55,715 bases of DNA from contig SXUP01000039.1 in NCBI GenBank assembly GCA_005790505.1, positions 1 to 55,715 of the forward strand, given 5' to 3'. Positions 1 to 55,715 of the stretch are shown one piece after another; position 1 is the stretch's first letter, and each line of letters opens with the position of its first letter. Made by a program: the position numbers and the translations under genes. Under the pieces are notes generated by a model. It was not told where the DNA came from. It was given only the letters and a program-made list of their open reading frames with translations, and did not search any database. This stretch comes from Actinomycetota bacterium (GTDB lineage: Bacteria; Actinomycetota; Acidimicrobiia; Acidimicrobiales; Ilumatobacteraceae).

Positions 1-23
1 ACGATGGCTACTTCAATGCTCAT
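1..23 (-). CDS. Start of a probable thiolase (partial, runs off left edge)
   Basis: Only the first eight codons are inside the window; they read MSIEVAIV. A clean AGGAG ribosome binding site lies at 31-35 (minus strand), seven bases before the ATG at 23-21. The gene follows a DUF35 Zn-ribbon/OB-fold gene on the same strand, and such proteins are normally encoded next to SCP-x-type thiolases, whose N-termini often contain an (E/D)VAIVG-like beta strand. The start is seen directly; the thiolase identity is inferred from neighbour and N-terminus and cannot be confirmed here. Confidence 0.5.
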
Positions 24-101
24 TTTGCTTCTCCTCTGTTTATTTTATTTCTTGCTTCTTCGTTTAGACATCAATCTGTTCGATTTAAAGTCAACAATCA
101 G

Positions 102-527
102 TCACACCACCGGCGCAAACGCAAACGTGACGACTTCATTGCCGTCGGCGTCAGTGGTTAAGGGAATTATCACCATTTCCATTTCCATTCCGATTTTTAG
201 TTTTTCTGGATCTGCCACGGTGAGTCGAGTCTCTACCTTGACTTGGCCCGGCAATTCAACGTATCCCACGCCAAAGGCTTCAAATGTCTTTACATCAACA
301 TCGCCTGCATACGGGGGTGCTTTGGGTGGAAATCCTTGAATCGTCCAGGTCCACAACGTTCCGCGGCGACTCAACAAGACTTCTTCTGTTGTATCGCCCG
401 TGCATCGCGGACAACCTGATTGGCCAGGAAACATGTGGTTATCGCATTTCACGCATCGTGCCCCGATGAGTTGGGGTGCTTGAGACGGCCATGTGAATAC
501 ACCTTCGGTCACTGGTACCTGTGCCAT
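102..527 (-). CDS. DUF35 Zn-ribbon / OB-fold protein (acyl-CoA-associated)
   Basis: A 141-aa protein of the DUF35 family. A rubredoxin-like zinc ribbon sits near the N-terminus with Cys25-x2-Cys28 and Cys39-x2-Cys42, followed by a beta-rich OB-fold domain (about residues 50-140) with the family's GTLWTWT strand. Such proteins work with thiolases or ketosynthase-like partners on acyl-CoA substrates, in some cases in steroid side-chain degradation. The start ATG is preceded by AAGGGGGAGAC. The downstream gene at 23-1 is the likely thiolase partner. The family is secure; the substrate is unknown. Confidence 0.85.
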   Translation of the reverse strand: MAQVPVTEGVFTWPSQAPQLIGARCVKCDNHMFPGQSGCPRCTGDTTEEVLLSRRGTLWTWTIQGFPPKAPPYAGDVDVKTFEAFGVGYVELPGQVKVETRLTVADPEKLKIGMEMEMVIIPLTTDADGNEVVTFAFAPVV

Positions 528-624
528 TGTCTCCCCCTTATTTTCCCATCAACAACTTTTCCCAGACGATTTCTACAGTAGTTCGCAGGGTCTGCCAAAA
601 ACTCATTTGAGGGTTGATTTTGGC

Positions 625-647
625 TAGCCCCGTAAAAACTTGGGCTA
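625..647. promoter_or_regulatory. Inverted repeat TAGCCC-N11-GGGCTA before the SnoaL-like gene
   Basis: A perfect 6-bp inverted repeat (625-630 and 642-647) lies 13 bases before the start codon at 660, in the 132-bp divergent gap between the DUF35 and SnoaL-like genes. No Shine-Dalgarno sequence is visible for the plus-strand gene. The repeat could be an operator or an mRNA hairpin over the initiation region. The symmetry is seen; function is not known. Confidence 0.3.
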
Positions 648-659
648 AGTTGCTTCCCT

Positions 660-1160
660 ATGACCACTTCCTTTCACATCAACGGGCCACTTTCGCCCGA
701 CCAAGCCATCGCCGCCGAAAGGGCGATCCGTCGTTGCCTGCTCGACTACTGCCGCGGCATTGACCGTTGCGATGCTGCACTCGTGGCATCGGTTTTTCAT
801 GTTGACGGCACCGGGGACTACGGATCATTCGTCGGACTTGGAAGTGATTTCGCAAGAAACGCCACGGCCAAAATGCGGGACTACGCGATCGCCACGACAC
901 ACCTTATTGGAGACTCGATCATTGAATTCAATTCCCCCACATCAGCCGACGTAGAAACGCCGATCATGGCGCTTCATCGCTGTCGTGACGATGATGGGGA
1001 GTTTTTTGAACGCTTCGGCGGGCGATACTTTGATCACTTTGAGTGTCGCGAGGGTGATTGGCGAATTGCTCACCGCAAACTCACCCAGGACTGGGAGAAC
1101 AAAGAGCGCGTCACACCTGCTTTTGTGCCAAACCGCTTTCATCCGTCACCCCGCATTTAG
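660..1160 (+). CDS. SnoaL-like (NTF2-fold) domain protein
   Basis: A 166-aa single-domain protein of the SnoaL-like / NTF2 superfamily. The N-terminal helix containing AIRRCLLDYCRGIDR, then a phenylalanine-rich segment, and the C-terminal strands GGRYFDHFECREGDWRIAHR are typical of SnoaL_4 members found beside aromatic or steroid catabolic genes. These cone-shaped folds serve as isomerases, hydratases or small dehydratases, and many have no known activity. It precedes an SDR on the same strand by 76 bp, suggesting co-transcription. The start lacks an obvious ribosome binding site, so it may be translated from a short leader or start elsewhere. Confidence 0.75.
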   Translation: MTTSFHINGPLSPDQAIAAERAIRRCLLDYCRGIDRCDAALVASVFHVDGTGDYGSFVGLGSDFARNATAKMRDYAIATTHLIGDSIIEFNSPTSADVETPIMALHRCRDDDGEFFERFGGRYFDHFECREGDWRIAHRKLTQDWENKERVTPAFVPNRFHPSPRI

Positions 1161-1236
1161 TCAACGGGACCCTCGCGGATTAGTTTAGGAATTACAGAGC
1201 ATCAACGATGCGGAGCACTTTTTAAGAGAGGGAACA

Positions 1237-2076
1237 ATGCCTAGTCCAGGACGTTTAGAGGGTCGCGTCGCAGTCATCACCGGTGCGGCAAGTGGTATCG
1301 GAGAAGGAACGGTGCGTCGCTTTGTCCAAGAGGGCGCCAAGGTCATCATCGCCGATGTTCAAGACCTGCCAGGTGCTGCCCTCGCCAAAGAACTCGGGCA
1401 AGATACACGCTTTGTACACACTGATGTTACGTCAGAAGATGATGTTGCGCGCGCCATTGATCTTGCGGTGAGTGAGTTTGGTCATCTTGACATCATGTTC
1501 AATAATGCAGGCATCGTCGGAGTAGTCGGTCGCATCGCCGAGACCAATTCAGACCAATGGGACAAAACAGTTGCTATTTTGATGCGCGGAATTTTTCTGG
1601 GCATGAAACATGCATCACGCGTGATGGTGCCACGCAAGACTGGCGTCATTCTCTCCACATCCAGCACCGCTGGTATTTTGGGTGGTCTTGGACCTCACTG
1701 CTATACGGCGTGTAAACACGCAGTTATCGGACTCACAAAATCCGTGGCATCAGAATTGGCACAGCATCATGTACGCGTTAACGCCATTTCGCCTGGCAAC
1801 ACGGCAACAGCAATGACATCTGCAGTCATGTCAGGCGACCCCGCCACGCTTGATATAACCATGCAACACATTGCTTCAACATCTCCCCTTGGCATCGCGG
1901 GACTGCCAATTGATATTGCCAACGCCGCTCTTTATTTGGCCAGCGACGAGGCCCGCTACATTACGGGTCACACGCTGGTTGTCGACTCGGGTCAAACAGT
2001 CATCGGCGGCAACGGTCGGTTTCACCAGCAGGACCCAGCGCTTTTGCGCGAAGCCGGAATTCGAGAAAAAGCTTGA
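1237..2076 (+). CDS. SDR-family NAD(P)-dependent oxidoreductase
   Basis: A classical short-chain dehydrogenase of 279 aa. The cofactor motif TGAASGIG is near residues 15-22, NNAG follows at the end of strand 4, and the catalytic Ser-Tyr-Lys are in the STSST segment and YTACK. The C-terminus has the usual substrate loop and the GHTLVVDSG strand, plus about 25 extra residues. It resembles cis-dihydrodiol or hydroxysteroid dehydrogenases, which fits the Rieske oxygenases nearby, but substrate cannot be read. GAGAGGG precedes the ATG. A short repeat GCATC-AAC-GATGC (1199-1211) lies in its leader. It converges on the alcohol dehydrogenase gene with only 5 bp between stops. Confidence 0.9.
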   Translation: MPSPGRLEGRVAVITGAASGIGEGTVRRFVQEGAKVIIADVQDLPGAALAKELGQDTRFVHTDVTSEDDVARAIDLAVSEFGHLDIMFNNAGIVGVVGRIAETNSDQWDKTVAILMRGIFLGMKHASRVMVPRKTGVILSTSSTAGILGGLGPHCYTACKHAVIGLTKSVASELAQHHVRVNAISPGNTATAMTSAVMSGDPATLDITMQHIASTSPLGIAGLPIDIANAALYLASDEARYITGHTLVVDSGQTVIGGNGRFHQQDPALLREAGIREKA

Positions 2077-2081
2077 GCGAA

Positions 2082-3116
2082 CTACTGGCGCGGATCCACC
2101 AAAATTTTTGTTTGCGTTGAGGTTCCACTTGCGAGGTCACTTAGCGCGGCATCAAGTCCGTCGAGGCCAATCGTTGATGAATGCATCGGCTCTGTTCTGA
2201 ACCGACCGTCTGCAATCATTCCCATTGCCATCTCGAATTCTTCATGCATATAAGCCAAAGCCGATGTAACGGTGATTTCTTTGATCAACCACGAACCCGG
2301 GGTAATTGCTGCATCTTGATCCGCAAGACCGATCAAGCACATTGAGCCACCACGCCGCGCCAAATCAACAGCCGCCTGCACTGCAAAAGGACGACCAACA
2401 CACTCATACACAATGTCTGCGCCCAGACCATGGCTCAGTTGCTTCACTAATTGATCCGCCGGATCTCCAGGCGCAACTGCATGATGTGCTCCGAGTTCAA
2501 TTGCCAACGAACGCCGCTGTTCGTTTGGTTCAACGACTATCACGACCCCCGCCCCTGCTGCTTTCACCCATTGCATTGTTCCCAAACCAATCGGACCTGC
2601 ACCTTGAATCACGGCAATATCTCCAAGATGGATTCCGCTCCGACGAACAGCATGGAATGCAACTGTCGTGGGCTCAACCATTGAGGCCTGCTCCTCAGTC
2701 AACCTCTTGTTTGTTTTTACAATTCGCGCAGCTGCAACCGGAATACGCGGAGCGAAACCACCATGGGCTGGCGCCAATGGATCTCGTCCGATCATCGACA
2801 AAAAAGCCACTTGGCATCGATCCGCCTGTCCAGCACGACATGCCTCACATGATCCGCAAGCAGGAGCGGTCGCGACAATTACGCGGTCACCTTCCGTAAA
2901 AGATTTTACTTCTGCGCCTTTGGCCGACACCACGCCTGCCCACTCATGTCCACATATCGCAGGGTGGTATGGCTTACCCGATTGATAGGCATGAATATCT
3001 GTGCCACAGATCCCACAAAACGAAATATCAACGACGACACCTTTTGGTGCTGGAACAGGTTCAGCAAATTCAACCATCTCAACTATGCCTTTGCCAGTTA
3101 TTAATGCTGCGAACAT
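2082..3116 (-). CDS. Zinc-dependent alcohol dehydrogenase (MDR family)
   Basis: A 344-aa medium-chain dehydrogenase. Catalytic zinc ligands are in CGICGTD and GHEWAG. A structural zinc site with four cysteines is present around residues 87-101 (CGSCEACRAGQADRC). The Rossmann motif is GAGPIGLG. The order resembles sorbitol, butanediol and threonine dehydrogenases, so it probably oxidises a secondary alcohol with NAD(P)+. The ribosome binding site is CGGGGGAC. The gene is divergent from the ABM-domain gene at 3291 and may share regulation with it. The enzyme class is secure; the substrate is unknown. Confidence 0.9.
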   Translation of the reverse strand: MFAALITGKGIVEMVEFAEPVPAPKGVVVDISFCGICGTDIHAYQSGKPYHPAICGHEWAGVVSAKGAEVKSFTEGDRVIVATAPACGSCEACRAGQADRCQVAFLSMIGRDPLAPAHGGFAPRIPVAAARIVKTNKRLTEEQASMVEPTTVAFHAVRRSGIHLGDIAVIQGAGPIGLGTMQWVKAAGAGVVIVVEPNEQRRSLAIELGAHHAVAPGDPADQLVKQLSHGLGADIVYECVGRPFAVQAAVDLARRGGSMCLIGLADQDAAITPGSWLIKEITVTSALAYMHEEFEMAMGMIADGRFRTEPMHSSTIGLDGLDAALSDLASGTSTQTKILVDPRQ

Positions 3117-3250
3117 ATTGTCCCCCGATTGCCTGCTCTATACCTTGGGGCTGTGTGTCGTTTTTCTCCCCACTTAAACACTACGACATCGCGCCATCGA
3201 TTGCGAAGGGCGGTCCACTAGGAAACCAGAGCCCTATTTTGACCTAATGT

Positions 3251-3268
3251 TTAGACGTTGGGATCTAA
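3251..3268. promoter_or_regulatory. Inverted repeat TTAGA-N8-TCTAA in a divergent promoter region
   Basis: A perfect 5-bp inverted repeat lies in the 174-bp gap between the alcohol dehydrogenase gene (minus) and the ABM-domain gene (plus), 22 bases before the plus-strand start. Both genes also carry nearly the same leader, CAATCGGGGGA(A)CA, before their start codons. The site could bind a shared regulator. It is short enough to arise by chance. Confidence 0.25.
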
Positions 3269-3290
3269 CAGTTAAACAATCGGGGGAACA

Positions 3291-3638
3291 ATGAGTCTTA
3301 TCGCTATCGAAGCCGCAATCCGCATCAGTGATCCAGCCAAAAGAGACGCGGCAGTCGCGGCTGCAGGACCAATTCAAAAGGCAACACGCGATGATGAGCC
3401 AGGATGTTTGGTTTACTGCTTCGCCGCAGACCCATGCGAAGCAGACCTTATTCAGGTCTATGAATTATGGGAAGACGAAGCCACCCTCAATGCACATTTT
3501 GATCATCAGAACTATCACAACATGCGAGAAATGCTCGGTGGCTTTGGTCTTAAGTCTGCAGTGAGTCGCAAGCATCTGATCAGCAAATCTGCTCCGGTTT
3601 ATGGCTCAGACATGAAGGCCAGCGCCAAGTTTGACTAG
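3291..3638 (+). CDS. ABM-domain protein, putative quinol monooxygenase-like
   Basis: A 115-aa protein with the dimeric ferredoxin-like fold of the antibiotic biosynthesis monooxygenase (ABM) family. The segments TRDDEPGCLVYCFAADP, YELWEDEATLNAHF and HFDHQNYHNM are the family's core, with the conserved Glu-Leu-Trp strand and a His-containing helix. Members include quinol monooxygenases such as YgiN and enzymes or chaperones that act on aromatic intermediates without a cofactor. CGGGGGAAC precedes the ATG. Its stop codon overlaps that of the convergent ligase gene in a shared CTAG (3635-3638). Family is clear; activity is not. Confidence 0.8.
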   Translation: MSLIAIEAAIRISDPAKRDAAVAAAGPIQKATRDDEPGCLVYCFAADPCEADLIQVYELWEDEATLNAHFDHQNYHNMREMLGGFGLKSAVSRKHLISKSAPVYGSDMKASAKFD

Positions 3639-5287
3639 CGCTGCTGAATGCGCGCAGCAAGAACAGTCTCTTTGGCCCATCGATAATCTGCTTTGCCTGA
3701 CGGGCTTCGATACACCTGATCTACAAACACCACATAACGGGGAGCCTTGTAGACCGCGATCTGTGACTTGACATGTTCAATCACGTCTTTATCTTTAAGA
3801 TTGGACCCTGATGTTTGCGAGACCACAAGCGTGACTATTTCACCGAAGCGTTCATCTGCAATGCCAACTGCGATGCAATCCACGATTTGGGCATGAGCTC
3901 GGGCGGCAACCTCCACCTCTTCTGGGTACACCTTCTCTCCCCCGGTGTTGATGCACACTGATCCGCGCCCAAGCAAGTGAACCGTGCCGTCTGCATCAAT
4001 CTTTGCGTAGTCACCCGGCACCGTGTACCGCACGCCGTCAATTGTTCGAAAAGTTTCGGCAGTCTTTTTCTCGTCATTGAAATATCCGTCTGGCATCGGA
4101 CCCGATGCCGCCAAGACTCCAGATCGATCACTGCCAAAAGCAATCTTTTCCCATGTTGTCTCGTCAAATAAGACCGTCAATGGTGTCGCCATGAAGTGCG
4201 CCGTTGCCCCTGGATCTTGTCCAGGCATCGTCATAGATACCGCAAAAGGACCGCCCTCTGACGCTCCAATCATGTCCAACACCACGGCGTTGCGAGCGCG
4301 TTGCATCAGTGCTCGCTTCATGTCTGCTGACAAGGTGGCTCCTGTTGACACGATGCGACCAAGACTCGTGATGTCGTACGGAGTTCCAACCGCCTCAGCG
4401 CGTTCTAGCTCTTGCACGATTGGCCTGGCAAAAGCATCGCCAACGATTGATACTTGCGTTACTTTTTCCCGCTGCACAAGGCGTAGTAATTCTGCTGCAT
4501 CAAATTTTCGACCACCAAGCAGTACGACTGTGCCACCCATTACAAATGTTGAAAATGCCAAAAACATCGCCGTTCCATGCATCAGTGGGGGCGCAGTCAT
4601 ATTGACGGGACTGCGCCCTGATGTATTGAGTTCTTTTGCAACCGATGCAACCTCGGCCGATGATGTTGGAAGAGCGATCCCCATTGACGCATACCCAGTG
4701 AATGCAAGCGCCCCGAAAAGACCTGTGTGACTCCACACAACTCCTTTTGGTAGACCCGTCGTACCGCCCGTATAGAGCAGGAGCGAATCAGTGCCAGCCC
4801 GTACGATTGGACCCATTGGTTCGTTGGCGCTGATCGCCGTTTCATAAGGTACGGCCCCCAAAACTTGTGATTCTTTGATGTCGTCATCGCTGTCTACTTC
4901 GATCAACAGTTCAAGAGCAGGCAACATTTGGGCAACTTGGGTGACAACACCTCTAAATGCCGAGTGATAGATCAAAACCGTCGCACCAGAATCACCGAGA
5001 ACATGAGCAATTTCTGCGGCCTTATAGCGATAATTCACGTTCACCGTGCTGGCACGCACTTTGAAAGTAGCAAATGCTGACTCAAGGTATTCAGGGCAGT
5101 TGAAAAGCAATTGTCCGATCTTGTCTCCCTCCCCAACACCTGCAGAGGTCAAAGCCCCGGCTAATCGCGAGGCACGATCATTTAGTTCACTCCACTTAAT
5201 GTGCGTGTCTCCGACAACCACGGCAACATGGTCCGGTTGTGACTCCGCAAGTTTTTCCCAGAGCGTGGCCCAACTTTCTGACAACAT
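3635..5287 (-). CDS. AMP-dependent acyl-CoA synthetase (FadD-like), copy 1
   Basis: A 550-aa adenylate-forming enzyme that activates a carboxylic acid to acyl-CoA. The phosphate-binding loop is YTGGTTGLPKG; the adenine and Mg motifs follow as GASEGG; the hinge region contains GDYAKIDADG; and the C-terminal catalytic lysine segment is PSGKADYRWAK. It starts 3 bp after the stop of the Rieske gene upstream (5291) and shares architecture with a second ligase at 6744. The Rieske gene between the two ligases suggests one acid-degrading unit. Substrate could be a fatty, terpenoid, steroid or aryl acid; nothing in the sequence decides this. Confidence 0.9.
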   Translation of the reverse strand: MLSESWATLWEKLAESQPDHVAVVVGDTHIKWSELNDRASRLAGALTSAGVGEGDKIGQLLFNCPEYLESAFATFKVRASTVNVNYRYKAAEIAHVLGDSGATVLIYHSAFRGVVTQVAQMLPALELLIEVDSDDDIKESQVLGAVPYETAISANEPMGPIVRAGTDSLLLYTGGTTGLPKGVVWSHTGLFGALAFTGYASMGIALPTSSAEVASVAKELNTSGRSPVNMTAPPLMHGTAMFLAFSTFVMGGTVVLLGGRKFDAAELLRLVQREKVTQVSIVGDAFARPIVQELERAEAVGTPYDITSLGRIVSTGATLSADMKRALMQRARNAVVLDMIGASEGGPFAVSMTMPGQDPGATAHFMATPLTVLFDETTWEKIAFGSDRSGVLAASGPMPDGYFNDEKKTAETFRTIDGVRYTVPGDYAKIDADGTVHLLGRGSVCINTGGEKVYPEEVEVAARAHAQIVDCIAVGIADERFGEIVTLVVSQTSGSNLKDKDVIEHVKSQIAVYKAPRYVVFVDQVYRSPSGKADYRWAKETVLAARIQQR

Positions 5288-5290
5288 GTC

Positions 5291-6736
5291 TCAGCCTTCT
5301 GGAATTAGGAAAGGCTCGACCTCACTCCGTGCCCGACCATCGCGCTTCAGACCCGCAAGAATGAGATCGTCAGTCAAGCGTTGTGCCATCCGCAGTCGCG
5401 CCTCTTGGTAATTGCCAAAACTGACACCTTGCTTGCTGTGAGGTGTCCGAACTTTCAGACCGAGTTGCACTCTTGGCAGATTTGCCATGTCTTGTTCAAA
5501 AACATCTGCAAGTCCGCCCATGCCTTCGGCTTCTTTCCATGATTGCTCAAGGCGTAATCGCTGAATGGGCGCAGGAGCTGGACGTTCTTGGCCATCTGGA
5601 ACGGGCATCATACGCAAAACATCCATGTAACACGTGTCGGGGGTTGGGCCTGGGCGCCAACGATATGTCAGGGATTGCCCAACGCCAGCCCACGGGGCAA
5701 ACGCCGGATACAAATGGTAAAGATGAGCATCAAGTATTTCGGTATCTGAAACATCCCCGAGATCAATGCCAAGTAGTGGCTGCAGAGCCGACCGAAAGGC
5801 CTCGGCAACTACCTGGCGGGCGGTTTGACCTTCTGGTACCTCTACGGCACCGCGCGCTGACCGCGCCGAAAATGCAAAGTATGCGTCGGCCACTTGTTGC
5901 TCGCTGATGGGAGCCAAATGAGGACTTTGGATGCCAAAGCCATTGACGAATCGTGTGACATACGGTTCATCAGGCCAGATTGAGTACTCACTATTTGCAT
6001 CGCCAGCGAATTCGACAATTTGCGGATGGGTGGCAATTACGTGATAGCCCTCTCCAAAGGCCTCCATACAAACCTTCCAGTTCGCAGGAACTTCTTTTAC
6101 GGCATGAAATGCTTTGTAACGATTCTCGATTCCAAAACTGCCCTTGAAATGCTCAATCATTTTGTTCGCGACTTTTTCGAACGACTCCGCATCAGGATCG
6201 AGGTTCACGAAAACAAATCCACCCCACACGGCAACTTGGGCTTGGGGCAAGCACGAACTGGGTTGTTGCCAAACGTGCGGAAAATCCCACTCTGCTGGAA
6301 GCTCCATTAGATTCCCGTCAAGATCCCATTTCCAGCCATGAAATGGACAGCGAAACGAAGCCACCCTTCCGTCATCTACGCGCAGTTTTGTTCCACGATG
6401 AAGACACGAGTTGTAGAACGCCTTTAGTTCTCCGGACTTTGTTCGCGTGACAATCACCGACTGATCGGCGACATCGTAAACGACATGGTCACCAGCCTCT
6501 AATACTTCATCAACAGTGCACGCCATCTGCCAAGTACAGGTCCACATATATTCATTTTCAAGCGCCGCATATTGCGGGGATGTGTAGCGTATTTTCGGTA
6601 CATCCGACATCCCTTGGGCAACATAAGAATGATCAAGTAACGCAGGAGGAACCGTGCGGGTTTCTGCAGCATGCAGGTCTTGCACACTTGGACCGTGGCT
6701 ACGAGCACTTCCGATTGCTGGTTCTGTCGTTGTCAT
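5291..6736 (-). CDS. Rieske non-heme iron oxygenase, alpha subunit, copy 1
   Basis: A 481-aa terminal oxygenase. The [2Fe-2S] ligands are Cys111-x-His113 and Cys130-x2-His133 (SCLHRG and CPFHGW). The mononuclear iron site is marked by EAFGEGYHVIATHPQ. The frame extends upstream to 6799, but that would overlap the upstream ligase gene. The ATG at 6736 is chosen because it lies 7 bp after the ligase stop, follows a GGGGGG ribosome binding site, and begins MTTTEP like its paralogue at 8499 (MTVVEP). No beta subunit, ferredoxin or reductase gene is nearby, so electron donors must be encoded elsewhere. Hydroxylation of a substrate activated by the flanking ligases is a reasonable inference. Confidence 0.9.
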   Translation of the reverse strand: MTTTEPAIGSARSHGPSVQDLHAAETRTVPPALLDHSYVAQGMSDVPKIRYTSPQYAALENEYMWTCTWQMACTVDEVLEAGDHVVYDVADQSVIVTRTKSGELKAFYNSCLHRGTKLRVDDGRVASFRCPFHGWKWDLDGNLMELPAEWDFPHVWQQPSSCLPQAQVAVWGGFVFVNLDPDAESFEKVANKMIEHFKGSFGIENRYKAFHAVKEVPANWKVCMEAFGEGYHVIATHPQIVEFAGDANSEYSIWPDEPYVTRFVNGFGIQSPHLAPISEQQVADAYFAFSARSARGAVEVPEGQTARQVVAEAFRSALQPLLGIDLGDVSDTEILDAHLYHLYPAFAPWAGVGQSLTYRWRPGPTPDTCYMDVLRMMPVPDGQERPAPAPIQRLRLEQSWKEAEGMGGLADVFEQDMANLPRVQLGLKVRTPHSKQGVSFGNYQEARLRMAQRLTDDLILAGLKRDGRARSEVEPFLIPEG

Positions 6737-6743
6737 TGCCCCC

Positions 6744-8375
6744 CTAAGAAATATCTTCTTCAAACAATTTCCTAGCCGTCGCATAGTCTGCTTTGCCATT
6801 AGGCGCCCGCGGTGTCAGATCTACAAAGACAATCTGTCGTGGAACTTTGAAACTTGACAATTTGGTTTTTGTAAAAACCACTACGTCATCTGATGTCGGC
6901 GCAGAAGTAACGCCAGAAGCCAGCGAAGCAACTCCAACTACGCGCTGACCGAAACGTTCGTCGGGAATACCAAAAATCAGACAATCAGCAATTGCTGGAT
7001 GTGTTTTGACGGCTTCTTCTACTTCTTCGGGGAATACCTTTTCTCCCGCAGTGTTAATGCAGTTAGATCCTCGGCCCAGCAGCGTGACGCTTCCATCTGC
7101 TTCAACCGTGGCCATGTCGCCTGGAAAGCTGTAGCGCACCCCGTTGATTTCACGAAATGTTTTGTCAGATTTTCCTGGATCTTTGTAATAGCCGCGCGGT
7201 ACGCCATCCCCGCTGACTCCGACAATTCCCTGCACCCCAGAGCCGGGAACAACTTCTGTGTCGTCAGGTGCAAACACTTTCATGTTGGGCATGGCGCCAA
7301 ACTTCGCTGTGTTGCTGATGTTGTCTTTGGTGGCAATTGTCTGGGCCATTCCACCCTCACTCGACCCCAGAACGTCCATCACCATTGTTGTTGGCATGTA
7401 CTCAAAAATTCCCTGCTTTGTTTCAGCGGAGAACATTGCGCCTGACGAAATAATGGTGGTCACTGATGAAGTGTCATAGGGGGTTCCTGTGGAAGCCCGT
7501 TCTCGCAACGCTTGTACCATCGGTCGCGCAAAAGCATCTCCAACAATGACAAGTGTTGATACTGCATTTTTTTCGACGGTCTGAAACATCTCATGGGCAT
7601 CAAACGAGCGGCTCTCTGAGAGAACGACTTTGCCCGCCATTAGATGCGGCAACAACGCCCCTAGCCAAACACCAGTTCCATGCATCAATGGACAACATGG
7701 CATCGCCACTCCTTGCCCACCCACGGCCTGCATGCCTTTGGCGGTTTGTACGATTTCTTCTACCGACGTGAACGGTGCTCGCCCCATCGGCGTCGAGTAG
7801 AAAGCCAAAAAGCCTTCCGTGAAAATTCCCAATGAATACATCACACCCTTGGGCATTCCAGTGGTACCACCCGTATAAAGCATATAAACATCATCCCGAG
7901 CCCGAACCTGTCGCGACACTGGCTGATGGTCTGTTTGCACCTGCTGCCAAGAGAGTGCACCAGAAATGTTGGCCGAGGGACCGTCAAGAACTTCGATGAT
8001 CAACTTAAGTTTGGGTAGACGGTCTCGCACCCGTGCAATGCGATCTCCGAGACTGGAGTGAAAGACAATCGCTTCACAGTCTGCGTTATCCAGCAAATAC
8101 AGCAACTCGTCATCGAGATATCGATAGTTCACATTGACCGGCACGGCCCGCAACTTGAATCCTGCATATTGAGTGGTCAAGTACTCGGGACAGTTGTACA
8201 TGAACATCCCGATTTTGGAATCAAAGCCAATCCCATTTGCCTTGAATAAGGATGCAAGTCGTCCTGCCTGGTCATCAAACTGAGCCCACGTGACTTCGGT
8301 ATCGCCCTGGACAATCGCAGTTACCGCCGGCAACTCATCTGCATAGGCCTCAAAAATATTCGCAAATGTCAACAT
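6744..8375 (-). CDS. AMP-dependent acyl-CoA synthetase (FadD-like), copy 2
   Basis: A 543-aa ligase with the P-loop YTGGTTGMPKG, the motif LGSSEGG, a hinge segment GDMATVEADG, and the C-terminal PNGKADYATARK lysine. It is a paralogue of the ligase at 3635. Two in-frame ATGs exist at 8381 and 8375. The second is preferred because the AGGGAGGGG ribosome binding site (8382-8390) would touch the first codon of the longer version but sits at normal distance from 8375. It heads the minus-strand unit ligase-Rieske-ligase and is divergent from the Rieske gene at 8499. Confidence 0.9.
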   Translation of the reverse strand: MLTFANIFEAYADELPAVTAIVQGDTEVTWAQFDDQAGRLASLFKANGIGFDSKIGMFMYNCPEYLTTQYAGFKLRAVPVNVNYRYLDDELLYLLDNADCEAIVFHSSLGDRIARVRDRLPKLKLIIEVLDGPSANISGALSWQQVQTDHQPVSRQVRARDDVYMLYTGGTTGMPKGVMYSLGIFTEGFLAFYSTPMGRAPFTSVEEIVQTAKGMQAVGGQGVAMPCCPLMHGTGVWLGALLPHLMAGKVVLSESRSFDAHEMFQTVEKNAVSTLVIVGDAFARPMVQALRERASTGTPYDTSSVTTIISSGAMFSAETKQGIFEYMPTTMVMDVLGSSEGGMAQTIATKDNISNTAKFGAMPNMKVFAPDDTEVVPGSGVQGIVGVSGDGVPRGYYKDPGKSDKTFREINGVRYSFPGDMATVEADGSVTLLGRGSNCINTAGEKVFPEEVEEAVKTHPAIADCLIFGIPDERFGQRVVGVASLASGVTSAPTSDDVVVFTKTKLSSFKVPRQIVFVDLTPRAPNGKADYATARKLFEEDIS

Positions 8376-8426
8376 CAACATCCCCTCCCTTCCTCAAAGA
8401 ATAGGTCATTACGCCAAAAGCCAGAA

Positions 8427-8439
8427 ATTGGACTCCAAT
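8427..8439. promoter_or_regulatory. Inverted repeat ATTGG-ACT-CCAAT between divergent catabolic units
   Basis: A perfect 13-bp palindrome-like site with 5-bp arms and a 3-bp spacer lies in the gap between the ligase gene (minus, start 8375) and the Rieske oxygenase gene (plus, start 8499). Its position suits an operator controlling both units. No regulator gene is adjacent. The symmetry is seen directly; operator function is inferred. Confidence 0.4.
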
Positions 8440-8498
8440 CATGGTTTACAAGCGCCTGGATAATGGACATAAGTAACCAGAAGGTCAATAATGGAACA

Positions 8499-9875
8499 AT
8501 GACCGTCGTTGAACCGCGCCCAGCCCGATCGCCTGGAGTCACATACCAAGAACTCCTAGATGCCGACACGCATCCAGTGCCAGAGGTCTTGCGCCGAGAG
8601 TCACCAAAATTTCTTGGCGACTCTGACATACCAACAGATAGGTACACCTCCCGAGAATGGCATGAGCTTGAAAAAACTCGCCTCTGGAAGAGAGTCTGGC
8701 AATTTGCCTGTCGTGAAGAACATATTCCAAATTCAGGTGACTACACCATCTACGAAATCACGAATATGTCTTTTATCATCACGCGAACTCCCGAAGGGAC
8801 CATCAAGGCATATCCGAACGCATGCCTACACCGTGGACGACAACTCAAAGATTTTGACGGTAACTGTTCAGAATTCCGTTGTCCTTTCCATGGATTCGCC
8901 TGGACTCTTGAAGGCGAACTCAAAGACGTTCCGGCTCAATGGGATTTCCCTCATGTAACCGAGCGTAAAGATGATGACTTTCATTTGCCGGAGTGCGCCG
9001 TCGGGGTTTGGGCAGGTTTTGTTTTTATAAACCCAGATCCCCAAGCAGCACCCTTTAGTGATTACATCAAGGGCTTAGCAGAACACTTTGAAGTGTGGAA
9101 AATGCAAGACCGTTACGTCGAAGCACATGTCACAAAAATAATTCATGCCAATTGGAAAGTTGCCCAAGAGGCCTTCTGTGAGGCGTACCATGTCAACGCA
9201 ACCCATCCGCAGATCTTGCCATATCTCGGCGACACCAACTCTCAAATTGATGTCTGGGATAATTTCTCGCGCGTCATAACTGCCGGCCTCACACCAAGTC
9301 CCTTGCTCTGGTACGAAGTCAGCGAAGATGACATGTTGCGCTCAATGCTTGATGTTCGAGTCGATCAAGACAATCCAATTTCCGTTCCTGCCGGAACAAC
9401 AGCCCGTGCCGTCGGAGCCGCATCAGGTCGTGAACGCTGGAGGCCAATAGTCGGTGACCATGTCGACCAGATGAGTGACGCAGAAATGATGGACAGCATC
9501 GACTATACGCTGTTTCCAAATTTTCATCCATGGGGTGCATTCAACCGAATTGTTTATCGCTTCCGACCAAACGGTGATGATCATCGTTCGGCAATCATGG
9601 AAGTTCTGTTCATGTCCCCTTTTAAAGGAGACAAGCCCGCACCTGCAAAAATCACGGCGCTTAGTGCGACACAATCATGGACACAGGCCCCAGAACTAGG
9701 CATGTTGGCAAAAGTATTTGATCAAGATGTTTTCAACATGAGCAAAGTTCAGTTAGGACTAGAGACAACTTTCAAGCCTGGAATAACCCTCGCTAACTAT
9801 CAAGAATCAAAAGTACGTTGGCTCCATCAAATGCTTGGTGACTACATTGGCGACAACAATTTTGGGAGTCTGTGA
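8499..9875 (+). CDS. Rieske non-heme iron oxygenase, alpha subunit, copy 2
   Basis: A 458-aa terminal oxygenase with [2Fe-2S] ligands Cys109-x-His111 and Cys128-x2-His131 (ACLHRG, CPFHGF) and a mononuclear iron segment EAFCEAYHVNATHPQ. It is clearly paralogous to the Rieske protein at 5291, including the C-terminal KVQLGL and NYQESK segments. An in-frame ATG at 8463 would add 12 residues; 8499 is preferred because the product then begins MTVVEP, matching the paralogue's MTTTEP. Neither start has a strong ribosome binding site. It is the first gene of the ten-gene plus-strand run that ends at 18182, and its TGA overlaps the next gene. Confidence 0.88.
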   Translation: MTVVEPRPARSPGVTYQELLDADTHPVPEVLRRESPKFLGDSDIPTDRYTSREWHELEKTRLWKRVWQFACREEHIPNSGDYTIYEITNMSFIITRTPEGTIKAYPNACLHRGRQLKDFDGNCSEFRCPFHGFAWTLEGELKDVPAQWDFPHVTERKDDDFHLPECAVGVWAGFVFINPDPQAAPFSDYIKGLAEHFEVWKMQDRYVEAHVTKIIHANWKVAQEAFCEAYHVNATHPQILPYLGDTNSQIDVWDNFSRVITAGLTPSPLLWYEVSEDDMLRSMLDVRVDQDNPISVPAGTTARAVGAASGRERWRPIVGDHVDQMSDAEMMDSIDYTLFPNFHPWGAFNRIVYRFRPNGDDHRSAIMEVLFMSPFKGDKPAPAKITALSATQSWTQAPELGMLAKVFDQDVFNMSKVQLGLETTFKPGITLANYQESKVRWLHQMLGDYIGDNNFGSL

Positions 9876-10102
9876 TGCACGGGATCATTCATCCATTTTC
9901 AGGAGCCCTTTATGAGCAGGATGGAACAGGCAATATCCGTGTCTCCTCGGAAGGCAGATGGGGACTTTTTACTTTGGGGGGCAGGCATATTGAGGGCGAG
10001 ATCCTTGAATGCGACCCCCAGTTGTGTGGTTGGGTTGGAGGCCCGCAAGTGACGAACCATCGTGTTCCAAGTGCACCCACCCCATCAGCCTCGCCAACGT
10101 GA
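9875..10102 (+). CDS. Small conserved-looking protein coupled to the Rieske gene
   Basis: A 75-aa soluble protein that I cannot assign to a family. It is rich in Gly, with the segments HPFSGALYEQDGTGNIRV and EGRWGLF, then Cys46 and Cys51 in LECDPQLCGW and a Pro/Ser/Thr-rich tail. A GTG at 9872 gives a version one residue longer that overlaps the Rieske stop as GTGA. Its own stop overlaps the GTG start of the ThuA-like gene, also as GTGA (10099-10102). Two such junctions strongly suggest a real, translationally coupled gene. A small accessory subunit of the oxygenase is one possibility, but only an inference. Confidence 0.65.
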   Translation: MHGIIHPFSGALYEQDGTGNIRVSSEGRWGLFTLGGRHIEGEILECDPQLCGWVGGPQVTNHRVPSAPTPSASPT

Positions 10103-10908
10103 GCCAAGTCGACAGTTCGACCATCAATGTTCAGGTCGTCACTGGCGGACATCCATTCGTTGCAGAACCTTTCTTTGAAATTTTTGACCACTTAGGTGGC
10201 ATTCGCTGGTCTAAGGCGACCACCCCAACGGTTGGGCATGATGTTGTTGTTTTTTACGACATGCCAGGTTTACATTTCACGGGCGGCGACCCACCAGTAA
10301 CACTGCCGTCTCCAACAAAACTTCAGCAAGAAGTATTTCTTGAACTACAAGAGGCTGGCACGGGTTTGGTTTTCATGCACCACTCAGTTGCGAGTTGGCC
10401 GGCGTGGGATGACTTCGCCGAACTCGTGGGCGGCCGTTTTCACTATCAACCAGCTCAATTACGAAATGTTCAATACCCGGACTCTGGCTATGTGTTTGAC
10501 GTAGAGCACACAATCGAAGTTCTTGAGCCTCACCACCCAATTTGTCGTGCAATTGCACCGTCATTCACTCTCACCGACGAATTGTACTGTTTTCCAGTTT
10601 TTGAAGACGACGTAGTGCCGTTGATGAGAACAACTTTCCCAACAGATGATGCATCCCGATTTTTCTCTGCCGACCTTGCAATTCGTGGACAACGCAACAG
10701 CAACAGAGGCTGGTCACACCCTGCGGGAAGCAATCTTGTTGCCTGGATAAAAAACGCAAAAAATGCGCCACTCGCATACCTGCAATTTGGGGATGGACCC
10801 GAGACATATTCTGATCCGATTTTTCGCCAGATTTTGGGTAATGCAATCCGCTGGGCGGCATCAAGCGATGCCCGTCAGTGGGCTATGTCACGTCAGCAGA
10901 ACTCATAA
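10099..10908 (+). CDS. ThuA-like domain protein, copy 1
   Basis: A 269-aa protein of the ThuA-like family, which has a class I glutamine amidotransferase-like fold. Typical segments are GTGLVFMHHSVASWPAW followed by LVGGRFHYQP, then the EHTIEVLEPHHPI region and the conserved FTLTDELY near residue 157. The frame is open from 10009, but GTG at 10099 is chosen because it forms a GTGA overlap with the small gene and leaves a protein starting at the family's first strand. ThuA was named for trehalose use, but the family's reaction is poorly known. Here it lies in an oxygenase operon, with a second family member at 13227. Confidence 0.8.
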   Translation: MSQVDSSTINVQVVTGGHPFVAEPFFEIFDHLGGIRWSKATTPTVGHDVVVFYDMPGLHFTGGDPPVTLPSPTKLQQEVFLELQEAGTGLVFMHHSVASWPAWDDFAELVGGRFHYQPAQLRNVQYPDSGYVFDVEHTIEVLEPHHPICRAIAPSFTLTDELYCFPVFEDDVVPLMRTTFPTDDASRFFSADLAIRGQRNSNRGWSHPAGSNLVAWIKNAKNAPLAYLQFGDGPETYSDPIFRQILGNAIRWAASSDARQWAMSRQQNS

Positions 10909-11137
10909 CCTCAAAAGATCACCATCCATCACCATTTGGTAAAAAGAGTGGCTGAAGAAACCAGCAAAAGAATTGCCGACGTAGTGAGATGGGCGACCGA
11001 AGCGTTTTTCGGCCATTTTGCGCCCCGAGGTCATCGCCCAAATATTGCCCGATGACCCTCCACTGCTGCTGCTAACCCCGAGACCCATACAGGAGCACGA
11101 TTCCGATACTGATCGGTTGGTCAATTACGCTACTTCT

Positions 11138-12415
11138 GTGGCCACCGACTCATCCCCCCCATCTATTGAAGAGTTCTCATCTGAGGCCCGCGCTTGGCTT
11201 GAGGCCAACGCGAACTACCGCTCTAGTGGAAACGAAGAAAAAGAGTTGGTCTGGGGTGAAGGCGAGTTCTCTGTTTCGGTATTTCACTCATTGTCCTTTG
11301 AAGAAGAAAAAGCGTTACTGGATCGATTGCAAAAATGGACAATGCTCAAAGCTGAGCGTGGATACCATGCCATCACTTGGCCAATAGAAGATGGAGGCTT
11401 GGGTCTCTCTCGCGAGCACGCTCGTGCCTATGGTCGAATCGAGTCTCTCTTTGAAACGCCGCAGGGGCACGAAACCCACAGCGTTACCACACGCCTAATC
11501 GCCCCCACGATTGGTGTCTACGGAACTGCTGAGCAAAAAAAACAATTCGTCGGACATTTTCTTGCTTCTCGGGAATTATCTTGTCAATTATTTTCCGAAC
11601 CTGGTGCAGGAAGCGACTTAGCGTCGCTTGGTTGTCGTGCAGTTCGCGACGGTGACGAATGGGTGGTCAATGGTCAAAAAGTTTGGAGCTCTGGAGCGCA
11701 ATTTTCTGAGTGGGGCGAACTAATCGCGCGGAGCAATGTTGACGCACCCAAGCACAAGGGAATGACGGCATTCATGATTCCGATGAACCTGCCAGGTATT
11801 GAAGTTCGTCCCATCAAACAGATGAGTGGTGGCACCTCTTTCAATGAGGTTTTCTTCAATGATGTTCGGGTTCCAGACAGCATGCGACTTGGACCCGAGG
11901 GTGAAGGTTGGAAAGTGGCACTCACCACATTGGGTTTTGAGAGAGATCATTCCGACGGTGGCGGTGGCGGTGGTGGACGAGTTGGTGGGTCATGGCGACA
12001 ACTGATTGCCACTGCAAGAGCATTGGGCGTCACCAACGATGCCGTCACTCGAGATGACCTTGCTCGGGCCTACACGCTATTTCGGATCGAGGGATTTGTC
12101 AGCCGTCGTTCGGCCGACCTTCGCCGTGCCGGTGCTCCCGCCGGACCTGAGGGTTCACTTGGCAAATTAATCTGGACAAACGGAATGACTTTTATGTCGG
12201 ATGTCATTTCCGGAATTCTTGGTGCGTCGTTGATCGCCGACACGAATGATTGGGGAACATATGCATGGGGTGAGCATGTTTTGGGAGCCCCCGGATATCG
12301 CATCGCTGGTGGTTCGGACGAAACTCAGCGCAACATAATCGGCGAGCGGGTACTTGGTTTGCCCGGTGAACCACGAGTTGACAAAGATCTACCATGGAAA
12401 GACACGAAACACTAA
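11138..12415 (+). CDS. Acyl-CoA dehydrogenase family flavoprotein
   Basis: A 425-aa FAD enzyme that would introduce an alpha,beta double bond into an acyl-CoA. Family marks are LFSEPGAGSDLASL, the segment WVVNGQKVWSSGAQ, FFNDVRVPDS, and the C-terminal GGSDETQRNIIGERVLGLP. A run of eight glycines interrupts the region after FERDHSD. The reading frame is open from 11018, but the usual N-terminal helix (IEEFSSEARAWLEAN) begins soon after GTG 11138, which is the preferred start; no good ribosome binding site supports any choice. It lies between the ThuA and SDR genes of the run. Confidence 0.88.
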   Translation: MATDSSPPSIEEFSSEARAWLEANANYRSSGNEEKELVWGEGEFSVSVFHSLSFEEEKALLDRLQKWTMLKAERGYHAITWPIEDGGLGLSREHARAYGRIESLFETPQGHETHSVTTRLIAPTIGVYGTAEQKKQFVGHFLASRELSCQLFSEPGAGSDLASLGCRAVRDGDEWVVNGQKVWSSGAQFSEWGELIARSNVDAPKHKGMTAFMIPMNLPGIEVRPIKQMSGGTSFNEVFFNDVRVPDSMRLGPEGEGWKVALTTLGFERDHSDGGGGGGGRVGGSWRQLIATARALGVTNDAVTRDDLARAYTLFRIEGFVSRRSADLRRAGAPAGPEGSLGKLIWTNGMTFMSDVISGILGASLIADTNDWGTYAWGEHVLGAPGYRIAGGSDETQRNIIGERVLGLPGEPRVDKDLPWKDTKH

Positions 12416-12460
12416 GCAGATCTGTTCAAAAAATGAAAACAACAACTACAAGGGGGAAGT

Positions 12461-13216
12461 ATGGATCTTGGACTTAAAGGTAAAAAGGCACTCGTTACCG
12501 GTTCTACAAAGGGAATAGGTCGGGCGATTGTCGAACTATTGCTCGCTGAAGGAGCATCCGTTGCGATTTGTGCTCGTAACGCCGAAGAAGTAGCGACGGC
12601 AGTCAAAGACCTTTCAAAGTTGGGCAAGGTTGTCGGCTCTGCAGTTGACGCTGGAGACCCAGAAGCATTGCGTGCTTGGATTGCCTCTTCTGCGGAGCAA
12701 CTCGGTGGTATCAACATTTATATTCACAACACGTCTGGTAAACCAGCGCGCAAACTTGATGCTTGGATCAACAATTTCAACATCGACTTGATGGCACTTG
12801 TGCATGGCGTTGATGCCGCAAGTGAAGCACTGGCCAAAGATGGTGGCTCATTAATCAGTATCGGAACTACCGCCACCACCGAACACTTCGCTTCGGGATC
12901 TGGAAGTTACAGTGCATTCAAATCAGCGGTCACTAACTGGACTCTCGGGCAAGCCCAAGTTCTGGGTGCCAAGGGCATCCGCTGCAATGTCGTCTCGCCA
13001 GGACCAATCATGGTTGAAGGCGGTGACTGGGCAATGATCAAACAAGCGATGCCTCCTTTCTTTGAATCAACCGAAAAGGGACATCCAGGCGGAAAACTCG
13101 GCGATGTCAGTGATGTCGCAAACACCGTGGTATTCCTTTGCAGTGATCGTGCCAAGCACATCAACGGCGTCAACGTCACAGTTGATGGCGGTTTCTTGAA
13201 GCGCATCGACTTCTGA
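12461..13216 (+). CDS. SDR-family oxidoreductase
   Basis: A 251-aa short-chain dehydrogenase with cofactor motif TGSTKGIG and catalytic Tyr-x3-Lys in YSAFK. The usual NNAG is replaced by HNTSG, a variation seen in part of the family. The C-terminus ends in GVNVTVDGGFLKRIDF. AGGGGGAAGT precedes the ATG. In the run it lies between an acyl-CoA dehydrogenase and a ThuA-like gene, so oxidation of a hydroxyacyl-CoA or an alcohol made by the oxygenase is possible; the substrate is not readable. Confidence 0.88.
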   Translation: MDLGLKGKKALVTGSTKGIGRAIVELLLAEGASVAICARNAEEVATAVKDLSKLGKVVGSAVDAGDPEALRAWIASSAEQLGGINIYIHNTSGKPARKLDAWINNFNIDLMALVHGVDAASEALAKDGGSLISIGTTATTEHFASGSGSYSAFKSAVTNWTLGQAQVLGAKGIRCNVVSPGPIMVEGGDWAMIKQAMPPFFESTEKGHPGGKLGDVSDVANTVVFLCSDRAKHINGVNVTVDGGFLKRIDF

Positions 13217-13226
13217 GTCATTCCTC

Positions 13227-13997
13227 GTGAGCACGAAGAGTCCGGGGCATCGTATTGATGTCACCCTCGTAGCGGGGGGCAAATATCACGACATTGATTT
13301 TGCTCGCCGTGAACTGCTTACCCTGCTCGCTGAGCACGACGAATTTAGAGTGCGCGTTCAGCCTGACTACGAAGACACGGCGGGTATTGTTGCATCACAA
13401 ATTCTTGTTTCCTACACATGTGATGTTCGACCAAGTGAAAAGGCACAACAAGAAATACGTTCTTGGGTAGAGCAGGGCGGGCGTTGGGTTGCCCTTCACG
13501 GAACGAACGCAGCCTTGACGCTCGGTGGTCCAGAGGGTGTTGTTGCTCCCCGAGTATTTCCGTTGTGGGCCCAAACGCTGGGAAGTCAATTCGTTGCCCA
13601 CCCCCCGATTCAGCCGTATACCGTCGAAATTTCTAACCATTCACACTGGTTGGTTTCAGGGATCGAGTCATTTGATACTGATGATGAACTTTATTTATGC
13701 GAGTACTCAGATCGGACATCGCTGACTCCCCTCTTGCACACCACATGGCAAGGTGATGCCAAGGGTTTTGCCGAAGCAGACTGGAATAATTGTGACCCGA
13801 CTCATTTGGTGATGTATCTGCGAGAACTCGGAGCAGGCTCAATCCTGTACAACACACTCGGTCACTGCCGTGGCAACTACGACATGGCCCCGATGCTTGA
13901 TTATTACCCACGCATCGAGCGCTGCTCGTGGGAAAGACCAGCGTTCTATGAATTACTTCGGCGATCATTGCGTTGGTCGCGTGGTCTCGATGCCTAA
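13227..13997 (+). CDS. ThuA-like domain protein, copy 2
   Basis: A 256-aa second ThuA-like protein, starting with GTG 10 bp after the SDR stop. It has the segments GGRWVALHGTNAALTLGG, then LGSQFVAHPPI and the family motif FDTDDELYLCEY. Unlike copy 1 it includes a long VVAPRVFPLW insertion before the QFVAHP segment. The two copies are only distantly alike, so they may bind different intermediates or form a heteromeric unit. The family assignment is good; the reaction is unknown. Confidence 0.8.
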   Translation: MSTKSPGHRIDVTLVAGGKYHDIDFARRELLTLLAEHDEFRVRVQPDYEDTAGIVASQILVSYTCDVRPSEKAQQEIRSWVEQGGRWVALHGTNAALTLGGPEGVVAPRVFPLWAQTLGSQFVAHPPIQPYTVEISNHSHWLVSGIESFDTDDELYLCEYSDRTSLTPLLHTTWQGDAKGFAEADWNNCDPTHLVMYLRELGAGSILYNTLGHCRGNYDMAPMLDYYPRIERCSWERPAFYELLRRSLRWSRGLDA

Positions 13998-14026
13998 ACA
14001 ATTTCTGAAAAAAGGAGAATCAAATC

Positions 14027-15013
14027 ATGGATCTATCACCACCAGTACAGTTTGACCTGCATCGGCGCATGGTACGCATTCGCGTTTTTGAGGAAGCAGC
14101 AGGCCGTCTAGCAGAGGCAAACAAACTCCCGGGCTTTCTTCACCTCTACGTTGGTGAAGAAGCAGTTGCTGCAGGCGTCTGTGGCGCACTCAACGATGAC
14201 GACCACATCACATCAACACATCGTGGACATGGACATCTCGTGGCCAAAGGTGGCGACTTCAACCGCATGATGGCAGAACTTATGGGAAAGTCGACTGGCA
14301 TGTGCAAGGGCAAGGGTGGATCAATGCATATCAGCGATCTTTCGCTCGGAATGCTCGGCGCCAATGGCATCGTCGGTGCTGGCTCGCCGATTGCAGTCGG
14401 AGCGGCATTCGCCAACAAATACCGTGGCCGCGGTCAAGTTGCTGTTGCCTTCTTTGGTGATGGAGCCACAAATATTGGCGCCTTCCACGAAGCAGCCAAC
14501 ATGGCATGCGCCCTGAACCTTCCAATCGTATTTGCCTGCGAGAACAACGAATACGGCGAGTTCACACCTCGCAGTGCAACCATGGCAATCACTGACATTG
14601 TTGATCGTGCTGCTGGCTACGGAATGCCAGGCGTGATCATCGATGGCATGGATGTCGTTGCCGTGCACGAAGCAACACTTGAGGCTGTGGCTCGTGCCCG
14701 TGCAGGCGATGGTCCATCGTTGATCGAAGCCAAGACATACCGCTTCTATAACCATCACGGCATCCAGAATCTTGGACTCAAGTATCGCCCCGATGAAGAA
14801 GTTGCCAAATGGAGAGAACGTGATCCAATCTTCACATTTGAAGATCGAATGATCGAAAATGGCACGATGACTCGCGAGCGAGTTGATGAAATTTGGGCAG
14901 GACTTCGCAACGAAATCGAAGTCGCGATTAAGTTCGCTGAAGAAAGCCCACTTCCCACGCCCGACCAGATCTTGGTTGATGTGTATACCTCGATGACGGG
15001 AGCAGCAAAATGA
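14027..15013 (+). CDS. 2-oxoacid/acetoin dehydrogenase E1 component, alpha subunit
   Basis: A 328-aa thiamine-diphosphate enzyme subunit. The ThDP motif is GDGATN followed about 25 residues on by ENNEYG. The glycine-rich GKSTGMCKGKGGSMH segment is typical of pyruvate and acetoin dehydrogenase E1-alpha. AAAGGAG lies before the ATG. It overlaps E1-beta by 4 nt (ATGA) and is followed by an AcoX-like gene and E2. That gene order matches acetoin dehydrogenase loci (acoA-acoB-acoX-acoC), so cleavage of an acetoin-like hydroxyketone is favoured over pyruvate. Confidence 0.9.
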   Translation: MDLSPPVQFDLHRRMVRIRVFEEAAGRLAEANKLPGFLHLYVGEEAVAAGVCGALNDDDHITSTHRGHGHLVAKGGDFNRMMAELMGKSTGMCKGKGGSMHISDLSLGMLGANGIVGAGSPIAVGAAFANKYRGRGQVAVAFFGDGATNIGAFHEAANMACALNLPIVFACENNEYGEFTPRSATMAITDIVDRAAGYGMPGVIIDGMDVVAVHEATLEAVARARAGDGPSLIEAKTYRFYNHHGIQNLGLKYRPDEEVAKWRERDPIFTFEDRMIENGTMTRERVDEIWAGLRNEIEVAIKFAEESPLPTPDQILVDVYTSMTGAAK

Positions 15014-15999
15014 GCGATGTTCGCAAACTCACGTATGGGGGTGCATTTAACGAAGCAGTACGACAAGCAATGGAGGCAGATGAAAACGTCTTCTGCGCGG
15101 GTGAAGACATCGGTGCATTTGGTGGTGTCTTTGGGACATTTCTCGGCTTACAAGCAAAATTTGGCGCCAACCGTGTGGTTGACACCCCAATCAGCGAACA
15201 GGCGATCGTTGGACTTGGTATTGGGGCTGCAGTCACTGGACTGCGACCCATTGTCGACTTGATGTTCATGGACTTTATTTGTGTGGCTTTTGATCAGATC
15301 GTGAATCAAGCAGCAAAACTGAAATATATGTTTGGCGGCGAAGCAACAATGCCGCTCACCATTACGACAGGCGGTGGTGGAGGTTTGTCGGCTGCAGCAC
15401 AACACAGCCAATCACTCGAAGCAATCCTGTGCCATATTCCAGGATTAAAAGTCGTGTACCCCTCAAATCCGTATGACATGAAAGGTCTTATGACTGCTTG
15501 TATACGCGAGAACAACCCAACGGTAATGGTCAAGCACAAGCGCCTTTTAGGAATGTCGGCGCATGTTCCAGAAGACAACTATGAGATTCCACTCGGCAAA
15601 GCCAATATCATGCGCGCCGGAACGGACGTGACAGTTGTTGCTTATGGGCGCATGGCAAATGAGACCCTTGCTGCGGCTGAAAAACTTGCCACAGACGGTA
15701 TTGAATGCGAGGTCATTGACCCGCGAACATTGCAACCTCTCGACACGGACAGCATTACCGAGTCTGCGCGTAAGACACACAAGGTTCTCGTCGTCCATGA
15801 AGCGGTTAAATTTGGCGGTTTAGGAGCCGAGATTGCCTCGCAGATACACGAACTCGCATTTGATTATCTTGATGCCCCTGTTGCCCGCATTGGAGCACCT
15901 TTTTCTCCCGTGCCGTTTAGCCCTGCGCTAGAACAGCACTATCTTCCTGATGCTGCCTCAATCGAGGCTGGTATCCGAAATTTAGTGCAACGTAGCTAA
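15010..15999 (+). CDS. 2-oxoacid/acetoin dehydrogenase E1 component, beta subunit
   Basis: A 329-aa E1-beta subunit with the N-terminal MEADENVFCAGEDIGAFGGVFG segment (in part), the DTPISEQAIVGLGIGAA motif, and the transketolase C-terminal domain starting near VIDPRTLQPLD and containing VHEAVKFGGLGAEI. It forms an alpha2beta2 E1 with the upstream product. The ATGA overlap implies coupled translation and equal dosage. Confidence 0.92.
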   Translation: MSDVRKLTYGGAFNEAVRQAMEADENVFCAGEDIGAFGGVFGTFLGLQAKFGANRVVDTPISEQAIVGLGIGAAVTGLRPIVDLMFMDFICVAFDQIVNQAAKLKYMFGGEATMPLTITTGGGGGLSAAAQHSQSLEAILCHIPGLKVVYPSNPYDMKGLMTACIRENNPTVMVKHKRLLGMSAHVPEDNYEIPLGKANIMRAGTDVTVVAYGRMANETLAAAEKLATDGIECEVIDPRTLQPLDTDSITESARKTHKVLVVHEAVKFGGLGAEIASQIHELAFDYLDAPVARIGAPFSPVPFSPALEQHYLPDAASIEAGIRNLVQRS

Positions 16000-16018
16000 A
16001 ACCCCGAGGCAATACTCC

Positions 16019-17035
16019 GTGTCAACAGTCGGAATCATTGTTAACCCCAATGCCGGAAAAGACATTCGACGACTTGTAACCCCTGCAACGCACACATCTG
16101 ATGTTACGAAAATAGGTATCGTTCGCCGTGCCATCGTCGCTGCAGCAGAAAGTGGGGCCAGACGAATACTGTTGGTTCCAGACACGCACAATTTGGCTCA
16201 ACGCGCGGCCGACGGTATTGATGCACCAGTGGAGATGCTCGACGAGCCAATCAGTGGATCTCGCTATGAGTCAATTGGTGCAGCGAGGCGTTTCATGAAC
16301 GAAAAGGCTGGAGCGGTCATTGTTCTTGGCGGAGACGGAACATCGCGTGATGTAGCAACAGGTTGGCCAAACGCTCCGCTCATTGCCATCTCAACTGGCA
16401 CGAACAATGTTTTCCCGTCTGCAATTGATGGCACATCTGCTGGTGCGGCGGCTGCTTTTGTTGCCCGAAGCATTGTGTCACTTGCCGAAGTTGGTCATCG
16501 CAGCAAGAAAGTTGTTGTTCGTATTGACGATCGTGGCGTGGTCCATGAAGACATTGCGCTCATTGATTTGGCATTTATTGATGCAATGTTTGTTGGTGCG
16601 CGGGCCATTTGGGATCCAACTACCGTGCGAGCAGTCGTTGCCGCCGTCGCAACGCCGGCAAGTACTGGATTGTCAAGCATCGCTGGCCGCATTCATCCTG
16701 TTGGGCGTTTTGAATCAGGTGGTGTATTTGTGCGACTGGGCGCCGGAGGTCGCCGTGTGCGCGTGCCACTTGCGCCTGGAGCATTCACAACAATGGAAAT
16801 CGCCGAGGTGCAACCTCTAGCCGAGTGCGAAAAAATCACGATTCATGGGCAATCTGTGTTGGCTTTTGATGGTGAACGAGAGCGACCAGTCAGTGCTCAG
16901 GCATCGGTTACCGCCCATATTGAATCAACAGGACCGATTTTAATAGATGTCGAACATGCGCTGATTTTGGCTGCTCGCGCTAAGATTTTTGACGCCACCG
17001 ATCAACATCTGACAAAGGATTCTTATGGCTCTTGA
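16019..17035 (+). CDS. AcoX-like ATP-NAD kinase-fold protein
   Basis: A 338-aa protein of the ATP-NAD kinase / AcoX family. It has the N-terminal VGIIVNPNAGKDIRRL strand-loop and the family motif VLGGDGTSRDVA, followed by ISTGTNNVFP. AcoX proteins occur in acetoin catabolic operons, where their role is unclear. The start is GTG 16019, with a weak CGAGG upstream. It overlaps the E2 gene by 11 nt. Its presence between E1 and E2 genes is the best argument that this complex belongs to the acetoin type. Confidence 0.82.
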   Translation: MSTVGIIVNPNAGKDIRRLVTPATHTSDVTKIGIVRRAIVAAAESGARRILLVPDTHNLAQRAADGIDAPVEMLDEPISGSRYESIGAARRFMNEKAGAVIVLGGDGTSRDVATGWPNAPLIAISTGTNNVFPSAIDGTSAGAAAAFVARSIVSLAEVGHRSKKVVVRIDDRGVVHEDIALIDLAFIDAMFVGARAIWDPTTVRAVVAAVATPASTGLSSIAGRIHPVGRFESGGVFVRLGAGGRRVRVPLAPGAFTTMEIAEVQPLAECEKITIHGQSVLAFDGERERPVSAQASVTAHIESTGPILIDVEHALILAARAKIFDATDQHLTKDSYGS

Positions 17036-18182
17036 GTTCATCATGCCCAAACTTGGCCTCACCATGGAGGAGGGAACCATCCTTGAATGGCTCGCCGAAG
17101 ATGGTGCACCCATCACGCCTGGCATGCCGGTACTGCGCATTGAAACAGACAAGGTGGAAAGCGATGTAGAAGCAATTGATACTGGTCTCTTGCATCGTGT
17201 TGGTGTTGATGGCCAAACCTATCCATGCGGAGCAGTTATTGGTTATTTACTTGCCCAAGGCGAGGCAGTTCCGACTCAAACATCTACACCACAAGCATCA
17301 ATAGCACAGGCAGTTGCCCCAGTTTCAGCGCCAACTGCGCAAGCACCAGTGGCTCCGGCTCCTGCCTCAAGCGACGGACGCATTCTCATCTCTCCGAATA
17401 TTCGTCGTGTTGCGATTGAAAAGGGTATTGACCTCAACACCATCGTTGGCTCTGGTCCCGATGGACGCATCATGATGGAAGACCTAGAAACAAGTGCACC
17501 CAAAGAAATTCGTCGAATGACCGGAATGCGCGGAACAATTGCTAAGCGAATGCACGCCTCGTTGCAAGAAATGGCGCAACTAACTCTATTCATGGATGCT
17601 GACCTAGACGCCGTCTTGGCTGACCGCACATCTCGCGAAGGTGATGTTTCTGTTCCTGGCTTTACTGATTACATTATTGCTGCGGCCGCACGCGCATTGC
17701 GTTTACACCCGATTGCTAATTCTCAGGTCACGACTGCTGGTATTGAACTACTTACCGACATCAATGTTGGTTTGGCAGTGTCACTTGATGATGGGCTGAT
17801 GGTTCCAGTGATCAGGAATACTGACAGCCTGAGCCTGGCGGCACTCGCCGTCGAGACAAAGAGACTTGCTGGTGCCGCTCGTAGCGGATCGTTGGCTTTG
17901 GCAGACCTCGAAGGTGGAACATTTTCAGTGAGTGCTCTGGGCATGTTTGGAGTGGACGGTTTTACTCCAGTCATTAATCCACCAAATGTTGCAATTCTGG
18001 GCGTTGGACGCTTGCGCGACGACATTGTTCTCAACCCAAGCGGCACAGTATCGAGCATCAAGCGACTCACGCTCAGCCTGACTTGGGATCATCGTGTTTT
18101 TGATGGCGCACCAGCAGCACAGTTTTGCCAAACAATTGTGCAGTTACTCGCAGATCCTGTTGCGCTTAACGCGACGCACTAA
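17025..18182 (+). CDS. Dihydrolipoamide acyltransferase E2 component
   Basis: A 385-aa E2. The lipoyl domain spans about residues 1-80 with the lipoylated lysine expected at Lys43 (ETDKVES). An Ala/Pro-rich linker follows (about 85-120), then the peripheral subunit-binding domain (ISPNIRRVAIEKGIDL, IVGSGPDGRI), and the catalytic acyltransferase domain ending with His356 and Asp360 in DHRVFDG. It closes the plus-strand run. No E3 (dihydrolipoamide dehydrogenase) gene is in the window, so E3 must be shared from another locus. Confidence 0.92.
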   Translation: MALEFIMPKLGLTMEEGTILEWLAEDGAPITPGMPVLRIETDKVESDVEAIDTGLLHRVGVDGQTYPCGAVIGYLLAQGEAVPTQTSTPQASIAQAVAPVSAPTAQAPVAPAPASSDGRILISPNIRRVAIEKGIDLNTIVGSGPDGRIMMEDLETSAPKEIRRMTGMRGTIAKRMHASLQEMAQLTLFMDADLDAVLADRTSREGDVSVPGFTDYIIAAAARALRLHPIANSQVTTAGIELLTDINVGLAVSLDDGLMVPVIRNTDSLSLAALAVETKRLAGAARSGSLALADLEGGTFSVSALGMFGVDGFTPVINPPNVAILGVGRLRDDIVLNPSGTVSSIKRLTLSLTWDHRVFDGAPAAQFCQTIVQLLADPVALNATH

Positions 18183-18184
18183 TT

Positions 18185-19390
18185 TTACTGAACCAAGCGA
18201 CCTGCATCGATACCGCGTTCGAACAGGGCGGCTAATCCATCATCTGGAGTTTCAAGCAATGCATCAAACCAGCCATGAACATATTGTGCGCCACCCTCAT
18301 TACGCCCAAAAATAAACTCTTTCTTTGCACCGGTCTTGACTGTCCGCTGAATTTTCAGACCAGTCGCATAATCTTCGTCCCGCACAACTGATTCAAGAAA
18401 CTTAATCTGCATATCTACCTTTGCAGTGAACTCTTCGGTTGGTTCACCAGCGGAAATAAAATCAAGATACGTGACAGATTCATCAGCAGTCGCTCCTGGA
18501 AAAATGCGTGCAACTTGATAGACCTTTTCACCGTCAATATCAAAGCCCGCGATTGACCCATGAGGGAAAATGCTCCACACTCCCCCAGTAAGCAAATCAT
18601 CAGGCCAATCGTCGGTGGGAATTCCTTCTAATTTGCTCCATGGAGCACGCGGCCCAGTGACACGTTGATGAGCGCCCACTCGATGAAAAACGGCATCGGG
18701 TGAGATCTCGGTTCCAAAAGTATTTTTGTGCAGAATCGGCAAATGATAGAAATCCACGTATCCGTCAAACGACACTTTCCAATTTGGACCAATTAAACGC
18801 CGAGAGCCGTAATGGTTCATCGCCCCAAAATGACAAAACTCCAGAAGCTCGTCGTAACCAGCAAGAAAAAGATCTATATCCAGAGTCGCAGTCGGGGACA
18901 TAATCACCCAAATAAGTCCAGCCCGTTCCGCTATCGGCAAACTTGTCAAGCCCAAGCAGGAAAAATCAAGTGGACCGAAATCTTCTTGCTTGAAAATTCC
19001 AACGAGGTCTCCTTCTTGGTTATAGGTCCAGTTGTGATAGGGACACGCGAAGCGCCTCGCCGTACCCGTTCCTTCGTCGACCAACATGGAGCCCCGATGA
19101 CTACACATATTGACAAATGCGCGTACTGCCCCGTCGGCACCACGCGAAATAAGCACCGGCATTCCGACAACTTCGATTGCTTTATATGCATTTGGTTCTT
19201 TTAGTTCTGCTGACGTTGCGAGCAACAAGGGCACTCGCTTGAAGATCATGTCAACTTCTTGCTGCCACCGCTTTGGATCAAAATAGTTCGTCGCAGGAAT
19301 CCGAGTTTGTGACTCAGTCAAACTGACGGTGCCTGCTTTGTTGTGGGCCATTGTGGCTTGCGCCATCGCAACAAGTTTTTCTCGACTCAA
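18185..19390 (-). CDS. Rieske non-heme iron oxygenase, alpha subunit, copy 3
   Basis: A 401-aa Rieske oxygenase. [2Fe-2S] ligands are Cys96-x-His98 and Cys116-x2-His119 (MCSHRG, CPYHNW). The iron site segment is DGYVDFYHLPILHKNTF. It is shorter and more divergent than the other two copies and has CPYHNW rather than CPFHGW. The start is TTG 19390, supported by GAGG seven bases upstream; an ATG eight codons later is an alternative. The gene follows the fused ABC permease by 13 bp, so uptake and oxidation of the same compound are probably co-expressed. It converges on the E2 gene. Confidence 0.88.
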   Translation of the reverse strand: MSREKLVAMAQATMAHNKAGTVSLTESQTRIPATNYFDPKRWQQEVDMIFKRVPLLLATSAELKEPNAYKAIEVVGMPVLISRGADGAVRAFVNMCSHRGSMLVDEGTGTARRFACPYHNWTYNQEGDLVGIFKQEDFGPLDFSCLGLTSLPIAERAGLIWVIMSPTATLDIDLFLAGYDELLEFCHFGAMNHYGSRRLIGPNWKVSFDGYVDFYHLPILHKNTFGTEISPDAVFHRVGAHQRVTGPRAPWSKLEGIPTDDWPDDLLTGGVWSIFPHGSIAGFDIDGEKVYQVARIFPGATADESVTYLDFISAGEPTEEFTAKVDMQIKFLESVVRDEDYATGLKIQRTVKTGAKKEFIFGRNEGGAQYVHGWFDALLETPDDGLAALFERGIDAGRLVQ

Positions 19391-19403
19391 TTTTAAACCT
19401 CAA

Positions 19404-21401
19404 TCATGTAGAGACAGAAACTGCCGACTCCTTGGCAAGTTTAGCGTTTTGTTTCTTGAGACGAGTTGCCCCAATTTGGGTGCGCAATGCGCCCGCGATG
19501 CCTTCGGGATTCATGATCGCCGTCACGATCAATAAAACCCCGCCAATAAATGCCTCCCAGGTGCCAAAAGAACCAAATAGTTCATTTATCGCAAAGAATG
19601 AAATACCTGATGCCGCTACGATTCCCGCCGTAACTGCTCCGCTAACGCTCGTGATACCACCTAGATAAGCGAACGACAGAGCGGTGAGCGAAGCGATAGT
19701 TCCGTAAGAAAGATCAGAGACGGCACCGAATCGATAAGCGATTAACGCCCCACCCATGCCGGCGATGAAAGACGAAAGGGCAAACATCATCATCTTCACC
19801 TGTGTGTTGTTAATACCCACGGCCGCTGATGCACGTTCATTGCCACGTACGGCCAACATCACGCGTCCCGAACCACTGCGACGAATGTTGGCAACCATCA
19901 GACACAGAATCGTCAGAATAGCCACTAAGAATAAAGCAAATACTGGTCGAGACGTTTTGTTGCCATAAATCAAACCAAAGTTCCAGTCACCGAGTGACGG
20001 ATTTGGAACCTTGGCCCCACCGCTGTTGACCCCGCCAATCACCCATGGTTGTTTGAATACGAATTCAGCGATGGTGACACCACCGGCGAGGGTCACGATC
20101 GCCAGATTTGTGCCCCGCACTCTGAGGGCGGGAAGCCCGACCAAGAGACCAAAGAACATGGCACCAAGGGCGGCAAGGATCGGCGAAAACGGAAAAGGGA
20201 TTCCGTAATTACTCGCAAGTTTTGACAACGTGAAGCCACCGATACCGGCAAAAGCCATTTGCGCCAATGATGTTTGACCTCCAAAACCAATCAGCACAAC
20301 CAATGACAAAGCCAGGACGGATGCAATCAGCGAACTCATGATGGCAGCGCGCCACAAAGGTCCAAGAAATATGATTCCAGCCGATACCGCAACGAGCGGC
20401 GCACCTACGGAAAACCATGTCACTTTTGCTGGTGGGACGAATGGTAATTTCCAGCCCCCAACCGACCCTCGTTCGGGAAGCCGCTCACCGGACACAATCA
20501 TCGTCACGATGATGACGAGAAACGGTAGACCCTCTCGCATTCCATATTCAGGCCACCAACTGAAGTCAAGCTGCATTTTCGTGAAAGTACTTTGCACCAT
20601 CCCAATGGCGACACCCGTTAAGACCGTTGGCCAAAAGTGTCGAAACTTGCCGATCAGGGCGGCGCCCAATGCCGGAATTAGAAAACCAAAAGTAAAAATA
20701 GAGCCATTTAATTGCACTAGTGGCGCTGCCAAGATCGCAACGACTGCACCAACTACTGATGAAACGACCCAACCTGAAGCGGCAAGAAAATCAGGAGAGT
20801 GGCCGAGTAGGACGGCTCCCTTTTCGTTTTCGGCAGCTGCCCGCGTGGCTAGCCCAAATTTCAAGTACTTACTAGCGGCCCACACAACCAAGGTGATGAG
20901 AAGCACAATCAGGAGCAACCACAGACCATCACGCGGCACGCTCAGCGTGTCAGAGATTGTCACCACCTTGCGAGGCAAGATTGGATCAACGCGCATTGCC
21001 AACTGATCTGGAAAACGTCGATCCTTTAAACCGATCATAACGATGATCAAGCCGACACTGGCCACAACACGTGCCAATGCTGGGGCGTCTCTTAACGGTC
21101 GAAAAATCAACACGTAAATCAATAAGCCCATCAGAGCCGCGGTCAGTAAAGCCAAAATAAAAGCCAAAGCGAAACCAACATCTTGACCAAAGTGATAACG
21201 GCCTGGCAAGCCCGGAATGGGTAACAAATATGCCCCATTCCGGAGCTCTGCATAGACATACGCGCTCCACATTGAAATCGCCCCATAGGCGAAATTTACA
21301 ATGCCAGAACCTTGGTAACTGATTACGAGACCGACCGCAAAGCCGGCGATGATCGCCCCTGCCCCACTGCCGAGCAACAGATAGAAAAGATAATCATTCA
21401 T
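19404..21401 (-). CDS. Branched-chain-type ABC transporter permease, LivH-LivM fusion
   Basis: A 665-aa membrane protein joining the two permease subunits of a Liv-type importer. The first half (about 1-300) has the LivH motif GSGIVNFAYGAISM. The second half (about 330-645) has the LivM motifs GQTSLAQMAFAGIGGF and RGNERASAAVGIN. Many hydrophobic helices are evident throughout. It follows the substrate-binding protein by 45 bp. No ATPase genes (LivG/LivF) are in the window, so ATPases must be supplied from elsewhere. Liv-type systems in catabolic loci often import aromatic or other carboxylates. Confidence 0.92.
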   Translation of the reverse strand: MNDYLFYLLLGSGAGAIIAGFAVGLVISYQGSGIVNFAYGAISMWSAYVYAELRNGAYLLPIPGLPGRYHFGQDVGFALAFILALLTAALMGLLIYVLIFRPLRDAPALARVVASVGLIIVMIGLKDRRFPDQLAMRVDPILPRKVVTISDTLSVPRDGLWLLLIVLLITLVVWAASKYLKFGLATRAAAENEKGAVLLGHSPDFLAASGWVVSSVVGAVVAILAAPLVQLNGSIFTFGFLIPALGAALIGKFRHFWPTVLTGVAIGMVQSTFTKMQLDFSWWPEYGMREGLPFLVIIVTMIVSGERLPERGSVGGWKLPFVPPAKVTWFSVGAPLVAVSAGIIFLGPLWRAAIMSSLIASVLALSLVVLIGFGGQTSLAQMAFAGIGGFTLSKLASNYGIPFPFSPILAALGAMFFGLLVGLPALRVRGTNLAIVTLAGGVTIAEFVFKQPWVIGGVNSGGAKVPNPSLGDWNFGLIYGNKTSRPVFALFLVAILTILCLMVANIRRSGSGRVMLAVRGNERASAAVGINNTQVKMMMFALSSFIAGMGGALIAYRFGAVSDLSYGTIASLTALSFAYLGGITSVSGAVTAGIVAASGISFFAINELFGSFGTWEAFIGGVLLIVTAIMNPEGIAGALRTQIGATRLKKQNAKLAKESAVSVST

Positions 21402-21446
21402 CGTTTAATTATCAGTCTTGTTTGTTGCTCAGCAGTGATTAGTAGG

Positions 21447-22778
21447 TCAGGGAAGTAATGGTGTGCTGTCCCACAACTTGCCGCTCTCAACGGAAACGAC
21501 TTCACCATCTTTATATTCAGTCGCCTCAAAGACGTAAGAACAAACTGATGGGTAGCTAGGTGTAGCAAGACCACACTTAACTGGCGTAATACCTCCGTAC
21601 AAGAACAGGCCATCGGCTGACTTCAAGAAGTCATAAAGATTCTGACCGGTCATTGCAGTGCCACCAGCAACCATCTCGGCGGCAAAGTTGCGAAGCGACA
21701 ACACCAGAATGGTTCCCAAACCACCAAGACCAAGAGCAGTTGTCTTGACATCAGCGGGCTCAATGCCCATTGTGCCAGTTGTCTCATTTTTGATGTATGG
21801 GGCCAAAATTTTCTGTAGCAGCGCCTTCTCTGGAGTATCGCGCTCGACGGTTCCACCAACGAACACCCAACCCGTCGCATCATCGCCAACCTGAGAAATG
21901 ACATCACTGTCTGAGCAGATGGACGTTGTTAATACGGGTTTGGTGATTCCAGCGGTGGCGTAGCCACGAATTGTTCCGATACAGCCTGCGTCAGCATAAA
22001 GCGAAATCAAGATATCGGGATTATCGGCATTGGCAGCCTTCATCAAACCTAGATAGCCGGCATCGGTTTCGTTGTCTCCACCCTTGACGGCTTTCCACTT
22101 GATTCCGGCCTTGTCAAGAGCAGCCTCGACACCTGCAGCAGTTGAGTTGGCTCCAGCATTATCAGCGTGAATAATGCCCACGGTCTTGGCTTGATAACGC
22201 TCCTGAGCGATGACCGCCATAACCGCAGTCGTAGTTGCGTTACCACCTGTCAAGTACAGAGCATCGGCCGTAAAGTCCGGCGGCAGAATTGGCAAGACAC
22301 CGATCACAGGCACACCAGCTGCTTTATAAGTGGCGAAGTCTGGGAATAGATCCAAGCCCAAAAGAATCAACTCAGCACCCTTGCCTACCAACTCTTGGGC
22401 ACACTTCTGTGAAGTCTCCGGAGTTCCGCCAGCAACACAGGTTTCTAACTTGACTGGTCGACCACCAAAGCCACCGGACCCATTCATGAATTCAAAACTG
22501 GCCTCGGCAAAACGGCGAATATCGGGAAAGTCAAGGCCGTTGGGGTTGCCCTCCGTGTTGACCATGCCGACAATCATCTCAGGACCTGTCGGTGGACCAT
22601 CTTGATCTTTTGGCGCATCGGTTTGTGCTGGTGCTTCAGTACCGTCCGTCCCGGTATCTGTACTTGCGCCCTGATCACTCCCGCACGCAACAATAAATAG
22701 GCTTCCCACGGCCAATGCAGCAAACATTCGTGAATGTCGCCGAGACCGCCTTGTACCTTTGGTTCTCGATAATTCCAT
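21447..22778 (-). CDS. ABC transporter substrate-binding lipoprotein (Liv-type)
   Basis: A 443-aa periplasmic-binding protein (type 1 fold). A basic N-terminus and hydrophobic segment lead to a lipobox ending at Cys32 (FIVAC), so it should be lipid-anchored. An Asp/Thr/Gly-rich linker follows, then IVGMVNTEGN, the start of the ligand-binding domain. GGGGGAAGT precedes the ATG. It heads a unit with the fused permease and the third Rieske oxygenase. The ligand is unknown. Confidence 0.9.
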   Translation of the reverse strand: MELSRTKGTRRSRRHSRMFAALAVGSLFIVACGSDQGASTDTGTDGTEAPAQTDAPKDQDGPPTGPEMIVGMVNTEGNPNGLDFPDIRRFAEASFEFMNGSGGFGGRPVKLETCVAGGTPETSQKCAQELVGKGAELILLGLDLFPDFATYKAAGVPVIGVLPILPPDFTADALYLTGGNATTTAVMAVIAQERYQAKTVGIIHADNAGANSTAAGVEAALDKAGIKWKAVKGGDNETDAGYLGLMKAANADNPDILISLYADAGCIGTIRGYATAGITKPVLTTSICSDSDVISQVGDDATGWVFVGGTVERDTPEKALLQKILAPYIKNETTGTMGIEPADVKTTALGLGGLGTILVLSLRNFAAEMVAGGTAMTGQNLYDFLKSADGLFLYGGITPVKCGLATPSYPSVCSYVFEATEYKDGEVVSVESGKLWDSTPLLP

Positions 22779-22838
22779 ACTTCCCCCTTTTTTATGCGTC
22801 GCGGTTGCGACTATGTAACCGTATTTCTTTCTAACTTT

Positions 22839-24179
22839 TTAATTAGCAACTGCTGCTGGCACCCAACTCCCATGGAAACCAAATGGTACACGAGGCAACT
22901 GCACCGTGGCGACGGGCTCAGTACTCATCGTTGAAGCGTCAAAAATAACGAACTCGCTATCATCTGTTGCTGCGTTATATACATACGTCATCAGATACCC
23001 GTCGTCCTCGGCCTTACCGTTTTGGGCCGGAACAAAGACTGATTCGCCAGGCACCCGTCCGTGTCCAAGCTCAATAGATGTTCGTGCCCCAGTCTGGCGG
23101 TCATACTTTAGGATTGCTCCGGCCGTAATGTCTCCAAACGCTGCTTCGCCAGCGCCCATTAGGTATCCGAAACGATGTGGCTTGCCAATCACTGAGTCTG
23201 CAACGCGGGGGAATTCTCCTGAGCGATCATCGACTTGTTCTTCGGCTACTTTTCCAGTCGTGGTGTTGATCGTCCAGCGATACATATATGGATTCGGGAA
23301 ATCCATATCGTTTCCGCGCCAAATGTGATCAAAACGAGCCACATCAAGAATAATTTTGTCACCGACCTCGTAACTGTTCATTACATGGAATACGTAGCAC
23401 GGGTTGATGTCGTACCACTTGACTTGCGAGTCATTCCCGTTGCGCGGCATGACCCCCAAACGGGCAGGATAAGTTTCACTCCACTCAATTGGCATCTTGC
23501 CCTCGAGAGCAAGATCGAGATTGAAAACGGCAGGCAAGTCCATAAAGACCGCATAGTTCTCGGTAATCGTAAAGTCATGCATCATTGTGGGACCACCGAC
23601 TGTTATCGGTTCCACCTGCACAAGTTCTCCCTGTGGCGAAACACGCAAGTACGTGAGATAAGGATCAAATGGCGAATATCCGAATGCCAAAAGCTCACCC
23701 GTTGTTGGACAGATCTTTGGATGTGCAGTAAACGCCCCCTTGAGCATCCCGCCAAAGTCAGTCGATCCAACTGTTTCAAGATTTCCGTCTAGCACGTATG
23801 GAAAATGTCCTTCTTCAAGCGCCAAAATTCGACCAGCGTGTCCGATGACATGCGTATTCGCCTTTGACGACGACATATCAAGTGTGACGTTTGGATCTAA
23901 AATGTCAAGGGAGTGATTGGCCATGAAAGGTGTCTGCACATAGCGGTTGCGATACCACTGGGCTTGTCCACCCTGCAGTCGAACCCCATGAATCATTCCG
24001 TCTCCAAAGAAGGGGTGGTCACTCATTCCCGTCACTGGGTTTGCGCCGTTGCGCAAATAACGACCATCAAGTTCTGCAGGAATTGTTCCGCGAACGGTAA
24101 GTTGCGTTACTGTCCGCTCTTCTTTGACGGGTGCACCGTTGCCTCGCAGGTGAACTGGAAGATCTTCGGTCAATGACAT
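22839..24179 (-). CDS. Carotenoid oxygenase family protein (CCD/lignostilbene-type)
   Basis: A 446-aa non-heme iron dioxygenase with a seven-bladed propeller fold. The four iron-binding histidines are visible: His153 (TAHPK), His201 (MHDF), His265 (FHVMN) and His436 (FHGSW). The N-terminal GRYLRNGANP and FFGDGMIHG segments are also family marks. Members cleave a C=C bond in carotenoids, apocarotenoids or stilbenes. AAGGAG precedes the ATG. It lies downstream of the flavin split-barrel gene and upstream of the ABC importer unit. Lack of carotenoid synthesis genes nearby favours a catabolic substrate, but that is inference. Confidence 0.92.
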   Translation of the reverse strand: MSLTEDLPVHLRGNGAPVKEERTVTQLTVRGTIPAELDGRYLRNGANPVTGMSDHPFFGDGMIHGVRLQGGQAQWYRNRYVQTPFMANHSLDILDPNVTLDMSSSKANTHVIGHAGRILALEEGHFPYVLDGNLETVGSTDFGGMLKGAFTAHPKICPTTGELLAFGYSPFDPYLTYLRVSPQGELVQVEPITVGGPTMMHDFTITENYAVFMDLPAVFNLDLALEGKMPIEWSETYPARLGVMPRNGNDSQVKWYDINPCYVFHVMNSYEVGDKIILDVARFDHIWRGNDMDFPNPYMYRWTINTTTGKVAEEQVDDRSGEFPRVADSVIGKPHRFGYLMGAGEAAFGDITAGAILKYDRQTGARTSIELGHGRVPGESVFVPAQNGKAEDDGYLMTYVYNAATDDSEFVIFDASTMSTEPVATVQLPRVPFGFHGSWVPAAVAN

Positions 24180-24209
24180 CTTGTACTCCTTACTTAGTGG
24201 GATATTTCA

Positions 24210-24225
24210 TTACTAACTTACTAAC
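24210..24225. promoter_or_regulatory. Tandem TTACTAAC repeats before the carotenoid oxygenase gene
   Basis: The 8-mer TTACTAAC occurs twice head-to-tail (24210-24217, 24218-24225), with another TTACT at 24190-24194. The second copy overlaps the stop codon of the flavin split-barrel gene. The half-site TTACT/AGTAA is the same as in the palindrome before the TetR gene (25386-25398), so these could be secondary binding sites for that regulator. The repeat is seen; binding is inferred. Confidence 0.35.
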
Positions 24226-24712
24226 TGACAACACCAGGCGAACGCTGCCACATCAAAGAAGCGTCAAAACTCAATGAATAATCGGGGGTGAATTCAAGAA
24301 CTACACGGTGCGGAGAGTCAAGAAATTTTTGAAACTCTGCCGCTGCTTTGGGATTATCGGCACGCAATCGATTTGAAAACTCCGGATAAAACCAATCTTT
24401 TGTTTCACGATCTGTACGCACGATGCAGTCACCTTTATAAGTCACGGTTTTCCCACCACCGATTTTTGACCCAGTACTGTTTATACAAATCGCTGCACGC
24501 TTAAAACGACGTAAGGCCGGCACTCGCGCTCGCGCCTCAGCACATGTCAGCCACAATTTGCCATCCTTGGGCAAATAAGACATCACCACCCCAAAAGGTT
24601 CCCCTGCTTTGTTGGCCCACATAAACACACACTCACCCAGTGATTCGACCAATTTTTTTTCAAGCTCAGGAGTCAAAGCGCACTCTGTTAGATCCTCATA
24701 ACTGTCAGACAT
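24221..24712 (-). CDS. Pyridoxamine 5'-phosphate oxidase-like flavin/F420 split-barrel protein
   Basis: A 163-aa split-barrel protein. The segment GECVFMWANKAGEPFGVVMSYLPKDGKLWLT followed by RFKRAAICINS (shown in part) is typical of PPOX-like proteins that bind FMN, F420 or heme. The C-terminus ends with HRVVLEFTPDYSLSFDA. The gene lies 41 bp upstream of the carotenoid oxygenase gene and downstream of the TetR gene on the same strand. Such proteins reduce small organic substrates with F420H2 in actinobacteria; the cofactor here is not readable. Confidence 0.75.
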   Translation of the reverse strand: MSDSYEDLTECALTPELEKKLVESLGECVFMWANKAGEPFGVVMSYLPKDGKLWLTCAEARARVPALRRFKRAAICINSTGSKIGGGKTVTYKGDCIVRTDRETKDWFYPEFSNRLRADNPKAAAEFQKFLDSPHRVVLEFTPDYSLSFDASLMWQRSPGVVS

Positions 24713-24769
24713 GTCTAAAGAGTAGCACCTTTATAGTGCTTGGTTTACCCCGAGTAAGTTACCCACTGG

Positions 24770-25375
24770 CTACTCGCGGTTAAGACCGGGGGCCAACAAC
24801 TCAGCAATTTGGCTGGCTACTTGAGCCGCTGATTCTTGTTCTTGTGAAATCCACCAGAGCGACACCGTCTGCAACATTCCCACAATTCCATAGGCCCATG
24901 GAATAGCCACCGAAGGGTCCAGACCTTGAGAAATTCGTGACTTTGTAAGTGCCTCGGCGAGTGGCAACGCAGATCTTTGCGTGAGATATAAGCGACTTGT
25001 GGCAGTTTGTTCAGTCAGTCCACCCGTCACATATAAAAACAGTTCGCGATTTTCCGCCACAGTATTTAGGTTGTTCTCAATGAGGGATGCCAGACCCCCA
25101 CTTGCGTTTGGCCCTGAAATTGAGTTTCCTGCAGCAGCAACCATTCGGTCCGCCAATCTTTGGGCGAGTGCATCAGCAAGTTCTGCTCGACCGCCAACAC
25201 GATCGTAAACAATTGGTTTTGTCACTCCAGCCTGCTTAGCAACGGCATCCAAGGAAACTCCAGCCCCGTCGCGACGAATCACAATTTCAGCTGCTTTTAA
25301 TATGTCGTCACGATCTACGACCCGAGCACCACCAGTTGGTCGTCCCGGGCTACGAATTGTTTTTTCCGAGCTCAT
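24770..25375 (-). CDS. TetR-family transcriptional regulator
   Basis: A 201-aa repressor-like protein. The N-terminal helix-turn-helix spans about residues 25-65 (ILKAAEIVIRRDGAGVSLDAVAKQAGV in part, then KPIVYDRVGGRAEL). The all-helical C-terminal domain would bind an unknown ligand. It is divergent from the SDR gene at 25428, with a perfect inverted repeat in the 52-bp gap, and stands upstream of the split-barrel and carotenoid oxygenase genes on its own strand. It probably represses itself and the divergent SDR/MDR pair, and perhaps the downstream genes. Confidence 0.9.
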   Translation of the reverse strand: MSSEKTIRSPGRPTGGARVVDRDDILKAAEIVIRRDGAGVSLDAVAKQAGVTKPIVYDRVGGRAELADALAQRLADRMVAAAGNSISGPNASGGLASLIENNLNTVAENRELFLYVTGGLTEQTATSRLYLTQRSALPLAEALTKSRISQGLDPSVAIPWAYGIVGMLQTVSLWWISQEQESAAQVASQIAELLAPGLNRE

Positions 25376-25385
25376 GCTGTAATGC

Positions 25386-25398
25386 TTACTAGCAGTAA
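25386..25398. promoter_or_regulatory. Probable TetR operator TTACT-AGC-AGTAA
   Basis: A perfect inverted repeat with 5-bp arms and 3-bp spacer lies between the TetR gene (start 25375, minus) and the SDR gene (start 25428, plus). TetR regulators usually bind such sites next to their own gene. The half-site AGTAA recurs before the carotenoid oxygenase gene. Confidence 0.5.
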
Positions 25399-25427
25399 CT
25401 TAAAAATACAAATGGGGGTGAAGCAAG

Positions 25428-26183
25428 ATGAGCAATTTATTTGATCTTTCCGACGATGTCGCAGTTGTGACGGGAGCAGGTCGCGGAATCGGGGAAGGAA
25501 TCGCCACCACTCTCGCTGATGCAGGCGCCGCAGTTGTCTGTGCCGCCCGTCGGGGCAACGAAATTGAGCGTGTTGCTGCAGGAATTCGCGCAAGAGGCGG
25601 ACGCGCCATTGCAGTGACAACCGATGTCACAAGCGATGACGCAGTTGAGGCGCTTGCCCAAGCGGCATTGTCAGAGTTCGGCCATCTTGATATTTGGATC
25701 AACAATGCAGGAGGTTCGCCAATTCAGACTCCGCTGACTCAACTTGATCGTAAAGAGTGGGACGCAACAATTCTGCTCAACCTGACTGCACTTTGGGTGT
25801 GCACAAACACAGCAGCAAAACATATGCGTGACGGCGGTCGAATTGTCAATATCTCCTCGCGTGCTGCTGTCAGCACGGTTTTGGGCAGTGGCCACTACTC
25901 CGCGGCAAAAGCAGGCGTCAACTCACTCACACAAACCTTTGCCAAAGAACTTGGACCCCGTATTCGCGTGAACTGCATCATGCCGGGCGCAGTTCCAACC
26001 GAAATCATGATGACGGCAATGAAACTTGAAGACAACGATCTTCCAGCCCTCGAAAAGCGACTACGCCTTCCGATGCGTCGCCTCGGAACACCAGATGATC
26101 TTGGCCAAGCGGTGCTGTATTTTGTTTCTCCTGCATCTAGTTGGGTCACCGCTCAAATTCTTTCCGTTGATGGTGGCATGTAA
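25428..26183 (+). CDS. SDR-family oxidoreductase
   Basis: A 251-aa short-chain dehydrogenase. It has TGAGRGIGEG, the NNAG motif in WINNAGGSP, catalytic Ser in ISSRAAVS, and YSAAK. The end, QILSVDGGM, is the standard C-terminal strand. GGGGGTGA precedes the ATG at 9 bases. It overlaps the next gene by one base (TAATG). Its position divergent from a TetR gene suggests inducible control. Confidence 0.9.
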   Translation: MSNLFDLSDDVAVVTGAGRGIGEGIATTLADAGAAVVCAARRGNEIERVAAGIRARGGRAIAVTTDVTSDDAVEALAQAALSEFGHLDIWINNAGGSPIQTPLTQLDRKEWDATILLNLTALWVCTNTAAKHMRDGGRIVNISSRAAVSTVLGSGHYSAAKAGVNSLTQTFAKELGPRIRVNCIMPGAVPTEIMMTAMKLEDNDLPALEKRLRLPMRRLGTPDDLGQAVLYFVSPASSWVTAQILSVDGGM

Positions 26184-27184
26184 TGCAAAACCGAAAGGTG
26201 ACACTGATTCGTCGTCCAACAGGAGATCCTGTTGAGGCAGATTTTTTAATCATTGATGAGGATGTTGCACCCCTTGTTGCAGGCCAAGTGCTCGTCAAAG
26301 TAGAAACCCTCTCAATTGACGCTTTTATTCGCACGACATTCAACGAAGTGAGTTTTCATCAGGGTTCCAAACTTGGCAACATTGTTCCTGCTCTTGGTAT
26401 TGGTGTCGTGCTCGAAAGTCGCGATGAGGGATTCAACATCGGTGATTATGTTTTCGGTGCCCTTTGTTCACAAAGTATCGCTTGCATGCCCGCAGTTGCC
26501 CTGCGTCGGATAGATGTCAGTGTCGTTCCTCCGACTAGTTATGTCGGCATCTTGGGCCTCACTACTGGGATGACCTCGTATTTTGGAATCGTTGACGTCG
26601 GCGCCGTCAAGAAGGGTGACACCGTTGTCGTATCGGGTGCAGCTGGTGCAGTTGGTTCTCTCGCTGGACAAATCGCCAGACTCTCCGGCGCCGGACAAGT
26701 CATCGGAATTGCCGGCGGCCGACATAAAACATCTTTCTTAGTTGATGAATTGGGCTTCAACGCAGCAATTGATTACAAGAGTGAAAATGTTGAGGCCAGA
26801 CTCGGCGAATTAGCACCCAATGGCGTGGATGTCTTTTATGACAATGTGGGTGGAGACATCCTTGATGCTGTTCTCATGCACATCAAAGATGGCACTCGAG
26901 TCGTGATCTGTGGCGCAATCTCGCAGTATCAAGACATGGACAATGTTCGCGGGCCAAAGAATTACCTCAAACTCGCAGAACGCCACGCCACAATGGCGGG
27001 CTTCGCCGTCTTTCATTTTGCCGAACACTACGAACGTGCCGAGAAACAACTCACGCAATGGCTAGCAAATGGTGATCTCATCATGCGAGAACATATTGAG
27101 CATGGCATTGATAAATTCCCTGCCGCTCTCAACATCTTGCAAAATGGTGGTCATCACGGCAAGCTTCTCGTTCAGGTTTCCTAA
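26183..27184 (+). CDS. NADP-dependent medium-chain oxidoreductase (CurA/PTGR-like)
   Basis: A 333-aa zinc-free medium-chain reductase. The N-terminal GroES-like half has SIDAFIRTTFN, and the Rossmann half has VSGAAGAVGSLAGQIARL followed by GGRHKTSFLVDELGF and FYDNVGGDILD. This pattern matches prostaglandin/leukotriene reductase-like and CurA-type enzymes that reduce the C=C of enones with NADPH. No zinc-ligand cysteine cluster is present. Translation is coupled to the SDR upstream through TAATG, so the two may act on the same enone/hydroxyketone. Confidence 0.9.
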   Translation: MQNRKVTLIRRPTGDPVEADFLIIDEDVAPLVAGQVLVKVETLSIDAFIRTTFNEVSFHQGSKLGNIVPALGIGVVLESRDEGFNIGDYVFGALCSQSIACMPAVALRRIDVSVVPPTSYVGILGLTTGMTSYFGIVDVGAVKKGDTVVVSGAAGAVGSLAGQIARLSGAGQVIGIAGGRHKTSFLVDELGFNAAIDYKSENVEARLGELAPNGVDVFYDNVGGDILDAVLMHIKDGTRVVICGAISQYQDMDNVRGPKNYLKLAERHATMAGFAVFHFAEHYERAEKQLTQWLANGDLIMREHIEHGIDKFPAALNILQNGGHHGKLLVQVS

Positions 27185-27189
27185 GTCAA

Positions 27190-28491
27190 TTAGTCGGTAG
27201 GCCACACATCGGCTGTCGAAGAAATCTGATCTCGAAACATCGGATGACTTATGCGTGCCAGTTCATGGGCACGTTGAGCGATTGATAAGCCGCCTATCTC
27301 TGCCGCCCCATACTCCGTGATTACAACATCAACTTGATGGCGGGGTGTTGTCACGATGCTTCCTTCCGGAAGTCGGCCCAAGATGCGCGACACCAATTGC
27401 CCACTCACCATTGTTGTTGAAGGCAGGCATATCAAACTACGGCCATTTGCCGACAAGCCCGGCCCTGCCACGAAGTCTTCATGACCACCAATTCCAGAAA
27501 ATTGTTTGCCGTTAATTGAATCGGCAATAACTTGACCAGAGAGATCAACAGCCATCGCCCCGTTGATAGAGACCATGTTGCGCTGGCGAGAAATCAACTC
27601 GGGCGAGTTCACGACACTCACCGGCATAAATCTCACATCATGATTGCCATCAAGCCATTCGTAGAGTTCCGAAGTTCCAGCAGCAAATGTTGTGAGAGAA
27701 AACCCGTCATACTCCGTCCCTTTTTTATTTGTCACTTTTCCAGACAGATGCAGTCGCATTAGACCCGTTGTAAACATCTCGGAATGAATTCCGTAATCAC
27801 CGCCACCACCTAGCGCAAGTTGAGTTGCAACCTGACTCGGAATACCTCCAATTCCAGTCTGTAAAGTGCAGCCATCTCGGATGAACTTAACCGCATGTTG
27901 AGCAATAATGATCTCCTCTTCAGACGCCACAACATCAGCAAGATCAAGTGGCTTCCGATCAGATTCGATTAAAAAGTCAATGTCGCTTATAGCGATTCGA
28001 TGTTCATACCGCCCCGGAATTCCGTAGGTGTGCGGAAAATGTGGACTGACCTCAACGATCAAGACTCGTTCCTGATCCCTGATGACTGAAACAATTTCGT
28101 TTGCCGTCGCACCTGCGTGCAATGACAAACTCACGTATCCGTCTTCTGGCGTTGCACCTGCGACTGCCAGCACACGTGGCTTGAGATGGGCGAGAACCGG
28201 CTCGAATCGTCTGAAATCGGCAGGGATGAAATCAATATCTGCCCCACTATCGCGCAGGAATCGCTCGGCTGGCCCAAAAAAACCGCTTTGAAAATGCACC
28301 GCTGGTTGCATGAATAGCGCATACAAATCAGGCAACAGAGCACCGGACACCCGTAGATCTACAAGGTCAGTTCTTTCACCCAATGCATGCATAAATGCAC
28401 CAGGAATCCCTGGACCCAGTGGCACTGCAAGCGTGTCAGTCGGCCTTATCGCACCAACTGCGGCCGCCATCGTCGAAAAGATGCTGTCCAT
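27190..28491 (-). CDS. Acetyl-CoA hydrolase/transferase family CoA-transferase
   Basis: A 433-aa class I-type CoA-transferase similar to 4-hydroxybutyrate and succinate CoA-transferases. Recognisable blocks are GIGGIPSQVATQLA, GIHSEMFTTGLM, FSGIGGHEDFVAG and the C-terminal VVITEYGAAEIGGLS. It would move CoA between acetyl-CoA and a carboxylate, or hydrolyse it. It is convergent with the MDR gene (5 bp between stops) and divergent from the ABC-F gene at 28574. The substrate acid is not readable. Confidence 0.85.
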   Translation of the reverse strand: MDSIFSTMAAAVGAIRPTDTLAVPLGPGIPGAFMHALGERTDLVDLRVSGALLPDLYALFMQPAVHFQSGFFGPAERFLRDSGADIDFIPADFRRFEPVLAHLKPRVLAVAGATPEDGYVSLSLHAGATANEIVSVIRDQERVLIVEVSPHFPHTYGIPGRYEHRIAISDIDFLIESDRKPLDLADVVASEEEIIIAQHAVKFIRDGCTLQTGIGGIPSQVATQLALGGGGDYGIHSEMFTTGLMRLHLSGKVTNKKGTEYDGFSLTTFAAGTSELYEWLDGNHDVRFMPVSVVNSPELISRQRNMVSINGAMAVDLSGQVIADSINGKQFSGIGGHEDFVAGPGLSANGRSLICLPSTTMVSGQLVSRILGRLPEGSIVTTPRHQVDVVITEYGAAEIGGLSIAQRAHELARISHPMFRDQISSTADVWPTD

Positions 28492-28573
28492 TTATTGCTC
28501 CCTAGTTTATTGCAGAGCCAAGAGATTTTACCCACGAGTGGGGTCTTATATTTTTCACGCGAGAATAGGGCGC

Positions 28574-30214
28574 GTGAGCAGCATCGTAATTTCAGACTTG
28601 GCATACTCCCCGCCCGGAGCAGACCAACTATTTTTTGATGTTGGCTTCGGGGTATCTCCGGGTGAGCACGCAGCACTTGTCGGCGCCAATGGTGTCGGTA
28701 AAAGCACTATTTTGCGTATCTTGACGGGTGAATTGGCTCCAGATGACGGAGAATACACCGTCAACGGAACGATGCTGGCCATGACTCAAGACGTTGGCAT
28801 GTCACGACCAACCGACACGGTGCGCCAAATGTTGCTTGAGGTTGCTCCCCCAACATTGAGAGTCGCTGGCAAAGCGCTAATTGTGGCAGAGCAGGCGTTG
28901 GCCAACGGTGCTGACGACGGAATGGGTTACGCGACTGCATTGTCGGACTGGGGCGACCTGGGTGGATACGAACTTGAAACACAATGGCAAGCCGCTGCTC
29001 AACGCAGTGTCAAAACACCAATCATTGATTTTTCTGGACGACTTGTCAGTGAACTCTCAGGAGGCGAACGCAAGCGACTCGTCCTGGATCTCTTGCTTAC
29101 TTCTGGCGTCGATGTCTTGCTGCTTGACGAGCCGGATAACTATCTTGACATCCCCACTCGGGCCTGGCTTGAAGATCAAATCCGCTCATGCCGATCGACA
29201 ATTTTGATGGTCAGCCACGATCGCACGATGCTAGAACGTGTCTCCACAAAAATCATCGCCATTGAAGGCTCCGGATGCTGGGTGCACGGTGGCTCCTATG
29301 TGTCATACCCGGAAGCACGTCAGAAACGTCAAGCGTTATTGGGCGACGACCTCAAGCGATGGAACGATGAAGAAAGACGATTATTTCATCACATGAAAAT
29401 CATGAAACAACGAGCGGCCCAGAACTTTAAAAATGCAACCAAGGCAAATGGGGCAGAAACCCGTTGGGAAAAATTCGTTGCTGCTGGACCGCCACCGCCA
29501 CCAGCACCCGACCAACAGATATATGTTCGCCTACGTGGGGCCGACTCTGCACGCCGTGTTGTTAAATTTGACAATCTCTCAATGGGAAATCTTTTTTTGC
29601 CGTTCTCAGACGAGGTGCACTATGGCGAACGCGTCGGCCTAATTGGTCCAAATGGCACAGGCAAAAGCCATTTACTTGGTGCGCTAAGCGGCGACAAACA
29701 GCCAGATCGTGGGACAATTATTTTTGGCCCTCGTACCTCTGTTGGTGTTTTTACGCAAATCAATGATCGCCCCGATTTCATTGGCCGCGAATGCATCGAC
29801 ATCGTTCGTGACCGTATTAGCGATGAACAAAAAGCTATGGGAGCCCTCGCCCGCTATGGACTACGAAACAATTCTCGGCAAGATTTTGCAACACTTTCTG
29901 GTGGACAAAAAGCCCGACTTGAGATCCTGTGTCTTGAACTTGAAGGACACAACGTTTTGTTGCTGGATGAACCAACTGACAACCTTGACATTGAGTCATC
30001 AGAAGCACTTGAAAAAGCGCTTGATGGTTTTGAAGGAACAGTCATTGCAGTCAGCCATGACCGAACATTCCTTGCCCAATTTGACCGATTCATCATGATT
30101 ACGGACGGTGGGGATGTTTACGCCTTGCCAGATTTTGAAATCGCACTTGCCGGGCTCAGTTCACCAGACACTTTGTCTACACTGCGTTTAGCCAAACCAC
30201 TAACAACGGCGTAG
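28574..30214 (+). CDS. ABC-F family ATPase, copy 1
   Basis: A 546-aa soluble protein with two ATP-binding cassettes and no membrane segments. Cassette 1: Walker A GANGVGKST, signature LSGGERKRL, Walker B LLLDEPDNYLD. Cassette 2: GPNGTGKSH, LSGGQKARL, LLLDEPTDNLD. A charged linker (about residues 250-310) separates them. ABC-F proteins act on ribosomes in translation or antibiotic protection. The frame is open back to 28310, but that region overlaps the divergent CoA-transferase. GTG 28574 starts VSSIVISDLAYSPPG, a normal first strand, and is preferred. Confidence 0.88.
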   Translation: MSSIVISDLAYSPPGADQLFFDVGFGVSPGEHAALVGANGVGKSTILRILTGELAPDDGEYTVNGTMLAMTQDVGMSRPTDTVRQMLLEVAPPTLRVAGKALIVAEQALANGADDGMGYATALSDWGDLGGYELETQWQAAAQRSVKTPIIDFSGRLVSELSGGERKRLVLDLLLTSGVDVLLLDEPDNYLDIPTRAWLEDQIRSCRSTILMVSHDRTMLERVSTKIIAIEGSGCWVHGGSYVSYPEARQKRQALLGDDLKRWNDEERRLFHHMKIMKQRAAQNFKNATKANGAETRWEKFVAAGPPPPPAPDQQIYVRLRGADSARRVVKFDNLSMGNLFLPFSDEVHYGERVGLIGPNGTGKSHLLGALSGDKQPDRGTIIFGPRTSVGVFTQINDRPDFIGRECIDIVRDRISDEQKAMGALARYGLRNNSRQDFATLSGGQKARLEILCLELEGHNVLLLDEPTDNLDIESSEALEKALDGFEGTVIAVSHDRTFLAQFDRFIMITDGGDVYALPDFEIALAGLSSPDTLSTLRLAKPLTTA

Positions 30215-30260
30215 CGCACTCATCTCTTTTGTCGCAAGCAACGCCGTAGCCTAAGAGGCT

Positions 30261-32066
30261 GTGATTCTTATTGATGCCCAAGGCATAAAAGCCTCCCGCC
30301 CGAATCGACCGCTCTTTGATGATTTGTCCATCACGGTCAATGATGGTGATCGCATTGGTGTTGTCGGGCTCAACGGTTGCGGCAAAAGTACGTTGCTTCG
30401 CATCATCAGTGGTGATCTTGAACCAGATGCCGGAGTTGTTCGCAAAGGGCGTGGCGCTCGCATTGGGGTTTTACCCCAACTTCCAGTTCTTCCCATCGGA
30501 ACTGTGCGTGAGGCAGTTGGTCACGACTGGCAAGGCGAAGCGATGCTTGATCGCCTCGGAATGTTTGGGCTGATTGATGCTTCTACGGCGGAACTTTCTG
30601 GCGGACAAAAAAAGCGTGTTGCGCTTGCTGCCTTGTTGGTATCGGAGTGGGAAGCGCTCATCTTGGACGAACCGACTAACCATCTCGACCTTGATGCAAT
30701 CTCATATCTCGAGGAATGGTTGGCAAATTACTCGGGTGGACTTTTGCTCGTCACGCATGACCGTCATGTACTCGATCGAGTCACCACCAAAGTTCTCGAA
30801 ATTGATCGCGGGCACTCATATATGCATGTTCCTGCAAACCGTCACGCAGGTTCTGGCTATGCGGCGTATTTGGCCGGACGCATTGAGCGTGAAGAACAAG
30901 CAGCAACTGCTGAGCAAATTCGCAAGAATCTTGCCAAGCACGAACTCGCATGGCTGCGTCGGGGTGCACCTGCTCGATCAACAAAACCAAAAGCGCGCGT
31001 CAATGCAGCCAAAGAAGTCGTCGCTCGTCGCGCAGATGCACCTGCTCGTGTTGGCGAACTTGGTCTATCACTTGGTAGTCAACGACTTGGATCAAAAGGA
31101 GTTCAACTTCACAGCGTCGGATTCAGTTGGCCTGCAACGTCTCAAAACCCGAACGGCACACTTGTCCTGCAACCACTCGAGCACGAACTCGAACCAGGAG
31201 ATCGCCTTGGCATCGTTGGACCAAATGGTGCCGGCAAGAGCACATTGCTGGATCTGATTGCTCAACGATTGCGTCCAACTATTGGCCATATTGAAATGGG
31301 ACGCACTGTCAAAGTTGGCTATTACGACCAACTAGGGCGTGACCTGAACCTCGGTCAACGCGTACGTGAGGCTGTTGCAGGCGACAAAGGCGAACCATCA
31401 GTCCAAGACAACAACTTGATGCGTCAATTTTGGTTCGACGGCGATGCACAATTCGCCCCCATTTCAACACTGTCTGGTGGGGAGCGCCGTCGCTTACAAC
31501 TTCTTCTTACACTTGCCGAACAGCCAAATGTCTTGTTGCTTGACGAACCCACCAATGATCTTGATCTTGACACGCTCCGCGCGCTCGAGGAATACCTTGA
31601 TACGTGGCCAGGCATTGTCGTTGTCGTGAGTCACGATCGCATCTTTCTTGATCGAACTGTTGATGAAGTATTGGCCCTTGACAACTCAGGGGGTGCTGCT
31701 CTCGTGCGCGGTGGTGTACAGGGATGGCTTAATCAACGCAATACACCAAAGCAATCAACAAAAGTGCGTAGCACGGTATCGGTATCAACCAGCGTTGCGT
31801 CAATACCTCCGCCCAAAGCGACAATCTCTGCAAAGAGCGCCAGCACGCTTCGGCGACTACTTGTCCAAGCAGGAAAATCATTGGCTGACGCAACGTTTCG
31901 ACTAGAAAGTCTCAATGCATCGGTTGCGACTGCGGGTGCTGACCACGCTTTGTTGGCGCGCCTCAGTGCAGAACTTGCTACCGCCCAAATTAGTATGGTC
32001 GCAGCCGAAGAGGCCTGGCTGGCCCTTGCTGCTCAGGCTGAATTGCAAGGCATCTCCGTCGAATAA
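30261..32066 (+). CDS. ABC-F family ATPase, copy 2 (Uup-like)
   Basis: A 601-aa two-cassette ABC-F protein. Cassette 1: GLNGCGKST, LSGGQKKRV, LILDEPTNHLD. Cassette 2: GPNGAGKST, LSGGERRRL, LLLDEPTNDLD. A C-terminal extension of about 75 residues (from about 520) is Ala/Leu/Glu-rich and predicted by eye to be a coiled coil, as in Uup. The start is GTG 30261 after AAGAGG. It follows copy 1 by 46 bp on the same strand. It is more likely a housekeeping translation factor than a resistance gene. Confidence 0.88.
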   Translation: MILIDAQGIKASRPNRPLFDDLSITVNDGDRIGVVGLNGCGKSTLLRIISGDLEPDAGVVRKGRGARIGVLPQLPVLPIGTVREAVGHDWQGEAMLDRLGMFGLIDASTAELSGGQKKRVALAALLVSEWEALILDEPTNHLDLDAISYLEEWLANYSGGLLLVTHDRHVLDRVTTKVLEIDRGHSYMHVPANRHAGSGYAAYLAGRIEREEQAATAEQIRKNLAKHELAWLRRGAPARSTKPKARVNAAKEVVARRADAPARVGELGLSLGSQRLGSKGVQLHSVGFSWPATSQNPNGTLVLQPLEHELEPGDRLGIVGPNGAGKSTLLDLIAQRLRPTIGHIEMGRTVKVGYYDQLGRDLNLGQRVREAVAGDKGEPSVQDNNLMRQFWFDGDAQFAPISTLSGGERRRLQLLLTLAEQPNVLLLDEPTNDLDLDTLRALEEYLDTWPGIVVVVSHDRIFLDRTVDEVLALDNSGGAALVRGGVQGWLNQRNTPKQSTKVRSTVSVSTSVASIPPPKATISAKSASTLRRLLVQAGKSLADATFRLESLNASVATAGADHALLARLSAELATAQISMVAAEEAWLALAAQAELQGISVE

Positions 32067-32097
32067 TGCCACATTTGGTGCGAGGCGGACTCTTGTC

Positions 32098-32126
32098 TTG
32101 ATGTGCTGATGCGCTATAAATAATCT
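32098..32126 (+). promoter_or_regulatory. Possible sigma70-type promoter before SDR gene
   Basis: TTGATG (32098-32103), a 17-bp spacer and TAATCT (32121-32126) lie 41 bases before the SDR start at 32167. The overlapping TATAAA at 32115 is an alternative -10. This is a motif match by eye only. Confidence 0.3.
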
Positions 32127-32166
32127 TTGTTCCGTCAACATCGACGGCTTCTAACGGGGGTGAAAA

Positions 32167-33084
32167 ATGGGTCAGTTCAGCAGCAAAACGGTTCTGATAA
32201 CGGGAGCATCGTACGGACTAGGTGAAGGATTCGCTGAAGGATTCGCCAAAGAAGGTGCCGACCTCATCCTCACAGCGCGCTCAACAGAACTTCTCAATAG
32301 TGTTGCCGATCGCTGTCGAGCAATGGGGTCGAAAGTAACCGTAATCCCAGGGGATGTATCAATTGAAGAAGATGTGCTTCGTGTTGTGCAAACCGGAATC
32401 AAAGAGCATGGCAAAATTGATGTACTCATTAACAACGCGGGCGTCAGCGACATGCGCGGAGTTTCTCCTGAAAACTTCGATATGACCACATGGAATTGGA
32501 TCATGTCAATCGACTTGAACGGTGCATTCATGTACATGCGTGAGTGTGGCAGACACATGCTTGAACGTAAAAGTGGTTCAATCGTCAATATCTGCTCAAT
32601 CATGGGCAGCGGAGCAAATGAGCTCAACATCATCGCCTACACAGCGGCCAAAGGTGCACTGCGAAATCTCACACTGCAATTAGGTTGCGAATGGGCAGAC
32701 CGTGGCGTGCGCGTTAATGCAGTGTCACCTGGGTTCATCATCACAGAAATGGTGCGACCAGCGCTTGAAGCATTGGGCATGGACAAATGGATTGCCAGCC
32801 GCACTCCAATGCGCCGAATCGGTGAACTAGAAGAGATTGTCGGACCCGTAATGTTTTTGGCATCTGACGCCGCGAGTTACATCACAGGCCACGACCTACT
32901 TGTCGATGGTGGCACGAACGCAGCGAACGGGTACTACCAAATCCCGCCAATCCATCATGAATGGAACTCTGATAATGCACCACGAGTTGGAGAGGGCTAT
33001 CCCGGAATTCAGCCCCGACCCGATTGGTATCAGGCTCTATCGGCGGGAATCCCCGGAATCCATTATCCAATGCCTGACGCCTGA
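32167..33084 (+). CDS. SDR-family oxidoreductase with C-terminal extension
   Basis: A 305-aa short-chain dehydrogenase. The motifs are TGASYGLGEG, NNAG in LINNAGVSD, catalytic Tyr-Lys in YTAAK, and ITGHDLLVDGGTN. After the usual end the protein continues about 50 residues, rich in Pro, Gly, Trp and Tyr (IPPIHHEWNS, GIQPRPDWYQ, GIHYPMPDA), which probably covers the active site. GGGGGTGA precedes the ATG. It converges on the phosphotransferase cluster. Confidence 0.88.
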   Translation: MGQFSSKTVLITGASYGLGEGFAEGFAKEGADLILTARSTELLNSVADRCRAMGSKVTVIPGDVSIEEDVLRVVQTGIKEHGKIDVLINNAGVSDMRGVSPENFDMTTWNWIMSIDLNGAFMYMRECGRHMLERKSGSIVNICSIMGSGANELNIIAYTAAKGALRNLTLQLGCEWADRGVRVNAVSPGFIITEMVRPALEALGMDKWIASRTPMRRIGELEEIVGPVMFLASDAASYITGHDLLVDGGTNAANGYYQIPPIHHEWNSDNAPRVGEGYPGIQPRPDWYQALSAGIPGIHYPMPDA

Positions 33085-33103
33085 TCGGCAATTTTCTACG
33101 GCA

Positions 33104-34180
33104 TTAGATTAAAAATTCAGCGACGCGATGATCGCGCATTGCCGACTGTGCTCGTTTTATGACTTCAGTCCACAAGGACATTGCCCGCTCACTTGAAACA
33201 TCAAGTGAGCCAACAGCGAATACCGGAATAATCCATCCATACAAAACTCCAACACGGTAATCCTGATAAAACTGCTCAAATGAATAATCCGCAACGCCAT
33301 TTTTTATCAGTTCATCATGATAGATGTGCAAAAGAGAATTTTCATTTTCCTGACGTATAGAAGTGTTGACGCTCTGGCTCATAAAATAAGCAACATCATA
33401 TGCACCCCCACCTTTGCTGCAGGTCTGAAAATCAATCATCCAGACGTCACCTTTTTCCCCAAAGAAAAGATTGTCAAGCCTAAAATCAAAATGCGCGACG
33501 GTGTTGGGCATTGCGGCAATGCGATCAAGCAACTGATGCACGTTGGCCCCGTATTGCTCCATCACTGGAACCATGTCGGCGTCAATGGCGTGCTCAAATA
33601 CTTGCATGAATCCCGGCAAAGAGGCTTTGTATACCTCGCTACCAATCTTCATGCCTTCTGAGTTGGCCATTGGCAACCAGTCAAACGAGTTCAGTTCTTC
33701 TGTTTGCCAAAAATGGGCGTGCATTCCAGCGACAGTGCGCATCACAGCAGCCGCATCGTTTGCCGTAACGCCCGCTGCTTGGTCTCCGACTCGCAGATGT
33801 CCAAGATCTTGCAACACCAATACATAATCATCATTGGCATAATCAGCAGCCACATAATGAGCACTTGGCACGGTTGGCAATTGTGGGGCGATTTGGGAGT
33901 AGAAGCGGGCCTCGCGCTCAAAGACTCGCGCAGGCGCCAGCATGCCCCTGATCATTTGGTCTTGTGTCGGTATTTTGCAGATCACACTGCTTGGTCCAGT
34001 ACCGCCAGCATAATTAATGCCGAGTCTTCCAACTTCCCCCATAAATCCAACCCCAGCACCCATATTGTGCGGGGTCAAAGAAGTCACGCTTGTCGAAGCA
34101 TCGATCACTCCACCCGCACGCAACGACTCCGACATCCATTCCATCGTGATCGTGGAAACAGTTGTAGGTAAGCGGTTCAT
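33104..34180 (-). CDS. Phosphotransferase of the APH/ecdysteroid-kinase-like fold
   Basis: A 358-aa kinase-like protein. The catalytic loop is HFDFRLDN (Brenner's motif HxDxxxxN) and the Mg-binding Asp is in WMIDFQT. The N-terminal lobe includes GAGVGFMGEVGRL as the nucleotide loop. The overall pattern fits the aminoglycoside phosphotransferase / ecdysteroid kinase-like superfamily, which phosphorylates small hydroxylated compounds. It is the last gene of a three-gene minus-strand unit with a 168-aa protein and a second APH-type kinase. Resistance is unlikely given the setting; a catabolic kinase role is inferred. Confidence 0.85.
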   Translation of the reverse strand: MNRLPTTVSTITMEWMSESLRAGGVIDASTSVTSLTPHNMGAGVGFMGEVGRLGINYAGGTGPSSVICKIPTQDQMIRGMLAPARVFEREARFYSQIAPQLPTVPSAHYVAADYANDDYVLVLQDLGHLRVGDQAAGVTANDAAAVMRTVAGMHAHFWQTEELNSFDWLPMANSEGMKIGSEVYKASLPGFMQVFEHAIDADMVPVMEQYGANVHQLLDRIAAMPNTVAHFDFRLDNLFFGEKGDVWMIDFQTCSKGGGAYDVAYFMSQSVNTSIRQENENSLLHIYHDELIKNGVADYSFEQFYQDYRVGVLYGWIIPVFAVGSLDVSSERAMSLWTEVIKRAQSAMRDHRVAEFLI

Positions 34181-34194
34181 CTTGTCGGTCCTTA

Positions 34195-34701
34195 TTATCC
34201 TCGACCAATCATGCCAGCACCGGCAACAACCGTTGCTATATCGCGTGCATAACGCGGTGCCAAATGCGTACGAATAATATCTAAAGCCACATCACCACGT
34301 GTGTCTCCGGCCCGCTGCAACACATCAAGATCAATGATTGTTTGTTCTAGTGCTTTGCCAAGCTGGCGATGCGCCGCAAGAACTTTCTCGCGATCCATTG
34401 GCGCGGGCACATCTGCCAAAGTTCCAAGGGTTTTCGCGCGCTCGCGAACAGCATCTGCGGATGGACCTGACACACCTTCTAGTGCGCCCGCAGTATCGCG
34501 CAGAACTTTGGTCATTGCATTGTGTTCGTCGACGATATATGAATCATAAACAGGCACCATCTGACGCAATTCCTGAATCAGTGACTGCATCATGGCGGCA
34601 GTTGATTGTGCTTTTGGATTCGACAAGTTCGGCATCAATTCTTCGCTGATGGCGTATATCAAGCCCATCAAAATATCGTCAATGCTTGGACTGGTATTCA
34701 T
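34195..34701 (-). CDS. Unrecognised 168-aa helical protein between two kinases
   Basis: I do not recognise a family. The protein is soluble, mostly helical by composition, and has no Cys. Features are an N-terminal IDDILMGLIYAISEELMPNL helix, a QELRQMVPVYDSYIVDEHNA segment, and a C-terminal GDVALDIIRTHLAPRYARDI region. It overlaps the upstream kinase gene by 4 nt and precedes the second by 14 bp. It could be an accessory subunit of the kinases, but nothing in the sequence proves it. Confidence 0.75.
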   Translation of the reverse strand: MNTSPSIDDILMGLIYAISEELMPNLSNPKAQSTAAMMQSLIQELRQMVPVYDSYIVDEHNAMTKVLRDTAGALEGVSGPSADAVRERAKTLGTLADVPAPMDREKVLAAHRQLGKALEQTIIDLDVLQRAGDTRGDVALDIIRTHLAPRYARDIATVVAGAGMIGRG

Positions 34702-35756
34702 GATGCCGCTCCTGGATAATTCATTTGTTGTGAGAATGCCTTCAACGCCGGACTACTGGACTGCACCAGATACACGGGAAGCAGTTGGTGGTGTTCACCA
34801 GCGAGTCTGCGAAAGATTGCGGAGTTCACTGGTACTGCGATATTTGCGGTACCAAACATATTGAAATAATTGATCTCTTCAGGCGTGACCTTGAATCCTG
34901 TGAGTTCGTTGTAGTACGCCAAGAATCCACCTTTATCGCGTGGGTGATCCATAATGCGTGTGTTGCTCAAGAGATCCATCGTGGTCATCCAGCCCAAGTC
35001 CTCCCGCGGATCACCAACACGGCTATTTTCCCAATCAATCAATGCCGTCACCTTGCCATTTTCATACAAAAAATTAGCAGGATTAAAATCACCGTGCACA
35101 AGCGCGAGTGGCAATGCACGTGGTTTCGTGCGACGCAAAGTTTGAAATAAATCAATGAGGATCATCAACGACGGATCAAATGCCAGTGATGGATACGATG
35201 AAATGTAATACTGACATGTTGAGTCAATGTAGTCATCCCATGACGTCGTGATGATCCCGACTCCTCGCGGATCACTAAGGGCACCAGTTGGGTCGATAGT
35301 GGCGATATCCGTTGTATGCAATTCAACAAGCACCTCGCACAAGTGTCGCACCACATCGTCAACTTGATCTTCGTCGGGCCCGCCATTAAATAGGTCAGAC
35401 GTGTTGCCATTGCCATGCATGCGCTGAATAATCATTGCGGCTTCACCAAAAGGCGCAGGATCAAGTTCGTATCCATAACTCTGGCTTACTGGAACGCTGG
35501 TATTGAGACGAATCGATTCAATCAAGTCGTGCTCTACTGCCCGACTGGTTTGCAGAATTGCCGCCTCTTTGGGTGGATCTTTTCGCAAAATAAGTGCCAA
35601 CTGCTCTTCTGCACCCGCGCGCCGCAGTCGAGCGGTACAACTAAATGTTTCACGAGAAAATCCGCCAGGAATCTGCTGGAAGCCTTCAATGCAGATGTCT
35701 GAGGCCTCAGGAAACCGCTTCGCCAAGAACTCAACTACAGATTGCTCCATGAGCAC
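34698..35756 (-). CDS. APH-family phosphotransferase
   Basis: A 352-aa kinase-like protein of the aminoglycoside phosphotransferase fold. The catalytic loop is VHGDFNPANF and the Mg-binding Asp is in ALIDWENSRVGDPREDL. The N-lobe shows IPGGFSRETFSC and a Lys in LILRKDPP. This is closest in pattern to the ACAD10/11-type and uncharacterised actinobacterial phosphotransferases that occur in acyl-CoA catabolic regions and may phosphorylate hydroxyacyl-CoA. It heads the three-gene unit and is divergent from the nitroreductase gene by 58 bp. Confidence 0.88.
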   Translation of the reverse strand: MLMEQSVVEFLAKRFPEASDICIEGFQQIPGGFSRETFSCTARLRRAGAEEQLALILRKDPPKEAAILQTSRAVEHDLIESIRLNTSVPVSQSYGYELDPAPFGEAAMIIQRMHGNGNTSDLFNGGPDEDQVDDVVRHLCEVLVELHTTDIATIDPTGALSDPRGVGIITTSWDDYIDSTCQYYISSYPSLAFDPSLMILIDLFQTLRRTKPRALPLALVHGDFNPANFLYENGKVTALIDWENSRVGDPREDLGWMTTMDLLSNTRIMDHPRDKGGFLAYYNELTGFKVTPEEINYFNMFGTANIAVPVNSAIFRRLAGEHHQLLPVYLVQSSSPALKAFSQQMNYPGAAS

Positions 35757-35814
35757 TCCCCCCGTTTGTACACTTGGTTAACAAACTCAAAGATTAGTGC
35801 AATAGGATTATTCC

Positions 35815-36474
35815 ATGCCAATTGACCATATTTCAACTGACAAACTTCTCACCACCACCCGCTCTGTACGAAAACGACTCGACCTCAGCCGTGCCGTCGA
35901 GCCTGAGATCATTCAAGATTGTATTGAAATCGCCACGCAAGCCCCGACCGGAACCAATGCGCAGAACTGGGCATTCGTGGTGATCACTGACGCCGCCAAA
36001 CGCAAGGCTATTGCTGACGCCTATCGCCAAGGTGGCGAAGTCATGTCGGGCTCGGGATATCCGCCACCTCTAGAACCTGGTGACCCACGCGAACACGTGA
36101 TGCCCAAAGTCATGGAGTCAGCGCAGTATCTGGGACAAGTGCTCGAGCAGGTACCCGTGCACGTCATTGCCTGCGTCAGAGGTCGAGTCGAGTCCGTCCC
36201 GATGGTGATTGCCCAGGCCAGCACCTACGGATCTATCCTGCCAGCGGCTTGGAGTTTTATGCTGGCGCTGCGTTCTCGCGGTCTTGGAACGGCCTGGACC
36301 ACGATTCATCTGTTCCAAGAAAAAGAAATCTCCCAGCTACTTGGCATCCCAGAGGACTGGACCCAGACGGTTCTCTTTCCCGTGGCTTACTACACAGGAG
36401 ATGATTTCAGACCAGCCCACCGACTTCCAGCAGGCGAAATGACCCATTGGAATTCCTGGGGCAGCCACCGCTAA
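35815..36474 (+). CDS. Nitroreductase family FMN-dependent oxidoreductase
   Basis: A 219-aa nitroreductase-fold protein. The FMN-binding N-terminus has TRSVRKRLDL, then EIATQAPTGTNAQNWAFVVI, and the C-terminal half has SILPAAWSFMLALRSRGLGTAWT. Members are homodimers that reduce nitro groups, quinones or enones with NAD(P)H. It stands alone between the phosphotransferase unit and the HU gene. Confidence 0.9.
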   Translation: MPIDHISTDKLLTTTRSVRKRLDLSRAVEPEIIQDCIEIATQAPTGTNAQNWAFVVITDAAKRKAIADAYRQGGEVMSGSGYPPPLEPGDPREHVMPKVMESAQYLGQVLEQVPVHVIACVRGRVESVPMVIAQASTYGSILPAAWSFMLALRSRGLGTAWTTIHLFQEKEISQLLGIPEDWTQTVLFPVAYYTGDDFRPAHRLPAGEMTHWNSWGSHR

Positions 36475-36544
36475 CTCGGCGAAATAATTGAAAAAACGCT
36501 GAGAATCCCACACTTTTGCTGTCGGATGGAATAACTTTAGGACT

Positions 36545-36955
36545 ATGAAAAAACGAGAGTTAATCCATGCAGTAGCCATCCACACCGACGTCGATAATAA
36601 GACGGCGGCCAAACTTGTCGAAGGAACAATTGACGTCATTCTTGCCAATGTCGCCAAAGGTGAAATCGTCAACATTTCAGGATTTGCAAAGTTTGCAAAA
36701 ATCAAGCGTCCTGCCCGTATGGCCCGTAACCCGGCCACCGGCGAGCCAGTAAAAGTAAAAGCAAAAACGGTTGCCAAGATCACCGCACTGAAAGGTTTCA
36801 AGGACATCGCACTCGGTGTTTCACCAGCACCAAAAGTCGTGACTGTTCGCAAACCTGCACCTGCAAAAAAAGCTGCTCCTAAGAAAGTCGCTAAAAAAGC
36901 AACCAAAAAAGCCGTGAAGAAGACGGCCAAGAAAGCCACCAAGAAAAGGCGCTAA
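36545..36955 (+). CDS. hupB: HU-family nucleoid protein with Lys/Ala-rich tail
   Basis: A 136-aa DNA-binding protein. Residues 1-90 form a canonical HU domain (MKKRELIHAVA, then ISGFAKFAKIKRPARMARNPATGE, the beta-arm with the Arg-Asn-Pro tip). Residues 95-136 are a tail of KKA, KKV and TKK repeats. This two-domain form is typical of actinobacterial HupB; the tail binds DNA nonspecifically and condenses it. The family is secure. A strong terminator follows at 36994. Confidence 0.95.
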   Translation: MKKRELIHAVAIHTDVDNKTAAKLVEGTIDVILANVAKGEIVNISGFAKFAKIKRPARMARNPATGEPVKVKAKTVAKITALKGFKDIALGVSPAPKVVTVRKPAPAKKAAPKKVAKKATKKAVKKTAKKATKKRR

Positions 36956-36993
36956 TCCAACCCGTCAGGGTTCGCCTTGACAAAAATCTGAAT

Positions 36994-37038
36994 GACCCGT
37001 TCGTTGTGTGAAAGCGCAATGAGCGGGTCGTTTTGTTT
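36994..37038 (+). terminator. Strong intrinsic terminator after hupB
   Basis: A 16-bp stem (36994-37009 with 37014-37029, including four G-U pairs on the RNA) is closed by a GAAA tetraloop and followed by GTTTTGTTT. It ends hupB transcription. On the other strand a T-run also lies a few bases beyond the stem, so it may serve the convergent regulator gene ending at 37040 as well. Confidence 0.85.
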
Positions 37039-37039
37039 A

Positions 37040-37795
37040 CTAGATCTGTGTTGCCACCAAAACATCCGTTGCCTTGCAGAGCGCCAGCACCTCATCACCT
37101 GGCGCCAACCTCAATTGATGTGTTGCTTCTTGCGTGATTGTTGCAGTCATCTCTTGCCCTGAAGAAACGGCGAGTTTTACCGAAGACAAAACCCCACCAT
37201 GCTTCACTTGAATAACTGTCGCACGCAGTTGATTTCGCGCACTTAATTGCAATCGATCACTTGAGTCTGCATCTGAAACGACACTGTGGCGTTGCCCTGA
37301 CAGTTCATCGAGAAACCTCGCGACCGCACGTGCTTGTTCACGACGCCAGACTGCTACCTCTGAATCATCTCTGTCTCGCAGCAAACCAGAAATAACATCA
37401 TGCAATGTTGCACGCTGTTGACTCAGAAATCGTTGCGATGACAGAGCCGATTCATCACGAAGTACCAACTTCACAAGCAGTTCTGTTCGAATCTCGCGGA
37501 TATGTTGCACTGGCTGATTCAACCAATCTTTGCGGATCTCATCACCCGTCTTTGTAAGTTTCAAAATTAATTTCAATTGACCGCGTGAGCCAGTTGTTTT
37601 GGAACTAGCCAAGTACTTCTTTTTTACCAGCACATCTAGGGCTCGATACACAACAGGTCGGCTGACTGTGTAAATAACCCCAAGTTTTGTTGCAGGTCTA
37701 AAGTGCTGAGCAATCTCGTACCCATGAGTTGCTCCATTCCCGACCAAGGTCAAACACGCCCCCTCAAGAACGGATATTTCTTGCTTTTCACTCAT
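37040..37795 (-). CDS. PadR-type regulator fused to a molybdate-binding Mop domain
   Basis: A 251-aa fusion. Residues about 5-95 form a PadR-like winged helix (GATHGYEIAQHF, YTVSRPVVYRALDVLV, GSRGQLKLILKLT). A helical PadR C-terminal segment spans about 95-165. Residues about 183-251 form a Mop/TOBE domain starting with SARNQLRATV and ending with GDEVLALCKATDVLVA, the ligand-binding unit otherwise found in ModE and ModC. It is divergent from modABC, so it is very probably the molybdate-responsive regulator of the locus. It replaces ModE with a different DNA-binding domain. Confidence 0.88.
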   Translation of the reverse strand: MSEKQEISVLEGACLTLVGNGATHGYEIAQHFRPATKLGVIYTVSRPVVYRALDVLVKKKYLASSKTTGSRGQLKLILKLTKTGDEIRKDWLNQPVQHIREIRTELLVKLVLRDESALSSQRFLSQQRATLHDVISGLLRDRDDSEVAVWRREQARAVARFLDELSGQRHSVVSDADSSDRLQLSARNQLRATVIQVKHGGVLSSVKLAVSSGQEMTATITQEATHQLRLAPGDEVLALCKATDVLVATQI

Positions 37796-37806
37796 TGCAC
37801 CACTTT

Positions 37807-37833
37807 ATAGTCCTTTTGAGACTATCGGATAGT
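37807..37833. promoter_or_regulatory. Overlapping inverted repeats: operator for the PadR-Mop regulator
   Basis: ATAGTC (37807-37812) and GACTAT (37820-37825) form one inverted repeat with a 7-bp spacer. ACTATC-G-GATAGT (37821-37833) forms a second, sharing the middle arm. Both lie in the 64-bp gap between the regulator gene (start 37795) and modA (start 37860). The three ATAGT half-sites suit a dimeric regulator binding in two registers. Sequence is seen; binding is inferred. Confidence 0.6.
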
Positions 37834-37859
37834 AATATTGCTACCACTAGCCTGATTTT

Positions 37860-38654
37860 GTGTCAAGAACCCGAAGCTTCATTACAAGAGTTGTCTTTTG
37901 GGGCGCTATCGCAGTGGTGATTTCTGGATGTTCATCAAGTTCGTCTGGCGACACTGATAGGTCGTCCAAAAAAATTCGCCTAAATGTTTCTGCCTCGGCA
38001 TCACTCGCCCGAGCTTTTGACGAAATCTACACAGTTTTCGAATTGCAATTTCCAGCGATTTCGGTTTCTAGCACTTTTGCAGGCAGCGCCACATTGGTGA
38101 CCCAGATACAAAATGGCGCAACGGCTGATGTCGTGGCTTTGGCAGATACGACCAACATGGAAAAACTACGTGAAGTGGGTCAAATAAATCCTGCGACTGT
38201 GAAGATCTTTGCAACCAACACGATGACCATCGCAGTGCCTCGCAAAAACCCCAACAAAGTTGCAGGTCTAAGAGACCTCGCCGATGAGTCAATCAATGTC
38301 GTACTCTGCGCCCCCAACCAGCCGTGTGGCGCGTACGCCAGACAAATCCTTGAAAATGCAGGTCTGAGTGTTTCTCCAAAAAGTCTTGAGACAAGCGTGG
38401 GTGGCGTCATCAGTAAAATCTCAAATGGCCAAGCAGATGCTGGGATTGTTTACGTTACAGACACTTTGGCAGCAGCCAAAACAGTAGAGGCAGTCAGCAT
38501 TCCAGCAGCATTGAACATCACAGCCCTTTACCCCATCGCCCGTCGTGCAGAGTTGTCAACAACAGTTCAAAAAGCTGCTGACACATTTATCGCATTCGTA
38601 ATTGGCAAAAGTGGCAATGAAATTTTAAACAAATACGGCTTCAGACTCCCATGA
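37860..38654 (+). CDS. modA: Molybdate ABC transporter substrate-binding lipoprotein
   Basis: A 264-aa type 2 periplasmic-binding protein. The signal peptide ends at a lipobox with Cys24 (VVISGC), so it is lipid-anchored. The mature protein begins with LNVSASASLARAFDEI, matching the ModA anion-binding first loop, then FAGSATLVTQIQNGATADVVALAD and GQADAGIVYVTD. The start is GTG 37860. The stop overlaps modB (ATGA). Gene order modA-modB-modC confirms molybdate (or tungstate) uptake. Confidence 0.93.
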   Translation: MSRTRSFITRVVFWGAIAVVISGCSSSSSGDTDRSSKKIRLNVSASASLARAFDEIYTVFELQFPAISVSSTFAGSATLVTQIQNGATADVVALADTTNMEKLREVGQINPATVKIFATNTMTIAVPRKNPNKVAGLRDLADESINVVLCAPNQPCGAYARQILENAGLSVSPKSLETSVGGVISKISNGQADAGIVYVTDTLAAAKTVEAVSIPAALNITALYPIARRAELSTTVQKAADTFIAFVIGKSGNEILNKYGFRLP

Positions 38655-39463
38655 TGCGACCATCACGCACACTTAATGGCCCGCGCGGATTCTTTGCCAT
38701 CGCAATTTTGTGCGCGACTCTGATTGCCTTGCCACTAGTCGCACTTGCTATCCGCGTTCCGTGGAGCACGTTTTTTTCGTCACTCAGCAGTGAGACAGCG
38801 ACAACTGCACTTTCCTTGTCGCTTCGCACATCGCTGATCAGTACATCTCTTGCCATCATCACAGGACTCCCGCTTGCATGGCTCCTTGCCCATCGTAATT
38901 TTCGTGGTATCGCACTTGTGCGCGCACTCTGCGTGTTGCCCATGGTTCTGCCACCAGTTGTGGGGGGTGTTGCATTGTTATATGCCTTTGGTGCAAAAGG
39001 CGTTATCGGTTCTGCACTTAATGACTGGTTTGACATCCGTCTGGCTTTTACTCAGACGGCAGCAGTTCTGGCGCAATATTTTGTCGCCGTTCCATTTTTC
39101 ATCGTCGTCATGGAGTCTGCATTTCAACAATTCGATCAACGGCTCGCGCAAGCTGCGCGAACATTAGGAGCAGGTCCGTGGCGCACATTTGTCACTGTCA
39201 CTCTGCCGGTTGTTCGACCCGCCCTCATTGCTGGGGTTGTTCTGACGTGGGCTCGAGCACTCGGCGAGTTTGGTGCCACAATCACATTTGCCGGTAATAC
39301 AGCAGGCCGCACTCAGACACTTCCGCTTGCCATCTACATGGCGTTTGAAAATGGCGACGATCAAGCACTCGTCCTGTCGTTCATCATGATGACTGTGTCG
39401 TTTGTTGTGCTCGTACTCTTGCGTCAACATTGGATCTCAGCGCTCAAAAGAGGTGGACAATGA
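38651..39463 (+). CDS. modB: Molybdate ABC transporter permease
   Basis: A 270-aa membrane protein with about six hydrophobic helices. The conserved permease motif is EFGATITFAGN with the nearby RALGEFG loop that contacts the ATPase, and AQAARTLGAGPWRTF precedes it. Two adjacent ATGs (38651, 38654) could start it; the first overlaps the modA stop. The stop overlaps modC (ATGA). Confidence 0.93.
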   Translation: MMRPSRTLNGPRGFFAIAILCATLIALPLVALAIRVPWSTFFSSLSSETATTALSLSLRTSLISTSLAIITGLPLAWLLAHRNFRGIALVRALCVLPMVLPPVVGGVALLYAFGAKGVIGSALNDWFDIRLAFTQTAAVLAQYFVAVPFFIVVMESAFQQFDQRLAQAARTLGAGPWRTFVTVTLPVVRPALIAGVVLTWARALGEFGATITFAGNTAGRTQTLPLAIYMAFENGDDQALVLSFIMMTVSFVVLVLLRQHWISALKRGGQ

Positions 39464-40140
39464 CGCTTCATCTCGACTTTGATATCGCGCGAGACAACTT
39501 CACTCTCACCGTCAACCTTGATGTCGCAAATGGCGAGGTGCTGGCGCTCACTGGCCCTAATGGCTCAGGAAAAACATCAACCCTTCACGCTATTGCTGGG
39601 CTCTTGCCTTGCTCGCGTGGCGTAATTTCTTTCAACAATGCCATCTTTGACGCAAACGCCGATATGACTTCAGTTTTCCTCCAACCAGAGCGACGCAAAG
39701 TGGGAGTTGTCTTTCAAGATGGCGCGCTATTCCCCCATTTAGATGCGCTTCATAATGTTGCCTACGGACTACGGGCTCAAGCCGTGACCAAATCAGTCGC
39801 CATTGATCGCGCCCACAAAATGCTTGCCACAATGAAAATAGATCACATGGCGAACTCTCGCCCACACCAACTCAGTGGTGGGCAAAAACAACGCGTAGCG
39901 CTTGCTAGAACCTTGATTACTCAACCAGATATTTTGCTACTTGATGAACCTACTACTGCTCTCGACCAAGAATCTCGCCAAGACACAGTGCGCCTCCTTG
40001 ACGAGGTCTTTACAGCTTTTAGTGGTCCTGTTTTGCTGGTGTCCCATCAATATGATGACATCTCGTTGCTCACACGCTCAATTGCACAAATCACAGTAGA
40101 ACGCACGGCAAAACATACAATGTCAACTTTGCAACGCTGA
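39460..40140 (+). CDS. modC: Molybdate ABC transporter ATPase lacking the Mop domain
   Basis: A 226-aa ATPase with Walker A GPNGSGKTS, Q-loop VFQDGALFPHL, signature LSGGQKQRVALAR, Walker B LLLDEPTTALD and switch His in VSHQYDD. Typical ModC is about 350 aa with a C-terminal Mop/TOBE domain; this one ends right after the ATPase core. The open frame begins at 39430, but ATG 39460 overlaps the modB stop (ATGA) and follows GAGGTGG. The missing Mop domain is instead found in the adjacent regulator. Confidence 0.93.
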   Translation: MTLHLDFDIARDNFTLTVNLDVANGEVLALTGPNGSGKTSTLHAIAGLLPCSRGVISFNNAIFDANADMTSVFLQPERRKVGVVFQDGALFPHLDALHNVAYGLRAQAVTKSVAIDRAHKMLATMKIDHMANSRPHQLSGGQKQRVALARTLITQPDILLLDEPTTALDQESRQDTVRLLDEVFTAFSGPVLLVSHQYDDISLLTRSIAQITVERTAKHTMSTLQR

Positions 40141-40157
40141 ATGCAAAACCCTTTTCA

Positions 40158-40820
40158 CTAATACGGAAGTGTGTAGGTATTTTCTAGCTCGTCTTGAACA
40201 ACGGTTGCCACCGTGGCTGTCGTGTCAACTATTAGTTCGGCATCAAGGGTGCGAGTACGAAACGACCAACCCTCTGGCATCGATAATCGTGAGCCAAGAT
40301 CACTCAGATTGGCTTGGGTCAGGGTCGGATCAACCCCAACACAATATGCCTGCATCACATAAGCACGACCGTCAGGGTTTAGGAGCTCATGCACCACTGA
40401 GCCCGCGTCAAAAAAGAATACTGCACCGCGATTGACATGCCGCTCGATGTATGACTGCTGCAATGCTTCAGTACCCAGATCCACTGTGGCAATACGCCGC
40501 ATCGTCAGACCGTTGAAATCACGAAACACCGGATCGACTACTGCAACTTTGGTTCCTAGGCCATCCAGCATCCAGTGGCGAGGGCCATTGAGTTTTACAA
40601 CTACAGCACCCATCTCAGCTGCAATCGTCGGGGCATCAAGGGTCTCCCATAGTTCTTGCGGACAATCATTCAGCATCTGAGTGCCATACACCTCTGCTTG
40701 CAGCCCGATATCTCGCATGTAGACGGCCAGAACTTCTCCGTACCGCACTCCACGCATATCTGAAATTAATCTTTGAGGCTTTTCGTTCAACATGGATGAC
40801 AGTCTATTAGACCAGATCAT
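40158..40820 (-). CDS. Unrecognised 220-aa protein
   Basis: I do not recognise a family. It looks like a soluble alpha/beta protein without signal or membrane segments. Visible features include MRGVRYGEVLAVYMRDIGLQ near the N-terminus, LNGPRHWMLDGLGTKVAVVDP and MRRIATVDLGTEALQQSYIE in the middle, and an FFFDAGSVVHEL segment. An ATG nine codons downstream (40793) is an alternative start; GTGGAAG before 40820 supports the longer one. It converges on modC with 17 bp between stops, so it is not part of the mod operon. Confidence 0.75.
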   Translation of the reverse strand: MIWSNRLSSMLNEKPQRLISDMRGVRYGEVLAVYMRDIGLQAEVYGTQMLNDCPQELWETLDAPTIAAEMGAVVVKLNGPRHWMLDGLGTKVAVVDPVFRDFNGLTMRRIATVDLGTEALQQSYIERHVNRGAVFFFDAGSVVHELLNPDGRAYVMQAYCVGVDPTLTQANLSDLGSRLSMPEGWSFRTRTLDAELIVDTTATVATVVQDELENTYTLPY

Positions 40821-40845
40821 CTATCTTCCACCGTACACTTGGATC

Positions 40846-42015
40846 GTGTCGCGATTTTATTTTTTAATTGTCCTAGTAGTTTCCCTCATCCCTGCTTTTG
40901 CATCCTCTTGTAGCACATCTTCATCCGACAGTATTCAAGCCCCGACAACAGCGTTGCCAGAAGTAAGTTCTACGTTGCCATTAGTAACTACAACCACGAT
41001 CCCCCAGCGACCAAGTGTGTCGATGGCGTTCTCAGGCGATGTCCTTATTCACAGTCAGATTTGGACTCAAGCCAAAAAAAACAGCAAGGGCAGTGGTTAT
41101 GACTTTTCGCCCATGTTTGCTCGCATCAAGCCACTCCTTGAAAGTGTCGATCTCGCGGTGTGTCACTTGGAGGTTCCCATCGCTCCACCTGGAGAAGAAC
41201 CATCTACTTTTCCGTACTACGGGGCACCTCGGGAATTAATTGATGCAATCGCTGGTGCTGGATACGACCGGTGCTCAACTGCCAGCAATCACTCTCTGGA
41301 TAAAGGCAGACGCGGGATCGATGCAACCCTTAAAGAATTTGACAGGACTGGCATAACTCAGTCAGGAATGGCGCGAACACCAGAAGAGATAGAACCCAAG
41401 ATCATTACCGTGCGTGGCGTCAAAGTTTCCCACCTCTCTTATACATGGGGCTTCAACGGCATCCAACTTCCTCAAAGCGAGTTATGGCGATCAGCCCAGA
41501 TTGATCCAGTTCGCATCATTGCTGATGCCAAGAAGGCTCGTGCAATGGGTGCTCAGATAGTGGTTGTGAGCATGCATTGGGGTTCAGAAGGCATGACGGA
41601 CGTGACCGGCTATCAAATGAAAAATGCCAAAGCAATCACTGCATCTGGAGCTATTGATCTCGTTGTCGGGCACCATGCACACGTTTTACAAAAAATTGAA
41701 AAGATCAATGGCGTGTGGACGATATTTGGTCTCGGGAATGCGCTCAGCAACATGCCGACACGAGAAGCATTTCCCCCAAATACCCAAGACGGAATGATCG
41801 TCAAAGTCAAACTTTCACTCACCAATGATGACAAAGTTAAAGTTGACAAGCCAGGTGTTTACCCGACATGGGTCGATAAAAACAACGGTAAGATTATTCG
41901 TCTCGTCAAGTCAGACTTGAAGGACACCGCGGTCTCAAGGGCAGTAAAAACTCAACTGCGTATTTCGCTGGCGAGAACGACACGAGTGGTGGGCGAATTT
42001 ATCGCCGTTGACTGA
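40846..42015 (+). CDS. CapA-family (poly-gamma-glutamate synthesis-like) lipoprotein
   Basis: A 389-aa protein with a calcineurin-like metallophosphatase fold of the CapA/PgsA family. Family marks are MAFSGDVLIH near the N-terminus of the mature part, ASNHSLDKG, VVSMHWGSEG and VVGHHAHVLQ. A hydrophobic signal segment leads to Cys22 (FASSC), a weak lipobox, followed by a Ser/Thr linker. The frame is open from 40792, but GTG 40846 puts the signal peptide at the N-terminus. It may act on a surface polymer. It converges on the acyltransferase gene with 2 bp between stops. Confidence 0.85.
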   Translation: MSRFYFLIVLVVSLIPAFASSCSTSSSDSIQAPTTALPEVSSTLPLVTTTTIPQRPSVSMAFSGDVLIHSQIWTQAKKNSKGSGYDFSPMFARIKPLLESVDLAVCHLEVPIAPPGEEPSTFPYYGAPRELIDAIAGAGYDRCSTASNHSLDKGRRGIDATLKEFDRTGITQSGMARTPEEIEPKIITVRGVKVSHLSYTWGFNGIQLPQSELWRSAQIDPVRIIADAKKARAMGAQIVVVSMHWGSEGMTDVTGYQMKNAKAITASGAIDLVVGHHAHVLQKIEKINGVWTIFGLGNALSNMPTREAFPPNTQDGMIVKVKLSLTNDDKVKVDKPGVYPTWVDKNNGKIIRLVKSDLKDTAVSRAVKTQLRISLARTTRVVGEFIAVD

Positions 42016-42017
42016 AG

Positions 42018-44114
42018 TCAGCGCGCGCCTACGGCGTCAATAAACGGACCGAGTGTTTCAGAAACGGTCGGAGTCAACCATCTCATGACTGTGTCTGACA
42101 AGTGATGAAAATCTCGATACACCAATATATTCCCGACTACGACAGGGCAGAAGTCGTTCGAGCACAACCATCGACGTGGCTCAACAAAACTCACTTCTGC
42201 TTTCTGCGTGGCTGCACGAACAACATCGTCAATTGCGACGACTATGCCCGCCGGAGCGCGCGGTGCACAGGCCCCAATTGATCGCCGTCTTGCTGAAATA
42301 CATTCTGGAACTGAGGGCAATGGGTCTGGAGTGTCTCCCAACATCACCGGCTCGATCCCGTCTGCCCGCAGGGAGTCAAAGAGCAACGGGAGTTTTTCTT
42401 TCCAGACATTTGATTTGATGAATTGACGATCTTTGGAGTCTCGAATTCCATAGTACTCCCCAAGTAGTACGACGTCTGCTTGTTCCTGAACCATGTATTT
42501 ACGAACGTTCTTGCGCCACGTGGCGCAGTGCCCAAAGTCAACCCCATCATGAACGTTGTAGGGCACGATGTCAAGAAAGGGACAACCACCTTGCGTAAGT
42601 GCAATTAATCGCCAACGCCGTTCTTTTGCAATCACGTTGAGTGCCGAGAACCATTGCGCCGCGTGTGAATCGCCCCACAATGCAACTGTGATTGAGCCCT
42701 CGGGATCACCAAAAATGCAATTCGGTTTTATCGTGGTGTCGTAATATTGATGGCAGTCGTTTTTATAAATAAGCGGCATATCGTTTTCTGCCGTCAACAA
42801 TGAAGGTTCTAGATTGTCAGGAACTACCTGTACATCAACCGCTTCAATGATCGCCTGCAGAGCACCGGTGTTGACCATCGAGATAGGCACAGGAGCCGAT
42901 GCAATAGTTGTCGTCGTTTGAACCGTGGTTGTGGGGGCCACTGTGGGGGCCACGGCAATTATTCCAGTAGAAATATTTGGGTCATATCTGGCTAATGCCA
43001 CTCCAGTTATGAGACCACTCAACACCGCCCCACTGCCAAGAGCAAGCACTAAGGCTGGCTTGGAAACAAGAGTTCGTGAACGACGAATTGGGTTTTCAAT
43101 GAACGAAAATCCAAGTGCTGAAAGCCCCACAGTAACGAGCAGCAACGCCAGTTTCTGCGTCGTTGTCAACTGGTCACCGACATATGCCTCTCCAAGTATC
43201 AGGATCGGCCAATGCCACATGTAAAGCGAATACGAACGCGCACCAACCCACTGCAAGGGCTTTACACCAAGCACAAGGAGAGGGCCTCCCCGTACATCAT
43301 CACCCGCCAACAAAACACCTGCTGTTGCAAGTACTGGAACAATTGCGATCCAACCAGGGAACCCGCTCGCGTCTTCAAAAGTTATTACACAGATTGCGAT
43401 GATGGCAACACCAACCCAGCCGATAGCTGATCGTATCTGCGCTGGAATTTCCGTCGCCTGCTTATAGAAAACTGCCAGCAATGCACCAAGTCCCATCTCC
43501 CACGCTCTGGTATGTAGACCAAAGAACGACCATGACGGGTTTGAACCAGTGAATCCCGCACTCAATGCAAATGAAACCACGATCAACACGCACATCGTTG
43601 CGCCAACTCGCCGACGGATATCACGTGCACCAATTGACACAACAGCAATTAGCGCCGCCCACACCAAATAGAATTGTTCTTCAACTGCCAATGACCAATA
43701 GTGCTGTATCGGAGAAGGCGGCAATGCTGATGTCAGATAATCAGTGCCTCGGTTGGCAAAAACAAAATTGACAGAAAAAACTGCTGCGGCTTTTATATCG
43801 TGAGCAAGATTGGCGAGCCGAGTTGGCTCAAGCCAGATAACAGCACCTACTGCTGTAGAAACCAGAACTACTGCTGAAATCGGTAGCAGACGACGTATCC
43901 GACGGGAGTAAAAATCAATCAGAGAAATTCGTCCTGTTGAGACCCTTTCATCCACCAGCAACGATGTAATCAAGAAGCCAGAAATCACAAAAAAGATGTC
44001 AACCCCGACATATCCACCCTTTGTTCCGGGCACCCCAAAGTGAAACAACAGAACCGCAATCACCGCCAATGCACGAAGACCCTCGATATCGCCACGGTGC
44101 TTCACATACTGCAC
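42018..44114 (-). CDS. Membrane acyltransferase (OafA/YrhL-type) with C-terminal SGNH domain
   Basis: A 698-aa protein. Residues about 1-390 form the acyltransferase-3 membrane domain: HRGDIEGLRALAVIAVLLFHFG with the catalytic His, FFVISGFLIT, and YSRRIRRLLP. A Thr/Pro/Ala-rich linker (about 395-415) leads to an extracellular SGNH hydrolase-like domain with WGDSHAAQW as the GDS block and DFHHLSD near the end as the Asp/His block. These proteins O-acylate cell-envelope glycans. The start is GTG 44114, or GTG 44105 three codons on. Confidence 0.92.
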   Translation of the reverse strand: MQYVKHRGDIEGLRALAVIAVLLFHFGVPGTKGGYVGVDIFFVISGFLITSLLVDERVSTGRISLIDFYSRRIRRLLPISAVVLVSTAVGAVIWLEPTRLANLAHDIKAAAVFSVNFVFANRGTDYLTSALPPSPIQHYWSLAVEEQFYLVWAALIAVVSIGARDIRRRVGATMCVLIVVSFALSAGFTGSNPSWSFFGLHTRAWEMGLGALLAVFYKQATEIPAQIRSAIGWVGVAIIAICVITFEDASGFPGWIAIVPVLATAGVLLAGDDVRGGPLLVLGVKPLQWVGARSYSLYMWHWPILILGEAYVGDQLTTTQKLALLLVTVGLSALGFSFIENPIRRSRTLVSKPALVLALGSGAVLSGLITGVALARYDPNISTGIIAVAPTVAPTTTVQTTTTIASAPVPISMVNTGALQAIIEAVDVQVVPDNLEPSLLTAENDMPLIYKNDCHQYYDTTIKPNCIFGDPEGSITVALWGDSHAAQWFSALNVIAKERRWRLIALTQGGCPFLDIVPYNVHDGVDFGHCATWRKNVRKYMVQEQADVVLLGEYYGIRDSKDRQFIKSNVWKEKLPLLFDSLRADGIEPVMLGDTPDPLPSVPECISARRRSIGACAPRAPAGIVVAIDDVVRAATQKAEVSFVEPRRWLCSNDFCPVVVGNILVYRDFHHLSDTVMRWLTPTVSETLGPFIDAVGAR

Positions 44115-44140
44115 AATAGTTGACTAGCCTGTCAACGGTA

Positions 44141-45079
44141 GTGACATCTTCGCAGCGCATTTATTCCACTGGATCAAGACTCAATGTCATTGCTCTTGCC
44201 TTCTTGATATTTTTTCTTGCTGCGTGCAGCAATTCTGATGCCTCACCAAATAATCCGCCACCAACTGTTACAACCGCGCCGATTGATGCGCCCACAACGG
44301 TTCCAACCACTGTCACATCAACCACGGTTCCCGCTCCCGTGATTGAAAAATGTGTCATTGCTGCCAAGTTCCTATCGGCTACTTCTCGTGGCAAAGATGT
44401 CAGGTGTCTTCAAAAAGCCCTCGTCGCAAATGGTTTGCTGACGAGTGAAATAACCGGCTATTACGGCTCGGCGACTTTTAATGCTGTAAAAAGATTGCAA
44501 GAGAGCCGAGAGCTCTTTGTTGACGGAAAAGTTGGTCGCGAGACTGCTTTGTCTCTTGATATCTGGCCCACTGAAGTTTCCCTCGTCGTTCGTACTGCTG
44601 TACCGGCGCCCAATGCAGTCGACCTCATGGGTTTTACATTGTCAAGTGTCGCCACGAGCGGCCCCGATGCCCCACCACTTCCTGCACATTCAACAAAAGG
44701 TCGTCGTGTGGTTTACAGCCGCGCCCAACAACGGGTGTGGGCGATCAACGCAAAAAATGTCGTCATCCGATCGTGGCTCGTTTCAGGAAGCAAGTTCGAA
44801 AACGAACTTCCTGGCACCTACAAGGTTTTTAGCCGTTCCGAAAAAGCCGTCGCCATTAATGGCAAGTCCTATTTCTATAAAATGGTTAGGTGGTTAAAAA
44901 CAAAAAATAACCTAATCGGCTTTCATTCACTTCCACTGCGTACTGCTGATGACTCCGCTTATCAAACCGAGCAACAACTTGGGCTTCGCTTGTCTGATGG
45001 CTGTCAACGACAAGCCAACCTAGATGCTGATTTCTTGTGGGAATTCGCTGTCATTGGCACACCTATTACCGTGCTCTAG
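44141..45079 (+). CDS. Lipoprotein L,D-transpeptidase (YkuD) with peptidoglycan-binding domain
   Basis: A 312-aa envelope protein. The signal peptide ends in a perfect lipobox at Cys29 (FLAAC), followed by a Pro/Thr-rich linker. A peptidoglycan-binding type 1 domain (DVRCLQKALVANGLL, YGSATFNAVKRLQ) is at about residues 80-140. The C-terminal YkuD domain contains GFHSLP and the catalytic segment LSDGCQRQ. The usual motif is (S/T)HGC followed by an Arg a little later; here His is replaced by Asp. The frame opens at TTG 44120, but GTG 44141 is preferred because it avoids a long N-terminus before the signal. Confidence 0.85.
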   Translation: MTSSQRIYSTGSRLNVIALAFLIFFLAACSNSDASPNNPPPTVTTAPIDAPTTVPTTVTSTTVPAPVIEKCVIAAKFLSATSRGKDVRCLQKALVANGLLTSEITGYYGSATFNAVKRLQESRELFVDGKVGRETALSLDIWPTEVSLVVRTAVPAPNAVDLMGFTLSSVATSGPDAPPLPAHSTKGRRVVYSRAQQRVWAINAKNVVIRSWLVSGSKFENELPGTYKVFSRSEKAVAINGKSYFYKMVRWLKTKNNLIGFHSLPLRTADDSAYQTEQQLGLRLSDGCQRQANLDADFLWEFAVIGTPITVL

Positions 45080-45089
45080 CAGAATCTTT

Positions 45090-45860
45090 TTATGGCAACG
45101 GATGCGGATGGGCAGTTGGCTGCAAAAGTGCATCTGTCCCCCCATCAACAAACAGCACTTGACCAACCACGAATGATGCCTTCGTTGAAAGCAAAAAAGC
45201 GATCGCCGATGCCACCTCTTCGGGTTGTCCCCAGCGTCCGCGCGGAATCGGAATCATGCCCAACTGTTCTTTCATCAACGGCACATCCAACAACGGGCGT
45301 GTCATCGCCGTGTCTATGACACCGGGTGCGACTGCATTGAGGCGAATTCCAGACTGCATCCAATTGTTTGATTGCATCCGCACCCAGAAGGCAATCGCTA
45401 ATTTGCCCGCAGGATAGGCGACATACTCGTCACGCTGATTAAAACTTGCCACTGCAGATTCTTCATCTTGACTCAGAAAAATCATCGCATCATCGACAGC
45501 CAAACCTGGAGTCATCGTCGTGGAGTTAGAAGAAATCATCACTACTGCTGGATCGCTGCCTCTTTCGAGGGCTGGGCGCAAACCGTTGACCACCGCAAGA
45601 GTGCCGTAGAAATTGATTCGAACCTTCAATTCATTTGACGCCGGATTGCTCACACCTGCACAGGGCACAAGACCATCCAAAACTCCACCACTCAAGGCCA
45701 TGACTTCAGCAATGATTCGATTGCGATCACTTACTTTTGCCAGGTCACCACACACGTCAGCATCGTGCAAGTCCACCCCAATCACCTGATGACCAAGCGC
45801 CTCAAGGGCCGTCTTTGTGGCTGCCCCAATTCCAGAAGCTGTGCCTGTCACGCAAATCAT
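45090..45860 (-). CDS. SDR-family oxidoreductase (hydroxysteroid dehydrogenase-like)
   Basis: A 256-aa short-chain dehydrogenase that begins right at the cofactor strand ([12 protein letters not shown]). It lacks an intact NNAG (VPCAGVSN) and has a long substrate loop before YVAYPAGK, the catalytic Tyr-Lys. This pattern, and the segment [11 protein letters not shown], resembles 3-alpha-hydroxysteroid dehydrogenase/carbonyl reductase. It overlaps the VOC gene upstream by 4 nt and is the last gene of the 49747-45090 unit. Confidence 0.85.
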
Positions 45861-46264
45861 TGTGCGCCGTTAATCACTGCACCTTCATGACGTTGCAAGA
45901 GTTCAATTGAATAACCGTCAGGATCAAGAATAAATGCGATAGTCACGGGCCAGCGCTCTAGTCGTTGGGGAAGCATGGTGGACGTAAATCCTGCCTCAAC
46001 GGCACGATCGTGCACGTCTTTGCAATCGTCAACATTCATATAGATCTTCCAAAGCGCCGCACCATGTTCTATCTCCCCGGAACGCTCAAGATGTTGTGCC
46101 AACTGCACCCGACCACCACCAACATCAGCAGCCAGCACGATCTCTTCAACTCCTGGTATCTGGGTGCGTGATTGAACCTTTAGACCGATGATCTCAGTGT
46201 AAAAACGTTCCGAACGCTTTATATCGGTGACGTTTATGCAGTACTGACCAACTGTTGTAGCCAT
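45857..46264 (-). CDS. VOC (glyoxalase/dioxygenase) superfamily protein
   Basis: A 135-aa protein with two beta-alpha-beta-beta-beta modules: the N-terminal half has [20 protein letters not shown] and the C-terminal half has [20 protein letters not shown]. The metal-ligand positions (His/Gln and Glu) are partly visible, for example Glu in YSIELLQ. Members include glyoxalase I and extradiol dioxygenases. GGGGGAAAT precedes the ATG. It lies between an amidohydrolase and an SDR, consistent with a ring-cleavage or isomerisation step. Confidence 0.85.
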
Positions 46265-46291
46265 ATTTCCCCCTTGCTAACGGTGTTCAGA

Positions 46292-47581
46292 TTACGGAAT
46301 TAAAGAAAAATCATGATCGGTCAACCAATGACGTCCGACCTCTTTTACTGGAGCCCACCGATCAACAAGGCGTTGACCAGTTGGATCATCATCAGTAATC
46401 TGCCCAAAGTCAGACGGACAGGGACCGATACGGTTGGCATGAACTTGGAGTTTTTCAAGGTCGAAACTGAAAAGTTCGGCAGCACTCAAGCCAACCATTA
46501 ACCGAGTCTCATCTATGGGGATATCGTGAAATGTCTTTGTCAACCAAGCACGAGTGTTTGGCCAGGTTCCTTCTGGATGTGGAAAATCATTTCCCCACAT
46601 GATGTTTCCAACTCCAATTTCATAGCGTTGTCCCAGTTCGCGTCGCTTTGTATTCGAAGCACCCATGAATACATTGCGATCAATATATTCACTTGGCAAC
46701 ATTTTGATTGCGCCTTTAAACGGATCTTGACCGAGTTTTTCTGTACCTTTCAGGCCCATGGCAAGGCGGTCCCAGAACCAGATCTGTGGCGGCAACCACC
46801 AACATCCAGCCTCTGTAACTCCAAATCGCAAACCAGGGAAACGCTCAAAGACTCCCGACCACAACATGAACCACAATGGACGAGCGGGCCACCACACCAC
46901 TTCAGTGACATAGATACCGAGGTGATTGTCGTATTCATCACGGGATGCTGAACCTGAATGCGTTGATATTGGCATGTTCAACTCTTCACACAGAGCCCAC
47001 ACTGGGTCGTAATGACGATCGTGATAGGGCAACTGATTCACCCACATCGCCGGAATCATCACACCAGCCAAACCAGTCTCTTTGGCCCGCCTAATTTCAG
47101 CCAACACTCGCGGCAAATCAGCAGTTATGGGCACGAGTGCCATTCCCCGCCGACGTTCGGGGCTTTGCGAACACAGTTCGGCAAGCCAACGATTATGAGC
47201 GATTGATCCGGCAAGACCCAGTTCTGGGTCCATATCACCTGACATTCCCAATCCTGCACCAAATGGCACGCACGTGCGACTCTCCACAGCATCAGCATCA
47301 GGGAAAATTATTTCTCCGGCCACACCGTCACCATCAAGTTCTAGGTCACGACGTGTTGCGTCCCAGCCACTCCGCAGTGCTTCTTCATTTTCCTCAAACC
47401 ATTTTTTCGCGTAGTCCTCATTGCGCACACCAAGCTTCGTGGAGGCCTCAAGAGCCGCATCTCGCTCGTCCAAGAAATCATCAAACTGTGGATGAAACTT
47501 TGCATCGAGATAGTTGCGATACTCTGCCGTTGGTAGTCCGGCATGACTGTCAGCCGAAACGATGATGTATGGGTCGTTCAT
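46292..47581 (-). CDS. Amidohydrolase-2 family metal-dependent hydrolase, copy 1
   Basis: A 429-aa TIM-barrel enzyme of the amidohydrolase-2 (ACMSD-like) family. The metal ligands are in SADSHAG, STHSGSASR and the C-terminal WGNDFPHPEG. Members decarboxylate or hydrolyse cyclic and aromatic acids. The frame opens at 47611, overlapping the upstream SDR; ATG 47581 is chosen because it follows a perfect AAAGGAGGC. It is a paralogue of the gene at 48515. Confidence 0.9.
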   Translation of the reverse strand: MNDPYIIVSADSHAGLPTAEYRNYLDAKFHPQFDDFLDERDAALEASTKLGVRNEDYAKKWFEENEEALRSGWDATRRDLELDGDGVAGEIIFPDADAVESRTCVPFGAGLGMSGDMDPELGLAGSIAHNRWLAELCSQSPERRRGMALVPITADLPRVLAEIRRAKETGLAGVMIPAMWVNQLPYHDRHYDPVWALCEELNMPISTHSGSASRDEYDNHLGIYVTEVVWWPARPLWFMLWSGVFERFPGLRFGVTEAGCWWLPPQIWFWDRLAMGLKGTEKLGQDPFKGAIKMLPSEYIDRNVFMGASNTKRRELGQRYEIGVGNIMWGNDFPHPEGTWPNTRAWLTKTFHDIPIDETRLMVGLSAAELFSFDLEKLQVHANRIGPCPSDFGQITDDDPTGQRLVDRWAPVKEVGRHWLTDHDFSLIP

Positions 47582-47585
47582 ATTT

Positions 47586-47594
47586 GCCTCCTTT
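47586..47594 (-). promoter_or_regulatory. Ribosome binding site AAAGGAGGC fixing the start at 47581
   Basis: This near-perfect Shine-Dalgarno sequence lies five to six bases before ATG 47581 and rules out the ten-codon longer frame. Confidence 0.8.
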
Positions 47595-47607
47595 GAGTTG
47601 TGCACTG

Positions 47608-48489
47608 TCATCCTGGAACCTGTCGCAAGTACGCCGGATTACTTCGTGCCCGCATTGACTCATATCTCAACCTCATTGACTCATCTCCCCGATCACTTGC
47701 TGGCATCATCCAAAAATTATTGTGCAAAATACCTTCCACCACAACTCCTGCCACCGCTTCGACGGGGGTATAGGCGATTTCTCGACCGGCAGCCTTCATC
47801 TGAACTTCCAATTGTTCAATTGTCGTGTAGGGGGTCTTGCGTGGTCGCTGCTTGGCAAACTCATCCGTTCGTGATCGCCACGACTCGAAAAGTCCAGTTC
47901 GCAAGATATTTGGTCCCGGAAACAAGACCGAGACACCAATTGACGATTCAACTTCTTGTAGTTGGGCATACAGACACTCTGAAACGGTGACTACGGCAGC
48001 TTTCGTTGCTGCATATTGCGGTGTACCCGACAATGGCGACACGCCACCATTGCCGGAGGATGTATTTACAATGTGTGCTTCTTGGCCGTGTGCCAGCATC
48101 GCTGGCACAAAAGCATTGATGCCATGAATAACTCCCATCACATTGACGGCAATAGCCCATTTCCAGTCATTGAGTTCGTGCTCCCACATGCGACCTTCCG
48201 CGCCAGCACCAATACCTGCGTTGTTGCAGACCACATGCACCGACCCGTATGTTGACAGTGTGAAATCACACAATGAATTGACTGACTCCTGATTCGTGAC
48301 ATCGGTGACATGACCACTTATCTCTAGTCCTTTTGCTTGCAAGTCAGTCACCGTCGCTGCAAGAAGATCAGACTGCACGTCGGCCAGCACCACCTTCATT
48401 CCTTCTTGGGCAAATCGCTCTCCGATGGCGCGACCAAGGCCCCCGCCACCTCCAGTGACGACTGCAACTTTTCCCGCCAATGTTTTCAA
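47608..48489 (-). CDS. SDR-family oxidoreductase (TTG start)
   Basis: A 293-aa short-chain dehydrogenase with cofactor motif TGGGGGLG, NNAG, and YAATK as the catalytic Tyr-Lys. The C-terminal part has a membrane-associated-like helix and PVEAVAGVVVEGI. The open frame reaches 48603, overlapping the upstream amidohydrolase; TTG 48489 is preferred because AGGAG lies six bases before it (48496-48500) and LKTLAGKVAVVTGG is the normal N-terminus. It lies between two amidohydrolase genes. Confidence 0.85.
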   Translation of the reverse strand: MKTLAGKVAVVTGGGGGLGRAIGERFAQEGMKVVLADVQSDLLAATVTDLQAKGLEISGHVTDVTNQESVNSLCDFTLSTYGSVHVVCNNAGIGAGAEGRMWEHELNDWKWAIAVNVMGVIHGINAFVPAMLAHGQEAHIVNTSSGNGGVSPLSGTPQYAATKAAVVTVSECLYAQLQEVESSIGVSVLFPGPNILRTGLFESWRSRTDEFAKQRPRKTPYTTIEQLEVQMKAAGREIAYTPVEAVAGVVVEGILHNNFWMMPASDRGDESMRLRYESMRARSNPAYLRQVPG

Positions 48490-48495
48490 GGTCGT

Positions 48496-48500
48496 CTCCT
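48496..48500 (-). promoter_or_regulatory. AGGAG ribosome binding site supporting a TTG start
   Basis: It lies six bases before TTG 48489 and has no competing ATG at suitable distance. Confidence 0.7.
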
Positions 48501-48514
48501 GTGAGTCACCAGAA

Positions 48515-49747
48515 TCATTCGTCAGCAGCAAGCCCAACAAAAGCGGGACAACGCTCGGCTTCTTTGGGCACGCCTCCTTTTGGAAGCGCGATTGCGACAT
48601 CATTCACCTTGGGTCCAATTTTGGCTGCAATCGGCGCAAGTTTTTTTAGATCAAATCCATAAACATCAGCCGCGGTAAGCCCCAACATCTGTTCTATTTC
48701 GCTGCGTTCACAATCGGCAAACGCTGCCCTGATTGCTTCCGTGCTGTAGGGGAAACAACTTTCCTTGTGCGGATAATCACTTCCCCACATAATGCTGTCG
48801 ACTCCAACTTTATGACGCGAAGGAACCTCATGAGGGCGGATGAAACTTGAGCCCGTATAGCACTGCCTGGCCCAATACTCACTTGGCTGCAGAGGCAGTT
48901 TTGACATCACCGGCAATCCCCAGATGTGTTCTTGAGATCCGACCGCCGTGCGCATTCGATGAAAGAAATAATCCAAGCGAGTCAGTTCACCTGGCACCCA
49001 CTCGGTTCCTTGTTCAGTGAACACACATTTCAATTCGGGGTACCGCTCTAAAGCCCCCGACACGATGAGATGAACCAAAGCGCGATGCGACCACCAGGTG
49101 ATTTCAAGCAAAAAAATCACAGGTGATTCGTCTTCGTCTGTCATTGGTGGACTTGCCCCACCACCGTGATGATTGACGGGCATCCCCAACTCTTGACACA
49201 CCTCCCACAAAGGACTGTAGTAATTGATGTCATACAACTCGGGCAAGCCAACGCCTGGTGGAACTCCAGGAAGTAGAACGCCCCCTGTTAGACCTGCCGA
49301 CTTGGCCCAGCGAATTTCTTGCACCGACGCCTCAATATCATGCAAATTAATCTGACAGATACCAGCGCGACGACCAGGTGTGCGACCGCAAAAATCAGCC
49401 AACCAGCGATTGTGCGCCTGAAGTCCAGCCCAACGTCGCTCTGATTCTCCGGCATTTAACGGTGGTGGTTGATATGTCAGCGACGACTTGGGGTAAAACG
49501 GTGGAATCGTATTGGGAAAAATAACTTCGGCAACTATTCCGTCTGCCTCCATATCGAACAAGCGTCGATCAGAGTCCCAATTTCGAGGACCGTCTGGGCC
49601 CGTCAAATCTTCATACGGAATTTCGTAGGTGTCAACCCAGGCATCAAACTCACTGCGGTATTTTTGTTCAAGGAAGGGTCGATACTCGTGCAATTCTGCC
49701 CCGGCATGACAGTCTGCCGAAATAACTGTGTAACGATCAGCATCCAT
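48515..49747 (-). CDS. Amidohydrolase-2 family metal-dependent hydrolase, copy 2
   Basis: A 410-aa TIM-barrel enzyme. Metal-ligand segments are SADCHAG (DxH), VNHHGGGA and WGSDYPHKES. It shares domain order and length with the copy at 46292 but is clearly diverged, so two successive or alternative substrates are likely. A perfect AGGAGG (49752-49757) precedes the ATG. It is the first gene of the five-gene unit that continues to 45090. Confidence 0.9.
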   Translation of the reverse strand: MDADRYTVISADCHAGAELHEYRPFLEQKYRSEFDAWVDTYEIPYEDLTGPDGPRNWDSDRRLFDMEADGIVAEVIFPNTIPPFYPKSSLTYQPPPLNAGESERRWAGLQAHNRWLADFCGRTPGRRAGICQINLHDIEASVQEIRWAKSAGLTGGVLLPGVPPGVGLPELYDINYYSPLWEVCQELGMPVNHHGGGASPPMTDEDESPVIFLLEITWWSHRALVHLIVSGALERYPELKCVFTEQGTEWVPGELTRLDYFFHRMRTAVGSQEHIWGLPVMSKLPLQPSEYWARQCYTGSSFIRPHEVPSRHKVGVDSIMWGSDYPHKESCFPYSTEAIRAAFADCERSEIEQMLGLTAADVYGFDLKKLAPIAAKIGPKVNDVAIALPKGGVPKEAERCPAFVGLAADE

Positions 49748-49794
49748 TACGCCTCCTATATATAAGGCAAGGCTAGCAACTTATGATTATGCAC

Positions 49795-50784
49795 TTACAA
49801 GCGCAGTGCGTACCACTGCGCTAATCGAATAAACCCTTCATCCAAGGAAACCTCCGGCACCCATTCTAGATGTTGGCGAGCGGGTCGCGGATCAAACCAG
49901 TGTGCCGTTCCAAGTTGCTGGGCCACAAAACGAGTAATTGGGGGTTCGGTAGCGCGCACCTTGGGCCAGACCCGCTCAATCATCGACCCCATGCGCAACG
50001 CTAGAGCAAGACCGATATAGCGAGGCTCGAACGCGACTCCTGCAGCCGTGCAAATAGATCGCATCAGTTCATTTACGGTTCGGGGTTCACCATTGGCAAT
50101 CACATACACCTGACCATCGCATCTGGCCCCACTATGCAGAGCGTCAAGTGCAGCAATATGTGCGCTGATGGCATTGTCAATATATGTGGTGTCAACTAGA
50201 GCATCACCAGTTCCGGCAATGGTCAATCTGCCTCGTGCCGCTCTCTCCACAACTCGACCAACCAACTGCCGATCGCCTGGACCCCACACCAAATGAGGGC
50301 GCGTGGCAACAACCGCAAAGCGATTGCGATCGGAACCCAGCACCATTTGTTCAGCAATTGCCTTTGATTCAGCATAATGAGAGTGTTTGCGACCAGTGAC
50401 CGCCGCCTGAGCGACATCACCAATAATTGAATGACCAGAATGCGCCACAGATGGAGTTGATACATACACGAGGCGCGAGACATCGTGCATCTTTGTTGCT
50501 GCTAGAACATTTGCCGTCCCATCAACATTGACGCTCTTAAAGTCGTTCCAATTACCCAGCACTCCAACACGTGCCGCTCCGTGAATAATCGCATCGCAAC
50601 CACGTGCTGCCAAAGCAACAGACTCACTATCGCGAATATCAGCCAATACATGTTGGGCATGACTATTGCCGTCAAATGTTGGGGCATTTCGCTGCAAGGA
50701 CACGACATCATCACCCCGATGCAAGAGACTGCTTGCAATTGAGCCCATCAACAAACTGCCGGCGCCAGTCACAAGAACTTTCAT
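49795..50784 (-). CDS. oleD: NAD(P)-dependent 2-alkyl-3-oxoalkanoate reductase OleD
   Basis: A 329-aa extended SDR. Cofactor motif TGAGSLLMGSIAS, then the catalytic Tyr-Lys in YAESK, and VSTPSVAHSG with the catalytic Ser/Thr. It resembles 3-beta-hydroxysteroid dehydrogenase-like reductases, the family of OleD. OleD reduces the beta-keto acid made by OleA to the beta-hydroxy acid. The start overlaps the oleBC stop by 4 nt (ATGA). The assignment rests on the oleA-oleBC-oleD gene set more than on any single residue. Confidence 0.85.
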   Translation of the reverse strand: MKVLVTGAGSLLMGSIASSLLHRGDDVVSLQRNAPTFDGNSHAQHVLADIRDSESVALAARGCDAIIHGAARVGVLGNWNDFKSVNVDGTANVLAATKMHDVSRLVYVSTPSVAHSGHSIIGDVAQAAVTGRKHSHYAESKAIAEQMVLGSDRNRFAVVATRPHLVWGPGDRQLVGRVVERAARGRLTIAGTGDALVDTTYIDNAISAHIAALDALHSGARCDGQVYVIANGEPRTVNELMRSICTAAGVAFEPRYIGLALALRMGSMIERVWPKVRATEPPITRFVAQQLGTAHWFDPRPARQHLEWVPEVSLDEGFIRLAQWYALRL

Positions 50785-53291
50785 CGCTTGGCGCCTGCCA
50801 AAATTTCACTCATGTAGACACCCACAGCCGTGCGATCAATTTTTGAATTATGCCGAATATCAACCGGCAATTTTTTGGACAACCACACGGCTGCCACTGC
50901 CTGGGGCGACACGGCTGCTCTTACGCTGGCGGTTAGTTCAGCATCTGCAGGACCATCACTGTGGTTTGCGGTCTCGACCACGATCACCACTTGTTGTGTG
51001 CCGTGTGCTCCAACGCCAACGGCGGCGGCTCGCAACACCGCAGGTAACGCCTCAACAGCAATTTCAAGTGGCACGGGTGTCACAGTTCCTGTATCTGTAT
51101 GAATCAGATGCACAACTCGCCCTTCAATCCATAGATTTCCATCAATGTCATAATGCCCAACATCACCGGTGCGATGCCATATTTGCGTTGTGCCATCAAC
51201 ACACATCGTCGGACGCGCCAAGTATTGGGTGTGCCACAACGAGTCATATCCCGATGACATCCACGGTGACGACACCAGCACTTCGCCGGTCACCCCGACA
51301 GGAGCAAGTGTCTTTGAATCGTTGTTATCCGTGCCGGCAATAACAACTTGACAGCCAACAACAGGATGTCCAACGCATACTCCCCGCCCAAATCCGATTT
51401 TGGTTAGTTCATTCAAACAAACATCAGTAACGGGCAATATCTCAGTCATTCCATACGGCGTATGAATTTGGGCGCCAGGACACAAAATTGCGATTTCCTC
51501 AAGCGTTTTCACTGGCACTGGCGCACCAGCTGACATCATCAGTCTTACGTTGGCAAGATGCGGCAATGGAGCCGTTGCGGTGCGAACAACATTTGAGAGT
51601 GCCGCAGGTGATGCAAACACCATGGTCGCACCAACTAGGCCGCACGCATCGTCAAGCGCACGAGCCGTCAGGGTGCTTGGTGATGTGACGTCCATGTCGG
51701 CAAGACCAGTTGCAATTCCAAGCGCTGGACCATACAACGCAAAAGGAGCAAAGGCTGCCACAAGGCGATCAGTCGTTGAGATGTTATAGGTCCGCTGCAG
51801 CGCATCGCGCTGGGCATACAACTGCCGATGTGTATAACAGACTCCTTTTGCTGGTCCAGTCGCGCCTGACGTGAACAACACTGCTGCAGGGTCGTCTGCC
51901 TCGGGTTCAGGGGCACCCACTTGCCCAACACATCGAACTTGATGCGCAGTTACTGATCCAGACAAATTAATCATCAGGGCTGTCGGAGCCCATCGCAGGA
52001 CTCGCGCCGCATAGATCGCTCGCCGTGAGCCAATCACATGTTGCACGCGAGCAGACCGCACTGCCTTGCCTAGTTGGCGCAAACCAAGCCCACGGTCAGC
52101 AATAACCGCGACCGCACCAATGCGCCAACATGCATACACAACGGCGATGAGGTCAATGCTCGGCGGTATCAACACTGCTACTCGGTCACCGCGTCGTGCC
52201 CCGTGAACATGCAGGCCCTCGGCAAATGTCGCCACACGCTCGGCAAACTCAGGGCGAGTAACGGATTTCTTATTTGCAGCATCACAAATAGCAATGTCAC
52301 TTGCGCTTTCCCATGTATCAATTTGTGACCACAAGGTTTCTGGGGCGATTTCGCTTTCTTTCACGGGAACATACTCCGGCGCTGATTCAATTTCGCGAAT
52401 CGCTGTTTCAACCAACGGTGCAATGGAGCTCTCAAGTATCGCTAAATGACCAGCATCTTTTATGCAATGCAGGGCAACATTATTGAAACGGCGCATCAAG
52501 TCGTGCGCAAAGTCATCATTGAACACGGGGTCGCGTACACCCCACAGCAGACGAACAGGACAAGTGAGAGAACCTAGTTTGGCTGCGACATCGGCAATAT
52601 CGGCTGCCGAAGAGTGTTTATTTGTCAGTGGTACATCGGCAACAAAATCACTTACACCCTTCCTTGCACTGCTAGATCTGTACGGCAAAATCAACGCCTT
52701 TTTCTGTTCCTTTGTTAAACCCTTGCCCGGCAACAATGGCGTCCCACGCATAAACAACGAGGTATACCGCGTGACCAATGCGTTAATGCCAGTCGCTGCT
52801 GCTGCGCGTATCAACCACGGTGCTCGGCGACCATCGGGTACCGCTATTCCCGTGTTTGACAAGACCATTCCTGCCACTCGATTTGGATGTTGCACCGCAA
52901 AGCCCATCGCAATTGCTCCACCCCAGTCCTGGGCAACAATCCAGACAGGTAGATCAACACCCAAAGCCTGCAGTAAGTCTGCAACATCGCCAACCCGGTC
53001 GCTATAAACCCTCGTCGACACGCGATCAGAAAAACCCATGGATAAAAGATCAGGTGCAATCACCCGAAAATCAGACGACAACTCTTGCAGAAGGCGCGAC
53101 CAAACAAAAGACCAGGTGGGATTGCCATGCAGACACAACACCACTGGTGCGCCGTGTTTTCTCGCTGGTCTGTCAAGAACGTGCCAACGATGAATCTCGC
53201 CATCATGGCTCGGCACATCAATATTGCGTGACCATGTCGGACTGAGTCCGAATGCCGCAAAGTCCGCGACATGCGAACCACTTTTTCTCAC
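50781..53291 (-). CDS. oleBC: OleBC fusion: beta-lactone decarboxylase + beta-lactone synthetase
   Basis: An 836-aa two-domain protein. Residues about 1-310 form an alpha/beta hydrolase of the haloalkane-dehalogenase type (OleB): HGNPTW at 55-60, nucleophile Asp122 in AQDWGG, and a later His in DAGHLAIL. Residues about 325-836 form an adenylate-forming domain (OleC) with FTSGATGPAKG and YGMTEILPV. OleC closes a beta-hydroxy acid to a beta-lactone; OleB decarboxylates it to an olefin. Fused OleBC proteins are known from actinobacteria. GTG 53291 is chosen because it overlaps the oleA stop as GTGA. Confidence 0.92.
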   Translation of the reverse strand: MRKSGSHVADFAAFGLSPTWSRNIDVPSHDGEIHRWHVLDRPARKHGAPVVLCLHGNPTWSFVWSRLLQELSSDFRVIAPDLLSMGFSDRVSTRVYSDRVGDVADLLQALGVDLPVWIVAQDWGGAIAMGFAVQHPNRVAGMVLSNTGIAVPDGRRAPWLIRAAAATGINALVTRYTSLFMRGTPLLPGKGLTKEQKKALILPYRSSSARKGVSDFVADVPLTNKHSSAADIADVAAKLGSLTCPVRLLWGVRDPVFNDDFAHDLMRRFNNVALHCIKDAGHLAILESSIAPLVETAIREIESAPEYVPVKESEIAPETLWSQIDTWESASDIAICDAANKKSVTRPEFAERVATFAEGLHVHGARRGDRVAVLIPPSIDLIAVVYACWRIGAVAVIADRGLGLRQLGKAVRSARVQHVIGSRRAIYAARVLRWAPTALMINLSGSVTAHQVRCVGQVGAPEPEADDPAAVLFTSGATGPAKGVCYTHRQLYAQRDALQRTYNISTTDRLVAAFAPFALYGPALGIATGLADMDVTSPSTLTARALDDACGLVGATMVFASPAALSNVVRTATAPLPHLANVRLMMSAGAPVPVKTLEEIAILCPGAQIHTPYGMTEILPVTDVCLNELTKIGFGRGVCVGHPVVGCQVVIAGTDNNDSKTLAPVGVTGEVLVSSPWMSSGYDSLWHTQYLARPTMCVDGTTQIWHRTGDVGHYDIDGNLWIEGRVVHLIHTDTGTVTPVPLEIAVEALPAVLRAAAVGVGAHGTQQVVIVVETANHSDGPADAELTASVRAAVSPQAVAAVWLSKKLPVDIRHNSKIDRTAVGVYMSEILAGAKR

Positions 53292-54313
53292 CAGATAATC
53301 TCCAACGCGCTCGTGTTCAGACCCGATCCAATTCCCATACACAACAATCGTTGTCCGGGTTGAATCCTGTCTTGCATGCTCGCCAATGTTATTGGAATTG
53401 CAGCAGGCCCGATATTTCCAAAATATGGAAATGTCACGGGGGCTTTTGCCGGGTCAATTCCTAATCGGTCACACAACATAGTGGTGTGCACTTTGCTTAC
53501 CTGATGCAGGATGTACCAATCAATTCCGTTCGACCAGTCAAAATCAATAAGCGCTGCAGCCCACGCCTCTGCTGCCAAGTCCAGCCCCGCCACCAAGAGA
53601 CCATGCGTATCGGTAGTCATTCGCTCAAGGTCTCCGACACAAAGTGAATTATGTTTTGTGGCGGCACGCGCCATGCCTCCCACTAGTCGATGTGCTTCGG
53701 GATGATGCTGCGTGCTAGCCATCACCATTGCGGCTGCCCCGGACCCGAGAGTAAGAGATGCAAACTCTGAAAATACGTCTAACGCCGTTGAGTCAAGTTG
53801 TTGTAACCGCCGCAAGGTCGCTTCTTGTGTGTGACGACTTCCTTCTCCGTCAACAATCAGTGCATACTCAACAGAGCCAGCATCTATCAACGAAGCCCCA
53901 AGGTGCATCGCATTGATGAATCCGAGACAAGCATTACCAAGATCAAAGTTCAAACAAGCCGATGACAGTTTCAATTGGTCATGAACAAGGCATGCCACCG
54001 AGGGTTCAAGATTTTCCTTACATACCGATGTTGAAATCAGCACACCAATCCGTGCTGGGTCAATACCGGAGCTTTCAATGGCTAGTCGGCCAGCCATAGC
54101 CGCTGCATCAGCAAATGACACATCTTCATCCCACCACCGTCGTTCTTCTATTCCGGCGAGCCCCGCCAACAAACCAGGTCGCAAACCATTGCGTTGATAC
54201 ACCTCACCCAATTGCTCGTCGATCCAATCTGACGTAATGATGTTGGGTGCCTCAACCGAGACGACATTCAACACACCCGCGTGCGTGTGTCGAAATACTG
54301 AGTTTCCCGTCAT
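53288..54313 (-). CDS. oleA: Thiolase-fold acyl-CoA condensing enzyme OleA
   Basis: A 341-aa KAS III-like enzyme. The catalytic Cys129 is in NACLGF, His270 in LHQVS and Asn300 in GNIGPA. Glu103 (LEPSVA) lies 26 residues before the Cys, the same spacing as Glu117-Cys143 in Xanthomonas OleA, and His-Asn spacing is also 30 in both. OleA joins two fatty acyl-CoAs head to head into a 2-alkyl-3-oxoacid. It heads the oleA-oleBC-oleD unit and is divergent from the Gfo/Idh/MocA gene. The Xanthomonas numbers are recalled, not computed here. Confidence 0.9.
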   Translation of the reverse strand: MTGNSVFRHTHAGVLNVVSVEAPNIITSDWIDEQLGEVYQRNGLRPGLLAGLAGIEERRWWDEDVSFADAAAMAGRLAIESSGIDPARIGVLISTSVCKENLEPSVACLVHDQLKLSSACLNFDLGNACLGFINAMHLGASLIDAGSVEYALIVDGEGSRHTQEATLRRLQQLDSTALDVFSEFASLTLGSGAAAMVMASTQHHPEAHRLVGGMARAATKHNSLCVGDLERMTTDTHGLLVAGLDLAAEAWAAALIDFDWSNGIDWYILHQVSKVHTTMLCDRLGIDPAKAPVTFPYFGNIGPAAIPITLASMQDRIQPGQRLLCMGIGSGLNTSALEIIW

Positions 54314-54406
54314 AGCAACTAACTTTCCGTCTTTGACCCTTTCAGACTACAAAGCGCACGTCAATTTGGGACAGGTTGCTTCTTTGCAAACTAGAGAGGC
54401 GTAGCC

Positions 54407-55492
54407 TTGCTTTATATGCCAGAACTGCGCGTCGGAGTAATCGGCACGGGAATGATGGGTTGCGAGCACCTCCGCAATCTCATGGGAATTTCTGATGCCT
54501 CAATAACTGCAATCAGCGACCCACACGCAGAACAGCAAGGCTGGGCGCGTCACACGCTTGGCAGTCAAGCGAGCATGGTTGCCGAGTTCACTGATCACCG
54601 CGATCTTCTTAATAGTGGACTTGTTGACGCCGTTCTAGTTGCAACACCAAATTTCACACACAAGGCATTACTGGATGACATCTTTGAAACTGACCTTCAT
54701 GTGCTGGTTGAAAAACCGATGTGCACCACCGTCGAGGATTGCCTTTCAATTGTGCGGGCACAATCTAAACGGACCGCACTCACATGGGTGGGGCTCGAGT
54801 ATCGATACATGGCGCCAATCGCTGGTTTGTTGAACGAGCTTCGAAGTGGAATTGTCGGCAATCTAAAAATGATGTCCATTCGAGAACATCGGTTTCCATT
54901 TCTGGTAAAAGTGGATAACTGGAACCGATTTTCACAAAACACAGGTGGCACACTGGTCGAAAAGTGTTGTCATTTCTTTGATCTTATGAACCTTGCCGTT
55001 AGATCCCGTCCGGTTCGTGTATTCGCCAGCGGAAGTCAAGATTTAAATCATCTCGACGAAATATATGACGGCAGGCCAAGTGACATTTTAGACAACGCCT
55101 TCGTGATCGTTGATTACGCCAATGGCGTGCGAACGATGCTTGATCTATCAATGTTTGCCGAAGGTGGCTTGCACGAACAAGAAATCACGGTAGTTGGTGA
55201 CTTGGGGAAACTGGAAGCGTTTATTCCCGGCAATGGTAAAATTTTCATCGGCGACAGAATGTCAAGATCTGTGCGTGAAGTGGCAGTCCCAGTTGATCCA
55301 GACATCTCACATCTTGGTTTTCACCTCGGGGCAAGTTTTATTGAATGCAAACATTTTGTGGATGCCGTTCTGAATGACAAACAACCAGAGGTCACTGTTC
55401 TTGATGGTTTATGGTCTGTCGTCGTTGGTGCAGCCGCGCATAAATCAATTGACGAACAACGACCCGTGTTTATATCTGAGTACGGGATCTAG
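54407..55492 (+). CDS. Gfo/Idh/MocA-family oxidoreductase
   Basis: A 361-aa NAD(P)-dependent oxidoreductase. The Rossmann motif is GVIGTGMMGCEH, the family's EKP motif is VEKPMCT, and the C-terminal domain has MLDLSMFAEGG. The family acts on sugars, inositols and similar polyols. GAGAGG lies seven bases before TTG 54407; ATG 54416 is three codons further and less well placed. It is divergent from oleA. Its stop codon lies just before the tRNA fragment at the right edge. Confidence 0.88.
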   Translation: MLYMPELRVGVIGTGMMGCEHLRNLMGISDASITAISDPHAEQQGWARHTLGSQASMVAEFTDHRDLLNSGLVDAVLVATPNFTHKALLDDIFETDLHVLVEKPMCTTVEDCLSIVRAQSKRTALTWVGLEYRYMAPIAGLLNELRSGIVGNLKMMSIREHRFPFLVKVDNWNRFSQNTGGTLVEKCCHFFDLMNLAVRSRPVRVFASGSQDLNHLDEIYDGRPSDILDNAFVIVDYANGVRTMLDLSMFAEGGLHEQEITVVGDLGKLEAFIPGNGKIFIGDRMSRSVREVAVPVDPDISHLGFHLGASFIECKHFVDAVLNDKQPEVTVLDGLWSVVVGAAAHKSIDEQRPVFISEYGI

Positions 55493-55499
55493 TTTGAAA

Positions 55500-55546
55500 T
55501 GGCGCCCCCGGCAGGAATCGAACCTGCGACCTGCGGTTTAGGAAAC
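55500..55546 (-). pseudogene. 3' half of tRNA-Arg(CCU), probable integration site
   Basis: On the minus strand this reads anticodon loop TTCCTAA (anticodon CCU), anticodon 3' arm ACCGC, variable loop, complete T-arm (17 nt, 55511-55527), acceptor 3' strand CGGGGGC, discriminator and CCA (55500-55502). The bases that should pair with the anticodon arm (55545-55549) do not, and no D-arm follows. Identity to a tRNA thus stops in the anticodon loop. That is the usual break point where tyrosine recombinases integrate, and leaves this half as the far junction of the element. Confidence 0.75.
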
Positions 55547-55715
55547 TCGTACCTCTGTCCTCTATAGTTCGTGCTGGGTATGGGCTCTAGCCCCATCTCA
55601 GCACACACAGAGCACACGTTTAGGGAATCGTTCCCCGCTGTTCCCAGCCGTATGCAGCCATTCCCAATGTAGTCACAGTACTTCGTATGAAATCAACACC
55701 CCCAATTGTTACTGC
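55547..55715. mobile_element. Possible end of an integrated element (continues beyond window)
   Basis: DNA to the right of the tRNA fragment does not continue the tRNA. It has a compound hairpin (55571-55604: arms GTGCTG/CAGCAC around GGGCT/AGCCC), an inverted repeat GGGAA-TCG-TTCCC (55623-55635), and TTCCC at 55631, 55641 and 55661. Such spaced short repeats resemble recombinase arm-type sites. No integrase gene is visible within the window. Confidence 0.4.

What the first reader, a model, noticed from the sequence alone, without database searches (positions are those of the whole stretch)
55489..55715. tRNA-Arg(CCU) cut in the anticodon loop marks an integrated element to the right
The 3' half is intact to CCA, but the 5' half is replaced exactly at the anticodon loop. 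On the minus strand an open frame of about 65 codons runs from the new DNA through the tRNA half to a TAG at 55489-55491. For a minus-strand tRNA this orientation puts chromosomal DNA on the left (this window) and the element on the right. A group I intron in the anticodon loop, known in tRNA-Arg(CCU) of some bacteria, is an alternative.
Basis: partly seen in the sequence, partly recalled or inferred. Interest (0 to 1): 0.55.

Follow-up and report, generated by a model that had tools for sequence, protein, structure and literature searches.

The report
Edge of a tRNA-inserted mobile element
The last stretch of this contig is the left-behind 3' part of an arginine tRNA gene that was most likely cut by a mobile DNA element inserting there, a very common way for such elements to settle in bacterial chromosomes, so the find is ordinary although it marks a busy insertion site in this bacterial genus.

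Summary
Window 55500-55546 (minus strand) is the 3' part of a tRNA-Arg(CCU), positions 30-76, CCA included; no whole tRNA is found. The window is a whole contig (C29) of a 2.0-Mb, 66-contig assembly, so only 169 bp of the inserted DNA is visible and the other end cannot be read. The element interpretation is well supported, but indirectly. Relative G002 carries the complete arrangement at the same gene: intact tRNA-Arg(CCU), tyrosine integrase, excisionase-like protein, Rep protein, restriction-type helicase, then the displaced 3' part 8.4 kb away, cut at about the same place. Relative G012 has a displaced part followed by DNA that in G015 and G024 follows the intact tRNA. Some genes left of the fragment have homologues on the 3' side of tRNA-Arg(CCU) in G003 and G002, though order differs and the gene nearest the tRNA in G003 maps to another contig here. 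No group I intron is detected. The 67-codon antisense frame is within chance. This is a new member of a well known kind (tRNA-gene islands with anticodon-region crossover). In passing: a 2.7-kb insertion at tRNA-Arg(UCU) in G004, without a detected integrase, shares its end with the G002 element.

The parts
55500..55546 (-). Displaced 3' part of tRNA-Arg(CCU), positions 30-76, anticodon 55540-55542, CCA at 55500-55502 (attachment core on the chromosomal side)
55547..55715. Terminal 169 bp of the presumed integrated element. No match of note found: own genome only a 22-nt match at E 0.09; in 40 relatives only matches that are anchored in the tRNA part or in the Gfo/Idh gene; both phage records and the 20 listed of 49 plasmid records match in the tRNA part; three exact patterns find nothing in viral contigs
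55571..55604 (.). Imperfect inverted repeat (16-nt arms, 75% complementary) in the element end; role unknown, possibly part of the attachment region
   Evidence: fold of 55546-55715: plus strand z -2.48 (0 of 200 shuffles as low), minus strand z -1.66 (13 of 200)
54407..55492 (+). Gfo/Idh/MocA-type oxidoreductase gene ending 7 bp before the tRNA fragment; chromosomal side
28310..40820 (.). Chromosomal stretch with matches to DNA that lies 3' of tRNA-Arg(CCU) in G003 (four matches) and 3' of the displaced part in G002 (one match), on the same strand relative to the tRNA but not in the same order

Best explanation
A tyrosine-integrase element inserted into tRNA-Arg(CCU) by crossover in the anticodon stem-loop region. 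The element's own copy of the 3' part completed the tRNA at the far (right) end, and the original 3' part was pushed to this end, where it now marks the left border between chromosome (left) and element (right). Shown: the fragment, its break point, and a complete example at the same gene in a genus mate. Partly shown: that the left side is the chromosomal 3' neighbourhood. Inferred: that the element is still there to the right, that it carries or uses an integrase, and that the rebuilt tRNA lies beyond it.
For: Fragment orientation and break point. G002:C75 holds intact tRNA-Arg(CCU) at 20770-20843 and a displaced part at 12318-12366 (identity from position 28), same strand, 8.4 kb apart, with a 401-aa integrase (PF00589, Arm-DNA-bind_4) beside the intact gene and an excisionase-like HTH protein, a G2P-type Rep protein, a restriction-type helicase and a PBP_like_2 protein between. 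There the displaced part ends in CCA and the rebuilt gene in CTA, so the two copies have different origins (inference). G012:C48 has a displaced part 65 bp from its contig end, followed by the DNA that follows intact tRNA-Arg(CCU) in G015 and G024 (compared by eye). In G036, another family, an ORF similar to the G002 integrase (E 2e-21) starts within and runs on from tRNA-Arg(CCU). In 11 intact loci of 10 genus genomes the DNA just 3' of the gene falls into 9 unlike groups, while the last 28-29 bp or more 5' of it are shared by 8 of 11. Window 28.6-30.2, 30.3-31.7, 34.8-35.7 and 40.2-40.6 kb match the 3' neighbourhood in G003, and 36.5-36.8 kb that in G002. The T-stem pairing and CCA of the fragment are intact by eye, against an old decayed scar.
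Against: No integrase of an element, no tRNA-Arg(CCU) and no 5' half pattern (3 mismatches) in the assembly; but tRNA-Met, -Ile and -Tyr are missing from the same 34 matches, so absence weighs little. The new DNA resembles no fetched locus, including the ends of the G002, G004, G012 and C28 insertions. No relative with an intact tRNA-Arg(CCU) beside the Gfo/Idh gene appears; in the three relatives whose downstream side I read (L046, L050, L051) that gene is followed by another gene, and none of nine relatives' loci (L046-L054) holds a tRNA. The gene nearest the tRNA in G003 matches contig C6, not this contig. Gene order in the shared neighbourhood differs from G003, and three of five tRNA-Arg(CCU) neighbourhoods compared (L082, L083, L114) share only the tRNA with the window.
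Confidence: 0.85

Rival explanations
1. A scar: an element inserted here once and has since been lost or rearranged, leaving a tRNA 3' fragment beside unrelated chromosomal DNA.
For: No element integrase in the assembly; the Gfo/Idh gene and the oleA-like gene have other neighbours in the relatives that I read, so this place has been rearranged.
Against: The fragment keeps its T-stem pairing and CCA, which an idle scar would be expected to lose; a contig end is where an unassembled element is expected (inference).
Confidence: 0.09
2. A self-splicing group I intron in the anticodon loop, with the 5' exon just beyond the contig end.
For: Such introns are known in tRNA-Arg(CCU) of some bacteria (recalled; the literature searches listed one paper each and I read neither). 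The contig ends before a 5' half could be seen.
Against: No Intron_gpI among the five matches listed at E up to 10 in the last 416 bases; none at E 0.001 in G000 or in the 18 of 24 genus mates searched, with two sub-threshold matches in two of 12 genomes of other families, and 3 of 14 control genomes ringing. Identity starts in the stem rather than in the loop. At least 10 of 24 genus genomes have an uninterrupted tRNA-Arg(CCU).
Confidence: 0.02
3. A chimeric contig end: the assembler joined the tRNA part of the chromosome to unrelated DNA.
For: It is a contig end, tRNA sequence is repeated in the genome, and the last 169 bp match nothing else convincingly.
Against: The junction falls within two bases of the one used by a fully assembled insertion in G002, which a random join would hardly choose.
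Confidence: 0.04

Closest known systems
Genomic islands in tRNA genes with anticodon-centred attachment site (Islander database, PMC4383910; found passages read)
   Same: Displaced 3' tRNA fragment marks one end; crossover in the anticodon region. Its table counts 3919 islands, 3760 with a 3' fragment, 2083 with an anticodon-centred site.
   Different: The rebuilt tRNA and the integrase are not visible here because the contig ends.
G002 element at tRNA-Arg(CCU) in the same genus (contig CAIYTS010000075.1, MAG of an uncultured Acidimicrobiaceae bacterium)
   Same: Same gene, same orientation, break point within two bases.
   Different: Its 8.4-kb body is complete; its end sequence is unlike the window's 169 bp.
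Tycheposons (found passages of PMC10872708, and of PMC11389934)
   Same: tRNA-bounded elements with tyrosine recombinase and cargo in aquatic bacteria.
   Different: Neither cargo nor recombinase can be seen for the window's element; homology was not tested.
Group I introns of bacterial tRNA-Arg(CCU) (recalled)
   Same: Interruption near the anticodon of the same tRNA.
   Different: No intron model match; no 5' exon within the 169 bp visible.

Membership tests
tRNA-gene genomic island | Displaced 3' tRNA fragment | tested here: met
tRNA-gene genomic island | Intact target tRNA at the other end of the element | not testable with these tools
   Contig ends; none found in the assembly, whose tRNA set is incomplete
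tRNA-gene genomic island | Tyrosine integrase in the element | not testable with these tools
   Element body not in the assembly; the two PF00589 hits have housekeeping neighbours by my reading
tRNA-gene genomic island | Empty site in a relative | tested here: inconclusive
   Seen for G012 against G015/G024, not for the window's own flank; neighbourhood partly shared with G003 and G002
Group I intron in tRNA-Arg(CCU) | Match to the intron core model | tested here: not met
   an intron cut off by the contig end could be missed
Group I intron in tRNA-Arg(CCU) | 5' exon within a few hundred bases | not testable with these tools
   Contig ends 169 bp past the break

The most novel reading that the evidence does not exclude
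tRNA-Arg genes in this uncultured genus host a family of small integrative elements in two forms, one with integrase and Rep protein (G002, at the CCU gene) and one that carries a cargo gene only and borrows the integrase of the first (G004, at the UCU gene), and the window marks another member of that system.
Probability: 0.1. Interest if true: 0.45.

Novelty: new member of a known kind. Interest (0 to 1): 0.18.

Why it matters
It would explain a contig break and why no tRNA-Arg(CCU) is seen in the assembly, and it points to a place where members of this genus take up DNA. Beyond that it is a textbook arrangement.

Tried and rejected
Three short exact patterns from the element end found nothing in viral contigs. 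The G002 integrase gave no relative among viral contigs and only G002 itself among genome contigs, by a pattern search that reaches close relatives only. The antisense frame was tested and dropped. Four TTCCC/GGGAA motifs lie in the last 170 bp, reached by 10 of 20,000 shuffles, but the motif was picked after looking, so I make no claim. The stretch 5' of tRNA-Arg(CCU) recurs at G000 C31 and C49; I could not connect it to the window. Limits of the counts: not all rows were classified; one search classified 38 chosen loci, and the flank count left out two further CCU-like genes found only (G007:C19, G021:C17) and L076 (same place as L058). Of the 11 flanks counted, L056, L062, L066 and L083 do share DNA further out, at 22, about 680 and about 990 bp from the gene, which fits insertions of different size but was not pursued; L059 had only 16 bp of 5' flank. 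Papers: passages found by term in PMC4383910, PMC10872708 and PMC11389934; other listed papers only as search listings; Williams 2002 is not held.

Full report
What is there. On the minus strand, 55546-55500 is the 3' part of a tRNA-Arg(CCU), positions 30-76: the end of the 5' anticodon stem, the loop with anticodon CCU (55542-55540), the 3' stem, the variable loop, a paired T-arm and the acceptor strand ending in CCA. Intact tRNA-Arg(CCU) genes of relatives match it at 89-96% over 45-50 nt; tRNA-Arg(UCU) genes match from 55541 on at up to 97.6% over 42 nt. No whole tRNA is found in the window by ARAGORN or Rfam. A weak likeness to the tRNA continues to 55563, but 272 of 20,000 shuffles do as well.

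Where it is. The window is the whole of contig C29 (55,715 bp) of a 2.01-Mb genome in 66 contigs, 97.4% complete. The sequence stops 169 bp after the break. That end has only a 22-nt match at E 0.09 elsewhere in the genome; in 40 relatives only matches anchored in the tRNA part or the Gfo/Idh gene turn up; the two phage records and the 20 listed of 49 plasmid records match in the tRNA part; three exact patterns find nothing in viral contigs.

A relative shows the whole picture. In G002 (contig of an uncultured Acidimicrobiaceae MAG; same genus) an intact tRNA-Arg(CCU) at C75:20843-20770 is followed by a 401-aa tyrosine integrase, an 82-aa excisionase-like HTH protein, a 335-aa G2P-type replication protein, a 1210-aa restriction-type helicase, a 534-aa PBP_like_2 protein, and then by a displaced tRNA 3' part at 12366-12318. 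The break lies at position 28, two bases from the window's. The displaced part ends in CCA, the rebuilt gene in CTA. In G012 a displaced part lies 65 bp from a contig end and is followed by the DNA that follows the intact gene in G015 and G024 (compared by eye): a filled and empty pair for the same gene. In G036, of another family, an ORF similar to the G002 integrase (E 2e-21) runs on from tRNA-Arg(CCU).

The left side. Blast of the window to G003:C10 gives four matches besides the tRNA (window 28573-30198, 30262-31682, 34828-35690, 40162-40589), all on the same strand, and to G002:C75 one (36525-36837); in both relatives this DNA lies on the 3' side of the tRNA or its displaced part. The order differs from G003, the gene nearest the tRNA in G003 matches contig C6 instead, and three further tRNA-Arg(CCU) neighbourhoods (L082, L083, L114) share nothing but the tRNA. 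Nearer to the fragment, the Gfo/Idh gene is followed by another gene in the three relatives read (L046, L050, L051) and by no tRNA in nine loci; the oleA-like gene has a methyltransferase-like gene beside it in four relatives (these gene names are my reading of translations). So the left side is chromosome, but a rearranged piece of it.

A hotspot. In 11 intact loci of 10 genus genomes the sequence immediately 3' of the gene forms 9 unlike groups, while the last 28-29 bp or more 5' of it are shared by 8 of 11. Four of the loci (L056, L062, L066, L083) share DNA further out at different distances (22, about 680, about 990 bp). This fits repeated insertion on the 3' side.

Alternatives. An intron is not supported: no group I intron among the matches listed for the contig end at E up to 10, none in G000 or the 18 of 24 genus mates searched; two sub-threshold matches lie in other families, and 3 of 14 controls ring. 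The open frame is within chance (286 of 2000 shuffles). A scar or a chimeric contig end cannot be excluded but explain less. In the own assembly no tRNA-Arg(CCU) is among the 34 tRNA matches, though Met, Ile and Tyr are missing from them too; the two integrase-family proteins lie beside genes that I read as rpsB/dprA and pyrG and are probably XerC and XerD. The element body was probably not assembled or not binned (inference).

Verdict. A left border of an element integrated in tRNA-Arg(CCU), ordinary in kind; Islander lists 2083 anticodon-centred sites in its table of 3919 islands (PMC4383910, passages).

Noticed in passing
L078 (G004:C1) 3130-5988: Intact tRNA-Arg(UCU) and a displaced 3' part 2.7 kb apart enclose an 819-aa protein gene with bacterial Ig-like domains; no ORF there resembles the G002 integrase. 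The DNA ending 9 bp before the displaced part is alike to the end of the integrase-bearing G002 element (138 bp, 69%, E 5e-18 in a two-sequence comparison; 111 bp, 71%, E 1e-9 against all fetched loci).
   Followed up: partly
L004 (G000:C28) 1501-1536: A second contig of the genome ends about 200 bp after a tRNA 3' fragment; its T-arm and acceptor match tRNA-Met(CAT) genes of relatives while the anticodon side looks like Arg(UCU).
   Followed up: partly
L083 (G018:C52) about 455-1677; also G000 C31:18749-18791 and C49:14547-14586: A sequence that sits just 5' of tRNA-Arg(CCU) is repeated: in G018 a copy that runs into the first 8 nt of the tRNA lies about 1 kb before the real gene (content between not tested); about 40 bp of it recur at two places in the own genome.
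   Followed up: partly
G007:C38 and C19, G018:C52 and C86, G021:C80 and C17: tRNA-Arg(CCU)-like genes occur twice in these three genomes, four of the six within 1 kb of a contig start, which may reflect strain mixtures at the hotspot.
   Followed up: no
L145 (G027:C60:127414-127607), L146 (G036:C21:141267-141461): Sub-threshold group I intron matches in two genomes of other families.
   Followed up: no
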